In this document: piece by piece, positions 1 through 30,775 of the stretch
How the letters are laid out: every line of letters starts with the position of its first letter
How positions within the stretch are numbered: position 1 is the first letter of the stretch
Virus record (IMG/VR): IMGVR_UViG_3300033992_000528
Location: 1-30,775 of that record
From: a virus
DNA length: 30,775 bases
Direction: 5' to 3' (one strand)
Program-made: the position numbers and the translations under genes
The notes under the pieces: generated by a model
What the model was told of the DNA's origin: nothing
The model's input: only the letters and a program-made list of their open reading frames with translations
Databases searched by the model: none

Positions 1-417
1 ACAGGTGTTACAGCGGCTAACATTTTAGCTATCTTAGAAGCTATGTGGTTGGCACGTACTGAAGAGTTGGCAGAGAGAAACGACCTAATATTGTATTTAC
101 CGAAAGTATGGTATGATTTGTACATTTCAGCTTTGAAAAATGCTAATATGTACCATTATGTTTCTACCGATGGTGACACGAAATATTACGGTACTGAGAT
201 GACTATTCGTCCTACTTATGGGCTTAGAACTTTGAACCGTGCATTTATCACTTATCCAACTAATTTAGTGATTGGAATGGATGGAGATAATGACGAGGAA
301 TTTACTTACAGAATTGATCCTGTAACTAACAAAAAAATCTTAGTAGATGCTTTGTTTACAAGAGGCGCACAGGTTTATTTTGTTGAGCAAGTGGTTGAAT
401 TCACTTTAGTACCTTAG
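1..417 (+). CDS. Probable major capsid protein, C-terminal part (5' truncated)
   Basis: The frame is open from base 1, so this is the last 138 residues of a longer protein whose start lies outside the window. It has a mixed alpha/beta C-terminal region with a run around HYVSTDGDTKYYGTE and ends in a beta-rich stretch (VYFVEQVVEFTLVP). I call it the major capsid protein because it is followed at once by a strong terminator, by two small abundant-type structural genes and then by the portal and connector genes, and because its length and style fit HK97-fold capsid C-termini of Bacteroidota phages. This is inference from context; a scaffold or another head protein is possible. Nothing of the catalytic or N-arm region is visible. 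Confidence 0.6.
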   Translation, partial: TGVTAANILAILEAMWLARTEELAERNDLILYLPKVWYDLYISALKNANMYHYVSTDGDTKYYGTEMTIRPTYGLRTLNRAFITYPTNLVIGMDGDNDEEFTYRIDPVTNKKILVDALFTRGAQVYFVEQVVEFTLVP

Positions 418-436
418 TCAAAAAAAGTAAATAATT

Positions 437-462
437 AGAGGGGTGAAATTCCCCTCTTATTT
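437..462 (+). terminator. Rho-independent terminator after the capsid gene
   Basis: Seven-base-pair stem AGAGGGG (437-443) with CCCCTCT (451-457), loop of seven bases, followed by a T-rich tail. It sits 20 bases after the stop codon of the upstream gene, so it probably ends or attenuates the abundant capsid transcript. Confidence 0.75.
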
Positions 463-477
463 AATTTAAAAAAGAAA

Positions 478-936
478 ATGAGTACAATCAATTCATATAG
501 TGACATCTTTAGAAAAGACAAAATCACCAATAAATTTGTTGACATTGACAAAACTATCTACGTTCAAGAAATTCAATTAACAGCGGCTAATCTTATCGCA
601 ATGCGGACTACTCCCGTTGTGGTTGTTCCTGCCGTTGCTGGTCAGGTTCTTGATTTTGTTGGTGCGGTTTGTGTTTTCGATTACAATAGTGTGCAATTTA
701 CAGGTGGTGGATCGGTTTCATTTGTTGAACAAACAAGCGGAACGGGGTTATCTGGAAGTATTGCCGACACGGTAATTAAAGCGGCTGCAAACTCGATCAC
801 GAAAGTGTTACCAGTAGCAGCGACTTTAACAGAAAACAAAGGAATTTGTATCACGAACGGTACGGCGGCGTTTGCAGCTGGTAACTCAGTGATGCGTGTA
901 AAAGTAGCGTACAGAAGATACGCAACAGGATTATAA
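478..936 (+). CDS. Small head structural protein, decoration-like
   Basis: 152 residues with a charged N-terminal segment (about 1-35) and then a beta-rich, Ala/Val/Gly/Thr-rich body that ends in VKVAYRRYATGL. There is no signal peptide or membrane segment. It lies between the probable capsid gene and another small structural gene, with an A-rich leader before the ATG. Proteins of this style directly behind the capsid gene in Bacteroidota phages are likely capsid decoration or head proteins. The assignment rests on position and composition, not on a catalytic motif; a tail tube role cannot be excluded. Confidence 0.45.
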   Translation: MSTINSYSDIFRKDKITNKFVDIDKTIYVQEIQLTAANLIAMRTTPVVVVPAVAGQVLDFVGAVCVFDYNSVQFTGGGSVSFVEQTSGTGLSGSIADTVIKAAANSITKVLPVAATLTENKGICITNGTAAFAAGNSVMRVKVAYRRYATGL

Positions 937-958
937 ATAATTTAAAAAAAATTCAAAT

Positions 959-1480
959 ATGGCATGTGTATTAACATCAGGATTCGCAGAAGAATGCGAT
1001 GACAGTTTAGGAGGGATAAAAGCAGGACAGTTTTTAGTCGGTCAGCTTGACACCGTTTCGGCTTCTACTGTTGTAGCTGGACAAGTTACCGTAATTACTC
1101 AAGTAGCGTTGACAAACTTTTATCGCTACTACATGAAGAAAGAAACGGCGAACGCTGTTATCACGACAACCAAAGATCCATTAACAGGGACTACAGTTTC
1201 GGAAACAGTAGTAACGGCGATGCTTCAAAAAATGACCGCAGCTAAAAATGTTGAGTTTAAACTTTTAGCAGGTAAACCGCTAGTTCTTATTTATCAAGAT
1301 CAGAATGGTTTATGGTGGACAGTTGGAATCACCAACGGAGCTGAATTACTTTCTCAAGCAGCTCAAACAGGACAAACTTTGAACGATCAGAACGGTTACA
1401 CGTTGACGTTTACGGCTCGTGAAGGGCATTTACCTTATACAGTTGACCCAACGGTGGTAGCTGGATTGGATATTGTTTAA
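959..1480 (+). CDS. Small virion structural protein, MACxLTSGF family
   Basis: 173 residues starting MACVLTSGFAEECDDSLGGI. A conserved opening with two or three cysteines and a DS.GGIK motif is familiar to me from many Bacteroidota phage structural proteins, where it is often left unnamed. The rest is predicted mainly beta (VVAGQVTVITQVAL, PLVLIYQDQNGLWWTVGI), as expected for a tube or decoration protein. It is followed by a strong terminator, which points to a highly expressed, abundant product. A major tail tube protein is the leading guess; neck or decoration protein are alternatives. Confidence 0.45.
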   Translation: MACVLTSGFAEECDDSLGGIKAGQFLVGQLDTVSASTVVAGQVTVITQVALTNFYRYYMKKETANAVITTTKDPLTGTTVSETVVTAMLQKMTAAKNVEFKLLAGKPLVLIYQDQNGLWWTVGITNGAELLSQAAQTGQTLNDQNGYTLTFTAREGHLPYTVDPTVVAGLDIV

Positions 1481-1497
1481 AATTAAACAAAAAAAAT

Positions 1498-1528
1498 AAG
1501 GGGAGATTTTAACCGATCTCCCTTTTTT
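1498..1528 (+). terminator. Rho-independent terminator
   Basis: Stem GGGAGAT (1501-1507) with ATCTCCC (1516-1522), eight-base loop, then six T. The A residues before the stem can pair with the T tract. It closes the transcript of the two structural genes upstream. Confidence 0.8.
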
Positions 1529-1539
1529 AAATTATATTT

Positions 1540-1740
1540 ATGATTAAAAGTAAATTAATTGGAGCAAAAATGTTGACTAAAGTAGGTTGGATTACAATCG
1601 AAGAAGGTCAGGACAAACTTTATAAGAAATTAGGACTAGATATTTTTGAAGATGAAATTGAACAAGGGAACGATCACAAACAACGTATCATTAAGTCTAA
1701 AAGAAAAAACAACGATAAGCAATCCGATTTATCTATTTGA
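1540..1740 (+). CDS. Small basic hypothetical protein of the head region
   Basis: 66 residues: a short hydrophobic/basic N-terminal half (KLIGAKMLTKVGWITIEEGQ) and a Lys/Asp/Gln-rich tail. No family recognised. It starts 12 bases after a terminator, with an AT-rich leader, and its last 89 bases overlap the next gene in another frame. Small genes of this kind before a connector gene are common in these phages. Function unknown. Confidence 0.5.
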   Translation: MIKSKLIGAKMLTKVGWITIEEGQDKLYKKLGLDIFEDEIEQGNDHKQRIIKSKRKNNDKQSDLSI

Positions 1741-2053
1741 GTTCACTAACGACACCACAGGACAAAGTAATACGTGCATTTGTCAAGACGTTTCAGTAGT
1801 TGGAGTACAAAGAGATAGGGCGAACCTTTTCAATATTACTGAGGGTACTAATAACCGCCTTAATTCGATGCTTATTTTATTTAATGAGGGGCGTTATCGG
1901 TACGTTATTCGCCAACAAGTTTCATCTACTAATTTAGATCCAGCTTTGAGCGGTGACATTGTGGAGCGTGGAATCATGGTACTTTTGTCAACCGCTGAAA
2001 ACCCATACACAGAACACGAAATTGAATTAACATATATATCACATGAGCCATAA
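1652..2053 (+). CDS. Hypothetical structural protein of the head-tail region
   Basis: 133 residues beginning MKLNKGTITNNVSLSL. A TTG two codons upstream (1646) extends the frame, but the ATG at 1652 is the better start. The N-terminal pattern, N.VSLSLKEKTTISNPIYLFEF, is a recurrent one in Bacteroidota phage virion proteins and is predicted to form beta strands; the C-terminus (TEHEIELTYISHEP) is also beta. It overlaps the previous gene by 89 bases and the portal gene by 11, as in a translationally coupled late operon. Likely a connector or small virion protein; no biochemical role can be read from it. Confidence 0.5.
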   Translation: MKLNKGTITNNVSLSLKEKTTISNPIYLFEFTNDTTGQSNTCICQDVSVVGVQRDRANLFNITEGTNNRLNSMLILFNEGRYRYVIRQQVSSTNLDPALSGDIVERGIMVLLSTAENPYTEHEIELTYISHEP

Positions 2054-4037
2054 TTATTTCATAGGTCAAAGCGGTCGTTTAATTGCTTTTAATTCGCATA
2101 AAACGCCTGAATTTAAGGAGCAACAATCAGTTGATTGGGTGTTGTATGGAAGTGATGACGAATGGAAAAATAGATACCCAGACTATTCAATTCACAATTA
2201 TAATTCCAGCCCTAAGAATAATACCATTATCAATAAAAAATGTGAGTATACAATAGGGCAAGGACTTACTTACGATTCTATTGGGCTTGATTTACCTAGA
2301 AAAATTGAAGCTAAAACATTCATCCACAAAATTAAAGATAATGATTGTTTTCCAAGATCGGTAAAAGATCGTGCCATTCATGGGGGGTTTGCAAATGAAA
2401 TGATTTACAATAAAAAAGGTGATAAGGTTATGCCTTACCATGTTGATTTTTCGTATATCAGAATTTCAAAACCTAAGTGGAACGAAAAAGAAATGAAGTA
2501 CGAAGATCCAATTTTTTATTACACATCCAATTGGAACGTTCGTAAACCACAGGAAAATAAAGACTGGACTATTTTCCAAATGTTTAAATGGGATGAATCG
2601 CCAGAGCCATCAAAACGATACCTATACTACTACAAAGATTATCGCCCTAGTTTAGGCGTGTATCCTTTGCCTGAGTATGTGGCGTGTGTTCCGTATATTT
2701 CAGCCGATTTTGAGATAGCTAACTTTACGTACAATAATGTCAAAAATGGTGCAACGGCTGGTTATTTGGTGAACTTCTTTAATGGTGAACCGAGCGAGGT
2801 ACAAAAAAGGAACATAACCGAAATGTATCGGAACACGTTTCACGGAACTGACAACGCTGGTAAGTCGTTATTATCGTTTAATGAATCCAAAGATTCGGGC
2901 GTTGAGGTTACACCAATTAATCCAAACGGTCAGGATGATAGGTTTACCAATTTAAACAACTCTATACGGGATGAAATTTATACGGGTCATGGGGTTGATC
3001 CTGTTGTGGTTGGTTTGAAAGGTGACAACGGATTTAATAATAATGCAGACGAAAAGCGAACCGCTGTTAATGAGTGGCAAAATTCGTATGTTGATACGGT
3101 ACAAGGTGTTTTTGAGGATTACTTTACGGATGTAATGAATTTTAACGGTATCGTTGGAAAGGTTAAAATTCTTAAAAAGCAACCCGTATCAAAACCACTT
3201 TCTGAAGCTATACTTACTCAAATTTCAACTATTGAAGAACTTAGAGAAATGGCAGGGCTTGGAAAATCAAAAGTTCAACCTAACCCCGTTAATGATTCAC
3301 TTACTCAATTATCGCCACTTGTTCAAAATAAGATACTTGATTCAATGAGTTTAGAAGAAATTAGGTCGCTAATCTCTTTGAAAACTTTAAGTCCGATTGA
3401 TAAAGCAGAAGTAAAGACTACCCAAACAATGTCCAAAGATGACCAACTTTTACGAATGTTTGTCAACTCAGGAATATTTGATGATGAATGCGAATTGATT
3501 GATAAAAGAGAAATACCGATTTTTAGCACAAAGGACGCGTTTAAGAAGGGAAATGAGTTTAAAGATATGTTTGTGAACCAAACTGAAATAAATGCTTTAA
3601 AGCTACTTATCGGAGAAACTCCAGAAGCTGAAATAAAATCACTTTTGCAAATTACAACGGATGAGTATAATGAAATTTTAAGATCACTCCAAGAACAAAA
3701 GCTACTTAATGACGAATTGACCGTTACCAACAAGGGGAAGCGTGAAGCGAAAAAAAGCGAGGTTTTTGTGGTTTATAAATATGTGAAACGTTCCGATGTG
3801 GATGGACCAGCAATTATAGAAACTACACGACCATTTTGTAAGAATCTTATCCGATTAAGTGCAAACAAAAGCTGGAGGTTAGAAGATATACAAGCAATGA
3901 ATAATGACATGCCAACGGATAGTATAGCTTCAGATGTGTTTACAAGTCGGGGCGGTTGGCGAACGATCGAGGGTACAAATATTCACGTACCTTTCTGCCG
4001 CCACGTATGGGAACAAAGATTAGTAAGGTCAATTTAA
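2043..4037 (+). CDS. Portal protein with winged-helix-like and head-morphogenesis-like C-terminal extension
   Basis: 664 residues, longer than usual portals (400-550). Residues 1 to about 390 resemble portal proteins of Bacteroidota siphophages, with the typical YSIHNYNSSPKNNTIINKKC start and a GHGVDPVVVGLKGDNGFNNN segment near the clip/wing. The portal forms the dodecameric ring through which DNA enters the head and to which the tail is joined. Residues about 510-575 (helices plus LTVTNKGKR) look like a small winged-helix fold, and the last 90 residues carry RPFCKNL and PFCRHVW, a Cys/His pattern known from the C-termini of phage minor head or morphogenesis proteins. The fusion would put a minor head protein on the portal. 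Downstream gene spacing is 13 bases. Confidence 0.7.
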   Translation: MSHNYFIGQSGRLIAFNSHKTPEFKEQQSVDWVLYGSDDEWKNRYPDYSIHNYNSSPKNNTIINKKCEYTIGQGLTYDSIGLDLPRKIEAKTFIHKIKDNDCFPRSVKDRAIHGGFANEMIYNKKGDKVMPYHVDFSYIRISKPKWNEKEMKYEDPIFYYTSNWNVRKPQENKDWTIFQMFKWDESPEPSKRYLYYYKDYRPSLGVYPLPEYVACVPYISADFEIANFTYNNVKNGATAGYLVNFFNGEPSEVQKRNITEMYRNTFHGTDNAGKSLLSFNESKDSGVEVTPINPNGQDDRFTNLNNSIRDEIYTGHGVDPVVVGLKGDNGFNNNADEKRTAVNEWQNSYVDTVQGVFEDYFTDVMNFNGIVGKVKILKKQPVSKPLSEAILTQISTIEELREMAGLGKSKVQPNPVNDSLTQLSPLVQNKILDSMSLEEIRSLISLKTLSPIDKAEVKTTQTMSKDDQLLRMFVNSGIFDDECELIDKREIPIFSTKDAFKKGNEFKDMFVNQTEINALKLLIGETPEAEIKSLLQITTDEYNEILRSLQEQKLLNDELTVTNKGKREAKKSEVFVVYKYVKRSDVDGPAIIETTRPFCKNLIRLSANKSWRLEDIQAMNNDMPTDSIASDVFTSRGGWRTIEGTNIHVPFCRHVWEQRLVRSI

Positions 4038-4050
4038 AAAACAATATACC

Positions 4051-4596
4051 ATGGTAAGAGCATTATTTATATCTGAGAAATTTCTAAAAGATCACACGGC
4101 ACTTGACGAGAATATTGACATGAAAAAAATTCGTCCAACTATTTATCAATGTCAAATTCAGTACATTCAGTCCTTAATTGGTACGCAATTGTATGACGAT
4201 TTACTCGCTAAAGTAGTAGCAGGTACATTAGCAGGGAATGATTTGATTTTGGTGAATAACTACATTGCAGACTGTTTAACCTATTGGTGTATGTACGAAC
4301 TTCAAATCCCTTTATTGTTTAATTTCAGGAATAAGTCGACCGCTACAAATAACAGCGAACATTCGCAACCGATCACCACAAAGGAATTAGATCGAATTGA
4401 AAATAGATACAAGCATAAAGCGGACTATTTTAGCAAAAGGATTGAATTGTACCTACTTGCAAACGCTAATCTTTACCCACTTTATATGAAGTCAAATGCT
4501 ATTGATGAAGAGTTACCTCAATCAAATAGCGGTGGCACTAGCTTATATTTGGGTATGGGTGAAACAGAATGCAATAGGTTTCTTTTTTCTACCTAA
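4051..4596 (+). CDS. Head-tail connector (head completion adaptor)-like protein
   Basis: 181 residues, mostly alpha-helical. The N-terminal pattern FISEKFLKDHTALDENIDMKK followed by an IGTQLYDDLL helix matches a family (DUF6712-like, from memory) that sits right after the portal in Bacteroidota phages and resembles gp6/gp15-type head completion adaptors. Such proteins form a ring under the portal and receive the tail. The C-terminal tail is Ser/Gly-rich and probably disordered. No enzyme motif is seen. Position fits strongly; the exact ring position is inference. Confidence 0.6.
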   Translation: MVRALFISEKFLKDHTALDENIDMKKIRPTIYQCQIQYIQSLIGTQLYDDLLAKVVAGTLAGNDLILVNNYIADCLTYWCMYELQIPLLFNFRNKSTATNNSEHSQPITTKELDRIENRYKHKADYFSKRIELYLLANANLYPLYMKSNAIDEELPQSNSGGTSLYLGMGETECNRFLFST

Positions 4597-4614
4597 AAAA
4601 TAAAAGTTACTTTT

Positions 4615-4734
4615 ATGAGTAAATTCAAAACAATAGATAAGAAATTACTAAAATATTATGCTAAGTTACAACAAGATAATCCAATTAAACCGAGACTTTG
4701 CCAACAATCATTGGCAAATAAAAACGTTCGGTAA
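4615..4734 (+). CDS. Possible 39-residue peptide overlapping the next gene
   Basis: An ATG at 4615 with an A-rich leader opens a 39-codon frame starting MSKFKTIDKKLLKYYAKLQQ, which is basic and helical. It overlaps the start of the next gene by 77 bases in another frame. Without comparison one cannot tell whether it is translated; it may only set the context for the downstream start at 4658. Confidence 0.25.
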   Translation: MSKFKTIDKKLLKYYAKLQQDNPIKPRLCQQSLANKNVR

Positions 4735-5506
4735 CGGAGCAGCTTATAATATTGTCCTTCATGATAAAGAGGATTGGTTTACTTATCCGCTTATGTGGAT
4801 GGAAGATTTACCGTTCCCTTTAAATGACAAAGAGTTCCAATTTTCTTTTCGGGTTTATTTTATTGCTCAAGTTGCACAATTAGAGGACCAAGAAACTGAC
4901 CTAGATTCAACAAATGAAAATGAGGTTAAAAGCGACATGATCCAATGCGCTCAAGATTTGCTTTCTTTTTGGGGTCAGGATTCGGATTACTCAAATTTAA
5001 TTTTAGTAAAGTCGGGGATTGTTTTTAATACGATTACGGACAAATTCAGCGACCGTGTAACAGGTTGTTATATTGACCTGAAATTAAAGCAGGGATTCAC
5101 ATATAACAAGTGTGCTATTCCTATGACGGGAGTAACACCGCCGCCAAGCGTTGCATGTCAAGACGCAACGATAAATATTAACGGAACAGCATTTACAACC
5201 GTTGCAAGTGGGGGTTTACTAAATATTGGAGTTGAATACCAAACGAGCGAAGCAAACCCCATTCATTCAATAGTTGGCGATAATATTATTATAGTGGATC
5301 CCGTTCCGATTGTTTGTGAAGATGCTACTTATAATTTATTGAATAGTTTGGCACAGAACAAAGGCACGGGAACAATAGCAAGCGGCGCAACCGAAAGCAT
5401 AAACCTCAGCGATTCAATTGTGGACGTTTATTTAGATAGTGTTTTAGTTGGTACGGCATCCGTACCTTATGGGAATAATGAAACAATCAATGTAACTTTT
5501 AGTTAA
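4658..5506 (+). CDS. Tail completion/neck-like protein with Ig-like C-terminal repeats
   Basis: 282 residues. The first 160 residues (FANNHWQIKTFGNGAAYNI, then a YPLMWME motif) match a family I know from the connector region of Bacteroidota phages and probably act at the head-tail joint or tail terminator. Residues about 165-282 hold two related beta-rich units that begin ACQDATININGTAFTTVASGG and VCEDATYNLLNS, like the Ig-like surface modules often added to virion proteins. It follows the connector gene and is followed after four bases by the fibre gene, so it is part of the same late operon. Confidence 0.5.
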   Translation: MLSYNKIIQLNRDFANNHWQIKTFGNGAAYNIVLHDKEDWFTYPLMWMEDLPFPLNDKEFQFSFRVYFIAQVAQLEDQETDLDSTNENEVKSDMIQCAQDLLSFWGQDSDYSNLILVKSGIVFNTITDKFSDRVTGCYIDLKLKQGFTYNKCAIPMTGVTPPPSVACQDATININGTAFTTVASGGLLNIGVEYQTSEANPIHSIVGDNIIIVDPVPIVCEDATYNLLNSLAQNKGTGTIASGATESINLSDSIVDVYLDSVLVGTASVPYGNNETINVTFS

Positions 5507-5510
5507 TAAA

Positions 5511-6512
5511 ATGGCAATAGATATAGAAATAGATTCAAGTGGACTAGTTAAAAAATCGGCATATACCCCAGCGCATTCGATTTTAGTACAGCAGTCAGGA
5601 ACAGGAAGTCCAACGGCTTTGCAGATTTCAAACAATACCCTAGTCGGTCGCTTGAGTGGTGGCGGTTCGCTTATTAATGACCTCAGCGCAACGGATGTTA
5701 AAACCTTGCTTGACATTCAAATCTCAGACGTTGACAATTTACAAACGTCATTGGATGGTAAACAGCCTAGTGGTGACTATGCTACGAACACGGCACTAAG
5801 TAGCGGACTAGCAACTAAGCAGCCTTTAATTGCGCCTTTAATGCCATACGATTATTGGTATGAAACTAGATTTTTGCAAGCAAACGTTGTTCAACCGCAC
5901 TTATTAGGTGCAGCAATATCGAGTGGAACGGCAACCACCGCCGTGCCTGTTTTGGCTAGTAACACCCTTTATCCTTATGGGGTATTTTTACGGTCGTCAA
6001 CTACTGCCAACGGTGGTTATAAATTTTCGACTACCTTATTAAATTCTAATTTTTTCGGTGGGGTTGCTATAAAGTTTCAAACGGCTATCATGTGGAAAAC
6101 ATCGTTTACAGGTCGAACCGTAAGAGTGGGGTATCATGATGGGGCAACCGTAGCCGATGTCAGTGATGGTGGTTATTTTGAGATATTGGATAATGTGGTT
6201 AATTGCAAGACATCGAACAATTCCATACGTACAACCGTTACAATGGCAACCACATTATCACTTGATGAAATTTATTTATTTGACATTGAATGTAACACCG
6301 CTGGAACATTAATCACTTACAAATTAATTAACGCAAATACAAACGTTGTGATTGAAACAGCAACTATTGCAACAAACATTCCAACCGCAACAACAAGGGG
6401 CTTCGGAGTTTCTCTAGTTGCAACCGAAGCAAGTATAACCGCTAGTGATATTTGCGTAATTTACTATGCAGGGAACGGAACATTAAGCGGATTTAATAGA
6501 ATAAGAAACTAA
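5511..6512 (+). CDS. Tail fibre or receptor-binding-like protein
   Basis: 333 residues. The first 110 residues are a fibre-like stalk: a QISNNTLVGRLSGGG segment, then DLSATDVKTLLDIQISDVDNL and short repeats (LDGKQPSGDY, ATKQPLIAP) of the kind found in trimeric phage fibres. The rest is Thr/Ala/Asn-rich beta sheet and could be a carbohydrate- or receptor-binding head. There is no signal peptide. It lies between neck genes and the lysis genes, a usual place for accessory fibres in these phages. The host receptor cannot be inferred. Confidence 0.6.
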   Translation: MAIDIEIDSSGLVKKSAYTPAHSILVQQSGTGSPTALQISNNTLVGRLSGGGSLINDLSATDVKTLLDIQISDVDNLQTSLDGKQPSGDYATNTALSSGLATKQPLIAPLMPYDYWYETRFLQANVVQPHLLGAAISSGTATTAVPVLASNTLYPYGVFLRSSTTANGGYKFSTTLLNSNFFGGVAIKFQTAIMWKTSFTGRTVRVGYHDGATVADVSDGGYFEILDNVVNCKTSNNSIRTTVTMATTLSLDEIYLFDIECNTAGTLITYKLINANTNVVIETATIATNIPTATTRGFGVSLVATEASITASDICVIYYAGNGTLSGFNRIRN

Positions 6513-6515
6513 GTT

Positions 6516-6671
6516 ATGAGAACAAAATATATAGTTGAATTTAATTCAAACGGGGCAAAAGTAAAGATTGAATTTTTAACCAAAGAGCAAAGAGATCAGT
6601 TTGTAATTGATGCCGCAATTATAAACCCAATCGTTTCAGAAATTGAAGAAGAAATACCTTTAGAAGCATGA
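6516..6671 (+). CDS. 51-residue hypothetical protein
   Basis: Starts MRTKYIVEFNSNGAKVKIEF at an ATG four bases after the fibre stop codon and ends EEEIPLEA. Its stop overlaps the next ATG (ATGA), so the two are translationally coupled. The protein is a short beta hairpin followed by an acidic helix. Such a small gene between fibre and lysin is common, and may be a fibre chaperone-like or unknown protein. No function is assigned. Confidence 0.6.
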   Translation: MRTKYIVEFNSNGAKVKIEFLTKEQRDQFVIDAAIINPIVSEIEEEIPLEA

Positions 6672-7144
6672 GAGATAAAATAACTTTAGAGCGAATTAAA
6701 ACAGCACACCCTGTAATTAGAGAGGAATTACAAGAATTGTATATTGCAATAAATAATAAACTACCCAAAGGCGTACGGCTTCGTTTTAGCCACGTTTATA
6801 GGTCGAATGAGGTGCAAGATGCTTTGTATAACAAACGCCCTAAAGTGACCAATGCAAAGGGCGGTCAATCGATCCACAATTACGGGTTGGCGTTCGATAT
6901 TGTGATCCTGTTTGATACGGATGGGAACGGTACTTTTGAAACCGCTTCATGGAAGCAAGATGAACATTTTGCGAAAGTTGTTAGTTTTTTCAAAAAAAAT
7001 GATTATACTTGGGGCGGTGATTGGACTAGCTTCAAAGATAATCCACATTTTCAAAAGGATTTCGGATATACATGGCGAACGCTTATTGATTTAGAAAAAT
7101 TCACCGATACAAATGGAATTAGTTACCCAAAAATTAAACTATGA
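6668..7144 (+). CDS. Endolysin, peptidase M15 family
   Basis: 158 residues, the usual size of a one-domain M15 lysin (VanY / L-alanyl-D-glutamate endopeptidase group), a zinc enzyme that cuts peptidoglycan stem peptides. The metal and catalytic signature is visible: Arg45 in SHVYRS, His70 and Asp77 in SIHNYGLAFD, then GGDW (116-119) and His127 in DNPHFQ. No signal peptide is seen, so a holin should release it; two or three small membrane proteins follow immediately. It overlaps both neighbours by four bases. An asparagine/acid-rich insertion (82-90, DTDGNG) looks like a calcium-binding loop. Confidence 0.88.
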   Translation: MRDKITLERIKTAHPVIREELQELYIAINNKLPKGVRLRFSHVYRSNEVQDALYNKRPKVTNAKGGQSIHNYGLAFDIVILFDTDGNGTFETASWKQDEHFAKVVSFFKKNDYTWGGDWTSFKDNPHFQKDFGYTWRTLIDLEKFTDTNGISYPKIKL

Positions 7145-7356
7145 AAACAATTATAACACCATTAATTTACATCGCATTTGGCTTTGGATTAGCATGCGGA
7201 GCGTTTTATTTTTATTCATTGAACCAAGAGCCAACCACGCAAGTTGTGAACACGTTCCGTAAAATCAAGAATAAAAAAGGAACAACCGAAATAGATGTCA
7301 CAAGCGAAGTCACACCGCCAGTTGAAGAACCAAGACGAAACCGCCGTAATAAATAA
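7141..7356 (+). CDS. Small membrane protein of the lysis region
   Basis: 71 residues with one N-terminal transmembrane helix or signal anchor (about 5-27, LIYIAFGFGLACGAFYFYSL) and a basic, Pro-rich soluble tail ending RRNRRNK. The start overlaps the lysin stop (ATGA). It may be a spanin-like or holin-accessory protein, given its place, but there is no lipobox or long coiled coil to prove that. Confidence 0.55.
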   Translation: MKTIITPLIYIAFGFGLACGAFYFYSLNQEPTTQVVNTFRKIKNKKGTTEIDVTSEVTPPVEEPRRNRRNK

Positions 7357-7377
7357 AACCCAAAAACAGACCTACCC

Positions 7378-7767
7378 ATGTCGAATTTAATTGAACTACT
7401 TAAACAACCTAGCATCCTTTATTTAATCATTGGAACGCTTATAGCCCTTACTCCGATCATATCCAAGTCCGTTAAATGGTTTTGGACATCCACAAAAGCA
7501 GACGTTAAAAAAGAGGTTATTAATGAGCTGAAAGAGGACAACCAAGCGTTCAAGGATTTAATGCACGAGCAAATGGAAGTAGTAAAAGATACTGTTGAGG
7601 TGGTGAAAGATAGTATTGAGGTAATGAAAAGTGATGGTAAAATGCGCCAAAAACAACATGAGGGATTAATGAAAGTAATGGATTTGCATATTACCGAGCT
7701 AGTCCACATGAGGCAAAAAGTCGATAACCATGAGGAACGAATTGAAAAAATAGAGAAAGTAAAATGA
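7378..7767 (+). CDS. Membrane-anchored coiled-coil protein, i-spanin- or holin-like
   Basis: 129 residues. One transmembrane helix near the N-terminus (about 14-35) and then a long charged coiled coil to the end (about 42-129) with repeated VVKDTVEVVKDSIEVMK heptads. This layout (inner-membrane anchor plus periplasmic coiled coil) is that of an inner-membrane spanin subunit, but Bacteroidota phages also use such proteins as holin partners. It overlaps the next gene by four bases. Confidence 0.5.
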   Translation: MSNLIELLKQPSILYLIIGTLIALTPIISKSVKWFWTSTKADVKKEVINELKEDNQAFKDLMHEQMEVVKDTVEVVKDSIEVMKSDGKMRQKQHEGLMKVMDLHITELVHMRQKVDNHEERIEKIEKVK

Positions 7768-8030
7768 AACAAGAAATAAAAGACTTTGTTATTGGATTCC
7801 TTTACACATTCTCGAATAATGCAAAAGGTAATTCAGCACGTAAAACAACGGCGTTTGCGCTTATGTTATGCGTGGGTTGGGTACATTATAGCTATTTGTC
7901 AATTGACACGGCTGCAAGCATTTTGTTAATTGATTTGTCATTCGTTGCCCTATTGCTAGGGATTGTCACGGCTCAAAATTTGATTGAATTAAAACTTGGT
8001 AAAAAAGAAAAAACATGCGAAAAAGATTAA
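7764..8030 (+). CDS. Holin-like two-helix membrane protein
   Basis: 88 residues with two hydrophobic segments (about 29-44 and 50-72) and a charged C-terminal tail KLGKKEKTCEKD, the size and layout of a class II holin. Holins open the inner membrane and release the lysin at the end of infection. The start overlaps the coiled-coil gene and its end overlaps the phosphoesterase start by 16 bases. Confidence 0.6.
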   Translation: MKQEIKDFVIGFLYTFSNNAKGNSARKTTAFALMLCVGWVHYSYLSIDTAASILLIDLSFVALLLGIVTAQNLIELKLGKKEKTCEKD

Positions 8031-9103
8031 GTGATGAAATTGCAATTAAATTAGGATTAAAATTAATAACTAGCGACAAAGATGGCAATCCAAAATATTA
8101 CTTGAACAAAAAAAAGTTAGAAGAATACAATAAACTTGTCAACCTTGAAAAATTATCAATCAAAGGTAAAAGCACCCTAAGTGACAAAGATGGCAATTTG
8201 GTCATGGAGTGGGTTAAAACAGAAGTTAGCGAAAAGGATAAAATTGAAAACCTTAGACAGGCGATTAAGGCGCTTAATGATGACATAATACCATGCAAAA
8301 TAACTCCCAAGCCACAGGGTGAAACCTATTCAAATTTAATTAATCAATATACATTGACCGACTACCATTTAGGTATGATGGCATGGGGTGAAGAAACGGG
8401 AGCGGATTGGGATATTAAAATAGCAGAAGAAACTTTGATCAAGTATTTCAAATATGCTATTGAAAGTAGTCCGAAAGCTGAAACGGCTATCTTTGCGCAA
8501 TTAGGTGACTTCCTGCATTGGGATGGCATGGATGCGGTGACACCACAAAGTAGAAATTTATTAGACGCTGATACAAGGTTCACGAAATTAGTCAGGGTTG
8601 CTATTAAAGTGATTCGCCAAGTCATTAATATGCTATTGCAGAAATACCCAACCGTTAAATTAATAATGGCAGAAGGTAACCATGACATGGCTTCATCGAT
8701 TTGGCTACGTGAAACCCTAAGTATCTTTTATGAGAACGAACCACGTATAATAATAGATACCAATCCTAGCCCGTATTACTGCATCACATGGGGCGATTGC
8801 TGTTTATTTTATCATCACGGCCACAAAAAGAGTGCAGAAAGTTTAGATTCTGTTTTCGTGTCAAAATTCAAGTCTGAGTTTGGGAAGTCAAAATTCGTTT
8901 ATGCGCATACCGGTCATTTGCACAATACAAAAATGATTGAGACAAATTTAATGATAGTCGAGCAACATCGGACACTAGCGACCAAAGATGCCTATGCTAG
9001 TCGTGGCGGTTGGAGTAGTGGGAGAGATTCAAAAGTAATCACATATCACAAACAATTTGGTGAAGTGGATAGGCGTACTATTAATATTGATGCAATTTCT
9101 TAA
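8015..9103 (+). CDS. Calcineurin-like metallophosphoesterase
   Basis: 362 residues. The five metal-binding blocks are intact: DYH (116-118), GD (164-165, GDFLH), GNHD (221-224), HHGH (267-270) and HTGHLH (298-303). So it should be a two-metal phosphoesterase or nuclease. Residues 1-110 form a charged N-terminal extension with two SDKDGN repeats (residues 20-25 and 56-61, in STLSDKDGN the second time) that may be a short DNA-binding or specificity part. It is the last gene before a strong terminator, next to the lysis genes rather than to replication genes, so its target (DNA ends, nucleotides, cyclic dinucleotide signals) cannot be told from context. Confidence 0.8.
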   Translation: MRKRLSDEIAIKLGLKLITSDKDGNPKYYLNKKKLEEYNKLVNLEKLSIKGKSTLSDKDGNLVMEWVKTEVSEKDKIENLRQAIKALNDDIIPCKITPKPQGETYSNLINQYTLTDYHLGMMAWGEETGADWDIKIAEETLIKYFKYAIESSPKAETAIFAQLGDFLHWDGMDAVTPQSRNLLDADTRFTKLVRVAIKVIRQVINMLLQKYPTVKLIMAEGNHDMASSIWLRETLSIFYENEPRIIIDTNPSPYYCITWGDCCLFYHHGHKKSAESLDSVFVSKFKSEFGKSKFVYAHTGHLHNTKMIETNLMIVEQHRTLATKDAYASRGGWSSGRDSKVITYHKQFGEVDRRTINIDAIS

Positions 9104-9181
9104 AAAAAAATGTTTGAATTAAAAAATTTAACTATATTTACATTTCTGACATAATAATTTAGTATTTTTTCGTATTTCGTT

Positions 9182-9215
9182 AAAACCTCTAGTTCCCAGC
9201 TAGGGGTTTTTTTTG
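9182..9215 (+). terminator. Strong rho-independent terminator ending the late operon
   Basis: Stem from AAAACCTCTAG (9182-9192) with CTAGGGGTTTT (9200-9210), one G-T pair, seven-base loop and a run of eight T (9207-9214). It separates the late region from the early promoter that follows. Confidence 0.85.
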
Positions 9216-9243
9216 TCTTATTTTCAGCTACTTAGATAGGTTT

Positions 9244-9257
9244 GTTAAATTTTTAAC
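9244..9257. promoter_or_regulatory. Near-palindromic operator-like site GTTAAATTTTTAAC
   Basis: GTTAAAT TTTTAAC is a 14-bp palindrome with one central mismatch. Perfect copies occur at 17131-17144 and 20657-20670. All three lie 52-53 bp before a TAnnTTTG box, so the placement is conserved. Binding protein unknown. Confidence 0.65.
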
Positions 9258-9285
9258 ATAATAAATTGAAAATAATTTAATTTAG

Positions 9286-9318
9286 TTGCACCTAATTAAA
9301 ATAATGTTTGTATATTTG
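9286..9318 (+). promoter_or_regulatory. Bacteroidota-type promoter, early region
   Basis: The -7 box TATATTTG (9311-9318) fits TAnnTTTG, with a TTG at 9286-9288 as a weak -33 element. The 30 bases 9289-9318 match 17176-17205 at 27 positions (core TAATTAAAATAA.GTTTG). It drives the early genes from 9345. Confidence 0.75.
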
Positions 9319-9344
9319 TCAGACAGAAACGAAAAAAATATATT

Positions 9345-9533
9345 ATGACAACAGTAGAAATTTACGCAAACAAAGACAACAGCAAAAAAATTTACATTAT
9401 CAAGGTTGTTAAACCAAACACAAAAAAAAGTTTATTTTTTCCACAAACCCCTGAAGGTAAAAGATTAAATTCTACTCTTTTTGTAAGAAAATACGATGCT
9501 GTAAACTTAGGTAGAATTTATTTAAACAATTAA
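9345..9533 (+). CDS. Small early hypothetical protein
   Basis: 62 residues, basic, starting MTTVEIYANKDNSKKIYIIK. It is the first gene behind the early promoter, with the leader motif ACGAAAAAAATATATT before the ATG that is repeated before two other genes (17241 and 17543). Predicted beta strands with a Lys-rich middle. No family recognised; first-early small proteins of phages often act on host functions, but that is only a guess. Confidence 0.6.
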   Translation: MTTVEIYANKDNSKKIYIIKVVKPNTKKSLFFPQTPEGKRLNSTLFVRKYDAVNLGRIYLNN

Positions 9534-9538
9534 AACTA

Positions 9539-9715
9539 ATGGAGAAACAAAAAAGAGGGGTAAAACCTAAAGAAGATCGAGACCAAATTAAAGAACGTTT
9601 GACAATATTCGTTGAAAAATGGAAGTCCAAAAAAATAGGTAAAGATCAAGCCAAGAAAATAGCATACACGGCAATTTCAAACGCCTGTAAAGAAAATCAA
9701 TTAAAAACAAATTAA
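9539..9715 (+). CDS. 58-residue basic helical protein
   Basis: Reads MEKQKRGVKPKEDRDQIKER and then helix-rich sequence to NQLKTN. It fills the space between two early genes, starts three bases after the upstream stop codon and ends one base before the next ATG, so it fits the operon without overlap. Highly Lys-rich, which suggests nucleic-acid contact. Function unknown. Confidence 0.55.
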   Translation: MEKQKRGVKPKEDRDQIKERLTIFVEKWKSKKIGKDQAKKIAYTAISNACKENQLKTN

Positions 9716-9716
9716 T

Positions 9717-10130
9717 ATGTCACCAGAAAAACAACTAATAAAAGAAATCAAAAAAATCGTGTACGAACATGAAGCCGACCCCGACCAAATTAATTCGGTG
9801 GTGATTCGATACCGCTTAGCAATTAGTAAAGTAACTAGAACCGAAGCAGAACATTTAATATATTGCGCTTGCATAGCTACAAATGCGGATGCTTACATCG
9901 TAATATCCAAAATTCGAAAAGCAACGGCCGTACGAGCTAGATATTTAGTTTGGAATCATATCAGAACTACAAAGCCTTCGATGTCGTTTAGACGAATTGG
10001 ATTAATTACAGGCGGTCACGATCACTCGACTGTTATGCACGGACTAGCAGCGTTAAATCAATGGCTGGAGTATGACAAAGAGATAATTGAGGAGTACAAA
10101 ATATTCAATAAATTACTAGCAGCATGTTAA
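9717..10130 (+). CDS. DnaA domain IV-like DNA-binding protein
   Basis: 137 residues with no ATPase domain. Residues about 70-118 match domain IV of the replication initiator DnaA: a helix (VRARYLVWNHIRT), then SMSFRRIG and the signature GGHDHSTVMH (99-108), where cellular DnaA has GGRDHSTVLH. The Asp-His-Ser/Thr core that contacts the DnaA box is kept; the Arg is His here. In host biology this domain binds DnaA boxes at the origin. A stand-alone copy may mark the phage origin, recruit or block host DnaA, or act as a regulator. The N-terminal 65 residues are helical and unassigned. Confidence 0.8.
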   Translation: MSPEKQLIKEIKKIVYEHEADPDQINSVVIRYRLAISKVTRTEAEHLIYCACIATNADAYIVISKIRKATAVRARYLVWNHIRTTKPSMSFRRIGLITGGHDHSTVMHGLAALNQWLEYDKEIIEEYKIFNKLLAAC

Positions 10131-10318
10131 ACAATTATCCCATCAATACTTTGATCAACAAAATCGAGGAATTGCAAAAGGAGCGAAAACGGATTAAGAA
10201 CTGTTTAGAGTGGTTTGAAGATGAAATGACCACACAGGCATACGAACGGATCGACACGCTTATTGATTCGCTCGAAACAGCGGTTAAATTATTGAGAGAG
10301 TTTACAGAATCAAATTAA
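10124..10318 (+). CDS. Small coiled-coil hypothetical protein
   Basis: 64 residues, almost fully helical with charged heptads (INKIEELQKERKRIKNCLEW). The start lies inside the end of the DnaA-like gene (overlap of seven bases), so they are co-translated. A short coiled-coil partner of the DnaA-like protein is possible but unproven. Confidence 0.6.
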   Translation: MLNNYPINTLINKIEELQKERKRIKNCLEWFEDEMTTQAYERIDTLIDSLETAVKLLREFTESN

Positions 10319-10329
10319 AAAATAGAGAT

Positions 10330-10830
10330 ATGAAACAAAAATTGATAGTAATTTTAATAGGTTTCAGCGTTTGTGTTTTATTCCTAAATTTTGAAACCAA
10401 GCCGCAACCGGTTATTGAAATAAATGTAATCGATCAAGTTGAAACTAAGTTTCTGAAAATTGACCGTGCAACAACATACAATCCTACTAAGTGGCAATGT
10501 GATGCCGATCCATTAACCACCGCCGACAATTCATTGATTGACGTTGAAAAATTAAAAGCCAATGAAATCAAATGGGTGGCACTTTCGAGGGATTTAATTT
10601 TAGATCCTTACCGAAATAGTTATTTTCCGCACAGGGGGCATTGGAACGGTTTATTTTCTTTCGGTGACACAATAGACGTTCGATCGGTTTCAAGCCCTCA
10701 GATCAACGGCAAATGGGTTGTGCGTGATTGCATGAATGCTAGGTACAAAAATAGTATTGACTTTCTTTTGGATAGCCAAAGCAATAAACCGAAGCTAGGG
10801 CTTTGCAAAGATTTAATAATTAAGCTATGA
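10330..10830 (+). CDS. 3D-domain (double-psi beta barrel) exported protein
   Basis: 166 residues. An N-terminal hydrophobic segment (6-20, IVILIGFSVCVLFL) is a signal peptide or anchor. Residues about 46-150 match the 3D domain: RATTYNPTKWQCDADPLTTA, WVALSRDLI, GDTIDV, and WVVRDCMNARYKNSIDFLL with the conserved Asp. The fold is that of RlpA/MltA-type cell-wall lytic transglycosylase domains. It may act on peptidoglycan or be a host-envelope factor. It is oddly placed among early genes, away from the lysis cassette. Activity is inferred from the fold. Confidence 0.7.
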   Translation: MKQKLIVILIGFSVCVLFLNFETKPQPVIEINVIDQVETKFLKIDRATTYNPTKWQCDADPLTTADNSLIDVEKLKANEIKWVALSRDLILDPYRNSYFPHRGHWNGLFSFGDTIDVRSVSSPQINGKWVVRDCMNARYKNSIDFLLDSQSNKPKLGLCKDLIIKL

Positions 10831-10898
10831 AAGTAAAACGATTCCACAGGATTAGGACGGGGTTTTGGCTATTCATGGAATGGCTACTATTGCAATAG
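10827..10898 (+). CDS. Possible 23-residue membrane-active peptide
   Basis: An ATG overlapping the stop of the previous gene (ATGA) opens MKVKRFHRIRTGFWLFMEWL plus three residues. The basic start followed by a hydrophobic Trp/Phe helix looks like a tiny membrane peptide. Translational coupling supports it, but the size leaves it uncertain. Confidence 0.35.
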   Translation: MKVKRFHRIRTGFWLFMEWLLLQ

Positions 10899-10942
10899 CA
10901 AAAAAAAAGTTAGATTTTTATTAGTACATTAGAATTAATTTG

Positions 10943-10950
10943 TATATTTG
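10943..10950 (+). promoter_or_regulatory. -7 promoter box TATATTTG before the modification module
   Basis: A TAnnTTTG box in an AT-rich stretch. The expected transcription start, about seven bases on, falls right at the first stem of the structured leader (10957). No palindrome of the GTTAAAATTTTAAC type lies upstream. Confidence 0.6.
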
Positions 10951-10956
10951 TAGTAT

Positions 10957-11048
10957 AGTTACTGGTCTGACAATAAAGTAACTCAAGGAATTATTAACAA
11001 GCCTTGCAATGAATTGAGAAGTCAGACCCTCAAGGATTTGCAAGGCTT
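10957..11048 (+). ncRNA. Structured leader RNA with two hairpins and complementary loops (element 1)
   Basis: Hairpin 1: AGTTAC (10957-10962) with GTAACT (10978-10983). Its 15-base loop holds GGTCTGAC (10964-10971). Hairpin 2: AAGCCTTGCAA (10999-11009) with TTGCAAGGCTT (11038-11048), 11 perfect pairs, followed by a T tract as in a terminator. The loop of hairpin 2 holds GTCAGACC (11021-11028), a perfect complement of the hairpin 1 loop. So loop-loop pairing (kissing or pseudoknot) of eight pairs is possible. CTCAAGGA also occurs twice (10982-10989, 11029-11036), which allows alternative folds. The element lies 20 bases before the first gene of the module and may control termination or translation. 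Confidence 0.7.
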
Positions 11049-11068
11049 TTTTAATTTAATTAAATAAT

Positions 11069-11329
11069 ATGAACATTTTAGAAAAAGCAAATGAGATAGT
11101 AAATCTAAGATCAGAAGAAAAAGAAAGATATTACGGTCCTTTTGAAGAAGGAATGGCTAAAGCAGCCAAAATTGCATCTCTTATGTCTTCTAAGGACATA
11201 ACTACTGTTGACATGTATAATTGTATGATTGCGTTAAAACTATCAAGACAGTCATACAGCAATAAAGAGGATAATCTACTTGATGCAGTAGCTTATATAG
11301 GTAGTTTAAACAATACAATAAATAAATAA
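11069..11329 (+). CDS. DUF6378-like protein
   Basis: 86 residues. The pattern R.EEKERYYGPFEEGMAKAAKI, then ITTVDMYNCMIALKLSRQSY and DNLLDAVAYIG, matches phage proteins of the DUF6378 type: all-alpha, with conserved YG, an IT..D..... LK.SR block and a final Asp. These accompany nucleotide-metabolism genes in phages and resemble small MazG-like helical proteins, though the family has no assigned reaction that I know. It is the first gene after the structured leader and uses almost only AGA for arginine, like the rest of the module. Confidence 0.65.
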   Translation: MNILEKANEIVNLRSEEKERYYGPFEEGMAKAAKIASLMSSKDITTVDMYNCMIALKLSRQSYSNKEDNLLDAVAYIGSLNNTINK

Positions 11330-11330
11330 T

Positions 11331-12290
11331 ATGAAAAAAATAGGAATGATAGGGGTTATTTCTAACCCTGTTAAAAGTAACAATTCTCATAATGGTGGAT
11401 GGACTTATGTTTGTAAAGCTATTTTAGAAAATAAATTTAATAGCAAAATAGATATACTAAATGAAACAGATGATTGGAATAATTACAGTAATTTAATAAT
11501 AAATGAAGGGGTTAACTATAAAATTGGAGTTTACAACTTTTTTGGTGGGGTATCTGATAAGACTATAGTTAAATTACTTAAACTAAAAGATTTTAAAGGT
11601 CAAGTTTTATGTATAAATGAAATAATAGACTACAATGATATGTGTAAAAAAAGAAAAGAATTAATAGAATATAGAAATTTAAATTTTAATATACCTGAAG
11701 TAATAGAATTGGATAAATTATCTAACTATTTAGTTCTTGGTGATAGTCATTCTTTATCCGTGTTTAAACCTGAATATTGCATATCAAGAAATGATGGTAA
11801 AACACTACATGGTTTTCTTAAAGAAGGAATTAAATATTACATTCATGATTCAGTTAGCAAATTAGTCTTTTACGCTGGAAATATAGATATTAGATTTCAT
11901 GTAATTAAATATGGAATAGAATCAATTGATAATATGATTTTAGAATTAGAATCTCAGTTAAAAAATCTAAAGATAAAAGATATATCTTTAGTAGAATTGT
12001 TGCCTATAGAAAATGAAAGTAGAAAAATACCAGGAACAGGAAAGTTTAATGGATCTAACTTTAACGGAACTAGATTAGAAAGATTGGAAATGGCAATTCA
12101 TTTTAACAAAATGATCAATATGATTGCTAACAATAATAACTGGAAAGTTTTAAAATGGAATTTTAATTATCAAGAAGAATTAAGTTTTGATAATATGGAA
12201 GCAAAACAATCAGTTCATTTAAGGCCAACATCATATATGTTTGCTAATGATTTTATAAATATAGAAACTAAAAATTTATTCTCATGTTAG
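11331..12290 (+). CDS. SGNH/GDSL-hydrolase-like protein of the modification module
   Basis: 319 residues. From about residue 133 three blocks resemble SGNH hydrolases: LGDSHS (136-141) with a candidate nucleophile Ser, AGNIDIRFH (182-190) in place of the G-x-N-D block, and a late His in SVHLRP (294-299). Between them lies an unusual conserved-looking loop, ENESRKIPGTGKFNGSNFNG. Residues 1-125 form a separate alpha/beta part I do not recognise. SGNH enzymes cleave or transfer acyl esters. In this operon it could act on a base side chain or its precursor, but this is inference. It overlaps the next gene by seven bases, so the module is translationally coupled. Confidence 0.55.
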   Translation: MKKIGMIGVISNPVKSNNSHNGGWTYVCKAILENKFNSKIDILNETDDWNNYSNLIINEGVNYKIGVYNFFGGVSDKTIVKLLKLKDFKGQVLCINEIIDYNDMCKKRKELIEYRNLNFNIPEVIELDKLSNYLVLGDSHSLSVFKPEYCISRNDGKTLHGFLKEGIKYYIHDSVSKLVFYAGNIDIRFHVIKYGIESIDNMILELESQLKNLKIKDISLVELLPIENESRKIPGTGKFNGSNFNGTRLERLEMAIHFNKMINMIANNNNWKVLKWNFNYQEELSFDNMEAKQSVHLRPTSYMFANDFINIETKNLFSC

Positions 12291-13192
12291 AAGTATTTAA
12301 AACATATTACTCTAAAGCTAAAATGATGCAAGAGTTAAAGTACAAAGGCTTTAATTGGACTAAAGAAGATATTAATGATGACTTGATATGGAATGTCCCT
12401 ATATATGATGTAGTTAATAGAAGATATGCTGCATTTAGCTCTTTGTTAGAAGCTATAAAATATAAAGAAAATGACCCTAAAGATAACGGAATTTATTTTA
12501 ATAGTTTACAAGAAACAATTACAGATGAAAACTTTATTAAGTTATGTTATTTATTCAGATTGTGTGGCTCAGGAATTAATTATAAGCATAAAAAAGAAGA
12601 TCAAGAACCTTTTGGAACACATGGTTTTGGTAACTTCTGGATTGTTGAAGAATTAAAAAAAGGATGTTCATTTTATGAAGATTGGATTTCATGTATACCT
12701 GAGAATAAATTCTGTGATGTTAAAGGTTATTTACTGCCTATGATTAAAGGAGGATTACGTAACTTTATTATAAATGAAAGTAAAGAACTAACAAACTATT
12801 TAATAGACTATGTTTATAATAATAAAGGATTAGGTATAAAACAAGTTGTTGATGAAGGTAATAGTTACTTAATGGAAAGAGGTTTTAAAAGACAGAATTT
12901 TGTTTTAACAGCTTTCGCGATGGACTTAGCTGAATATTTTCCTAATATAGTTGATAGAAATAGTGATACGTATATTGGTAGTAATGCTAAAAAATGTTTA
13001 AAAATGATATTACCAAATATGAAAACTGATGAAGCTCTTAGATTCTTATGTAAAGAAACTGGAAACAAATCAAAACCTTACGATATGGAAGATATAGCAT
13101 GTGATTTTATTAGATACTTAGATAATTTTCAATCAGAAGACCACATAAAAAATAATAATAACTTAAAATATAAAAACAATGTTTCTCAATAA
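12284..13192 (+). CDS. Alpha-glutamyl/putrescinyl-thymine pyrophosphorylase-like DNA base modification protein
   Basis: 302 residues, all-alpha. The motifs FRLCGSGINY (91-100), HGFGNFWIV (113-121), GFKRQNFVLTAFAMDLAEYF (200-219) and SNAKKCLK (233-240) recall the aGPT-PPlase (amino acid:DNA transferase) family, which is related to helix-hairpin-helix DNA glycosylases. In known phage pathways these enzymes replace the pyrophosphate on a 5-hydroxymethyl pyrimidine in DNA with an amino acid or polyamine. Its neighbours (PLP enzyme, thymidylate-synthase-fold enzyme) are those expected for such a pathway. The identification is by memory of the motifs and by context; clade cannot be told. Confidence 0.7.
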   Translation: MLEVFKTYYSKAKMMQELKYKGFNWTKEDINDDLIWNVPIYDVVNRRYAAFSSLLEAIKYKENDPKDNGIYFNSLQETITDENFIKLCYLFRLCGSGINYKHKKEDQEPFGTHGFGNFWIVEELKKGCSFYEDWISCIPENKFCDVKGYLLPMIKGGLRNFIINESKELTNYLIDYVYNNKGLGIKQVVDEGNSYLMERGFKRQNFVLTAFAMDLAEYFPNIVDRNSDTYIGSNAKKCLKMILPNMKTDEALRFLCKETGNKSKPYDMEDIACDFIRYLDNFQSEDHIKNNNNLKYKNNVSQ

Positions 13193-14072
13193 ACAAATAG
13201 GTTCAGAAAACAAAGATCTTTTAAATGGTAAAAATCTAGAATATTATTTAGAACTAACTAAAAATTTTCAAAGTAGTTTTCAAGATTTTGTAGTAAAAGA
13301 AGTAAATGGATTCTTTGTAATAGATGAATCAGTTTCTAATCCAGTAGGTGCTAAAGCAAGATTTGGTGAATTATTAATGCAATTAAACACTAAGAAAGAG
13401 ATAGTTTATGTACAACCAAGGAAAGGATTTGCAGGTATTAGTTTATCTTATCTTTGTAAAAAATACAATAAAGATTTAACTTTAGTCATGCCTTCTAGTG
13501 CTAAAGCTTCTGAGCATCAAAGATTATGTATTGAATATGGAGCCAAAGCTTTATTTGCTAGAATAGCTGCTATGCCTAATGCTGGTTTAATAGCTAAAAA
13601 ATACGCAGCAAAAAGAGATGCTTTATTTATTCCTTTAGGTTTGCAACATGAATTAGTTACTGCTTGTGCTGTAAGAAGTGTTTATGATTTTTTTAAAGAC
13701 AAAGAGAAACCTAAAAAAATGTGGTGTGTCATATCAACAGGTGTTTTATCCAGAGCTTTGCAAATAGCACTTCCAGATACTGAATTTGTAAATGTTGCTG
13801 TAGCTAGAAATATTCATCAAGGAGAATTAGGCAGAGCTAAGTTTATTAGTTACCATAAACCTTTTAACGCTAAATCTGATTTGATACCTACAGAGTTTAA
13901 CTGTGAATCAACTTACGATGCTAAAGGATGGGATTACCTTAATAAATATGGTGAAAAAGGCGATTGGTTTTTTTCTGTAGCTGGAGATTCGGACAAAACA
14001 ACAATACCAGAAAGCAGCATTGATAGTTATAGAGATTGGAACGACTTAAAAGACTTTAAAGATGAGATTTAA
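13179..14072 (+). CDS. PLP-dependent fold-type-II lyase-like enzyme
   Basis: 297 residues resembling cysteine synthase/threonine dehydratase-type enzymes. SNPVGAKARFGE (53-64) gives Lys59 as the probable Schiff-base lysine. VMPSSAKASEHQRLCIEYGA (103-122) matches the usual P....K...... GA helix, and VISTGVLSRAL (184-194) takes the place of the phosphate-binding Gly loop. The usual S/T-x-GN motif after the lysine domain is RKGFAGISL (81-89), so the Asn that contacts PLP in typical members is absent. Phages with modified thymine use PLP enzymes to trim an added amino acid to an aminoalkyl group. A role of that kind fits here. It overlaps both neighbours by 11-14 bases. Confidence 0.65.
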   Translation: MFLNKQIGSENKDLLNGKNLEYYLELTKNFQSSFQDFVVKEVNGFFVIDESVSNPVGAKARFGELLMQLNTKKEIVYVQPRKGFAGISLSYLCKKYNKDLTLVMPSSAKASEHQRLCIEYGAKALFARIAAMPNAGLIAKKYAAKRDALFIPLGLQHELVTACAVRSVYDFFKDKEKPKKMWCVISTGVLSRALQIALPDTEFVNVAVARNIHQGELGRAKFISYHKPFNAKSDLIPTEFNCESTYDAKGWDYLNKYGEKGDWFFSVAGDSDKTTIPESSIDSYRDWNDLKDFKDEI

Positions 14073-14697
14073 TAATGCGACAGAAGCTTTTGAGAAGCTT
14101 TATAGTGAAGTAAATTCTTCAGGTAAAATAACTAAATATACCAAAGCTATTTTTAATATAGGTTTCTATATAGATAATCCTTTAGATAGAATTATAACTA
14201 CAGATTATAGAAATTTTAATAGTGATTATGCTGAGTTTGAATGGCAATGGTACTTATCAGGAAACGCAGATGCAACTGAAATAGCTAAGAAAGCAAAGAT
14301 ATGGTATAAATGCATGGATCAGAATGGATATGTAAATTCGAACTATGGTTACCAATGGAATAAAGGTAAACAACTTGATTATGTGATTAATGAATTAATT
14401 AAGAATAAAGATTCAAGAAGAGCATCCATTTCTATTTATGATGCAAAAGATAGGTATAATTTCGAGAATGATACTCCTTGTACTTATGCTATTAACTTTA
14501 GGATTTTAGATGATAAGTTAAATATGTCAGTTATGATGCGTTCTAACGATCTCTGGTACGGTTTTGCTAACGATCAATATTGTTTCTCAAAACTACAAGA
14601 GTTAGTAGCTAACAGGTTAGATATAAAAGTAGGATCTTACTTCCACTTTGTTAATGATTTACATTTATACAATAATTTTTTAAATAAAAACAAATGA
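14062..14697 (+). CDS. Thymidylate-synthase-fold pyrimidine hydroxymethylase-like enzyme
   Basis: 211 residues against 264 for E. coli thymidylate synthase. Key residues are present: Glu60 in EFEWQWYLSG, RR (119-120), catalytic Cys140 in DTPCTYA, RSND (160-163), Gly167, and HLY (201-203). The family makes dTMP, 5-hydroxymethyl-dUMP or 5-hydroxymethyl-dCMP using folate. An ungapped alignment puts Asp171 (in GFAND, 167-171) at the site that is Asn177 in E. coli TS; Asp at this site is the hallmark of T4-type dCMP hydroxymethylase. A one-residue gap would place Asn170 there. So the substrate is uncertain, uracil or cytosine. The operon supports a hydroxymethylase rather than plain dTMP synthesis. 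Overlaps both neighbours. Confidence 0.75.
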   Translation: MRFNNATEAFEKLYSEVNSSGKITKYTKAIFNIGFYIDNPLDRIITTDYRNFNSDYAEFEWQWYLSGNADATEIAKKAKIWYKCMDQNGYVNSNYGYQWNKGKQLDYVINELIKNKDSRRASISIYDAKDRYNFENDTPCTYAINFRILDDKLNMSVMMRSNDLWYGFANDQYCFSKLQELVANRLDIKVGSYFHFVNDLHLYNNFLNKNK

Positions 14698-14933
14698 AAG
14701 CAGTAGTTAAATCAATAATAGGTCCTTATGATGGACCATTTGAAAAAAACATAATTACTTACAAACTAAGTATTGGATTAAATGAAATAGTATGGCATGA
14801 AAATGGCTATCGACCAATGAATAACTTAGATATAAAAGTAGGAGACGTTTTAAGTGGCTTAGTTTTAAATGGAAATAAGCCTAATTATAATAAATCAATA
14901 ATAGTAAACACACAATTAAAATTACAATTATGA
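14694..14933 (+). CDS. 79-residue orphan protein of the modification module
   Basis: Starts MKAVVKSIIGPYDGPFEKNI and is predicted to be mostly beta strand, possibly a small barrel, ending LKLQL. The ATG overlaps the upstream stop (ATGA) and the end overlaps the next start, so it is a fixed part of the operon. No family recognised. Its position between the hydroxymethylase-like and MazG-like genes hints at a folate- or nucleotide-related helper, but nothing in the sequence shows this. Confidence 0.6.
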   Translation: MKAVVKSIIGPYDGPFEKNIITYKLSIGLNEIVWHENGYRPMNNLDIKVGDVLSGLVLNGNKPNYNKSIIVNTQLKLQL

Positions 14934-15235
14934 AAATGGAAAATGAATTCCAACCTATAAGGGATTGGGCAGAAGCAAAAGGTATTTTTGCTAAAGGTGA
15001 TATAAAAACGCAGTATATTAAATTGCAAGAAGAAGCTGGAGAACTAGCAAAAGCAATTATAAAAGACGACAAAGATGAGTTTATAGATGCTTTAGGCGAT
15101 TGTACCATAGTATTGGTTAACTTAGCTAAATTGGGTGGTTATAACTTAGAAGATTGTATAAATTCTGCCTATAGTGTAATAGCTAAAAGAACTGGAAAAA
15201 TGGAAAATGGAACTTTTGTAAAAAATATAATATGA
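14930..15235 (+). CDS. MazG-like nucleotide pyrophosphohydrolase
   Basis: 101 residues, the size of a single MazG-like all-alpha NTP pyrophosphatase. The metal-binding pattern is visible: Glu34/Glu35/Glu38 in LQEEAGELAKA and Glu50, Asp53, Asp57 in DEFIDALGD. Such enzymes hydrolyse (d)NTPs to monophosphates. In phages with altered DNA bases a dNTP pyrophosphatase often removes the normal nucleotide (for example dCTP or dUTP/dTTP) from the pool or feeds the hydroxymethylase with dNMP. That fits its place as last gene of this module. Confidence 0.75.
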   Translation: MKMENEFQPIRDWAEAKGIFAKGDIKTQYIKLQEEAGELAKAIIKDDKDEFIDALGDCTIVLVNLAKLGGYNLEDCINSAYSVIAKRTGKMENGTFVKNII

Positions 15236-15277
15236 AAGAATATATTTTAAAAATTAATTGATAATAAAATATTTAAT

Positions 15278-15285
15278 TAATTTTG
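15278..15285 (+). promoter_or_regulatory. -7 promoter box TAATTTTG before the replication region
   Basis: A TAnnTTTG match in very AT-rich DNA, with TTG at 15258-15260 as a possible -33 element. The first hairpin of the second structured leader begins 11 bases later, as it does 7 bases after the box at 10943. Confidence 0.5.
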
Positions 15286-15295
15286 TAATAAATAA

Positions 15296-15377
15296 AGTAA
15301 CGTCGAACTTACTAAAAAATTTTATTAAAAGCTCTATTTCTTAATGCCTTTCGACGTGGCTAGAGAGATAGGGCTTT
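15296..15377 (+). ncRNA. Structured leader RNA with two hairpins and complementary loops (element 2)
   Basis: Hairpin 1: AGTAA (15296-15300) with TTACT (15309-15313), loop CGTCGAAC. Hairpin 2: AAAGCTCTATTTCT (15328-15341) with AGAGATAGGGCTTT (15364-15377), 14 pairs of which two are G-U. Its loop contains TTCGACG (15350-15356), the complement of the hairpin 1 loop. The order and spacing of the parts match element 1 (10957-11048) while the paired sequences differ, which is compensatory evidence for a real RNA fold. It lies 19 bases before the next gene. The T tract after hairpin 2 is broken (ACTTTTAAATT), so a terminator role is less clear here. Confidence 0.65.
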
Positions 15378-15396
15378 ACTTTTAAATTATGTAAAA

Positions 15397-16248
15397 ATGG
15401 CTAAAGAACTACCATATTTTAAATTTGAACCTAATCAGTGGGAAAATGGCAATATTCAAATTTTGACTAGAGATCAAAAAGGTTTATTTATAGACCTGTG
15501 CAGTATTTATTGGTCACGTGTTGGAGAATTGTCTCACAAATTAGCTATTCAAAAATTATGCAACGGCAATGCGACCGCATTAGATTTGCTTTACGAAGAA
15601 CAAATAATTGAGGTTATTGAGGGTAATATTTTTATTAAATTTTTATCTGAACAATTAAATGAATTTGAAGATAAGAACAAACAGAACTCAATAAACGCAA
15701 AAGAGGGGTGGCAAAAACGACGTAAACAAAAGGAAAAATGCGATAGCAATGCCACCGCGTCAATTCCGCAATGCGAAAACGATGGCATAATAGAATATAA
15801 TATAAAAGAAGATAATATAAGAAAAGATAATAAATCTCTTAAAAAAGAAAAAACAGAAAAAGTTTTTTCAGAGGATATTAAATTAATTTATGAAAAGTCA
15901 CTTTCTTTTTTTTCTGAAAATTTACACCCTAAAAATCCAAACGACTGGATGAAGTGTATTGACGAATTAATTAGAATCGATAAAATACCAGCCGAAATAA
16001 TTTTAGAAGCAACACAAAGGGCGCGCTCGGATTCTTTTTGGAATGAAAACTTTTTATCGTTAACCAAGTTAAGAAAAAAAAATCCAGAAGGAATACAATA
16101 CATAGTCGTATTTTATGAAAAATTTTTAAAACAAAAACAAAATGGAATCAATAAAACAAATAATGGCAAAGGAGTTACAGACGACGAACTTGCAAGAACG
16201 CTCCATGAGCATTTTATCAAGCAACGAGAGCAGAACGGTTCTAATTGA
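15397..16248 (+). CDS. Phage replication initiator-like protein (winged-helix N-terminus)
   Basis: 283 residues. The first 100 residues (ELPYFKFEPNQWENGNIQIL, then RDQKGLFIDLCSIYWSR) resemble the DUF1376/replisome-organiser N-terminal domain, which forms a winged helix that binds the phage origin. The middle (about 105-155) is Lys/Asn-rich linker. The C-terminal part (about 160-283) is helical and may contact the host helicase or loader. It follows a dedicated promoter and structured leader. There is no P-loop, so it is not a helicase. It overlaps the next frame by 107 bases. Confidence 0.6.
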   Translation: MAKELPYFKFEPNQWENGNIQILTRDQKGLFIDLCSIYWSRVGELSHKLAIQKLCNGNATALDLLYEEQIIEVIEGNIFIKFLSEQLNEFEDKNKQNSINAKEGWQKRRKQKEKCDSNATASIPQCENDGIIEYNIKEDNIRKDNKSLKKEKTEKVFSEDIKLIYEKSLSFFSENLHPKNPNDWMKCIDELIRIDKIPAEIILEATQRARSDSFWNENFLSLTKLRKKNPEGIQYIVVFYEKFLKQKQNGINKTNNGKGVTDDELARTLHEHFIKQREQNGSN

Positions 16249-16732
16249 TAAACAAAGTCATTTTGAAATTAGTTGTTTTGGTGGTGAAATGTCTGAAACG
16301 AATCAGTTAAAAGAGGTAGCAAATGTAAAATTAGCTTTTCCTGCGCTTCCAAATGGATTTTATTTGATTTTATTGGATCGAGTTAGAGAATTGAAAATTA
16401 GTGATGAACGCTTGAAATTTGCGGTTGGCCATGTGATTGACAATTGTGAATACCCATCACCAACTATTGCGCAATTTATCGGATTTGATCGTAAAATCAA
16501 ACTCTACAATCAACAGCAAATTTTGAAAATGAATGATGATGTACAAGGCATTGGTAAATTTTACAAATTAGTTCGGTTAATCGGTCAAAGTAAACCTCTC
16601 TACGCTCACGAATCAGATATTGAAAAATATAAACTAGAACTTTGGTCAACATGTCCAAAGTGTAAAAATTTAACCGCACAATTTAATCACTTGCAAGGTA
16701 AACGGAATTGCGCTTGTGGTGAAATGTGGTAA
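16142..16732 (+). CDS. Hypothetical replication-region protein with C-terminal zinc ribbon
   Basis: 196 residues. The body (about 60-120, FYLILLDRVRELKISDERLK and PSPTIAQFIGFDRKIKLYN) is helical and resembles a helix-turn-helix-like block of Bacteroidota mobile-element replication proteins. The end has four cysteines, CPKC (176-179) and a CACG close to the C-terminus, a zinc ribbon. The ATG at 16142 has an A-rich leader but makes a 107-base overlap with the upstream gene; ATG at 16163 or 16207 would shorten it. A helicase-loading or primosome partner is a reasonable guess. Confidence 0.5.
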   Translation: MESIKQIMAKELQTTNLQERSMSILSSNESRTVLIDKQSHFEISCFGGEMSETNQLKEVANVKLAFPALPNGFYLILLDRVRELKISDERLKFAVGHVIDNCEYPSPTIAQFIGFDRKIKLYNQQQILKMNDDVQGIGKFYKLVRLIGQSKPLYAHESDIEKYKLELWSTCPKCKNLTAQFNHLQGKRNCACGEMW

Positions 16733-16749
16733 AAATAAACAAATAAATT

Positions 16750-17082
16750 ATGTCATTACAAATTCATTTTAAAACAAAGTACGATTTATTTTTAGAATCA
16801 AAAAATTACGAAGTATCATTTAGCTGGATTGATGGTTTTTTGTTTTATGAGTTATTTACTCAATTATCAATTTTAAAGCCGTCAGATCAACAAAAAAATA
16901 TTGCTTGGGACAATGCTAAAAAAACGTGGAAAGATTGGTATATGCCTACTGAAAACAACCCACGACCAAACAAGCTAAGATTTATTAACCAATCCAAACA
17001 TTTACTATTAAAAGATTTTGTTTTTTGCATGGCCGAAGACTTTGATTTTTCTAATGAAGTTATGGAAAAATTAGGATTATAA
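16750..17082 (+). CDS. Hypothetical protein of the replication region
   Basis: 110 residues, aromatic-rich, starting MSLQIHFKTKYDLFLESKNY. Contains helices with TWKDWYMPTENNPRPNKLRF and ends MEKLGL. No recognised family, no membrane segment. It begins 17 bases after the zinc-ribbon gene and is the last gene before the second palindrome-promoter region. Confidence 0.55.
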   Translation: MSLQIHFKTKYDLFLESKNYEVSFSWIDGFLFYELFTQLSILKPSDQQKNIAWDNAKKTWKDWYMPTENNPRPNKLRFINQSKHLLLKDFVFCMAEDFDFSNEVMEKLGL

Positions 17083-17130
17083 AAAAATATTAATTTATTT
17101 TCAAACATAACTAATTGACTTTCAGCAAGT

Positions 17131-17144
17131 GTTAAAATTTTAAC
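17131..17144. promoter_or_regulatory. Perfect palindrome GTTAAAATTTTAAC, operator-like
   Basis: 14-bp perfect palindrome, 53 bp before the -7 box at 17198. The following ten bases (ATAATATTTA) are also similar to those after the site at 9244. Likely binding site of a dimeric regulator, probably an activator or UP-type contact because of its distance. Confidence 0.7.
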
Positions 17145-17175
17145 ATAATATTTAAAAAATAACGTTATTTAATGA

Positions 17176-17205
17176 CACTTAATTAAAATAAAGTTTGTAG
17201 ATTTG
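17176..17205 (+). promoter_or_regulatory. Bacteroidota-type promoter, copy of the 9289-9318 promoter
   Basis: -7 box TAGATTTG (17198-17205). The segment CACTTAATTAAAATAAAG at its start matches the promoter at 9289-9318 with 27 of 30 identities overall. Drives the gene at 17241 and the recombination genes after it. Confidence 0.75.
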
Positions 17206-17240
17206 TTCAAACGAAATTAAACAACTAAAAAAAATACATT

Positions 17241-17453
17241 ATGAAAACGCCAGAATATTTTATCACAAACAAAAAAGTTTACGCAGGACATTACGATGTT
17301 ACAGTTACCGATACGATGAATAATATAGAAGTCACCTATACCGAAAAAGACATGGATTTAATCGATATTATTAATGACGAGGCAAATTATGATTCTGATG
17401 AGGCTTGGACCGCTACTCAAAAAATTATTGCTAATTCAGGAATCGAAAATTAA
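17241..17453 (+). CDS. Small acidic hypothetical protein
   Basis: 70 residues, acidic (many Asp/Glu), starting MKTPEYFITNKKVYAGHYDV. Predicted beta strands first, then a helix (EAWTATQKIIANSG). First gene behind the 17198 promoter, with the same type of A-rich leader (ACTAAAAAAAATACATT) as genes at 9345 and 17543. Small acidic early proteins can be DNA mimics or host inhibitors, but no motif shows this. Confidence 0.6.
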   Translation: MKTPEYFITNKKVYAGHYDVTVTDTMNNIEVTYTEKDMDLIDIINDEANYDSDEAWTATQKIIANSGIEN

Positions 17454-17467
17454 ACAACTTTAGTTTA

Positions 17468-17519
17468 CCAAACCCACCCCCGTAACGACACTTTAAGAGA
17501 GTGGTTCGACGGGGTTTGG
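17468..17519 (+). other. Long stable hairpin between two early genes
   Basis: Left arm CCAAACC (17468-17474) then CCCCGT (17478-17483), CGA, CACT; right arm AGTG (17500-17503), TCG, ACGGGG (17509-17514), TTTGG (17515-17519). The seven-base loop is 17493-17499. Small internal loops break a stem of about 18 pairs. There is no T tract, so it is not a standard terminator. It lies 23 bases before the ATG of the next gene and could be an RNA-processing or stability element. Confidence 0.6.
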
Positions 17520-17542
17520 AGGTTAAACGAAAAAAATACATT

Positions 17543-17755
17543 ATGAAAGATTTAAAAAACATCCAACCGAATTGGGAAAGTTCAAAGGTTTGGCACGTAA
17601 AAGATGGTGAGTTTACAGACGAATTTTATGCCTGTGATATTGAGGATCGAGATTTAAAATTAACCGTTCAAATATTTGCACCAACTACCGAAAGTCTAAA
17701 CGATTACAGAGATTTTTTATTAAATGCATTATTAACTAGAAACGAAAACAAATAA
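17543..17755 (+). CDS. Small hypothetical protein
   Basis: 70 residues starting MKDLKNIQPNWESSKVWHVK. A GTG at 17501 would extend the frame into the hairpin, but the ATG at 17543 has the A-rich ACGAAAAAAATACATT leader seen before two other genes, so I use it. Beta-rich with an acidic middle (FYACDIEDRDLKLTVQIF). It directly precedes the recombination pair, three bases upstream. No family recognised. Confidence 0.6.
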   Translation: MKDLKNIQPNWESSKVWHVKDGEFTDEFYACDIEDRDLKLTVQIFAPTTESLNDYRDFLLNALLTRNENK

Positions 17756-17758
17756 ATT

Positions 17759-18235
17759 ATGTCAAAAACACACTTTAAAAAGCTACGCAATCCAGACTAT
17801 TTAGGATCATGGGATTTGATAGATGAAAATGGAACGGTTAAAAATAGAGCGTTCACCATTACAGGAGTAAAAAAAGAGATGGTTCACGATGGTAAAGGGG
17901 GTAAAGACGAATGCGTTGCCGTATCGTTTGAAGGATCAAAGCCTATGATTATGAATAGCACGAATTTAAAAACAACGGCTAAGATCATGGATTCGCCTTT
18001 TATTGAGGATTGGATCGGTAAAAAGATCGAGATCACAATTGAGAAAGTAAAAGCATTCGGCGAGATTCATGATGCTTTGAGAGTGGTTAAAACTAGCTTT
18101 GTTTTGACACCGCTTCACCCGAAATGGGCAAGCGCAAAAGATTCAATCAGCAAAGGGCTGGTAAAAATAGAACAAATTAAAAAACAATACACGCTTTCAG
18201 AAGCGGACGAAAAACTATTGACAAATGGAAATTAA
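17759..18235 (+). CDS. Phage OB-fold protein paired with the YqaJ nuclease
   Basis: 158 residues. The opening HFKKLRNPDYLGSWDL and the later GGKDECVAVSFEGSKPMIMN and IGKKIEITIEKVKAFGE segments match a family common beside YqaJ exonucleases in Bacteroidota phages; the strand pattern fits an OB fold. It is probably a single-strand-binding or annealing partner in phage recombination. Its last bases overlap the nuclease gene by 11. The exact role is inferred from neighbour and fold; it is not a RecT or Erf type by sequence. Confidence 0.6.
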   Translation: MSKTHFKKLRNPDYLGSWDLIDENGTVKNRAFTITGVKKEMVHDGKGGKDECVAVSFEGSKPMIMNSTNLKTTAKIMDSPFIEDWIGKKIEITIEKVKAFGEIHDALRVVKTSFVLTPLHPKWASAKDSISKGLVKIEQIKKQYTLSEADEKLLTNGN

Positions 18236-18851
18236 GGAATTTAAAATTAGATGCTCAGCGATTGGCAAGATAATGACTAATCCAAGATCAAAAACTGAAA
18301 CACTTTCAGAAACGACAAAAAGCTATTTAGAGGAATGGCTAAAACAAGAACTATACGGAACACGTAAAGAAATCAATTCAAAGTACCTATCAAAGGGCTT
18401 AGAAGTGGAAGCGGCGGCAGCGGATTACTATACAACCGAGAGAGGTTTAGGATTCATTTTGCAGAACATGGATCACTTTGAAAATGACTATTTCACGGGA
18501 ACGCCTGACTTACTTTTGGCAGATGAAGTAATTGAGATGAAAGCTAGCTGGGATTGTTTTACCTTTCCTTTATTCGACAACGAACCAGACAAAGGGTATT
18601 GGATGCAAGCGAACGGATACATGCACCTAACAGGAAAGAAAAAAGCCAAGCTAGTGTTCACGCTTCAAAATACGCCTGATGAATTGGAATACAATGAGCC
18701 TGTTTCATACGATCATTTGCCTAGTAATTTACGGATAAAAGAATTTGAGTTTAATTATGACGAGGAATTTATCAATGAAGTGATCGAGCGTGTGAAACTT
18801 TGCCGTGACTATATCCAATCTTTAATCATTCAAATCGAATCTAAGCCATGA
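18225..18851 (+). CDS. YqaJ-family (lambda exonuclease-like) recombination nuclease
   Basis: 208 residues of PD-(D/E)xK type. GLEVE (58-62), GTPDLLL with Asp95, EMK (104-106) and Gln128 in YWMQANGYM form the active site. Enzymes of this family digest one strand from double-stranded ends to start single-strand-annealing recombination. It forms a pair with the OB-fold protein just upstream, with overlap. This pair probably matures or repairs phage concatemers and promotes module exchange with other phages. Confidence 0.85.
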   Translation: MEIKEFKIRCSAIGKIMTNPRSKTETLSETTKSYLEEWLKQELYGTRKEINSKYLSKGLEVEAAAADYYTTERGLGFILQNMDHFENDYFTGTPDLLLADEVIEMKASWDCFTFPLFDNEPDKGYWMQANGYMHLTGKKKAKLVFTLQNTPDELEYNEPVSYDHLPSNLRIKEFEFNYDEEFINEVIERVKLCRDYIQSLIIQIESKP

Positions 18852-19060
18852 ATAAACTAATTTACGACAACGAAATTGATGAGGTGAATGAAATCGCCTT
18901 AATACTTGACGGATTGATTAAACACGAGGATAAGGACAAAATCAATAACCTTATTTCAAAAATCGAATTACTTGATAGTTTGGTGGACCGTTTGAAGGTC
19001 ATTCAGTCAAGCAAATTAACACACGGGTTTTGTCCGTGTTGTGGCAAAAGAGAAAATTAA
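18848..19060 (+). CDS. Small coiled-coil protein with C-terminal zinc knuckle
   Basis: 70 residues. A helical body (about 1-57) and a C-terminal CPCC motif in HGFCPCCGKREN. The start overlaps the nuclease stop (ATGA). With only one CxxC pair visible, zinc would be shared by a dimer. Function unknown. Confidence 0.55.
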   Translation: MNKLIYDNEIDEVNEIALILDGLIKHEDKDKINNLISKIELLDSLVDRLKVIQSSKLTHGFCPCCGKREN

Positions 19061-19081
19061 TAATAAACAAATCTAAAAAAC

Positions 19082-19291
19082 ATGGAAACTAAATTTATCA
19101 AATTACCTAGTCAGGTTGCAGCACAAATAGAATTGGAAGTTCAAAACACGTTTAACCGCATTCCGTACGTTTCACACGCAATATCAGAACGTCATTGGAT
19201 GAATGAGTTGCAAGAGCAAAAAGCGATAGCATGGTTTAGGGAGCAAGAACTATTAACACAAATCGAACAACTTAAAAGACAGATTAGATGA
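19082..19291 (+). CDS. Small helical hypothetical protein
   Basis: 69 residues starting METKFIKLPSQVAAQIELEV. It ends in a coiled coil (EQELLTQIEQLKRQIR). Start overlaps nothing upstream; the end overlaps the next gene by four bases. Unrecognised. The row of genes from 18848 to 19992 is a run of short early proteins. Confidence 0.5.
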   Translation: METKFIKLPSQVAAQIELEVQNTFNRIPYVSHAISERHWMNELQEQKAIAWFREQELLTQIEQLKRQIR

Positions 19292-19500
19292 CACCAAAAG
19301 AAAAAGCACAAGAGTTAGTAGATAAAATTTATAATTACACAGTGGATGTTTTTATATTAAGCACATCATTAGAATGTTCTAAACAATGCGCACTAATTGC
19401 AGTAAATGAGATAATAACCGCATTGGATGAACATCAATGGCAAAACAGAAATGTGATTGAATTTTATTTTTCTGTTAAACAAGAAATTGAAAAGTTATGA
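19288..19500 (+). CDS. Small hypothetical protein
   Basis: 70 residues starting MTPKEKAQELVDKIYNYTVD, with a cysteine pair in LECSKQCALIAVNEI. Mostly helical. This start (MTPKEKAxELVxK) is a pattern I recall from many Bacteroidota phage early proteins of unknown function. It overlaps both neighbours by four bases, so it is coupled to them. Confidence 0.55.
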   Translation: MTPKEKAQELVDKIYNYTVDVFILSTSLECSKQCALIAVNEIITALDEHQWQNRNVIEFYFSVKQEIEKL

Positions 19501-19703
19501 AACAAACAGCAGTAGAATGGTTGGTTAAGGAATTTGATTTGACCTCACAATCTGAAATAATAAAAAATGTAGTTGAACAAGCAGAAGAAATGTTTAAGGA
19601 TCAGATCATGGATGCTTTTTACGAAGGTATGAATTGCCAGAACTTTGATCCGAATAAAGGGAGGTCAGAAATATACTACGATGAAATGTTTAAAACGAAA
19701 TAA
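19497..19703 (+). CDS. Small acidic hypothetical protein
   Basis: 68 residues starting MKQTAVEWLVKEFDLTSQSE, helical and acidic. The MKQTAVEWL opening is common to small early proteins of Bacteroidota phages. The region EEMFKDQIMDAFYEGMN is a predicted helix. Its function is not known. It overlaps its upstream neighbour by four bases. Confidence 0.55.
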   Translation: MKQTAVEWLVKEFDLTSQSEIIKNVVEQAEEMFKDQIMDAFYEGMNCQNFDPNKGRSEIYYDEMFKTK

Positions 19704-19704
19704 T

Positions 19705-19992
19705 ATGAGAAGTTACAAAAAAGAATTAGAAGTGATTGCAGGCGATTTGTTGAATCAAAACGCTTCTGCAAAAGGTAATGAGAATAAGCCGAACTATTCT
19801 AATCGTGATTTTATGAATGCTATAATTATTTTTCAAACGGCATTGATGGATAAAATGTTTGATAATCAAAATTATGATGGTATGGAACTTGATGATCGCA
19901 TGAAAATGACACAAAGTTGTGGAATGGAATTACGCAAGTTAATACATACCTACACAGGTTTAGACACTCACAAAATCGAGGAGTTTCTTTAG
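19705..19992 (+). CDS. Small hypothetical protein
   Basis: 95 residues from the ATG at 19705 (MRSYKKELEVIAGDLLNQNA), one base after the previous stop. An upstream in-frame codon extension to 19645 would overlap the preceding gene and is less likely. Helical, with MNAIIIFQTALMDKMFDNQN. It ends 22 bases before the 5' edge of the integron-like cassette. Unrecognised. Confidence 0.5.
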   Translation: MRSYKKELEVIAGDLLNQNASAKGNENKPNYSNRDFMNAIIIFQTALMDKMFDNQNYDGMELDDRMKMTQSCGMELRKLIHTYTGLDTHKIEEFL

Positions 19993-20014
19993 GGTTGCTT
20001 GACATTAGGTGCTG

Positions 20015-20383
20015 TTATAAGCCGTTTTTAATCAAATTGTTATGAACATAAAATTAGATTTAAGTAAATTTTCCCTTCGAGAATTAATCGAAATGAAAAA
20101 AGAAGTTGATAAGCATTTGAAATTTAAAATGTTTGAGGATAAAATAAGGATAGACCATTGCGATATTTCAGCACGAGCATACAACTCATTGAATTTTAAT
20201 GGTATTTTTTATCTTGAAGATTTGGCAAAAATGTCAATAAAAGAGTTTTCAGAATTAAAGAATGTCGGGAAATATACTGTGTCAGAATGTACTGAAATAT
20301 TAGAAGTTCACGGAATGAATTGGCGTTCTTAAATGGCTTATAACACAAAAGTAAGCATCCGTTATAATTGTGCTTACTGACTG
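20015..20383 (+). mobile_element. Integron-like gene cassette, 369 bp
   Basis: The left edge reads G|TTATAAGCC (20014-20023). Just after the gene, GGCTTATAAC (20335-20344) is its exact ten-base complement, and a second G|TTATCCGC follows at 20383. In integron cassettes the 3' R'' box complements the 5' end of the same cassette, and the gene is tightly enclosed, as here: ATG 27 bases in, stop 2 bases before the R'' box. There is no matching attC upstream, so it may be a single insertion at a secondary GTT site. No integrase is in the window. Confidence 0.5.
20042..20332 (+). CDS. RNA polymerase alpha C-terminal-domain-like protein
   Basis: 96 residues. Residues 42-94 align with the alpha subunit C-terminal domain (alpha-CTD) of bacterial RNA polymerase: ISARAYNSLNFNGIFYLEDL then SELKNVGKYTVSECTEIL. 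In E. coli numbering Arg265 and Asn268 correspond to Arg45 and Asn48, and the NLGKKS loop to NVGKYT (74-79). These contact the DNA minor groove at UP elements. Residues 1-40 are a helical extension, not the alpha dimer domain. The protein could redirect or block alpha-CTD contacts at promoters, or be an unrelated helix-hairpin-helix DNA binder. It is the only gene of the integron-like cassette. Confidence 0.75.
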   Translation: MNIKLDLSKFSLRELIEMKKEVDKHLKFKMFEDKIRIDHCDISARAYNSLNFNGIFYLEDLAKMSIKEFSELKNVGKYTVSECTEILEVHGMNWRS

Positions 20384-20391
20384 TTATCCGC
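20335..20391 (+). repeat. attC-like recombination site
   Basis: R'' GGCTTATAAC (20335-20344), 5-base spacer, L'' AGTAAGCA (20350-20357), 13-base loop, L' TGCTTACT (20371-20378), 4-base spacer, R' GTTATCCGC (20383-20391). The arms and unpaired spacers match the geometry of a folded attC site at about its minimum length. A hairpin TCCGCT/AGCGGA (20387-20406) overlaps the right end. Confidence 0.5.
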
Positions 20392-20439
20392 TGTTTTAAT
20401 AGCGGAACATATTTTAAACAATTTAAAAACAAATAAGAT

Positions 20440-20661
20440 ATGAAAGTAAATCAAATAATATTAGGCGCACCAGCGATACCAGCTTATATGAAGTTTAACG
20501 TTGATGGTTATTTATTTGGAAGGAACACTAGGCAATGTCCTAAACCGTTCGAGCATTGGACGGAATTACAATTTATAGCTAAGTCAGGCGGTGTTTACCA
20601 TGTGATCGGTAACGGTGACAAAGTGTTAATCGTTTCGATTCAGATGAAAGACAACTGTTAA
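20440..20661 (+). CDS. Small hypothetical protein
   Basis: 73 residues starting MKVNQIILGAPAIPAYMKFN, beta-rich, with one CPKPFEHW motif and a final Cys. Its stop codon lies inside the palindrome at 20657-20670, so gene end and operator overlap. It may be a small OB- or SH3-like barrel. No family recognised. It starts 57 bases after the cassette edge. Confidence 0.5.
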   Translation: MKVNQIILGAPAIPAYMKFNVDGYLFGRNTRQCPKPFEHWTELQFIAKSGGVYHVIGNGDKVLIVSIQMKDNC

Positions 20662-20670
20662 AATTTTAAC
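20657..20670. promoter_or_regulatory. Perfect palindrome GTTAAAATTTTAAC, third copy
   Basis: Identical to 17131-17144. It overlaps the stop codon of the preceding gene, and lies 52 bp before the -7 box at 20723. A further half-site-like TTTTTAAC occurs at 20682-20689. A palindrome kept inside a stop codon suggests selection on the DNA site itself. Confidence 0.65.
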
Positions 20671-20722
20671 ACCTTAGCAAATTTTTAACGTATTAATTTA
20701 TTGTTGATTGTGTTGGAATAGG

Positions 20723-20730
20723 TATATTTG
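20723..20730 (+). promoter_or_regulatory. -7 promoter box TATATTTG
   Basis: TAnnTTTG match, preceded by a TTG at about 20702-20704 as possible -33 element. The box starts 22 bases before the ATG at 20745. Third promoter with the upstream palindrome, but its core differs from the two 30-bp copies. Confidence 0.65.
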
Positions 20731-20744
20731 ATTAATAAAATAAT

Positions 20745-21050
20745 ATGAACAAACCAATGACAAGCGCAAAGCTATTTGACCGAATGCTGGGATGTATTCC
20801 AAATGATCCAGAACATGACAATTTGCGCAAAAAGTTATCAATTTGGAATGGGTTAGCGAATCACGTACTATTGGATGAACTAGCTCGTGAATCAATTTAT
20901 GAAAAGATACTAAACGATTTTATTGAACCGCCTGTAAAAGAATGGGAGATTGAACTGATACAACTATTTATTGGGGATTGGATCGCTTACAATTCCATGA
21001 TGACAAAGGAACTTAGAAATAAGTTTATTAAACTAGAAAAATTAAAATAA
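20745..21050 (+). CDS. Hypothetical helical protein
   Basis: 101 residues starting MNKPMTSAKLFDRMLGCIPN. Entirely helical, acidic C-terminal half with IELIQLFIGDWIAYNSMMTK. First gene behind the third palindrome-promoter unit and directly before the SSB-like gene. Not recognised; a replication or regulatory helper is possible. Confidence 0.55.
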   Translation: MNKPMTSAKLFDRMLGCIPNDPEHDNLRKKLSIWNGLANHVLLDELARESIYEKILNDFIEPPVKEWEIELIQLFIGDWIAYNSMMTKELRNKFIKLEKLK

Positions 21051-21075
21051 TAGTAACAATTAAAAAAAAAACAAA

Positions 21076-21429
21076 ATGTATAAAAAACAAGGTACAATTA
21101 TCGCAATCGGTGCGATCAAGCAAGTGAGTGACAAATTCAGAAACAGAACCTTTGCCGTAAAGGATGACAGCAACTACCCTCAGTCGATTCAATTTGAATT
21201 AATACAGGATAGAGTTGATTTGATCCAACCGTTTCAAATTGGTGACAAAGTTGAGGTTAATTTTGTGGTGAACGGTCGTGAGTGGACTGATCCTAAAATT
21301 GGCGAGGTTCGTTATTTTAATTCGCTGGTGGCATTATCTTTGTTAAAGGTGGGCGAATCTACTTATAACAGTTCTGAAAGTCCTCAGCCTAGTTTAAAAG
21401 TGGAAAACGAACAAGATTTACCATTTTAA
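21076..21429 (+). CDS. SSB-like OB-fold protein (DUF3127 type)
   Basis: 117 residues. The N-terminal 95 residues fit an OB fold (GTIIAIGAIKQVSDKFRNRT, then FQIGDKVEVNFVVNGREWTD). The C-terminus is a short linker ending in EQDLPF, the acidic tip that single-strand-binding proteins use to recruit partners. It resembles the DUF3127 proteins of Bacteroidota and their phages. It probably coats single-stranded DNA in replication and recombination, together with the pair at 17759-18851. Confidence 0.75.
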   Translation: MYKKQGTIIAIGAIKQVSDKFRNRTFAVKDDSNYPQSIQFELIQDRVDLIQPFQIGDKVEVNFVVNGREWTDPKIGEVRYFNSLVALSLLKVGESTYNSSESPQPSLKVENEQDLPF

Positions 21430-21441
21430 TAAATTGGAACA

Positions 21442-21588
21442 ATGACAATAGAACTAATCTTTGCAATCTTAATCCTAGCCGCCTTATTAATTTTGTTGGT
21501 CATTGTGTCGCACATGGCTATTGAAACTAAAAAGCGACTGGATGAGGTTTGCAAAGAGGTGGAAAAAATTAAATCTAAAAAAAAATAA
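21442..21588 (+). CDS. 48-residue single-pass membrane protein
   Basis: Reads MTIELIFAILILAALLILLV and then a charged coiled-coil tail ending KIKSKKK. One strong transmembrane helix (about 3-24). It begins 12 bases after the SSB-like gene in an A-rich context. Small membrane proteins of early phage operons may alter the host envelope or block superinfection; no direct evidence here. Confidence 0.6.
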   Translation: MTIELIFAILILAALLILLVIVSHMAIETKKRLDEVCKEVEKIKSKKK

Positions 21589-21634
21589 CAACGAACGATA
21601 TTTTTACGTACATTGCATAAATATTTGAATTAAG

Positions 21635-22066
21635 TTGACCGTAGAAGTGCAATATTACAGCCACATTCTCAAGTGTTCACGCTACTTTGATAGGGTGAAC
21701 TTTCAAGACTTGGCTCAAAATGTTTGTGTTCGGTTAATTGAAAACAGATTAAAAGCAGTAGAAGTAGAGAGAGAGGGTAAAATTAAAGCGTATATTTTTA
21801 TTATCGCTAAAAATGAATACCTGGCCGAAAGGATTCAAAGCACAATTGATTTAGATTCGATTCAGGTTGTTGATGAATTGGAGTTTGATTATAAAAAGGA
21901 ACTTGAAGATTTGATAATTGAAAAGAAATTGCCTTTTATTGATCGCCTTTGGGTGGAAGCCTTTTTAAGTAGAGATTTGAATGCGAGCTGGCTTCAAAGT
22001 GATTTAAAGATTGGTCGGCATTGTGCCAAAAGAAGATTAAAACACGTAATTGATAAATTGAAATGA
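21635..22066 (+). CDS. RNA polymerase sigma-factor-like protein
   Basis: 143 residues. VNFQDLAQNVCVRLIENRLK (21-40) and the following IKAYIFIIAKNEY recall sigma region 2 (core binding and -10 recognition). The C-terminal LWVEAFLSRDLNASWL and KIGRHCAKRRLKHVIDKL resemble the helix-turn-helix of region 4. It is shorter than ECF sigma factors (about 160-190), and the regions are diverged. The only start available is TTG at 21635; no Met lies inside. It may direct host RNA polymerase to late genes such as terminase and tail genes just downstream, as phage sigma-like proteins do. Confidence 0.6.
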   Translation: MTVEVQYYSHILKCSRYFDRVNFQDLAQNVCVRLIENRLKAVEVEREGKIKAYIFIIAKNEYLAERIQSTIDLDSIQVVDELEFDYKKELEDLIIEKKLPFIDRLWVEAFLSRDLNASWLQSDLKIGRHCAKRRLKHVIDKLK

Positions 22067-22281
22067 TAACGAATTTTGTATTAATATTGACCGCACTTTA
22101 CATTTATGAGCGTGAAGCCATAGCAAGACTATTTAAAACACGTCTGGACTTCAAACCGATTAATTGTGTGTTTTGCCTTAGCTATTGGATTGGATTGGTT
22201 TTTGCTTGGTTTCAAATGGAATTGCTATATTTATCCATTCCTTTGATTTACCGAATTATTCAAGTTAAACTTTTAAAATAA
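22063..22281 (+). CDS. Small membrane protein with CxxC
   Basis: 72 residues with hydrophobic segments (2-14, 36-66) and CVFC before the second. The CVFCLSYWIG pattern is typical of a small membrane protein found in many Bacteroidota phages. The ATG overlaps the stop of the sigma-like gene (ATGA). Role unknown. Confidence 0.6.
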   Translation: MITNFVLILTALYIYEREAIARLFKTRLDFKPINCVFCLSYWIGLVFAWFQMELLYLSIPLIYRIIQVKLLK

Positions 22282-22284
22282 ATT

Positions 22285-22410
22285 ATGGAAACACAAAACA
22301 CAGAACCAAAGAAACCAGAAGGCGGTTTTTTCGGCACATTATTAGCTATTACAACCCTAGTATTAGCTGGCTATTTAATCTACCAATCTATTAAACTTTT
22401 ATCGCTTTAG
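22285..22410 (+). CDS. 41-residue membrane peptide
   Basis: Starts METQNTEPKKPEGGFFGTLL and continues with one hydrophobic helix (about 17-36) to KLLSL. Begins three bases after the previous stop and ends two bases before the next ATG, so it fits the operon exactly. Function unknown. Confidence 0.6.
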   Translation: METQNTEPKKPEGGFFGTLLAITTLVLAGYLIYQSIKLLSL

Positions 22411-22412
22411 TC

Positions 22413-22796
22413 ATGGGATTTTTAGAAGATATTAAACCATACATTCCGTACATAGATTTGTATCACAAAGGTCGACAGATGCCATCGTATGAGATTATGT
22501 TGAAGATTAGCAAGGTTTACGATCAGTTAAGAAAAGATGAATCTGTGAAGATATACGGATTTCAAAATAACGATATAGCAACGACTGATCTAGGTTGTTC
22601 GTCCTGTATTTCGGATATGATGAATAACTTACGTAATTGGATTGTAGAAAAATCAAAAGCGATTGCAAAGCCAACGGTTGAATTTAAAGGTGTGACAATG
22701 AAATGGGGTGAATTTAAAAAGTATTGTTCTTCAAAAGGGATCAATATTAAATCAAAGACTAGGGTTGAGTTAATGGCTGAACTTAAAAATTTGTAG
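22413..22796 (+). CDS. Hypothetical protein before the terminase genes
   Basis: 127 residues. A helical start (GFLEDIKPYIPYIDLYHKGR), a GCSSCISDMMNNLRNWI motif in the middle, and a C-terminal GEFKKYCSSKGINIKSKTRV that resembles a SAP- or HeH-like small DNA-binding helix-extended-loop-helix with LMAELKNL. Proteins with this GCxSC block precede terminase in many Bacteroidota phages. A packaging or regulatory role is possible. Confidence 0.55.
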   Translation: MGFLEDIKPYIPYIDLYHKGRQMPSYEIMLKISKVYDQLRKDESVKIYGFQNNDIATTDLGCSSCISDMMNNLRNWIVEKSKAIAKPTVEFKGVTMKWGEFKKYCSSKGINIKSKTRVELMAELKNL

Positions 22797-22797
22797 G

Positions 22798-23121
22798 ATG
22801 ATTGATTTAAATATAATGAATTTAGGAATTAGGAAACAGACAAAAACGTGGCATTCTTCAAATAAAGACCCGTATTGGTTTATTCGTGACTATTGGTATT
22901 TATTTGATATTAATTATGAATACCTAGGTGAAAAAAAAGGATGGCACAAATACCGTTATGAGTTTAAATATTTCAAACCGATTTACTTTAATTTTTCCTT
23001 TGGACTTATCCAAATTGTCAATTTCTTAAATGATGATGGAACAGTTGTAAAAAAGTTATACAAAAAATCAATGCGAAAAGTTTCGTGTTTGAATGGTAAA
23101 GATTTTATTTATTCCAAATGA
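22798..23121 (+). CDS. Aromatic-rich hypothetical protein
   Basis: 107 residues rich in Tyr, Trp, Phe and Lys, for example YWFIRDYWYLFDINYEYLG. No membrane helix or known motif. It begins one base after the previous stop codon and ends 15 bases before the small terminase gene. Unrecognised. Confidence 0.5.
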   Translation: MIDLNIMNLGIRKQTKTWHSSNKDPYWFIRDYWYLFDINYEYLGEKKGWHKYRYEFKYFKPIYFNFSFGLIQIVNFLNDDGTVVKKLYKKSMRKVSCLNGKDFIYSK

Positions 23122-23136
23122 GCAAACCGTTAACTA

Positions 23137-23586
23137 ATGAAAATGCTAACTCCTAAACAGGAAAAATTTGCGCAGCTTGTTGTAAGTCTTGGGAATCAAT
23201 CTGAGGCTTACAGACAGGCTTATGCTGTTACAAACAAAGATGCGGATTGGATTAGGATTAAAGCGTCCCAGCTTTGTGCTGAGGATAACATACGGTTAAC
23301 TATTGACCAACTCAGAGCTGAAACAAAAAAAGCGCACGGCTTGGATCGTGACAAAATTATTCGTTATCATTTGAACATGATCGAAGCATGGGAAGAACTT
23401 TGGGTACTTGGTAAGCGAAATGATTTAGAGAAAGACGAAAAACAAAGATTCTATTTATTAAAGGAATTGGTAAAGGGATCGGATTACAGAGGTTCACTAG
23501 CTGAAATCAGCAAATTAACAGGAATGTACGAGCCTGACAAAGTTGAAATTAAAGACACAAGCCACACTTCAAATTGGGGGAGCTAA
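23137..23586 (+). CDS. Terminase small subunit
   Basis: 149 residues. LTPKQEKFAQLVVSLGNQSE then AYRQAYAV is the classic N-terminal helix-turn-helix of Terminase_2-type small subunits, which recognise the packaging site. A coiled oligomer region follows and the C-terminus is polar. A second ATG at 23143 would also serve. It overlaps the large subunit gene by 13 bases. Confidence 0.85.
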   Translation: MKMLTPKQEKFAQLVVSLGNQSEAYRQAYAVTNKDADWIRIKASQLCAEDNIRLTIDQLRAETKKAHGLDRDKIIRYHLNMIEAWEELWVLGKRNDLEKDEKQRFYLLKELVKGSDYRGSLAEISKLTGMYEPDKVEIKDTSHTSNWGS

Positions 23587-24785
23587 TTCTATATAAACCC
23601 CATCCGAAGCAATTAGAGATCCACGAAGCTATTGATAGCGATGGAAAGTATTTCATTGTTTCAATCGGTAGGCAGTTCGGTAAAACGATGCTAGGGCAAA
23701 ATCAAGCCCTAAAATGGTGCGTTGAAAATTCATGGAAAGTAGGTTGGATTTCACCGACTTATAAGCAATGTAAGAAAGTATTTAAAGAAATAGTCAGGGC
23801 GTTGGGAAAATGTCCCTTTGTTTCACGGATAAACCACTCCGATCTAATCATTGAATTTAATAACGGCGGTGTGCTTATATTTTATTCAGCGGAAGCCTAC
23901 GACACTATTCGAGGTGAAACGTTTGACGCTGAGGTGTGCGATGAGTTCGCATTTTATAAATCACAGGCATGGGATGAAGTTCTAAAAGCAACGGTATTAG
24001 TTCGTGGAAAAAAGGTTCTTATTATTTCAACTCCACGAGGTAAGAACCAATTTTACCGAATCTTCAACATGGCTAAAGATAACCCTAATTATAAATCATT
24101 TTTCGGCACTTCGTATGATAATCCATTTATTGACGTTTCAGAGATCGAGGATGCAAGGCGTTCACTACCTGACCATATCTTCAGACAGGAGTATTTGGCG
24201 GAGTTCCTAGACGATGGATCAAGTGTATTCAGGAATATTAACGAATGTATAAAAAAGGGCGGTGAATCGGTTAATTATTATGCTGGTGTGGATTTGGGGC
24301 GTGTTGACGATTGGACTGTTTTAACGATAGTTGACCAAGATAATAATGAGGTTTTTTGCGAACGTTGGCGGCATATGGAATGGTCAAGTATCGTTTCAAA
24401 TATCGTTAAGGTTTTGAATGTTTATAAACCGCTGACTTTGATTGAATCGAACGGGGCTCAAGATGCTATTTTCGAGCAAATAAGGAACGGAATTAGTTTC
24501 TCCAAAAACAGATTAGAGCCATTTGTAACGACCTCCCAAACTAAACAGGCGATAGTTGAAAGTTTAATTGTGGGGTTCGAGCAGTTAACGCTCGGTATTA
24601 TCGGCTTAGATTGGCAGTTAAACGAATTGCAGGTATTCACGTATGAATACAATGTAAAGACTAGGAATATTAAATACAGCGCACCAACGGGGTTGCATGA
24701 CGATTACGTAATGTCCCGTGCAATCGCTAACCATGCACATAAAACGATGAAAAAAACAGGCTCTTATACCATAGTACAAATTTAA
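23574..24785 (+). CDS. Terminase large subunit
   Basis: 403 residues. ATPase: Walker A GRQFGKT (32-38), Walker B VCDE (121-124), coupling STP (152-154). RNase H-like nuclease: Asp240 in GVDLGR, Glu291 in LIESNG and HDD (375-377). Motor and nuclease that pumps and cuts concatemeric DNA. The frame has no ATG before Walker A, so the start is most likely TTG at 23574, overlapping the small subunit gene. Its length is on the short side for the family but all motifs are intact. Confidence 0.92.
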   Translation: MGELILYKPHPKQLEIHEAIDSDGKYFIVSIGRQFGKTMLGQNQALKWCVENSWKVGWISPTYKQCKKVFKEIVRALGKCPFVSRINHSDLIIEFNNGGVLIFYSAEAYDTIRGETFDAEVCDEFAFYKSQAWDEVLKATVLVRGKKVLIISTPRGKNQFYRIFNMAKDNPNYKSFFGTSYDNPFIDVSEIEDARRSLPDHIFRQEYLAEFLDDGSSVFRNINECIKKGGESVNYYAGVDLGRVDDWTVLTIVDQDNNEVFCERWRHMEWSSIVSNIVKVLNVYKPLTLIESNGAQDAIFEQIRNGISFSKNRLEPFVTTSQTKQAIVESLIVGFEQLTLGIIGLDWQLNELQVFTYEYNVKTRNIKYSAPTGLHDDYVMSRAIANHAHKTMKKTGSYTIVQI

Positions 24786-24800
24786 TCAATTATATAAATT

Positions 24801-25421
24801 ATGAAGTTACCTAATAGCTGGGATAAAATCAGTTTAGAACAGTATGCGAAGATTAGACGTATTGCTAAAATTGAAACTAAAACCGATGTCGAACGCTTGG
24901 ACAATCTAATTAAGATCGTTCAGGTTGTAATGGATTGCGATCAGGACACGGCTGAAAAATTCACGTTAAAAGAGATCGAAGTATTTAACGAATTTCTTAA
25001 AACTCCGATGGGAACAAAATTAGTTACTAAATTCAAAGTAAAAAAAACACTCTTTGAAATTGAACTAAACCCAAATAATTTAACGGCATGGCGACACGCT
25101 GGAGTGATGAATGCTTTGAAGGATATAGATTCAAATATGCATTTAATTCTATTCAGTTTGTCACGCCCTTACAAATGGGTTGGTGGGGTTAAAAAGAAGT
25201 ATTTCGAGTTAAAAGAATCTGAGATACCTGAAATTATAATTGCAATTAATCAATTGCCTATTTCGTTGGCTTATCCTTTAGTTGTTTTTTTTTTCAATCT
25301 CTCAAACGAACTCACAAGTTGTTTACTAGACTATTCGGAAAGCAAGTTGAAGGAGATGAACGAAAGTCTAATAACAGCAAAAACGAACTTGCAGAACGAT
25401 ATGGGTGGTATAAAACTATAA
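24801..25421 (+). CDS. Tail assembly chaperone, short (G-like) form
   Basis: 206 residues starting MKLPNSWDKISLEQYAKIRR, helical. This family follows terminase in Bacteroidota siphophages and is the counterpart of lambda gpG. Its C-terminal 45 codons overlap a -1 frame that continues to 25570, with a run of ten T at the junction. Tail assembly chaperones coat the tape measure before the tube forms. Here the tape measure gene is further downstream (30374), after tail genes. Family membership is by position, size and frameshift; sequence alone is less decisive. Confidence 0.65.
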   Translation: MKLPNSWDKISLEQYAKIRRIAKIETKTDVERLDNLIKIVQVVMDCDQDTAEKFTLKEIEVFNEFLKTPMGTKLVTKFKVKKTLFEIELNPNNLTAWRHAGVMNALKDIDSNMHLILFSLSRPYKWVGGVKKKYFELKESEIPEIIIAINQLPISLAYPLVVFFFNLSNELTSCLLDYSESKLKEMNESLITAKTNLQNDMGGIKL

Positions 25422-25570
25422 AGGATGTGAGCGATCAGTTAAATGAGAGCTGGGATAAAACAGGTGAAAGGAATGTAATTGATTATTTAGGTAAGTTAGA
25501 ATATTTAACAATAGAGAATGAAGTTAAAATTGAAGAATACGAATTACAAAAGGCTTTAAACAAAAGATAA
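24801..25570 (+). CDS. Tail assembly chaperone, frameshifted (GT-like) form
   Basis: A -1 shift at the T run (25285-25294) joins the first 164 or so residues to the downstream frame, which stays open from before the slip to 25570. It continues QSLKRTHKLFTRLFGKQVEG and contains NELAERYGWYKTIKDVSDQL and a helix to ALNKR. The extra part is helical and charged like the T part of lambda gpGT. Without the shift this second frame would begin only at a TTG (25319) inside the first gene and have no proper start site. The stop overlaps the ATG of the next gene (TAATG). Confidence 0.6.
25285..25294 (+). other. Probable -1 ribosomal frameshift site (ten T)
   Basis: In frame zero the codons are GTT TTT TTT TTC (25284-25295). 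T TTT TTT is a valid X XXY YYZ slippery heptamer and allows re-pairing in the -1 frame. Both frames overlap for about 130 bases beyond it. A downstream stimulatory structure was not proven by eye. Confidence 0.65.
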
Positions 25571-26130
25571 TGGCAGGGAGTATTTTAGGGTTATCGGATA
25601 GTGATTTAATCGAGATTGGTGAAGAGAACACTATTTTAGGTGTCTTACAAGATTTTGGCAATAAATTACAAAAAGAATTAAGAGATAATTTAGATTCAAA
25701 GATAAATACTCAAACGGCACAATTATTAAGGCAAAGCATTGTTTTCGATATTACTGTTTTGGGATCAGGCTATCAATTTGAGTTATTAATGAATGACTAT
25801 TGGAAGTTTGTTGATAAGGGTGTGCAAGGTGCAGGTGGTGTGATGAAAAACGGTACGGCTTGGGTTGTTAAAAATTTAAGTAGTCCGTACCGATTTAGCC
25901 AAAAGAAACCACCGTTAAGCGCATTAGCTTTGTGGTCAAATAATCAAGGAGCGAACCCGTTTGTAGTTCAAAGGAGCGTATTTCATAAAGGAACGAAAGC
26001 AACTAACTTTTTTAGCGAGGTTGTTGATAATCCTGAATTGGTAAATAATTTAATAAAAGACTTAGAAAAGGCAGGGGCTAGAGAGGTTGAAATAAATTTA
26101 AAAAACGCAATAAATGGCATTAGTAATTAA
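25570..26130 (+). CDS. Tail completion/neck protein, HK97 gp10-like
   Basis: 186 residues. The central pattern YWKFVDKGVQGAGGVMKNGT, then PPLSALALWSNN and a final helical part, matches the HK97 gp10-like family of Bacteroidota phages, which act at the tail end or head-tail joint. It starts directly at the stop of the frameshifted chaperone (TAATG) and overlaps the next gene by 17 bases. No enzyme motif. Confidence 0.65.
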   Translation: MAGSILGLSDSDLIEIGEENTILGVLQDFGNKLQKELRDNLDSKINTQTAQLLRQSIVFDITVLGSGYQFELLMNDYWKFVDKGVQGAGGVMKNGTAWVVKNLSSPYRFSQKKPPLSALALWSNNQGANPFVVQRSVFHKGTKATNFFSEVVDNPELVNNLIKDLEKAGAREVEINLKNAINGISN

Positions 26131-27388
26131 AACAGATTTAAAGGAATTTTCTCCCGTGTATAACCCTATTGAATTGGTTGTGCATCAAAACAGCGCAGGA
26201 ACTAGGACAAAGCCCGATTACAAGTATGTGTTTGATATTTTCATTAATGATAACAAAGAACTTACAACTAGAACCATTAGAACTAAAGTCGCTCCCGATC
26301 CTAAACTTGGGTACGGGTTGCAGGACGTTTCTCAAATCGTGGCAAAGTTTATCAATGAGGAGATTGTAGATTATGCAAGTGACAATGGTTTCAGTTTGAG
26401 TGCGGATGGAATCGTGAAGTATTGGGTTGAAATTGGCGAAGAATATAGGCTTACTGTTGACGACCCTATTGTTGTTTATAATGATCTTATCCAAACCTCA
26501 GACCGTTATGCTTGGGGGGCTAGTTTGGAACGTCATCGCTGGATTGATTTTTTCAATAACACGGAGTACACCGATTATATTTTTAATGCTAATTACAAAG
26601 GTGAATTTTTAACCAACTTTAAAACTCCAACGGTTCAAATAACTGACTTGGGTTGGCATTGGTTTTTAACCGACACGCCTACGGATGTAGATTACATGAG
26701 AGTTGACACGTACGACATAGCAGGTGCGCTAGTTGGCACGTTTAAAGTGGTGAATGTTGCTAGTTTAATTCTAGATCAAAGCAGGTTAGTAAGGTTAGCA
26801 ACCGCGCCGCAAAGTTTGAACAACATTGATAGTATTGAGTTTTCGCTGGGGGTGCAACCTGTTATCACGAATGCGGTCCATACCTATACGATTAGATGCT
26901 TCAGGAGCGACAATGTGGCAGTTGGTGAGGTATTGTCATTCACGATTCAAAACAGTTGTTTCTACGAGGTGTATCGGATTCACTTTGAAAACGAGTACGG
27001 GGCTTACGATTCGTTTAATTTTACTTTAAATAGCAAAAAGCTAGCGGAAGGTGAGCGTAAAACTTACGTTACAAACAGCCCTAATTTACAAACGTCTGGA
27101 GTAGTTTACAAACATGAGGCAGAATCAAAGGTGAATTATTACACGAAATTTACGGACAAAATTAATTTAAAAAGTAATTTCATAACTGAGGATGAGAACA
27201 ATTGGCTTAAAGAAATGGCATTTAGTCCACGTGCTTATTTGGAGTTTACAGATAATTCAGGGGTGCATAATTTCAAGCCTGTTTTGATTAAGTCAACGAA
27301 ATGGGATGAAAAAATGACTGACATTGATAAGCTATTTACTTTTGAGGTTGAGGTTGAATTGGCTGATAATTTTACACAACGAAGATAA
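26114..27388 (+). CDS. Tail structural protein
   Basis: 424 residues, almost all beta strand, with the repeated pattern of tail tip or baseplate proteins. Starts MALVIKTDLKEFSPVYNPIE. The middle (about 285-320, SCFYEVYRIHFENEYGAYDS) and the last 60 residues fold as separate strands. I know similar proteins in Bacteroidota phages between tail completion and large tail protein, without named function. The stop overlaps the next ATG (TAATG). Tail tip or distal tail ring is likely. Confidence 0.55.
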   Translation: MALVIKTDLKEFSPVYNPIELVVHQNSAGTRTKPDYKYVFDIFINDNKELTTRTIRTKVAPDPKLGYGLQDVSQIVAKFINEEIVDYASDNGFSLSADGIVKYWVEIGEEYRLTVDDPIVVYNDLIQTSDRYAWGASLERHRWIDFFNNTEYTDYIFNANYKGEFLTNFKTPTVQITDLGWHWFLTDTPTDVDYMRVDTYDIAGALVGTFKVVNVASLILDQSRLVRLATAPQSLNNIDSIEFSLGVQPVITNAVHTYTIRCFRSDNVAVGEVLSFTIQNSCFYEVYRIHFENEYGAYDSFNFTLNSKKLAEGERKTYVTNSPNLQTSGVVYKHEAESKVNYYTKFTDKINLKSNFITEDENNWLKEMAFSPRAYLEFTDNSGVHNFKPVLIKSTKWDEKMTDIDKLFTFEVEVELADNFTQRR

Positions 27389-30369
27389 TGAGAGAGCAGT
27401 TATTTATTAATGGGGTTGAATTACCTTTGAGCAGGTCGCTTAACCCGTCATTTACCAAATCTATTATTGATATTCGAGAGCCTGAAAAACGAAGTTCTAC
27501 TTATTCTAAAACGGTTGTCGTTCCAAGATCAAAAGAAGCGGATGACGTTTTCGGTTTTATTTTTGAGATCAATATTACAAGCGGTTCATTTAATCCAAAT
27601 TTAAAAGCGGATGCACTTTATTTAGTGGATGGAATTGAACAGATACGTGGCTATTGCCAGCTGAAGGATTTAGTCAAAACGAATAATTATGATATTGAAT
27701 ATTCGATTGTGTTATTCTCGGAGTTCGCTAATTTATTCAAAGGGATTCAAAATAAATGGCTTGATGAAATTGAGGGGCTTGAAACTTACGATCACCTTTT
27801 CGGTAAGCAAATCCAAAACTACTCAGTTAATCAAGCTGGGGTTTATGAGATATTCGAAAACGGCGTTTTAGTTCCAGCCGCACTTGGTAAGGGTTACATT
27901 TATCCGTTGGTCGATTATGGATTTTCAACGGATGGAGCAACTTTTAAAGCAACAAAAATAGGGTGTTCAATATTTGTAAAGGAGTATTGGGATAGGGTTT
28001 TTAAGGATGCAGGATTTACGTACGAATTTACCGATCTTGATTTTGCGGATCATTTTAAACATTTGATAATTCCTTCAAGTCCTGAAAATTATTTACTCGA
28101 TGCTACCGAAATTCAAGAGCGAGAATTTCAAGCAAACACGCCTGTGTTGTCAGTCACCAATACAACGACATCCACAAACATAACCAAAGATGCTTGGAGC
28201 GCTGACGATACGATTAAATTCACGAATGAAATAATTGATCCAGGCGGCGTTTATAATCCAGCCACGGGAGTATTTACCTGTTTAGATAAAGGATATTATG
28301 ATTTTGCTACAACTCTAAACATCACATCATTTTTTATTCCGTCAAGTGGTGGCACGGTGAACTCGGTTGGTTATGTTGATTTTAAGGCGAAAGTTATTTT
28401 TTTCGATAATAGCGCAGGAACGACAACGGTAATCGAAGAAGATGGATTTAGAATTTATCATAATGGGTTTACAACAGGAACAAGGCAGTCCAATACTCCG
28501 AGTACCTACCCTGATAGCGATTATCAAAAAGTTTATCCGTTTCCTGTAGGAATGATTGACCGATTTAATGATGTTCCTAATCAATTATTTTTATCGTTGT
28601 CAAACCTTAATTTAAACACTTTAGACACGATCAAAGTAGTTTGGTCGGCGAACTACAAAACAGATTACGCTGGTTATTTTGTAAATGGCGGTGGTACTTA
28701 TTCAAATGGGAATGCTAGGATTGACATTTCGGTTGGAAGTTTTTTGAATAAAGCAACGAACACAGGCATAATTGAAAGTAATATTTTGAAAGTTCGTAAA
28801 TGTATTCCAAAGGTAAAACAGACTGATTTTCTGTTAAATTACATCAAAGAGTATAATCTTTATTTTGAGATTGACCCTAATAAAACGAATCATTTTCTAA
28901 TTGCACCTCGTGACAATTTTTATACAAATAATGTCGTTGATTTGAATGGTTTAATTTCAATTGATAAAGGAATTATTTACGAACCTATTGGCGCACTTGA
29001 TGCCAAAGAATATCTTTTCAAGCACAAAGATGACGAGGATTATTTGAATGTTCGCTATCGTAATTCATGGCAGGAAACATACGGACAGCGTGAAGTTACA
29101 GCGGTCAACGAATTTACAGAAAAGACAAATAAAACCGAAGTTTCTGCAAGCCCTACACCGATGGCCGACAATGGCACAGGTAACAACCGTGTGATTCCTA
29201 CTATTGTACAAGTGGATGAATTAGGGCAAAAGATAAGCACCAAACATAATTGGCGAACGCTTTACTACGGTGGGCAAAAACCAAACCAAACGGCTTGGCT
29301 TCATGAGAGTGAAATTTTTGCATCTCAGTATTTTCCAACCTACCCATTTGCAGGACATTGGGATGATCCGTTTAACCCGACATTGGACATTAATTTCGGA
29401 TTGGTTCGTGAGGTTTATTATTATGATTTAATTAGTCCGATAGTTGTAACGGATAACAACCTGTACAATAAATATCATTCTAAATTCATTCGAGAAATAA
29501 CAGACAAAGACAGCAAGATTGTAAAGGCGTTTGTCAACATGGATGCTTTTGATTTTAATCAATGGCGGTTTAGTGACCTTTATTATTTTGATAACGCTTA
29601 TTTTCTACTAAATAAAATTGATGGATTCAATCCAACAAACAACGATTTGACTAAGGTAGAATTTATGAAGCTGAAAGAGGTTTCACCGTTTAAACCAACC
29701 TTAACAGAAGCGCAAGGTGATGGCGTATCATTTGAGCCAAATACTGAGGATGGTGTAGGTGGCGGTGGCGGTGTTATGCAAGTGGAGTACATGCCATTGA
29801 AAGGGATCACGCAAGGCATTAAGAAAGACACGAACAATTACAACTCTCAAAGCGGAACGGTAAGCGGAACGAACAATTTGATAAGCAAAACGTCTTATTA
29901 CGTTTCAATCGTTGGAAGTAATAATACGGTTCTAGGATCATGCCAAAATATCAATTTAATCAATTGTAATAATAATGTGATTGAATCGGGGTTGTTTAAT
30001 GTGTCGTTGATTAACTCCAATAATTTAACCATAAAACAATCAAACGTAAATTACATTAATGGCGTGCAAGTTCAAGAATCGACTACGAGCGTTGTAACGG
30101 TAACGGCAAACAGAGACATTAGCCCAAGCGTGACAACTTACAGAGGCGATACAACGGCTGGTAGCGTGACGTTGACGTTTAATATGACAGGGATTATTTA
30201 TACAAAGGGGCAAATTTGGAACTTTAAAAAAGAAACCGCTCCAAACTCGTTTATCATTTCAGGCGGTGGAACGGCAACCATAGATGGGGCAGCAAATAGA
30301 ACATTAACAGCAATTGATTCCGTGCTAAACATTCAGTATGTAGGTGGAACAGAATTTATAATTATTTAG
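27388..30369 (+). CDS. Large tail tip/receptor-binding protein with beta-helix-like C-terminus
   Basis: 993 residues. Residues about 1-110 (GVELPLSRSLNPSFTKSIID, then REPEKRSSTYSKTVVVP) match a recurrent N-terminal domain of Bacteroidota tail proteins. The middle is beta-rich with a jelly-roll-like segment (about 240-440). A Gly-rich hinge (about 790-798, VGGGGGV) leads to Asn-rich short repeats (INLINCNNNVIESG, VSLINSNNLTIKQSN), which look like a triple beta helix. The last 85 residues form a small beta domain found at phage fibre ends. Probably the tail tip with receptor-binding parts. It precedes the tape measure. Confidence 0.6.
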   Translation: MREQLFINGVELPLSRSLNPSFTKSIIDIREPEKRSSTYSKTVVVPRSKEADDVFGFIFEINITSGSFNPNLKADALYLVDGIEQIRGYCQLKDLVKTNNYDIEYSIVLFSEFANLFKGIQNKWLDEIEGLETYDHLFGKQIQNYSVNQAGVYEIFENGVLVPAALGKGYIYPLVDYGFSTDGATFKATKIGCSIFVKEYWDRVFKDAGFTYEFTDLDFADHFKHLIIPSSPENYLLDATEIQEREFQANTPVLSVTNTTTSTNITKDAWSADDTIKFTNEIIDPGGVYNPATGVFTCLDKGYYDFATTLNITSFFIPSSGGTVNSVGYVDFKAKVIFFDNSAGTTTVIEEDGFRIYHNGFTTGTRQSNTPSTYPDSDYQKVYPFPVGMIDRFNDVPNQLFLSLSNLNLNTLDTIKVVWSANYKTDYAGYFVNGGGTYSNGNARIDISVGSFLNKATNTGIIESNILKVRKCIPKVKQTDFLLNYIKEYNLYFEIDPNKTNHFLIAPRDNFYTNNVVDLNGLISIDKGIIYEPIGALDAKEYLFKHKDDEDYLNVRYRNSWQETYGQREVTAVNEFTEKTNKTEVSASPTPMADNGTGNNRVIPTIVQVDELGQKISTKHNWRTLYYGGQKPNQTAWLHESEIFASQYFPTYPFAGHWDDPFNPTLDINFGLVREVYYYDLISPIVVTDNNLYNKYHSKFIREITDKDSKIVKAFVNMDAFDFNQWRFSDLYYFDNAYFLLNKIDGFNPTNNDLTKVEFMKLKEVSPFKPTLTEAQGDGVSFEPNTEDGVGGGGGVMQVEYMPLKGITQGIKKDTNNYNSQSGTVSGTNNLISKTSYYVSIVGSNNTVLGSCQNINLINCNNNVIESGLFNVSLINSNNLTIKQSNVNYINGVQVQESTTSVVTVTANRDISPSVTTYRGDTTAGSVTLTFNMTGIIYTKGQIWNFKKETAPNSFIISGGGTATIDGAANRTLTAIDSVLNIQYVGGTEFIII

Positions 30370-30373
30370 ACAA

Positions 30374-30775
30374 ATGGAAGAAGCAGTAATAAGGATTGGA
30401 ATTGATTCAGGGAACTCAAATAAAACGCTTGGCGAAATACGTCAAGAAATCGCAGGAATTGAAACGGCTAGCGAAAAAGTTGGTGACAATTTATCTGAGG
30501 GAGTTAATAGGGTAACGAACTCTACAAAAAGTTTAAAAGCCCAGCTTCGCCAAATGAAAGTTGATTTGGCTAATTTACCCGAAGGGAGTGCGGAGTTTAG
30601 GAATTTAGCGGCGCAAGCTGGTGAATTAGAAGATCGAATTGGTGATGTGAACGCTCGTGTACGGGGTTTAGCTAGTGATACTAAAAGACTAGACGGGTTA
30701 ATGGGAGCAGGTCAAGCAATCGCAGGAGGTTTTCAAGCGGCGCAGGGTGCAATGGCTTTGTTTGGTTCCAATAGC
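30374..30775 (+). CDS. Tape measure protein, N-terminal part (3' truncated)
   Basis: 134 residues to the window end, from an ATG at 30374. Starts MEEAVIRIGIDSGNSNKTLG. Long helices with coiled-coil heptads (LKAQLRQMKVDLANLPEGSA) and then a Gly/Ala-rich hydrophobic stretch (GAGQAIAGGFQAAQGAMALF), the standard start of a tape measure protein. It sets tail length and is threaded through the tube. The rest is outside the window. Confidence 0.85.
   Translation, partial: MEEAVIRIGIDSGNSNKTLGEIRQEIAGIETASEKVGDNLSEGVNRVTNSTKSLKAQLRQMKVDLANLPEGSAEFRNLAAQAGELEDRIGDVNARVRGLASDTKRLDGLMGAGQAIAGGFQAAQGAMALFGSNS

Follow-up and report, generated by a model that had tools for sequence, protein, structure and literature searches.

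The closest described counterparts of the arrangement reported here are the class I sites of CRP/FNR-family proteins such as E. coli CRP, 5-6-5 dyads centred near -61.5, -71.5 or -81.5, in steps of one helical turn, upstream of sigma-70 promoters; the CRP consensus is TGTGA-N6-TCACA. Another dyad of similar form is the operator of Rex (TTGTTAANNNNTTAACAA), a repressor that is usually sited over promoters. The classical UP region, which is AT-rich, extends from about -38 to -59. For F. johnsoniae promoters, a start-site study (PMC6847099) gives a geometry of T-12 to G-5, with 4-5 nt to the start.

Our window is the complete record IMGVR_UViG_3300033992_000528 (30,775 bases), from a phage of Bacteroidota bacteria. 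It carries a 16-bp palindrome (TGTTAAAWTTTTAACA) in three copies, each upstream of a promoter (P1 to P3, Table 1). By the F. johnsoniae geometry the palindromes would be centred at -71.5/-72.5, which is a class I position. The 5-6-5 form is also that of the CRP/FNR sites. However, the phage dyad reads TGTTA-N6-TAACA, one change per half-site from the CRP consensus, the promoters have Bacteroidota -7/-33 elements rather than those of sigma-70, and there is no linked CRP-family protein. The core TGTTAA-N4-TTAACA has the same form as the Rex operator, but P1-P3 do not preserve the outer T/A as a pair and the palindrome lies upstream of the promoters rather than over them; the Rex operator string was not found in the available portions of the literature searched.

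Three palindromes at a fixed distance from the promoters

The earlier note had described the repeat as a 14-mer, and we recovered it at 9244-9257 (one mismatch), 17131-17144 and 20657-20670 (both exact), 53, 53 and 52 nt before a TAnnTTTG box, in agreement with the 52-53 reported; measured from the full 16-bp palindrome the gaps are 52 (P1), 52 (P2) and 51 nt (P3). The search of the whole phage genome that the note had suggested returned, at up to one mismatch, these three promoter copies and no others in the record. The overlap of the third copy with a stop codon was also borne out (TAA of the ORF at 20440-20661). As an intrinsic terminator the palindrome is a poor candidate, with a fold of -2.5 to -4.2 kcal/mol and no T-run.

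Table 1. Positions of promoter features and downstream genes in the window.
Feature	Position	Strand	Remarks
Intrinsic terminator (hairpin + T-run)	9182..9214	+	directly upstream of P1; folds at -14.5 kcal/mol
P1 palindrome TGTTAAATTTTTAACA	9243..9258	no strand	one broken pair
Duplicated 98-nt promoter cassette, P1 copy	9243..9340	+	77% identity to 17130-17227
P1 -7 box TATATTTG	9311..9318	+	
Genes after P1	9345..10830	+	two small ORFs, DnaA domain IV-like (9717-10130), weak Mu Gam-like (10124-10318), 166-aa ORF
P2 palindrome TGTTAAAATTTTAACA	17130..17145	no strand	
Duplicated 98-nt promoter cassette, P2 copy	17130..17227	+	
P2 -7 box TAGATTTG	17198..17205	+	G at -10
Genes after P2	17241..19060	+	include lambda-exonuclease-like protein (18225-18851)
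P3 palindrome TGTTAAAATTTTAACA	20656..20671	no strand	overlaps stop codon 20659-20661
P3 second half-site-like AATTTTTAAC	20680..20689	+	unchanged across four aligned phages
P3 -7 box TATATTTG	20723..20730	+	
Genes after P3	20745..22066	+	101-aa ORF, DUF3127 protein, small ORF, weak sigma-region-2-like protein (21635-22066)

P1 and P2 match at 27 of 30 bases (9289-9318 vs 17176-17205), as had been noticed before, and the likeness is in fact wider, since the whole 98-nt stretch is repeated. The core of P3 is unrelated to both, and what it has in common with them is the palindrome and its distance only. The P2 -7 box reads TATATTTG in two other loci (L038 and L162). Judged from the content of the genes that follow, the three promoters would belong to the early class, as the note had called them. 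Searches of named-phage sequences with the sigma-like and DnaA-like proteins gave no match. The window also contains, at 10954-11057, a strongly covarying pseudoknotted RNA, common to many phages and with no Rfam match.

The palindrome taken alone is only mildly unusual, because with up to two mismatches five matches were observed vs 1.48 expected and 3 of 100 shuffles also reached five. The TAnnTTTG box by itself is weak evidence (62 in the window vs 48 expected). Of 200 simulated windows, one produced a palindrome family of three copies and none a family with fixed spacing to a box. A screen for repeated 14-bp palindromes, run record by record over 15 phage records, picked out the same family in the window, G007 and G005, and this palindrome was likewise repeated in G156; no other repeated palindromes were found at promoters in the diverged relatives screened.

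Conservation among relatives

In four phages, none of the 16 columns of the P3 palindrome varies, vs 24 of 149 in the adjoining upstream coding DNA. The P2 promoter block likewise persists while the gene on its left differs between phages. The palindrome is absent from 11 of 18 related records, many of them partial. At the orthologues of P2, none of 78 lambda-exonuclease loci (L302-L379, two close relatives excluded) had the palindrome, at up to two mismatches, 0-70 nt before a box, and this counts against an ancient site specific to P2. One further locus (L067), which has an exonuclease homologue as before P1, carries the palindrome with a gap of 44 nt to a box; as this copy falls within the last part of a 63-codon ORF, we left it out of the counts.

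Spacing in other phages

Viral contigs outside this phage group gave a second distance class. In two scans, restricted to TANATTTG boxes at gaps of 20-80 with a following ORF, and with coding rows (a spanning open frame of at least 60 codons) set apart, noncoding copies of the palindrome stood 40-44 nt before the box in five of eight phage families and at 53 in one, the families being few and grouped by eye, which is a judgement. The p value is 1.7e-4 for 40-44 nt as a preset window and 0.006 if the 5-nt window may lie anywhere. The count omits three noncoding rows in which no ORF follows (L387, gap 22; L395, gap 74; L406, gap 66), and including them it is 5/11. One locus (L394) was counted as a family although it is among the coding rows, its palindrome lying within a 113-codon open frame, and in another (L389) a terminator hairpin stands between palindrome and box. 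This class is roughly one helical turn (about 10 nt) closer than P1-P3, as a face-of-helix constraint would predict, and its centres would fall at -59.5 to -63.5 by the same F. johnsoniae geometry.

As a stand-alone signal throughout phages the palindrome was rejected: among at least 120 unselected viral loci with GTTAAAATTTTAAC most copies had no nearby box, and there was no general box peak at 50-55 nt. Nor did the exact 16-mer show a peak at phage-type gaps in bacterial genomes.

A putative class I-type activator site

The earlier note had read the distance as that of an activator or UP-type element. The fixed distance, the conservation of the palindrome amid changing surroundings and the copies ca. 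10 nt closer in other phages strengthen the activator-type half of this reading, while the UP-type half has weakened. We think it somewhat better than an even bet that the palindrome is the site of a dimeric helix-turn-helix activator of class I type that switches on three operons together. Binding to the 16-bp dyad, centred at about -72, would place the dimer some seven turns of the helix before the start and on the face of the DNA that RNA polymerase occupies, and the dimer would help the host sigma-ABfr holoenzyme onto P1, P2 and P3. P1 would then serve the operon of small genes and the DnaA-like gene, P2 the recombination operon, and P3 an operon that continues into the sigma-like and terminase genes. 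The site sits about one turn closer (centre about -61 to -63) in other phages of Bacteroidota type. The binder is slightly more likely to come from the host than from the phage, for the same site is found in phages that have few genes, or none, in common with this one.

Alternative explanations

A repressor or silencer could act from upstream, for example by looping between the three operators or by occluding the alpha-CTD, and so delay the operons or give immunity. Multiple copies of a short perfect dyad are typical of phage operators, and the extra half-site-like AATTTTTAAC at P3 is invariant in four phages. However, the site spans about -65 to -79, clear of the -7 and -33 elements; this upholds the previous view that no repressor lies over the promoter, and puts the position slightly further out than the "near -65" first given. 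Looping would not require an equal distance to each box, and the genes recognised in the window all read in one direction and leave no divergent switch region. Library scans brought up neither a repressor nor an integrase, though they left many small ORFs without a match. We regard repression from upstream as unlikely.

It is less probable still that the palindrome is simply an UP-type element, AT-rich DNA read by the host alpha-CTD or by an alpha-CTD-like phage protein without a separate regulator. Its core (AAAATTTT) is AT-rich, as is the DNA between palindrome and promoter, and the product of the gene at 20042-20332 is alpha-CTD-like (PF03118, E 3.9e-12); in its alignment with an alpha subunit of solved structure, most of the SAR-YN and N-GK segments is preserved. 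UP elements such as those of the T4 early promoters and of Mu Pm are also upstream AT-rich DNA aiding phage promoters. Unlike them, the palindrome is a strict dyad with G/C ends, neither symmetry nor such ends being required of UP elements, and at -65 to -79 it lies upstream of the classical region. The phage alpha-CTD (P0001) was rejected as a necessary reader, for the relatives G004 (a 6.3-kb fragment), G005 and G007 retain the P3 palindrome and box and have no PF03118 match.

The palindrome might also be a functionless relic of copying, P1 and P2 being one duplicated cassette and P3 having acquired the same piece. The 98-nt repeat at 77% is in line with this, as are a locus (L212) with the same core and no palindrome at all, and the different genes that flank the promoter blocks in relatives. 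Against it, P3 agrees with the other two in palindrome and distance only, its palindrome is invariant amid varying surroundings, and independent phages show a second, helically related distance, all of which makes a relic improbable.

Finally, the phage could have taken over the host regulator of TGTTA-N6-TAACA sites that precede lysA-, lysC- and asd-like genes in Flavobacteriaceae. In 299 genomes these sites gave 64 matches vs 13 for a reversed control, 37 of the 64 with a gap of 55-58, and 16 of 30 fetched loci precede genes that we take, from their sequence, to be lysA-, lysC- or asd-like. In Haliscomenobacter-labelled loci the exact phage 16-mer stands before an aspartokinase-like gene. 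The phage palindrome is of the same class and likewise upstream of TAnnTTTG promoters, but the phage gaps (51-52 and about 38-42, counted from the 16-mer) are at least half a turn off the host class, and P1-P3 lack the extra TGT half-site that follows the host palindromes after 3 nt. At one locus (L229) an exact palindrome adjoins the gene for a 219-aa protein, P0004, which is ACT-like by eye and has no Pfam match. P0004 was traced in 118 Bacteroidota genomes and matched in 16; the motif before its genes (11 of the 16 placed) is mostly another variant, the Flavobacteria-type one being more often TGTTAYAWTTGTAACA, and P0004, as a candidate lysine regulator, stays among the rivals only. We consider takeover of the host regulator very improbable.

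Implications

Returning to the activator, it is possible, and we hold this tentatively, that one dimeric protein, likeliest a conserved Bacteroidota host factor, serves apparently unrelated phages via TGTTAAAATTTTAACA at two helically phased class I positions, about -61 and -72; one host protein would then time phage operons across phage families. The literature searched, in the portions available, describes no activator site for any promoter of a Bacteroidota phage and contains nothing relevant on a matching regulator. The dyad is short and its distance would follow a strict turn-by-turn rule, which offers a direct handle on phage gene timing in a major gut and marine phylum.

The palindrome and its distance to three promoters

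The three palindromes that the earlier note had placed at 9244, 17131 and 20657 were all found there, and a search of the whole record (identical with the window) gave exactly three copies at up to one mismatch. All are 16 bp long (TGTTAAA[AT]TTTTAACA), since each copy has a flanking T and A, and 51-52 nt separate this 16-mer from the start of the -7 box (TAnnTTTG) at each of the predicted promoters P1, P2 and P3. With up to two mismatches, five matches were observed vs 1.48 expected, a number reached in 3 of 100 shuffles, and the palindrome alone is only mildly unusual for AT-rich DNA. Neither of the two additional copies has a TAnnTTTG box at the P1-P3 distance among the box matches of the window. 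Of 200 windows simulated with a first-order Markov model, one contained a palindrome family of three copies, and none contained such a family at a fixed distance to a TAnnTTTG box; the unusual feature is the family combined with the fixed box distance. P1 and P2 form a 98-nt direct repeat (77% identical), and P3 resembles them in nothing but the palindrome, the box and the gap between the two.

Features of the window around the three promoters
Feature	Position	Strand	Remarks
Exonuclease-like gene	8015-9103		Upstream of P1
Strong terminator			Between exonuclease-like gene and P1; -14.5 kcal/mol
P1	palindrome 9243, box 9311		Followed by small ORFs, then the DnaA domain IV-like protein
DnaA domain IV-like protein	9717-10130	+	Downstream of P1
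RNA-like element	about 10954-11057	+	About 100 nt; directly after TAnnTTTG box at 10943
Low-GC block	11069-15235	+	GC about 0.26-0.29
P2	palindrome 17130, box 17198		Followed by operon including lambda-exonuclease-like protein
Free-standing RNA polymerase alpha-CTD-like protein	20042-20332	+	PF03118, 3.9e-12
P3	palindrome 20656, box 20723		Followed by 101-aa ORF, DUF3127 protein, weak sigma-region-2-like protein; terminase genes next
Weak sigma-region-2-like protein	21635-22066	+	Shortly upstream of terminase genes
Additional palindrome copy	22264		Two mismatches; nearest + strand box downstream at 22453, 176 nt on
Additional palindrome copy	25867		Two mismatches; nearest + strand box downstream at 25925, 45 nt on, within ORF 25570-26130

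The closest named portal relatives are those of the Nonlabens phages P12024S/L (27%), so a Flavobacteriaceae host is likely. The sigma-region-2-like protein, with which an ORF of another phage locus (L105, 5245-5739) aligns at 23%, is possibly a late-gene regulator. The low-GC block codes for DUF6378, a weak PLP-enzyme match, a thymidylate synthase homologue and a MazG-like protein, and possibly serves modified-nucleotide synthesis.

A structured RNA

The RNA-like element has three helices, one a pseudoknot, the arms of helix 2 lying within the loops of helices 1 and 3, and ends in a terminator-like helix with a T-run. Homologues were found in many fetched phages (L139/L224, L334, L345, L323, L317, L377, L324, L368, L341 and L378, and further L361, L312, L370, L216, L217, L218 and L212). 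Over 13 distinct sequences all 304 of 304 cells were paired, both sides had changed in 22 of 24 pairs, and the covariation score was reached by 0 of 500 shuffles. The pseudoknot helix (6 of 8 pairs covarying) was outside the search model, and its covariation is therefore not built into the alignment. Rfam gave no match at E <= 1, nor did 296 Bacteroidota genomes under strict filters, applied without a positive control. The genes downstream vary between phages; antiterminator, discrete small RNA and origin-linked RNA are possible roles.

In L334 (260-553) and L323 (420-827) the RNA is immediately preceded by coding sequences for proteins that resemble, by eye, the DnaA domain IV-like protein. 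TGCACTA/TAGTGCA words are repeated upstream of the box corresponding to 10943 in L213 (3100-3420) and L210 (11540-11877), both on the minus strand; on the reverse strand of L220 (180-480), AGGTGCGAAA/TGCGCA repeats precede a similar box, after which comes an apparent diverged copy of the RNA. It is possible that these repeats are origin iterons adjoining the RNA.

Conservation and a second distance class

We collected 18 related records by portal, alpha-CTD or pattern matches, many of them fragments. At up to two mismatches the palindrome was present in 7 (G001-G007) and not found in the other 11. When P3 was aligned among four phages (window, L161, L162 and L197), variable columns amounted to 0/16 in the palindrome, 1/8 in the box, 6/51 in the spacer (mostly in its 3' half) and 6/14 in the leader, with 24/149 and 33/172 in the upstream and downstream coding tracts. 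The P2 promoter block is constant across phages while the genes to its left vary. The core promoter also occurs at one locus (L212) that has no palindrome, and core and palindrome are therefore separable.

Viral contigs were scanned for the exact inner 14-mer followed by TANATTTG at 20-50 nt (17 stretches) and 50-80 nt (22 stretches). Rows within one open frame of at least 60 codons, mainly homologous ORFs at 39, 63, 73 and 78 nt, were set apart, and three without a following ORF (22, 66 and 74 nt) were left out. Outside the window's phage group, the remaining noncoding rows, each followed by an ORF, fall into eight families with gaps of 43/42 (L095/L105), 43 (L389), 43 (L392), 44 (L382/L385 with L399), 40 (L380), 53 (L394, counted despite its palindrome lying within a 113-codon frame), 56 (L188/L191/L193) and 70 nt (L400). 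L399 was grouped with L382 by their same cassette and a degenerate box at 44 nt, its first TANATTTG coming only at 66 nt. Gaps of 40-44 nt thus occur in five of the eight families (p 1.7e-4 for a preset window, 0.006 for any 5-nt window). Since an ERF gene (PF04404) and a 38% relative of the window's lambda-exonuclease follow the L095/L105 promoter, this promoter corresponds to P2, with a gap shorter by about one helical turn. L382 and G156 also carry relatives of this exonuclease (32-33%); at 78 other exonuclease loci no site before a box was found.

What may read the site

In Flavobacterium johnsoniae (PMC6847099) the -7 element spans T-12 to G-5, the start lies 4-5 nt on, and G is nearly absent at -10 and -9. 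The P2 box of the window (TAGATTTG; TATATTTG in L038 and L162) has this disfavoured G at -10, and P2 may for that reason need help. On the same scale the palindrome is centred at -71.5/-72.5 in the window; for the closer class the centre falls between -59.5 and -63.5. We take both to be class I activator positions, as for CRP; the 16-mer, TGTTA-N6-TAACA, has the 5-6-5 layout of CRP sites, from which one base per half differs.

A rival reading is a host regulon. One scan of the genome collection gave 41 stretches with the exact 16-mer and a box at 34-58 nt, with one or two copies in each of the 18 genomes counted behind them. TGTTANAWWTNTAACA before a box had 64 matches in 299 Flavobacteriaceae genomes vs 13 in the reversed control; of the 64, 37 had a gap of 55-58, and a wider motif in 70 genomes gave the same gap class. 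Genes that we take to be lysA-, lysC- or asd-like follow the palindrome in 16 of 30 fetched host loci, and at other loci short fragments, dapA-like and aspartokinase-like, had Pfam matches. These host palindromes look like the mark of a lysine-pathway regulon; we keep it as a rival for the phage site and not as the answer, because its sites have another distance and an extra TGT. In Flavobacteriaceae loci L419-L447, TGTTA-N6-TAACA with the additional TGT precedes the box of lysA-, lysC- and asd-like genes by 55-58 nt. In L229/L264 the protein P0004, 219 aa long and by eye ACT-like, adjoins an aspartokinase-like gene and has the palindrome at its start.

The earlier note had argued from distance for an activator or UP-type element and not an overlapping repressor; the argument against the repressor holds, and the UP-type alternative is the weaker one. 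The alpha-CTD-like protein (best solved relative 4noi, 4.2e-7; also in L124) had been an attractive candidate for reading the site, but G004, G005 and G007 keep P3 and gave no PF03118 match; in G005 the stretch around its gene is replaced. It is accessory. The site itself is real and conserved, and its best reading is that of a class I-type activator site for a putative protein.

Follow-up and report, generated by a model that had tools for sequence, protein, structure and literature searches.

A phage gene cassette predicted to elaborate hydroxymethylcytosine, pairing an SGNH-fold enzyme with a DNA-glycosylase-like protein

The window, a 30,775-nucleotide stretch of viral DNA (IMG/VR record IMGVR_UViG_3300033992_000528), contains seven ORFs, all on the plus strand, that follow a single leader (Table 1). 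Each ORF was confirmed at the coordinates given there, and from the SGNH gene through the MazG gene neighbouring ORFs overlap by 4-14 bases. The promoter-like box upstream was found by direct reading, and a scripted search showed that the leader (10957-11065) holds two interleaved exact inverted repeats in the arrangement A-B-A'-B'; an Rfam search of the leader returned no match.

Table 1. Features of the cassette and its leader
Feature	Position	Strand	Remarks
Promoter-like box and leader	10943..11066	+	Direct reading, scripted stem search
Promoter-like box TATATTTG	10943-10950	+	Agrees with the Bacteroidota box TAnnTTTG; direct reading
Inverted repeat A, GGTCTGAC pairing with GTCAGACC	10964-10971 with 11021-11028	+
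Inverted repeat B, AAGCCTTGCAA pairing with TTGCAAGGCTT	10999-11009 with 11038-11048	+
DUF6378 protein	11069..11329	+	86 aa; PF19905 match; first cassette gene, conserved
SGNH-fold enzyme	11331..12290	+	319 aa; AlphaFold model, catalytic motifs
P3	12284..13192	+	302 aa; all-helical DNA-glycosylase-like fold, AlphaFold model
PLP enzyme, fold type II (PALP)	13179..14072	+	297 aa
Thymidylate-synthase (TS)-fold enzyme	14062..14697	+	211 aa; predicted dCMP hydroxymethylase
Orphan	14694..14933	+	79 aa; close relatives only
MazG-like nucleotide pyrophosphohydrolase	14930..15235	+	101 aa; PF03819 match

A six-gene core (DUF6378, SGNH, P3, PLP, TS-fold and MazG) is whole in 68 of 94 non-redundant loci from uncultured phages, and the exact order DUF6378-SGNH-P3-PLP-TS-MazG is found in 106 of the 190 loci fetched (duplicates included), indicating that the gene set is held together beyond chance. 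The coupling of seven genes behind a leader, as an earlier note on this DNA described it, is thus borne out by the ORFs, their overlaps, the inverted repeats and the recurrence of the core. The scans gave 262 candidate loci for P3, 231 for SGNH and 142 for PLP. The conserved flanks encode replication and packaging proteins (DnaA-like, DnaB, PDDEXK, 5'-3' exonuclease, terminase) and no modification enzymes; the terminase of the phage offers no clue to the host. The orphan, which the earlier note counted in the module but set outside known pathways, is confined to close relatives and is a lineage-specific gene outside the core.

The TS-fold enzyme (Pfam Thymidylat_synt, PF00303; 95.2 bits, cut-off 24.3) points to the base involved. 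Its DTPC, EWQWY, DLHLY, DSRR and RSND motifs align with the expected catalytic residues; in this family these comprise a nucleophilic Cys, a Glu60-type Glu and a His-x-Tyr, with an Arg and a Ser that denote deoxyribose and not ribose substrates (PMC5175136). An Asp at the position of T4 gp42 Asp179 marks dCMP hydroxymethylases, and an Asn the uracil enzymes (PMC5175136). The Asp is present in 82 of 82 scorable loci, and phmmer aligns that of the window directly with T4 gp42 (1b49); an Asn stands there in the related entry 6l18 and, in the region of this column, in the dUMP hydroxymethylases of JA15, MP1412 and phi18. Because all scorable loci have Asp at the discriminating column, the modification handle, as predicted from sequence, is most likely hydroxymethylcytosine (hmC) and no thymine derivative. 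The nearest annotated homologue (54%), from Bacteroides phage BF486P2, is likewise named 'deoxycytidylate 5-hydroxymethyltransferase'. The parallel with thymine pathways that had been proposed for this cassette fails at its first step, since the hydroxymethylase bears the cytosine-specific Asp.

The confident AlphaFold model of P3 (pLDDT 92) resembles DNA glycosylases in fold. VIA-align, in which helical proteins with Z below about 13 may share a mere arrangement, ranks 8z2n first (Z 10.2 over 201 residues), with DUF2419 practically level at 9.3, then AGOG DNA glycosylases, and HhH-type glycosylases at Z 5-8.8. The entry 8z2n is PaMx11 gp46 (PUGT), a 5-PmdU glycinyltransferase of the amino acid:DNA transferase kind. 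Foldseek with the same model gave nothing at E <= 0.001. A search of the PDB with the PF18723 protein MP1412_14 found no solved structure, so that fold searches with P3 could only meet ADDT-type structures. Pfam profiles, including HMUDK_hel (PF18723) and ADDT (PF18724), match neither the window P3 nor its 42-member family, and PF18724 matches nothing in the window or its relatives. In the reverse direction, the P3 profile detects no HMUDK_hel or ADDT proteins and no PDB sequences, and hhalign matched P3 with neither the 44RR C-terminus nor a PF18723 alignment; its comparison of P3 with L140 was set aside as circular, L140 having been part of the alignment. By tblastn, P3 has no match in all annotated phages, and a search of 84,980 genomes from bacteria and archaea found no relative. 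P3 does carry GSNAKKCL ... CDFIRY where the aGPT-PPlase superfamily has its C-terminal GPGAxRGL ... CEFDKY. This match is degenerate, and the motif (GxNA...CDFxRY) is closer to HMUDK_hel than to ADDT; two distant paralogues (L140 and L185) retain the GPG. The aGPT-PPlase identity given to P3 in the earlier note therefore finds no backing from profiles, the very outcome that the note had named as counting against its reading, and a resemblance appears at the level of fold and motif only: P3 may work like such an enzyme without being filed as one, and from its model we predict a base-flipping or transferase subunit.

The SGNH enzyme has an N-terminal alpha/beta domain (residues ~1-125) and an SGNH hydrolase domain (~126-309). 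It has no Pfam match; its AlphaFold model (pLDDT 92) matches SGNH esterases over the second domain (Foldseek E 6e-5; VIA-align Z ~13), and GDSH, GNID and the C-terminal His296 are invariant in the family, so that the SGNH-like label applied previously stands and the protein is a genuine member of the SGNH-fold superfamily. SGNH homologues in Aeromonas and Tenacibaculum phages share 28-35% identity. In one contig (L154) SGNH is fused to P3; in ORF233c of Aeromonas phage 44RR its fusion partner is a C-terminus with weak likeness to HMUDK_hel (E 0.0036 and 4e-4); in a further contig (L232) it adjoins a true HMUDK_hel (PF18723) protein (E 1.3e-16); and in another (L233) P3, PLP and SGNH are reordered, their neighbours being a deaminase-like ORF and an enzyme of the T4 gp42 type. 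That P3 and SGNH form a two-part DNA-modifying unit is, in our judgement, an even bet. SGNH enzymes are hydrolases more often than transferases, and this one would carry out ester hydrolysis or acyl transfer. An SGNH enzyme belongs to no pathway known to us, in keeping with the earlier note. The literature searched, with most subscription papers outside its range, links no SGNH enzyme to phage hmC modification and describes no acylated phage DNA; it also yielded no measured modified base for any phage carrying these genes and no report of one in Aeromonas phages such as 44RR.

The window PLP enzyme scores 29 bits against PALP, below the cut-off of 35, but relatives reach 37.3 and 44.8 bits and the PLP lysine, Lys59, is invariant, which upholds a label that the window alone would not. 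It also has an STGVL phosphate-loop-like motif. Lys59 is common to relatives that lie in DNA-modification loci of another make-up, in Erythrobacter phage R6L, where the PALP protein is fused to an N6_N4 DNA methylase, and in Microcystis phage Mae-JY30, where it lies beside ParB genes. The MazG-like protein (PF03819; 31.8 bits, cut-off 22) is predicted to remove competing dCTP, and the DUF6378 protein (PF19905; 47.6 bits, cut-off 27.1), small and helical, is probably a nucleotide-binding accessory; like that of the TS-fold enzyme, the labels first given to these two proteins are confirmed by Pfam matches above cut-off.

A function in DNA hypermodification is well supported. The hydroxymethylase, the transferase-like protein and the SGNH enzyme agree with the earlier note's view of a base hypermodification module, though its comparison with thymine pathways implied the wrong base. 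We are fairly confident that the hypermodification is hmC-based, and consider it probable that the cassette makes 5-hydroxymethylcytosine and then adds a further group to it in phage DNA, where the product would take the place of cytosine. To judge strongly from its active-site residues, the TS-fold enzyme would produce 5-hydroxymethyl-dCMP; MazG, perhaps with DUF6378, would lower normal dCTP, and kinases, probably those of the host, would complete hm-dCTP for incorporation into DNA. P3, with a glycosylase-like fold but presumably no base-excision function, would bind the DNA and flip hmC, as fold, motif, fusion and adjacency suggest. Its partner SGNH, in the slot held by the P-loop 5-hmdU DNA kinase of thymine pathways, would transfer an acyl or aminoacyl group onto the hydroxymethyl group, and the PLP enzyme would make an amino-acid-derived donor or trim the attached group. 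The product may shield phage DNA from host nucleases. Acyl transfer as the specific chemistry is a tentative choice, and a kinase-free base acyltransferase in full, in which P3 flips hmC out of the helix and SGNH forms an ester on it, perhaps of an amino acid for which the PLP enzyme supplies the donor, is more doubtful still. We infer that the virion DNA carries an undescribed base. If this is correct, the thymine logic of a hydroxymethyl handle, a flipped base and amino-acid chemistry extends to cytosine, with SGNH replacing the kinase, and bases would be acylated or aminoacylated by an enzyme class that we do not know to act on DNA bases.

Alternatively, the thymine chemistry itself may have been moved to cytosine. 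An undetected or host kinase would phosphorylate hmC, and P3, as a true amino acid:DNA transferase, would displace the phosphate to give an N-linked amino acid, which the PLP enzyme would trim, for example to 5-aminomethyl-dC, SGNH hydrolysing or acylating a late intermediate. The top rank of the glycinyltransferase gp46 among solved matches to P3 favours this route, as does the coupling of gp46 with an FAD-dependent enzyme in PaMx11. However, the 5-hmdU DNA kinase (PF18748) is absent from the window and ten relatives of 30-37 kb, contigs that may be fragments, in a search whose control recovered a sub-threshold PaMx11 gene, and phmmer with the kinases MP1412_13 and PaMx11 gp49 found none in any cassette locus. 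Moreover, the P3 motif lies nearer to HMUDK_hel than to the transferase family, and SGNH, rather than a kinase, is the constant partner; we regard this route as possible but unlikely. For want of such a kinase, the description of the module as complete-looking is doubtful, unless SGNH takes that step. A PolA-type polymerase was likewise absent from the window and the same ten, possibly fragmentary, contigs.

Modification might also be finished at the nucleotide level, 5-hydroxy-dCMP or hm-dCMP being elaborated before polymerisation and P3 having another role. TS-fold and MazG enzymes do share the operon, and a TS-family relative in Mosigvirus makes 5-hydroxy-dCMP, not 5-hydroxymethyl-dCMP (PMC13390438), a product that the enzyme here might conceivably share. 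The glycosylase-like, DNA-acting fold of P3 argues against this reading, which we consider improbable. It is decidedly improbable that P3 is a real DNA glycosylase, acting for example on host cytosine or unmodified C in base exchange or an attack on host DNA: HhH-type glycosylases are close behind in the fold search, but a transferase ranks first, the cassette has no base-donor enzyme, and SGNH is paired with PF18723-type proteins in other phages. A uracil or thymine derivative is highly improbable, for although all characterised ADDT/HMUDK_hel systems known to us act on 5-hmdU and dUMP hydroxymethylases exist among TS-fold enzymes, every scorable enzyme has the Asp of the T4 dCMP enzyme, and the independent contig L233 joins core genes with a T4-gp42-type enzyme.

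Among known systems, thymidine hypermodification in Pseudomonas phages of the PaMx11, M6 and YuA type (dUMP hydroxymethylase, PF18748 kinase, HMUDK_hel PF18723, ADDT PF18724 and tailoring enzymes) similarly clusters a hydroxymethylase, a DNA-level glycosylase-fold protein and a tailoring enzyme. The present cassette differs in its cytosine-type hydroxymethylase, the Asn-type dUMP enzyme being absent, in having SGNH instead of any PF18748 or PF18724 match, and in a PLP enzyme where those phages use an FAD-dependent one. With the T4 hydroxymethylcytosine pathway (gp42 dCMP hydroxymethylase, gp56 dCTPase, glucosyltransferases) it shares the dCMP-hydroxymethylase residues and a MazG-type pyrophosphohydrolase, but P3, SGNH and PLP stand where no glucosyltransferase was recognised. 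The CmoX/CmoY pathway, which yields 5-carboxymethylcytosine-glycine (PMC12783734), also has a cytosine handle for an amino-acid-type addition, and PALP relatives occur in ParB/methylase phage loci; here, no CmoA, CmoX or amide ligase was recognised in the cassette, and a TS-fold enzyme would make the handle. MetaGPA phages, too, have modified cytosine; their modifying enzyme, a carbamoyltransferase in place of SGNH and P3, is accompanied by TS and PRA-PH/MazG-type domains (PMC8670742). In Aeromonas phages 44RR2.8t and 25 and Tenacibaculum phage PTm1, no P3 match was found, in a search run without a positive control, and none of the PLP relatives comes from them; like the cassette, these phages carry an SGNH homologue and TS-fold enzymes. 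The cassette, which recurs widely in uncultured phages, is thereby tied to phages in culture, among them Aeromonas phage 44RR, a laboratory phage whose SGNH fusion opens the question of the base to mass spectrometry.

The earlier note described seven genes in the window as one run. They lie where it placed them, all on the + strand and with neighbors overlapping or abutting, and encode a DUF6378 protein, an SGNH enzyme, a 302-aa protein (P3), a PLP enzyme, a thymidylate synthase (TS)-fold enzyme, a 79-aa orphan and a MazG protein. Of the window proteins, DUF6378, the thymidylate synthase fold and MazG exceed the Pfam cut-off, and the PALP family of the PLP enzyme falls just under it in the window protein and above it in relatives. 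The SGNH enzyme and P3 have no informative Pfam match; the sole match to P3, DUF5495, is sub-threshold (22.1 vs 27 bits). Relatives were gathered from 2.9 million viral contigs by one protein-based and three profile-based scans, yielding 262 stretches with relatives of P3, 231 with relatives of the SGNH enzyme and 142 with relatives of the PLP enzyme. The exact order DUF6378-SGNH-P3-PLP-TS-MazG is conserved in 106 of 190 loci (duplicates included), and all six core genes, the orphan not counted, are present in 68 of 94 loci once duplicates are removed, many of the incomplete loci being short contigs or contig ends. The orphan is restricted to near relatives. A search of 84,980 cellular (bacterial and archaeal) genomes returned no P3. 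Contig L007 departs from the other cassettes: its TS-fold gene, only 46% identical, follows the PLP gene at a distance of about 4 kb.

Coordinates of features in the window and in compared contigs
Feature	Record	Coordinates	Sequence
SGNH gene	window	11331-12290	
P3 gene	window	12284-13192	
First leader RNA	window	10943-11048	
Second leader RNA	window	15278-15377	
Second leader, stem A	window	15300-15307 with 15350-15357	ACGTCGAA with TTCGACGT
Second leader, stem B	window	15328-15337 with 15368-15377	AAAGCTCTAT with ATAGGGCTTT
Cassette with distant TS-fold gene	L007	5150-9219	
Distant P3 paralogue	L140	3952-4857	
Distant P3 paralogue	L185	1535-2440	
Row with HMUDK_hel and SGNH genes	L232	45-4960	

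The TS-fold protein matches T4 dCMP hydroxymethylase (1b49; E 6e-17) and thymidylate synthase (6auj; E 4.7e-17) practically equally well. In this superfamily an Asp at the specificity residue marks cytosine-acting enzymes and an Asn uracil-acting ones (PMC5175136). The specificity column is Asp in all 82 scorable representatives; Asn occurs in that region in Dickeya JA15, Pseudomonas MP1412 and the SPO1-like phi18. Also kept are the Arg and Ser indicative of deoxyribonucleotide as opposed to ribonucleotide substrates. Because of the Asp at the deciding residue and the retained Arg and Ser, the handle for modification is most likely hm-dCMP. A 5-hydroxy-dCMP synthase exists in the same superfamily (PMC13390438), and such an activity for the TS-fold enzyme is a residual alternative to the preferred hm-dCMP assignment.

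The PLP enzyme belongs to the PALP family, and both its Lys59 and its glycine-rich loop are invariant. Among annotated phage proteins it is closest to two PALP domains: one, in Erythrobacter phage R6L, lies within a ParB/N6_N4-methylase protein, and the other is encoded next to ParB genes by Microcystis phage Mae-JY30; this type of PLP enzyme therefore recurs in phage DNA-modification loci. In the R6L protein (gp1; locus L021) the PALP domain is an insertion, and the methylase motifs appear circularly permuted.

Two leader RNAs in the window differ in sequence and share the same topology, each with a TAnnTTTG-like promoter box in front and a gene or operon behind. In both, the stems are interleaved as A-B-A'-B', suggesting that the leader RNA is pseudoknotted. 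Neither leader has a match in Rfam. A similar-looking leader lies upstream of DUF6378 in contig L120.

The earlier note had called P3 aGPT-PPlase-like, a resemblance seen in fold and motif but not in profile searches. The AlphaFold model of P3, built with 42 relatives, has a pLDDT of 92, and VIA-align ranks first the 5-PmdU glycinyltransferase PaMx11 gp46 (Z 10.2, 3.7 A over 201 residues, 8% identity), followed by DUF2419 and AGOG glycosylases. Foldseek alone returns the same glycosylases without significance. Within these limits, the predicted structure shows a glycosylase-like fold. In PaMx11, gp46 is assigned to ADDT (PF18724) and gp50 to HMUDK_hel (PF18723), and gp49 is kinase-like. In a multiple alignment, GSNAKKCL...CDFIRY of P3 falls at the position of the HMUDK_hel signature GPGAxRGL...CEFDKY, and the GPG is kept in two distant P3 paralogues (L140 and L185). 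Profile comparisons found no connection between P3 and the HMUDK_hel/ADDT group. In our reading, P3 works like members of this group but stays outside it in classification, because the profiles fail to connect them. The very distant paralogue with the GPG motif is a second P3-type gene in cassette-bearing contigs, and is perhaps a second transferase.

The SGNH model likewise has a pLDDT of 92. Following an additional N-terminal alpha/beta domain, a genuine SGNH domain begins at about residue 126 and shows the SGNH fold and triad, with every catalytic block invariant. Homologs occur in 43 phage records, mostly of Aeromonas T4-like phages, where they are annotated as hypothetical proteins. Four arrangements link the SGNH enzyme with a glycosylase-fold or related protein: it adjoins P3 in the window, is fused to P3 in L154, is fused to a weak HMUDK_hel-like domain in ORF233c of the cultured Aeromonas phage 44RR2.8t, and in L232 stands between a clear PF18723 protein and a C5-cytosine methylase. 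The L232 row, which opens with myo-inositol-1-phosphate synthase, is possibly another cytosine hypermodification variant; this contig is binned as Pirellulales and has replication-type genes. In L233, binned as Thermoleophilia and looking like a T4-like phage, the order is P3-PLP-SGNH, differing from that of the cassette, and the trio accompanies a T4-gp42-type enzyme, which ties P3, PLP and SGNH independently to hydroxymethylcytosine.

Searches of the window and of ten related contigs of 30-37 kb turned up neither the 5-hmdU DNA kinase (PF18748) nor a PolA-type DNA polymerase. Either hm-dCTP and the polymerase come from host enzymes or the contigs are incomplete. Although no PolA-type polymerase was detected, the phage apparently makes hmC (5-hydroxymethylcytosine)-DNA, which may be copied by the host polymerase. 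Virions would carry a modified base, with a presumably protective role. The cassette proteins have predicted enzymatic activities, and the steps of the pathway a putative order; because no DNA kinase was found in these contigs and the SGNH enzyme is the constant partner, we propose that the latter would take the place held by the DNA kinase in thymine hypermodification.

Follow-up and report, generated by a model that had tools for sequence, protein, structure and literature searches.

A new family of kissing-hairpin 5' leader RNAs in phages of Flavobacteriaceae, with an inferred role in transcription attenuation

Introduction

Do two sites of one phage genome, which share an interleaved arrangement of hairpins but not their sequence, represent a class of RNA, and what might such an RNA do in front of the genes it precedes? 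The question is raised by positions 15296-15377 of IMG/VR virus record IMGVR_UViG_3300033992_000528, of which positions 1 to 30,775 were analyzed (this whole stretch of 30,775 nucleotides is referred to as the window). In an initial annotation, the site was described as a second leader with the same order of hairpin 1, hairpin 2 and loop-loop complement as a site at 10957, and it was suggested that several operons might share a single class of phage leader RNA. Both sites, here leader 1 (10957) and leader 2 (15296), were compared with each other, with shuffled sequences and with related loci in other phages.

Results

Architecture of the two leaders

All parts of both leaders lie on the plus strand. 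The promoter of leader 2 (15258..15285) was read from the sequence and comprises a -33-like TTG (15258-15260) and TAATTTTG (15278-15285), which corresponds to the Bacteroidetes -7 box TAnnTTTG and places the predicted transcript start at about 15290. Hairpin 1 (15296..15313) begins at approximately +7 of the predicted transcript and consists of stem P1 (15296-15300/15309-15313) and a loop containing K, CGTCGAA (15301-15307). An A/U-rich, single-stranded linker (15314..15327), similar in composition in the relatives, leads to hairpin 2 (15328..15377; free energy -22.0 kcal/mol). In this terminator-like hairpin, an internal loop (15342-15345/15361-15363) separates the outer stem P2 (15328-15341/15364-15377) from an inner stem P3 (GCC/GGC, 15346-15348/15358-15360), which encloses K', TTCGACG (15350..15356), in the apical loop; K and K' would form the kissing helix. 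Right after the last G/C of hairpin 2 follows a terminator-like U-tract, TTTACTTTTA (15375..15384), which is interrupted rather than continuous. The gene behind leader 2 (15397..16248, ATG at 15397) encodes a DnaD-like helicase loader or replisome organizer, the product matching PHROG 2514 (E 1.2e-11) and PHROG 4880 (E 3.9e-7).

Leader 1 has its -7 box, TATATTTG, likewise read from the sequence, at 10943..10950. Its hairpin 1 (10957..10983) is formed by AGTTACT (10957-10963) and AGTAACT (10977-10983) with K, GGTCTGAC, at 10964-10971. Hairpin 2 (10996..11051) consists of P2 (10996-11009/11038-11051) and P3 (TTGAG, 11014-11018; CTCAA, 11029-11033) around K', GTCAGACC (11021-11028), with the U-tract at 11047-11052. 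The gene behind it (11069..11329) encodes a DUF6378 protein (Pfam PF19905, E 2.1e-12) and is the first gene of a putative DNA-modification module. Between 11069 and 15235, the window encodes the DUF6378 protein, a PALP-type PLP enzyme, a thymidylate-synthase-like protein and a MazG-like pyrophosphohydrolase, a gene set which looks like a thymidine (hydroxymethyl-dU) hypermodification module; relatives of the PLP enzyme were found at 52 loci on IMG/VR contigs.

The order of hairpin 1, hairpin 2 and loop-loop pairing is the same in both leaders, with the interleaved pairs at the coordinates given above. The spacings reported for 15296 versus 10957 (20 vs 27, 8 vs 11 and about 6 vs 9 bases) are correct, and the pairing segments are, as had been claimed, unrelated in sequence though the fold is identical. 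The inner stem P3 around K' and the U-tract behind hairpin 2 had been overlooked. A shared element, AATAAAGTAAC, had also been noted; it occupies the 3' side of loop 1 and the 3' strand of P1 in one copy (10972-10982), and unpaired 5' sequence and the 5' strand of P1 in the other (15291-15301). A homologous role was rejected on account of these non-equivalent positions, and the match is considered a coincidence. Near-matches to this 11-mer (at most one mismatch) are commonplace by chance here (5 observed, 2.4 expected).

Tests against chance

A descriptor scoring P1, the kissing helix and hairpin 2 was built after both sites of the window were known. On the plus strand of the window, 10957 ranks first (score 32.5) and 15296 second (30.1). 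Of 500 shuffled versions of the window (one strand, dinucleotide content preserved), one reached a score of 30.1 and none reached 32.5, and none contained two sites at 30.1, so that the shuffle check proposed earlier does not yield two sites this good. Since the descriptor was made post hoc, the comparative test on relatives, and not the shuffles, is the decisive evidence.

Relatives and covariation

Loci of DnaD-like gene relatives in IMG/VR were considered when at least 420 bases upstream were available or when a shorter stretch already contained a leader. At 36 of these 41 loci, a promoter-linked leader was found at most 1.1 kb upstream, preceding the DnaD-like gene itself or the gene just upstream of it; the leader is therefore not absent in relatives, which would have counted against it. 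About 45 distinct leaders were kept across all loci. To be kept, a leader had to have a promoter-like motif as well as a start codon at most 60 nt away; this set is selective, as is the descriptor. The descriptor misses expanded leaders, in which hairpin 2 is much longer or a hairpin is inserted; by eye, two such forms seem to be present, one at a further DnaD-like locus, upstream of 2985 on contig L038, and one at about 1530-1680 of Cellulophaga phage Nekkels_1 (L110).

The closest relative of leader 2 (L017) could be aligned over the full length with one gap, which falls on the outermost P1 pair (the 29th pair). All 28 comparable pairs form in both (57/57 cells), with 8 double compensatory changes: the 14 pairs of P2 are intact in both, 6 of them doubly changed, the four comparable pairs of the five in P1 are all kept, one doubly changed, and the kissing helix contains one C-G to G-C compensation. 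In an alignment of the subtype of 10957 (A2, 15 leaders including 10957), 87.4% of cells are paired and 24 of 29 pairs have double changes; none of 500 shuffles was as high, and slid controls gave 37-48% paired. An alignment of another subtype (subtype II; A4, 10 leaders, three from cultured phages) is 98.6% paired, its kissing helix 98.8% with four double-change pairs. All four helices (P1, P2, P3 and K/K') covary, which supports the earlier statement that compensatory evidence speaks for an RNA class and not for chance. A natural experiment is provided by the cultured Flavobacterium phages morran, filifjonk and snusmum, whose loops GTGAGAAG, GTGAGACG and GTGGAACG are matched by the partners CTTCTCAC, CGTCTCAC and CGTTCCAC, respectively, although the surrounding sequence is similar (83-87% identity to morran).

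For a non-circular test, viral contigs were searched by promoter and hairpin 1 alone, without using K' for selection. Each of the 16 distinct leaders found (some are close relatives of one another) has an exact 8-nt complement of its own loop 28-41 nt downstream; in the control, leaders with a different loop match over at most 6 nt. Within the stems, G.U outnumbers A.C by 42 to 5, as expected if the promoter-sense strand is the RNA. Inverted repeats or operators acting at the DNA level were rejected because of this excess and because the fold is tied to the promoter direction. From these comparisons, the predicted kissing fold is considered close to certain. A BLASTN search of leader 2 against phage records gave no match, as expected from sequence drift.

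The loops are also largely specific within one phage. Seven phages or contigs carrying several leaders were compared, and in each of them pairing is better between cognate than between non-cognate loops; one strong non-cognate match was seen, on contig L020. With its own K/K' pair in each copy, leaders of one phage largely do not pair together, as expected for an intramolecular switch. Cross-talk among the leaders of a phage was mostly rejected, non-cognate loops seldom pairing well.

Subtypes and database searches

Three subtypes were distinguished; they were counted separately because MAFFT misaligned a mixed set of compact-loop leaders. In subtype I (10957), loop 1 consists of K followed by an A/U-rich stretch; subtype II is mirrored, with AA before K in loop 1 and the stretch behind K'; subtype III, to which 15296, L017, L043 and L032 belong, has two compact loops. 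With a covariance model of subtype I (R1), 10957, which is included in the model, scores 80.7 bits and leaders outside the model 58-80 bits. Leader 2 obtains only 18.0 bits (E 0.28), not significant alone, and this low score is taken as due to its compact-loop subtype. E-values of the covariance model are rough. The same model found no match in 395 Bacteroidia genomes at E 1e-4, which is weak evidence, since filters were stricter and few candidates were scored per genome. The proposed Rfam check gave no family match either: at the gathering threshold, Rfam 15 has no match in the window and 12 contigs of relatives, and loose thresholds returned noise only.

Promoter, U-tract and start codon

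The box TAnnTTTG occupies positions -12 to -5 relative to the transcript start in Flavobacterium (PMC9723704). A box of this type is present upstream of every leader in the set, which was partly selected for it, and by the same rule P1 lies at or a few nt from the predicted 5' end in most leaders. By itself, P1 is weak (-3.6 kcal/mol), hairpin 2 has a mean of -18.8 kcal/mol, and the distance from K' to the last G/C of hairpin 2 is 17 ± 3 nt. At least six T within the 10 nt after this last G/C were observed in 44 of 45 leaders, the mean being 7.6 T in 10 nt compared to 3.6 slightly further on (p 7e-9). Hairpin 2 therefore meets the criterion of an intrinsic terminator, i.e., a stable hairpin directly followed by a U-tract. 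A generic terminator scan did not call hairpin 2, which is ascribed to its long loop, atypical of terminators. In the 45-member set, the leader is followed by a start codon after 3-52 nt, which mostly leaves too little space for another promoter; the gene would thus be transcribed via read-through from the leader promoter or from upstream.

Hosts and downstream genes

Leaders occur both on IMG/VR contigs and in cultured phages of Flavobacterium, Cellulophaga (phi19:1 and phi18:3), Olleya (Harreka_1) and Tenacibaculum (Gundel_1). Behind the leaders lie the DnaD-like loader gene or a small gene that precedes it, and genes for DUF6378 proteins, HNH and GIY-YIG homing endonucleases, N6_N4 DNA methylases, DEAD helicases and AntA/KilAC antirepressors; the leader of Gundel_1 precedes an antirepressor gene. 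One contig of 9.5 kb (L020) carries five leaders, of which one scores low with the descriptor. The identical fold, built from unrelated sequences, stands before different genes of one phage and before one gene in many phages, which bears out the suggestion of one leader class serving several operons.

Free-standing homing endonuclease genes often have their own promoter and leader (L003 410, L023 10152, L009 3354 and L020 4096), and the leader may travel with these genes. Two further structures were seen near DnaD-like genes. A related but different interleaved pairing without a clear U-tract precedes the DnaD-like locus of a Bacteroidia MAG contig (L106, 2240-2325). In phages of several host genera, the small gene that precedes the DnaD-like gene has a short conserved element, approximately AGTTATCGGTAATCTTTAAACCG with a CGGT/ACCG mini-hairpin, immediately 5' of its start codon (L102 14290-14335, L104 10452-10497, L111 about 2501-2550, L115 about 1501-1542); this element is possibly a translation operator.

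Discussion

Proposed mechanism

We conclude that these sites are a new family of cis-acting 5' leader RNAs of Flavobacteriaceae phages. The family is seemingly undescribed, as no description of the leader class was found in the literature searched, mostly without subscription journals. On balance, the leaders are most likely transcription attenuators in front of replication, DNA-modification, homing-endonuclease and antirepressor genes, termination and its regulation both being inferred. From the observed position between promoter and gene, host-type RNA polymerase would initiate at TAnnTTTG, and P1 would emerge at the extreme 5' end of the transcript, next the A/U-rich linker, the long hairpin (P2 with the inner P3) and a run of U. 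As shown by the covariation, the P1 loop and the apical loop of P3 pair over 7-8 bp to a kissing complex. Hairpin 2 and the observed U-tract would constitute an intrinsic terminator after 80-95 nt of transcript, shortly ahead of the start codon, and the gene would be expressed from the leader promoter only through read-through. With K' about 17 nt ahead of the last G/C, and taking the usual footprint of RNA polymerase to time its emergence, K' would leave the polymerase just as the U-tract is entered, and the kissing helix may then tip the balance between stop and read-through. By this inference, transcription of the downstream gene is probably decided by the leader, and the observed orthogonality of the loops would confine the pairing to each copy.

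The sign of the effect can only be inferred as well. A kissing helix that promotes read-through, like the folded put RNA in HK022, is slightly favoured by our analysis, and both the sign and any trans-acting partner are undetermined. A point against attenuation is that kissing helix and terminator hairpin are mutually compatible in secondary structure, so that this would not be a classical either/or attenuator; no conserved antiterminator was found. Transcript data for these phages were not found in the literature searched. A more far-reaching form of the proposal is tentative and rather doubtful: transcription control without protein, in which a hairpin at the 5' end catches the apical loop of the terminator itself during transcription, as a sequence-orthogonal, copyable module used for many early genes in several Bacteroidetes phage families.

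Alternative explanations

The knotted leader could instead hide the 5' end and stabilize the mRNA, or keep the start region open for translation, its likeness to a terminator being incidental. Such a shield would suit the position of P1 at or a few nt from the predicted transcript start in most leaders, the weak P1 (-3.6 kcal/mol), which the kissing helix would lock, and the short distance from leader end to start codon. It does not need a U-tract, however, and in 44 of 45 leaders the position of this tract follows the end of hairpin 2 rather than the start codon; we regard the shield as unlikely without dismissing it. A processive antiterminator of the put type, i.e., a folded RNA which binds RNA polymerase so that its own and later terminators are ignored, appears improbable. 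The leaders do resemble HK022 put in lying just behind early-type promoters, in their size of about 80-95 nt, in having two hairpins and in occurring as several copies per phage (PMC9378689), but they have almost no conserved bases beyond the pairing and a terminator-like end of their own, and put copies are alike in sequence and fold differently (a V shape with an RNA triplex).

Conserved unpaired bases (the A-rich 3' side of loop 1, a TGAA/GGAT-like internal loop and the A/U-rich linker) would be compatible with the binding of a small molecule or of a protein from phage or host, the leader then being a riboswitch or autoregulatory operator whose expression platform is hairpin 2. This unpaired set is small, however, and the downstream genes have no common pathway; ligand-binding classes usually depend on a conserved core, and the criterion of such a core together with a common downstream pathway is not met, which makes this reading quite improbable. 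Even less can be said for an independent small RNA gene lying before other genes by accident: promoter, defined fold and terminator-like end are all present, but only a few promoter-linked descriptor matches lack a start codon close behind on their own strand, and these score low for the most part and appear spurious; the loops pair with themselves and vary by copy and hence have no common target. Chance pairing in AT-rich DNA can be given practically no credence; single interleaved pairs this large do appear occasionally in shuffles, but covariation and the result for all 16 leaders of the non-circular test refute it.

Relation to known systems and significance

Attenuation by a kissing leader, as proposed here, has parallels and differences to known systems. 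In put, we know of neither a self-kissing pair nor an own U-tract. Like the leaders, put is a cis-acting two-hairpin RNA of a phage, located behind early promoters in more than one copy per genome and thought to act on elongation; that the leader promoters are early is inferred from the genes behind them. The flavobacterial leaders differ in drifting freely in sequence and in their terminator-like second hairpin. Copies of put share sequence, and put is active without trans factors via the beta' zinc-binding domain (PMC9378689). A sequence-conserved element like that of put is not met in the leaders, which share almost no primary sequence in their pairing parts (a direct comparison with put was not made).

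Terminator-type attenuators and riboswitches also combine a 5' leader, a terminator-like hairpin before the start codon and, in part, a loop-loop contact, the kissing loops L2-L3 of the purine riboswitch being an example. The flavobacterial leaders differ from them in lacking a conserved ligand core or common metabolic pathway, and in that the loop of the terminator is itself the kissing partner. The phage RNAs of Rfam and Weinberg 2010 (c4 antisense RNA, manA, wcaG and STAXI) are likewise structured RNAs and occur in phages or near DNA-handling genes, and STAXI has a pseudoknot, but the genes and hosts listed for them are unlike those of the leaders.

The leader class deserves an Rfam entry. 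With its small, unambiguous fold and natural compensatory variants it is directly testable in vitro, and the leaders may serve as a mutually orthogonal set for expression control in Flavobacteria. To our knowledge, gene control in Bacteroidetes phages is barely known, and an RNA module recurring in phages of at least four host genera is a first handle on their early gene regulation.
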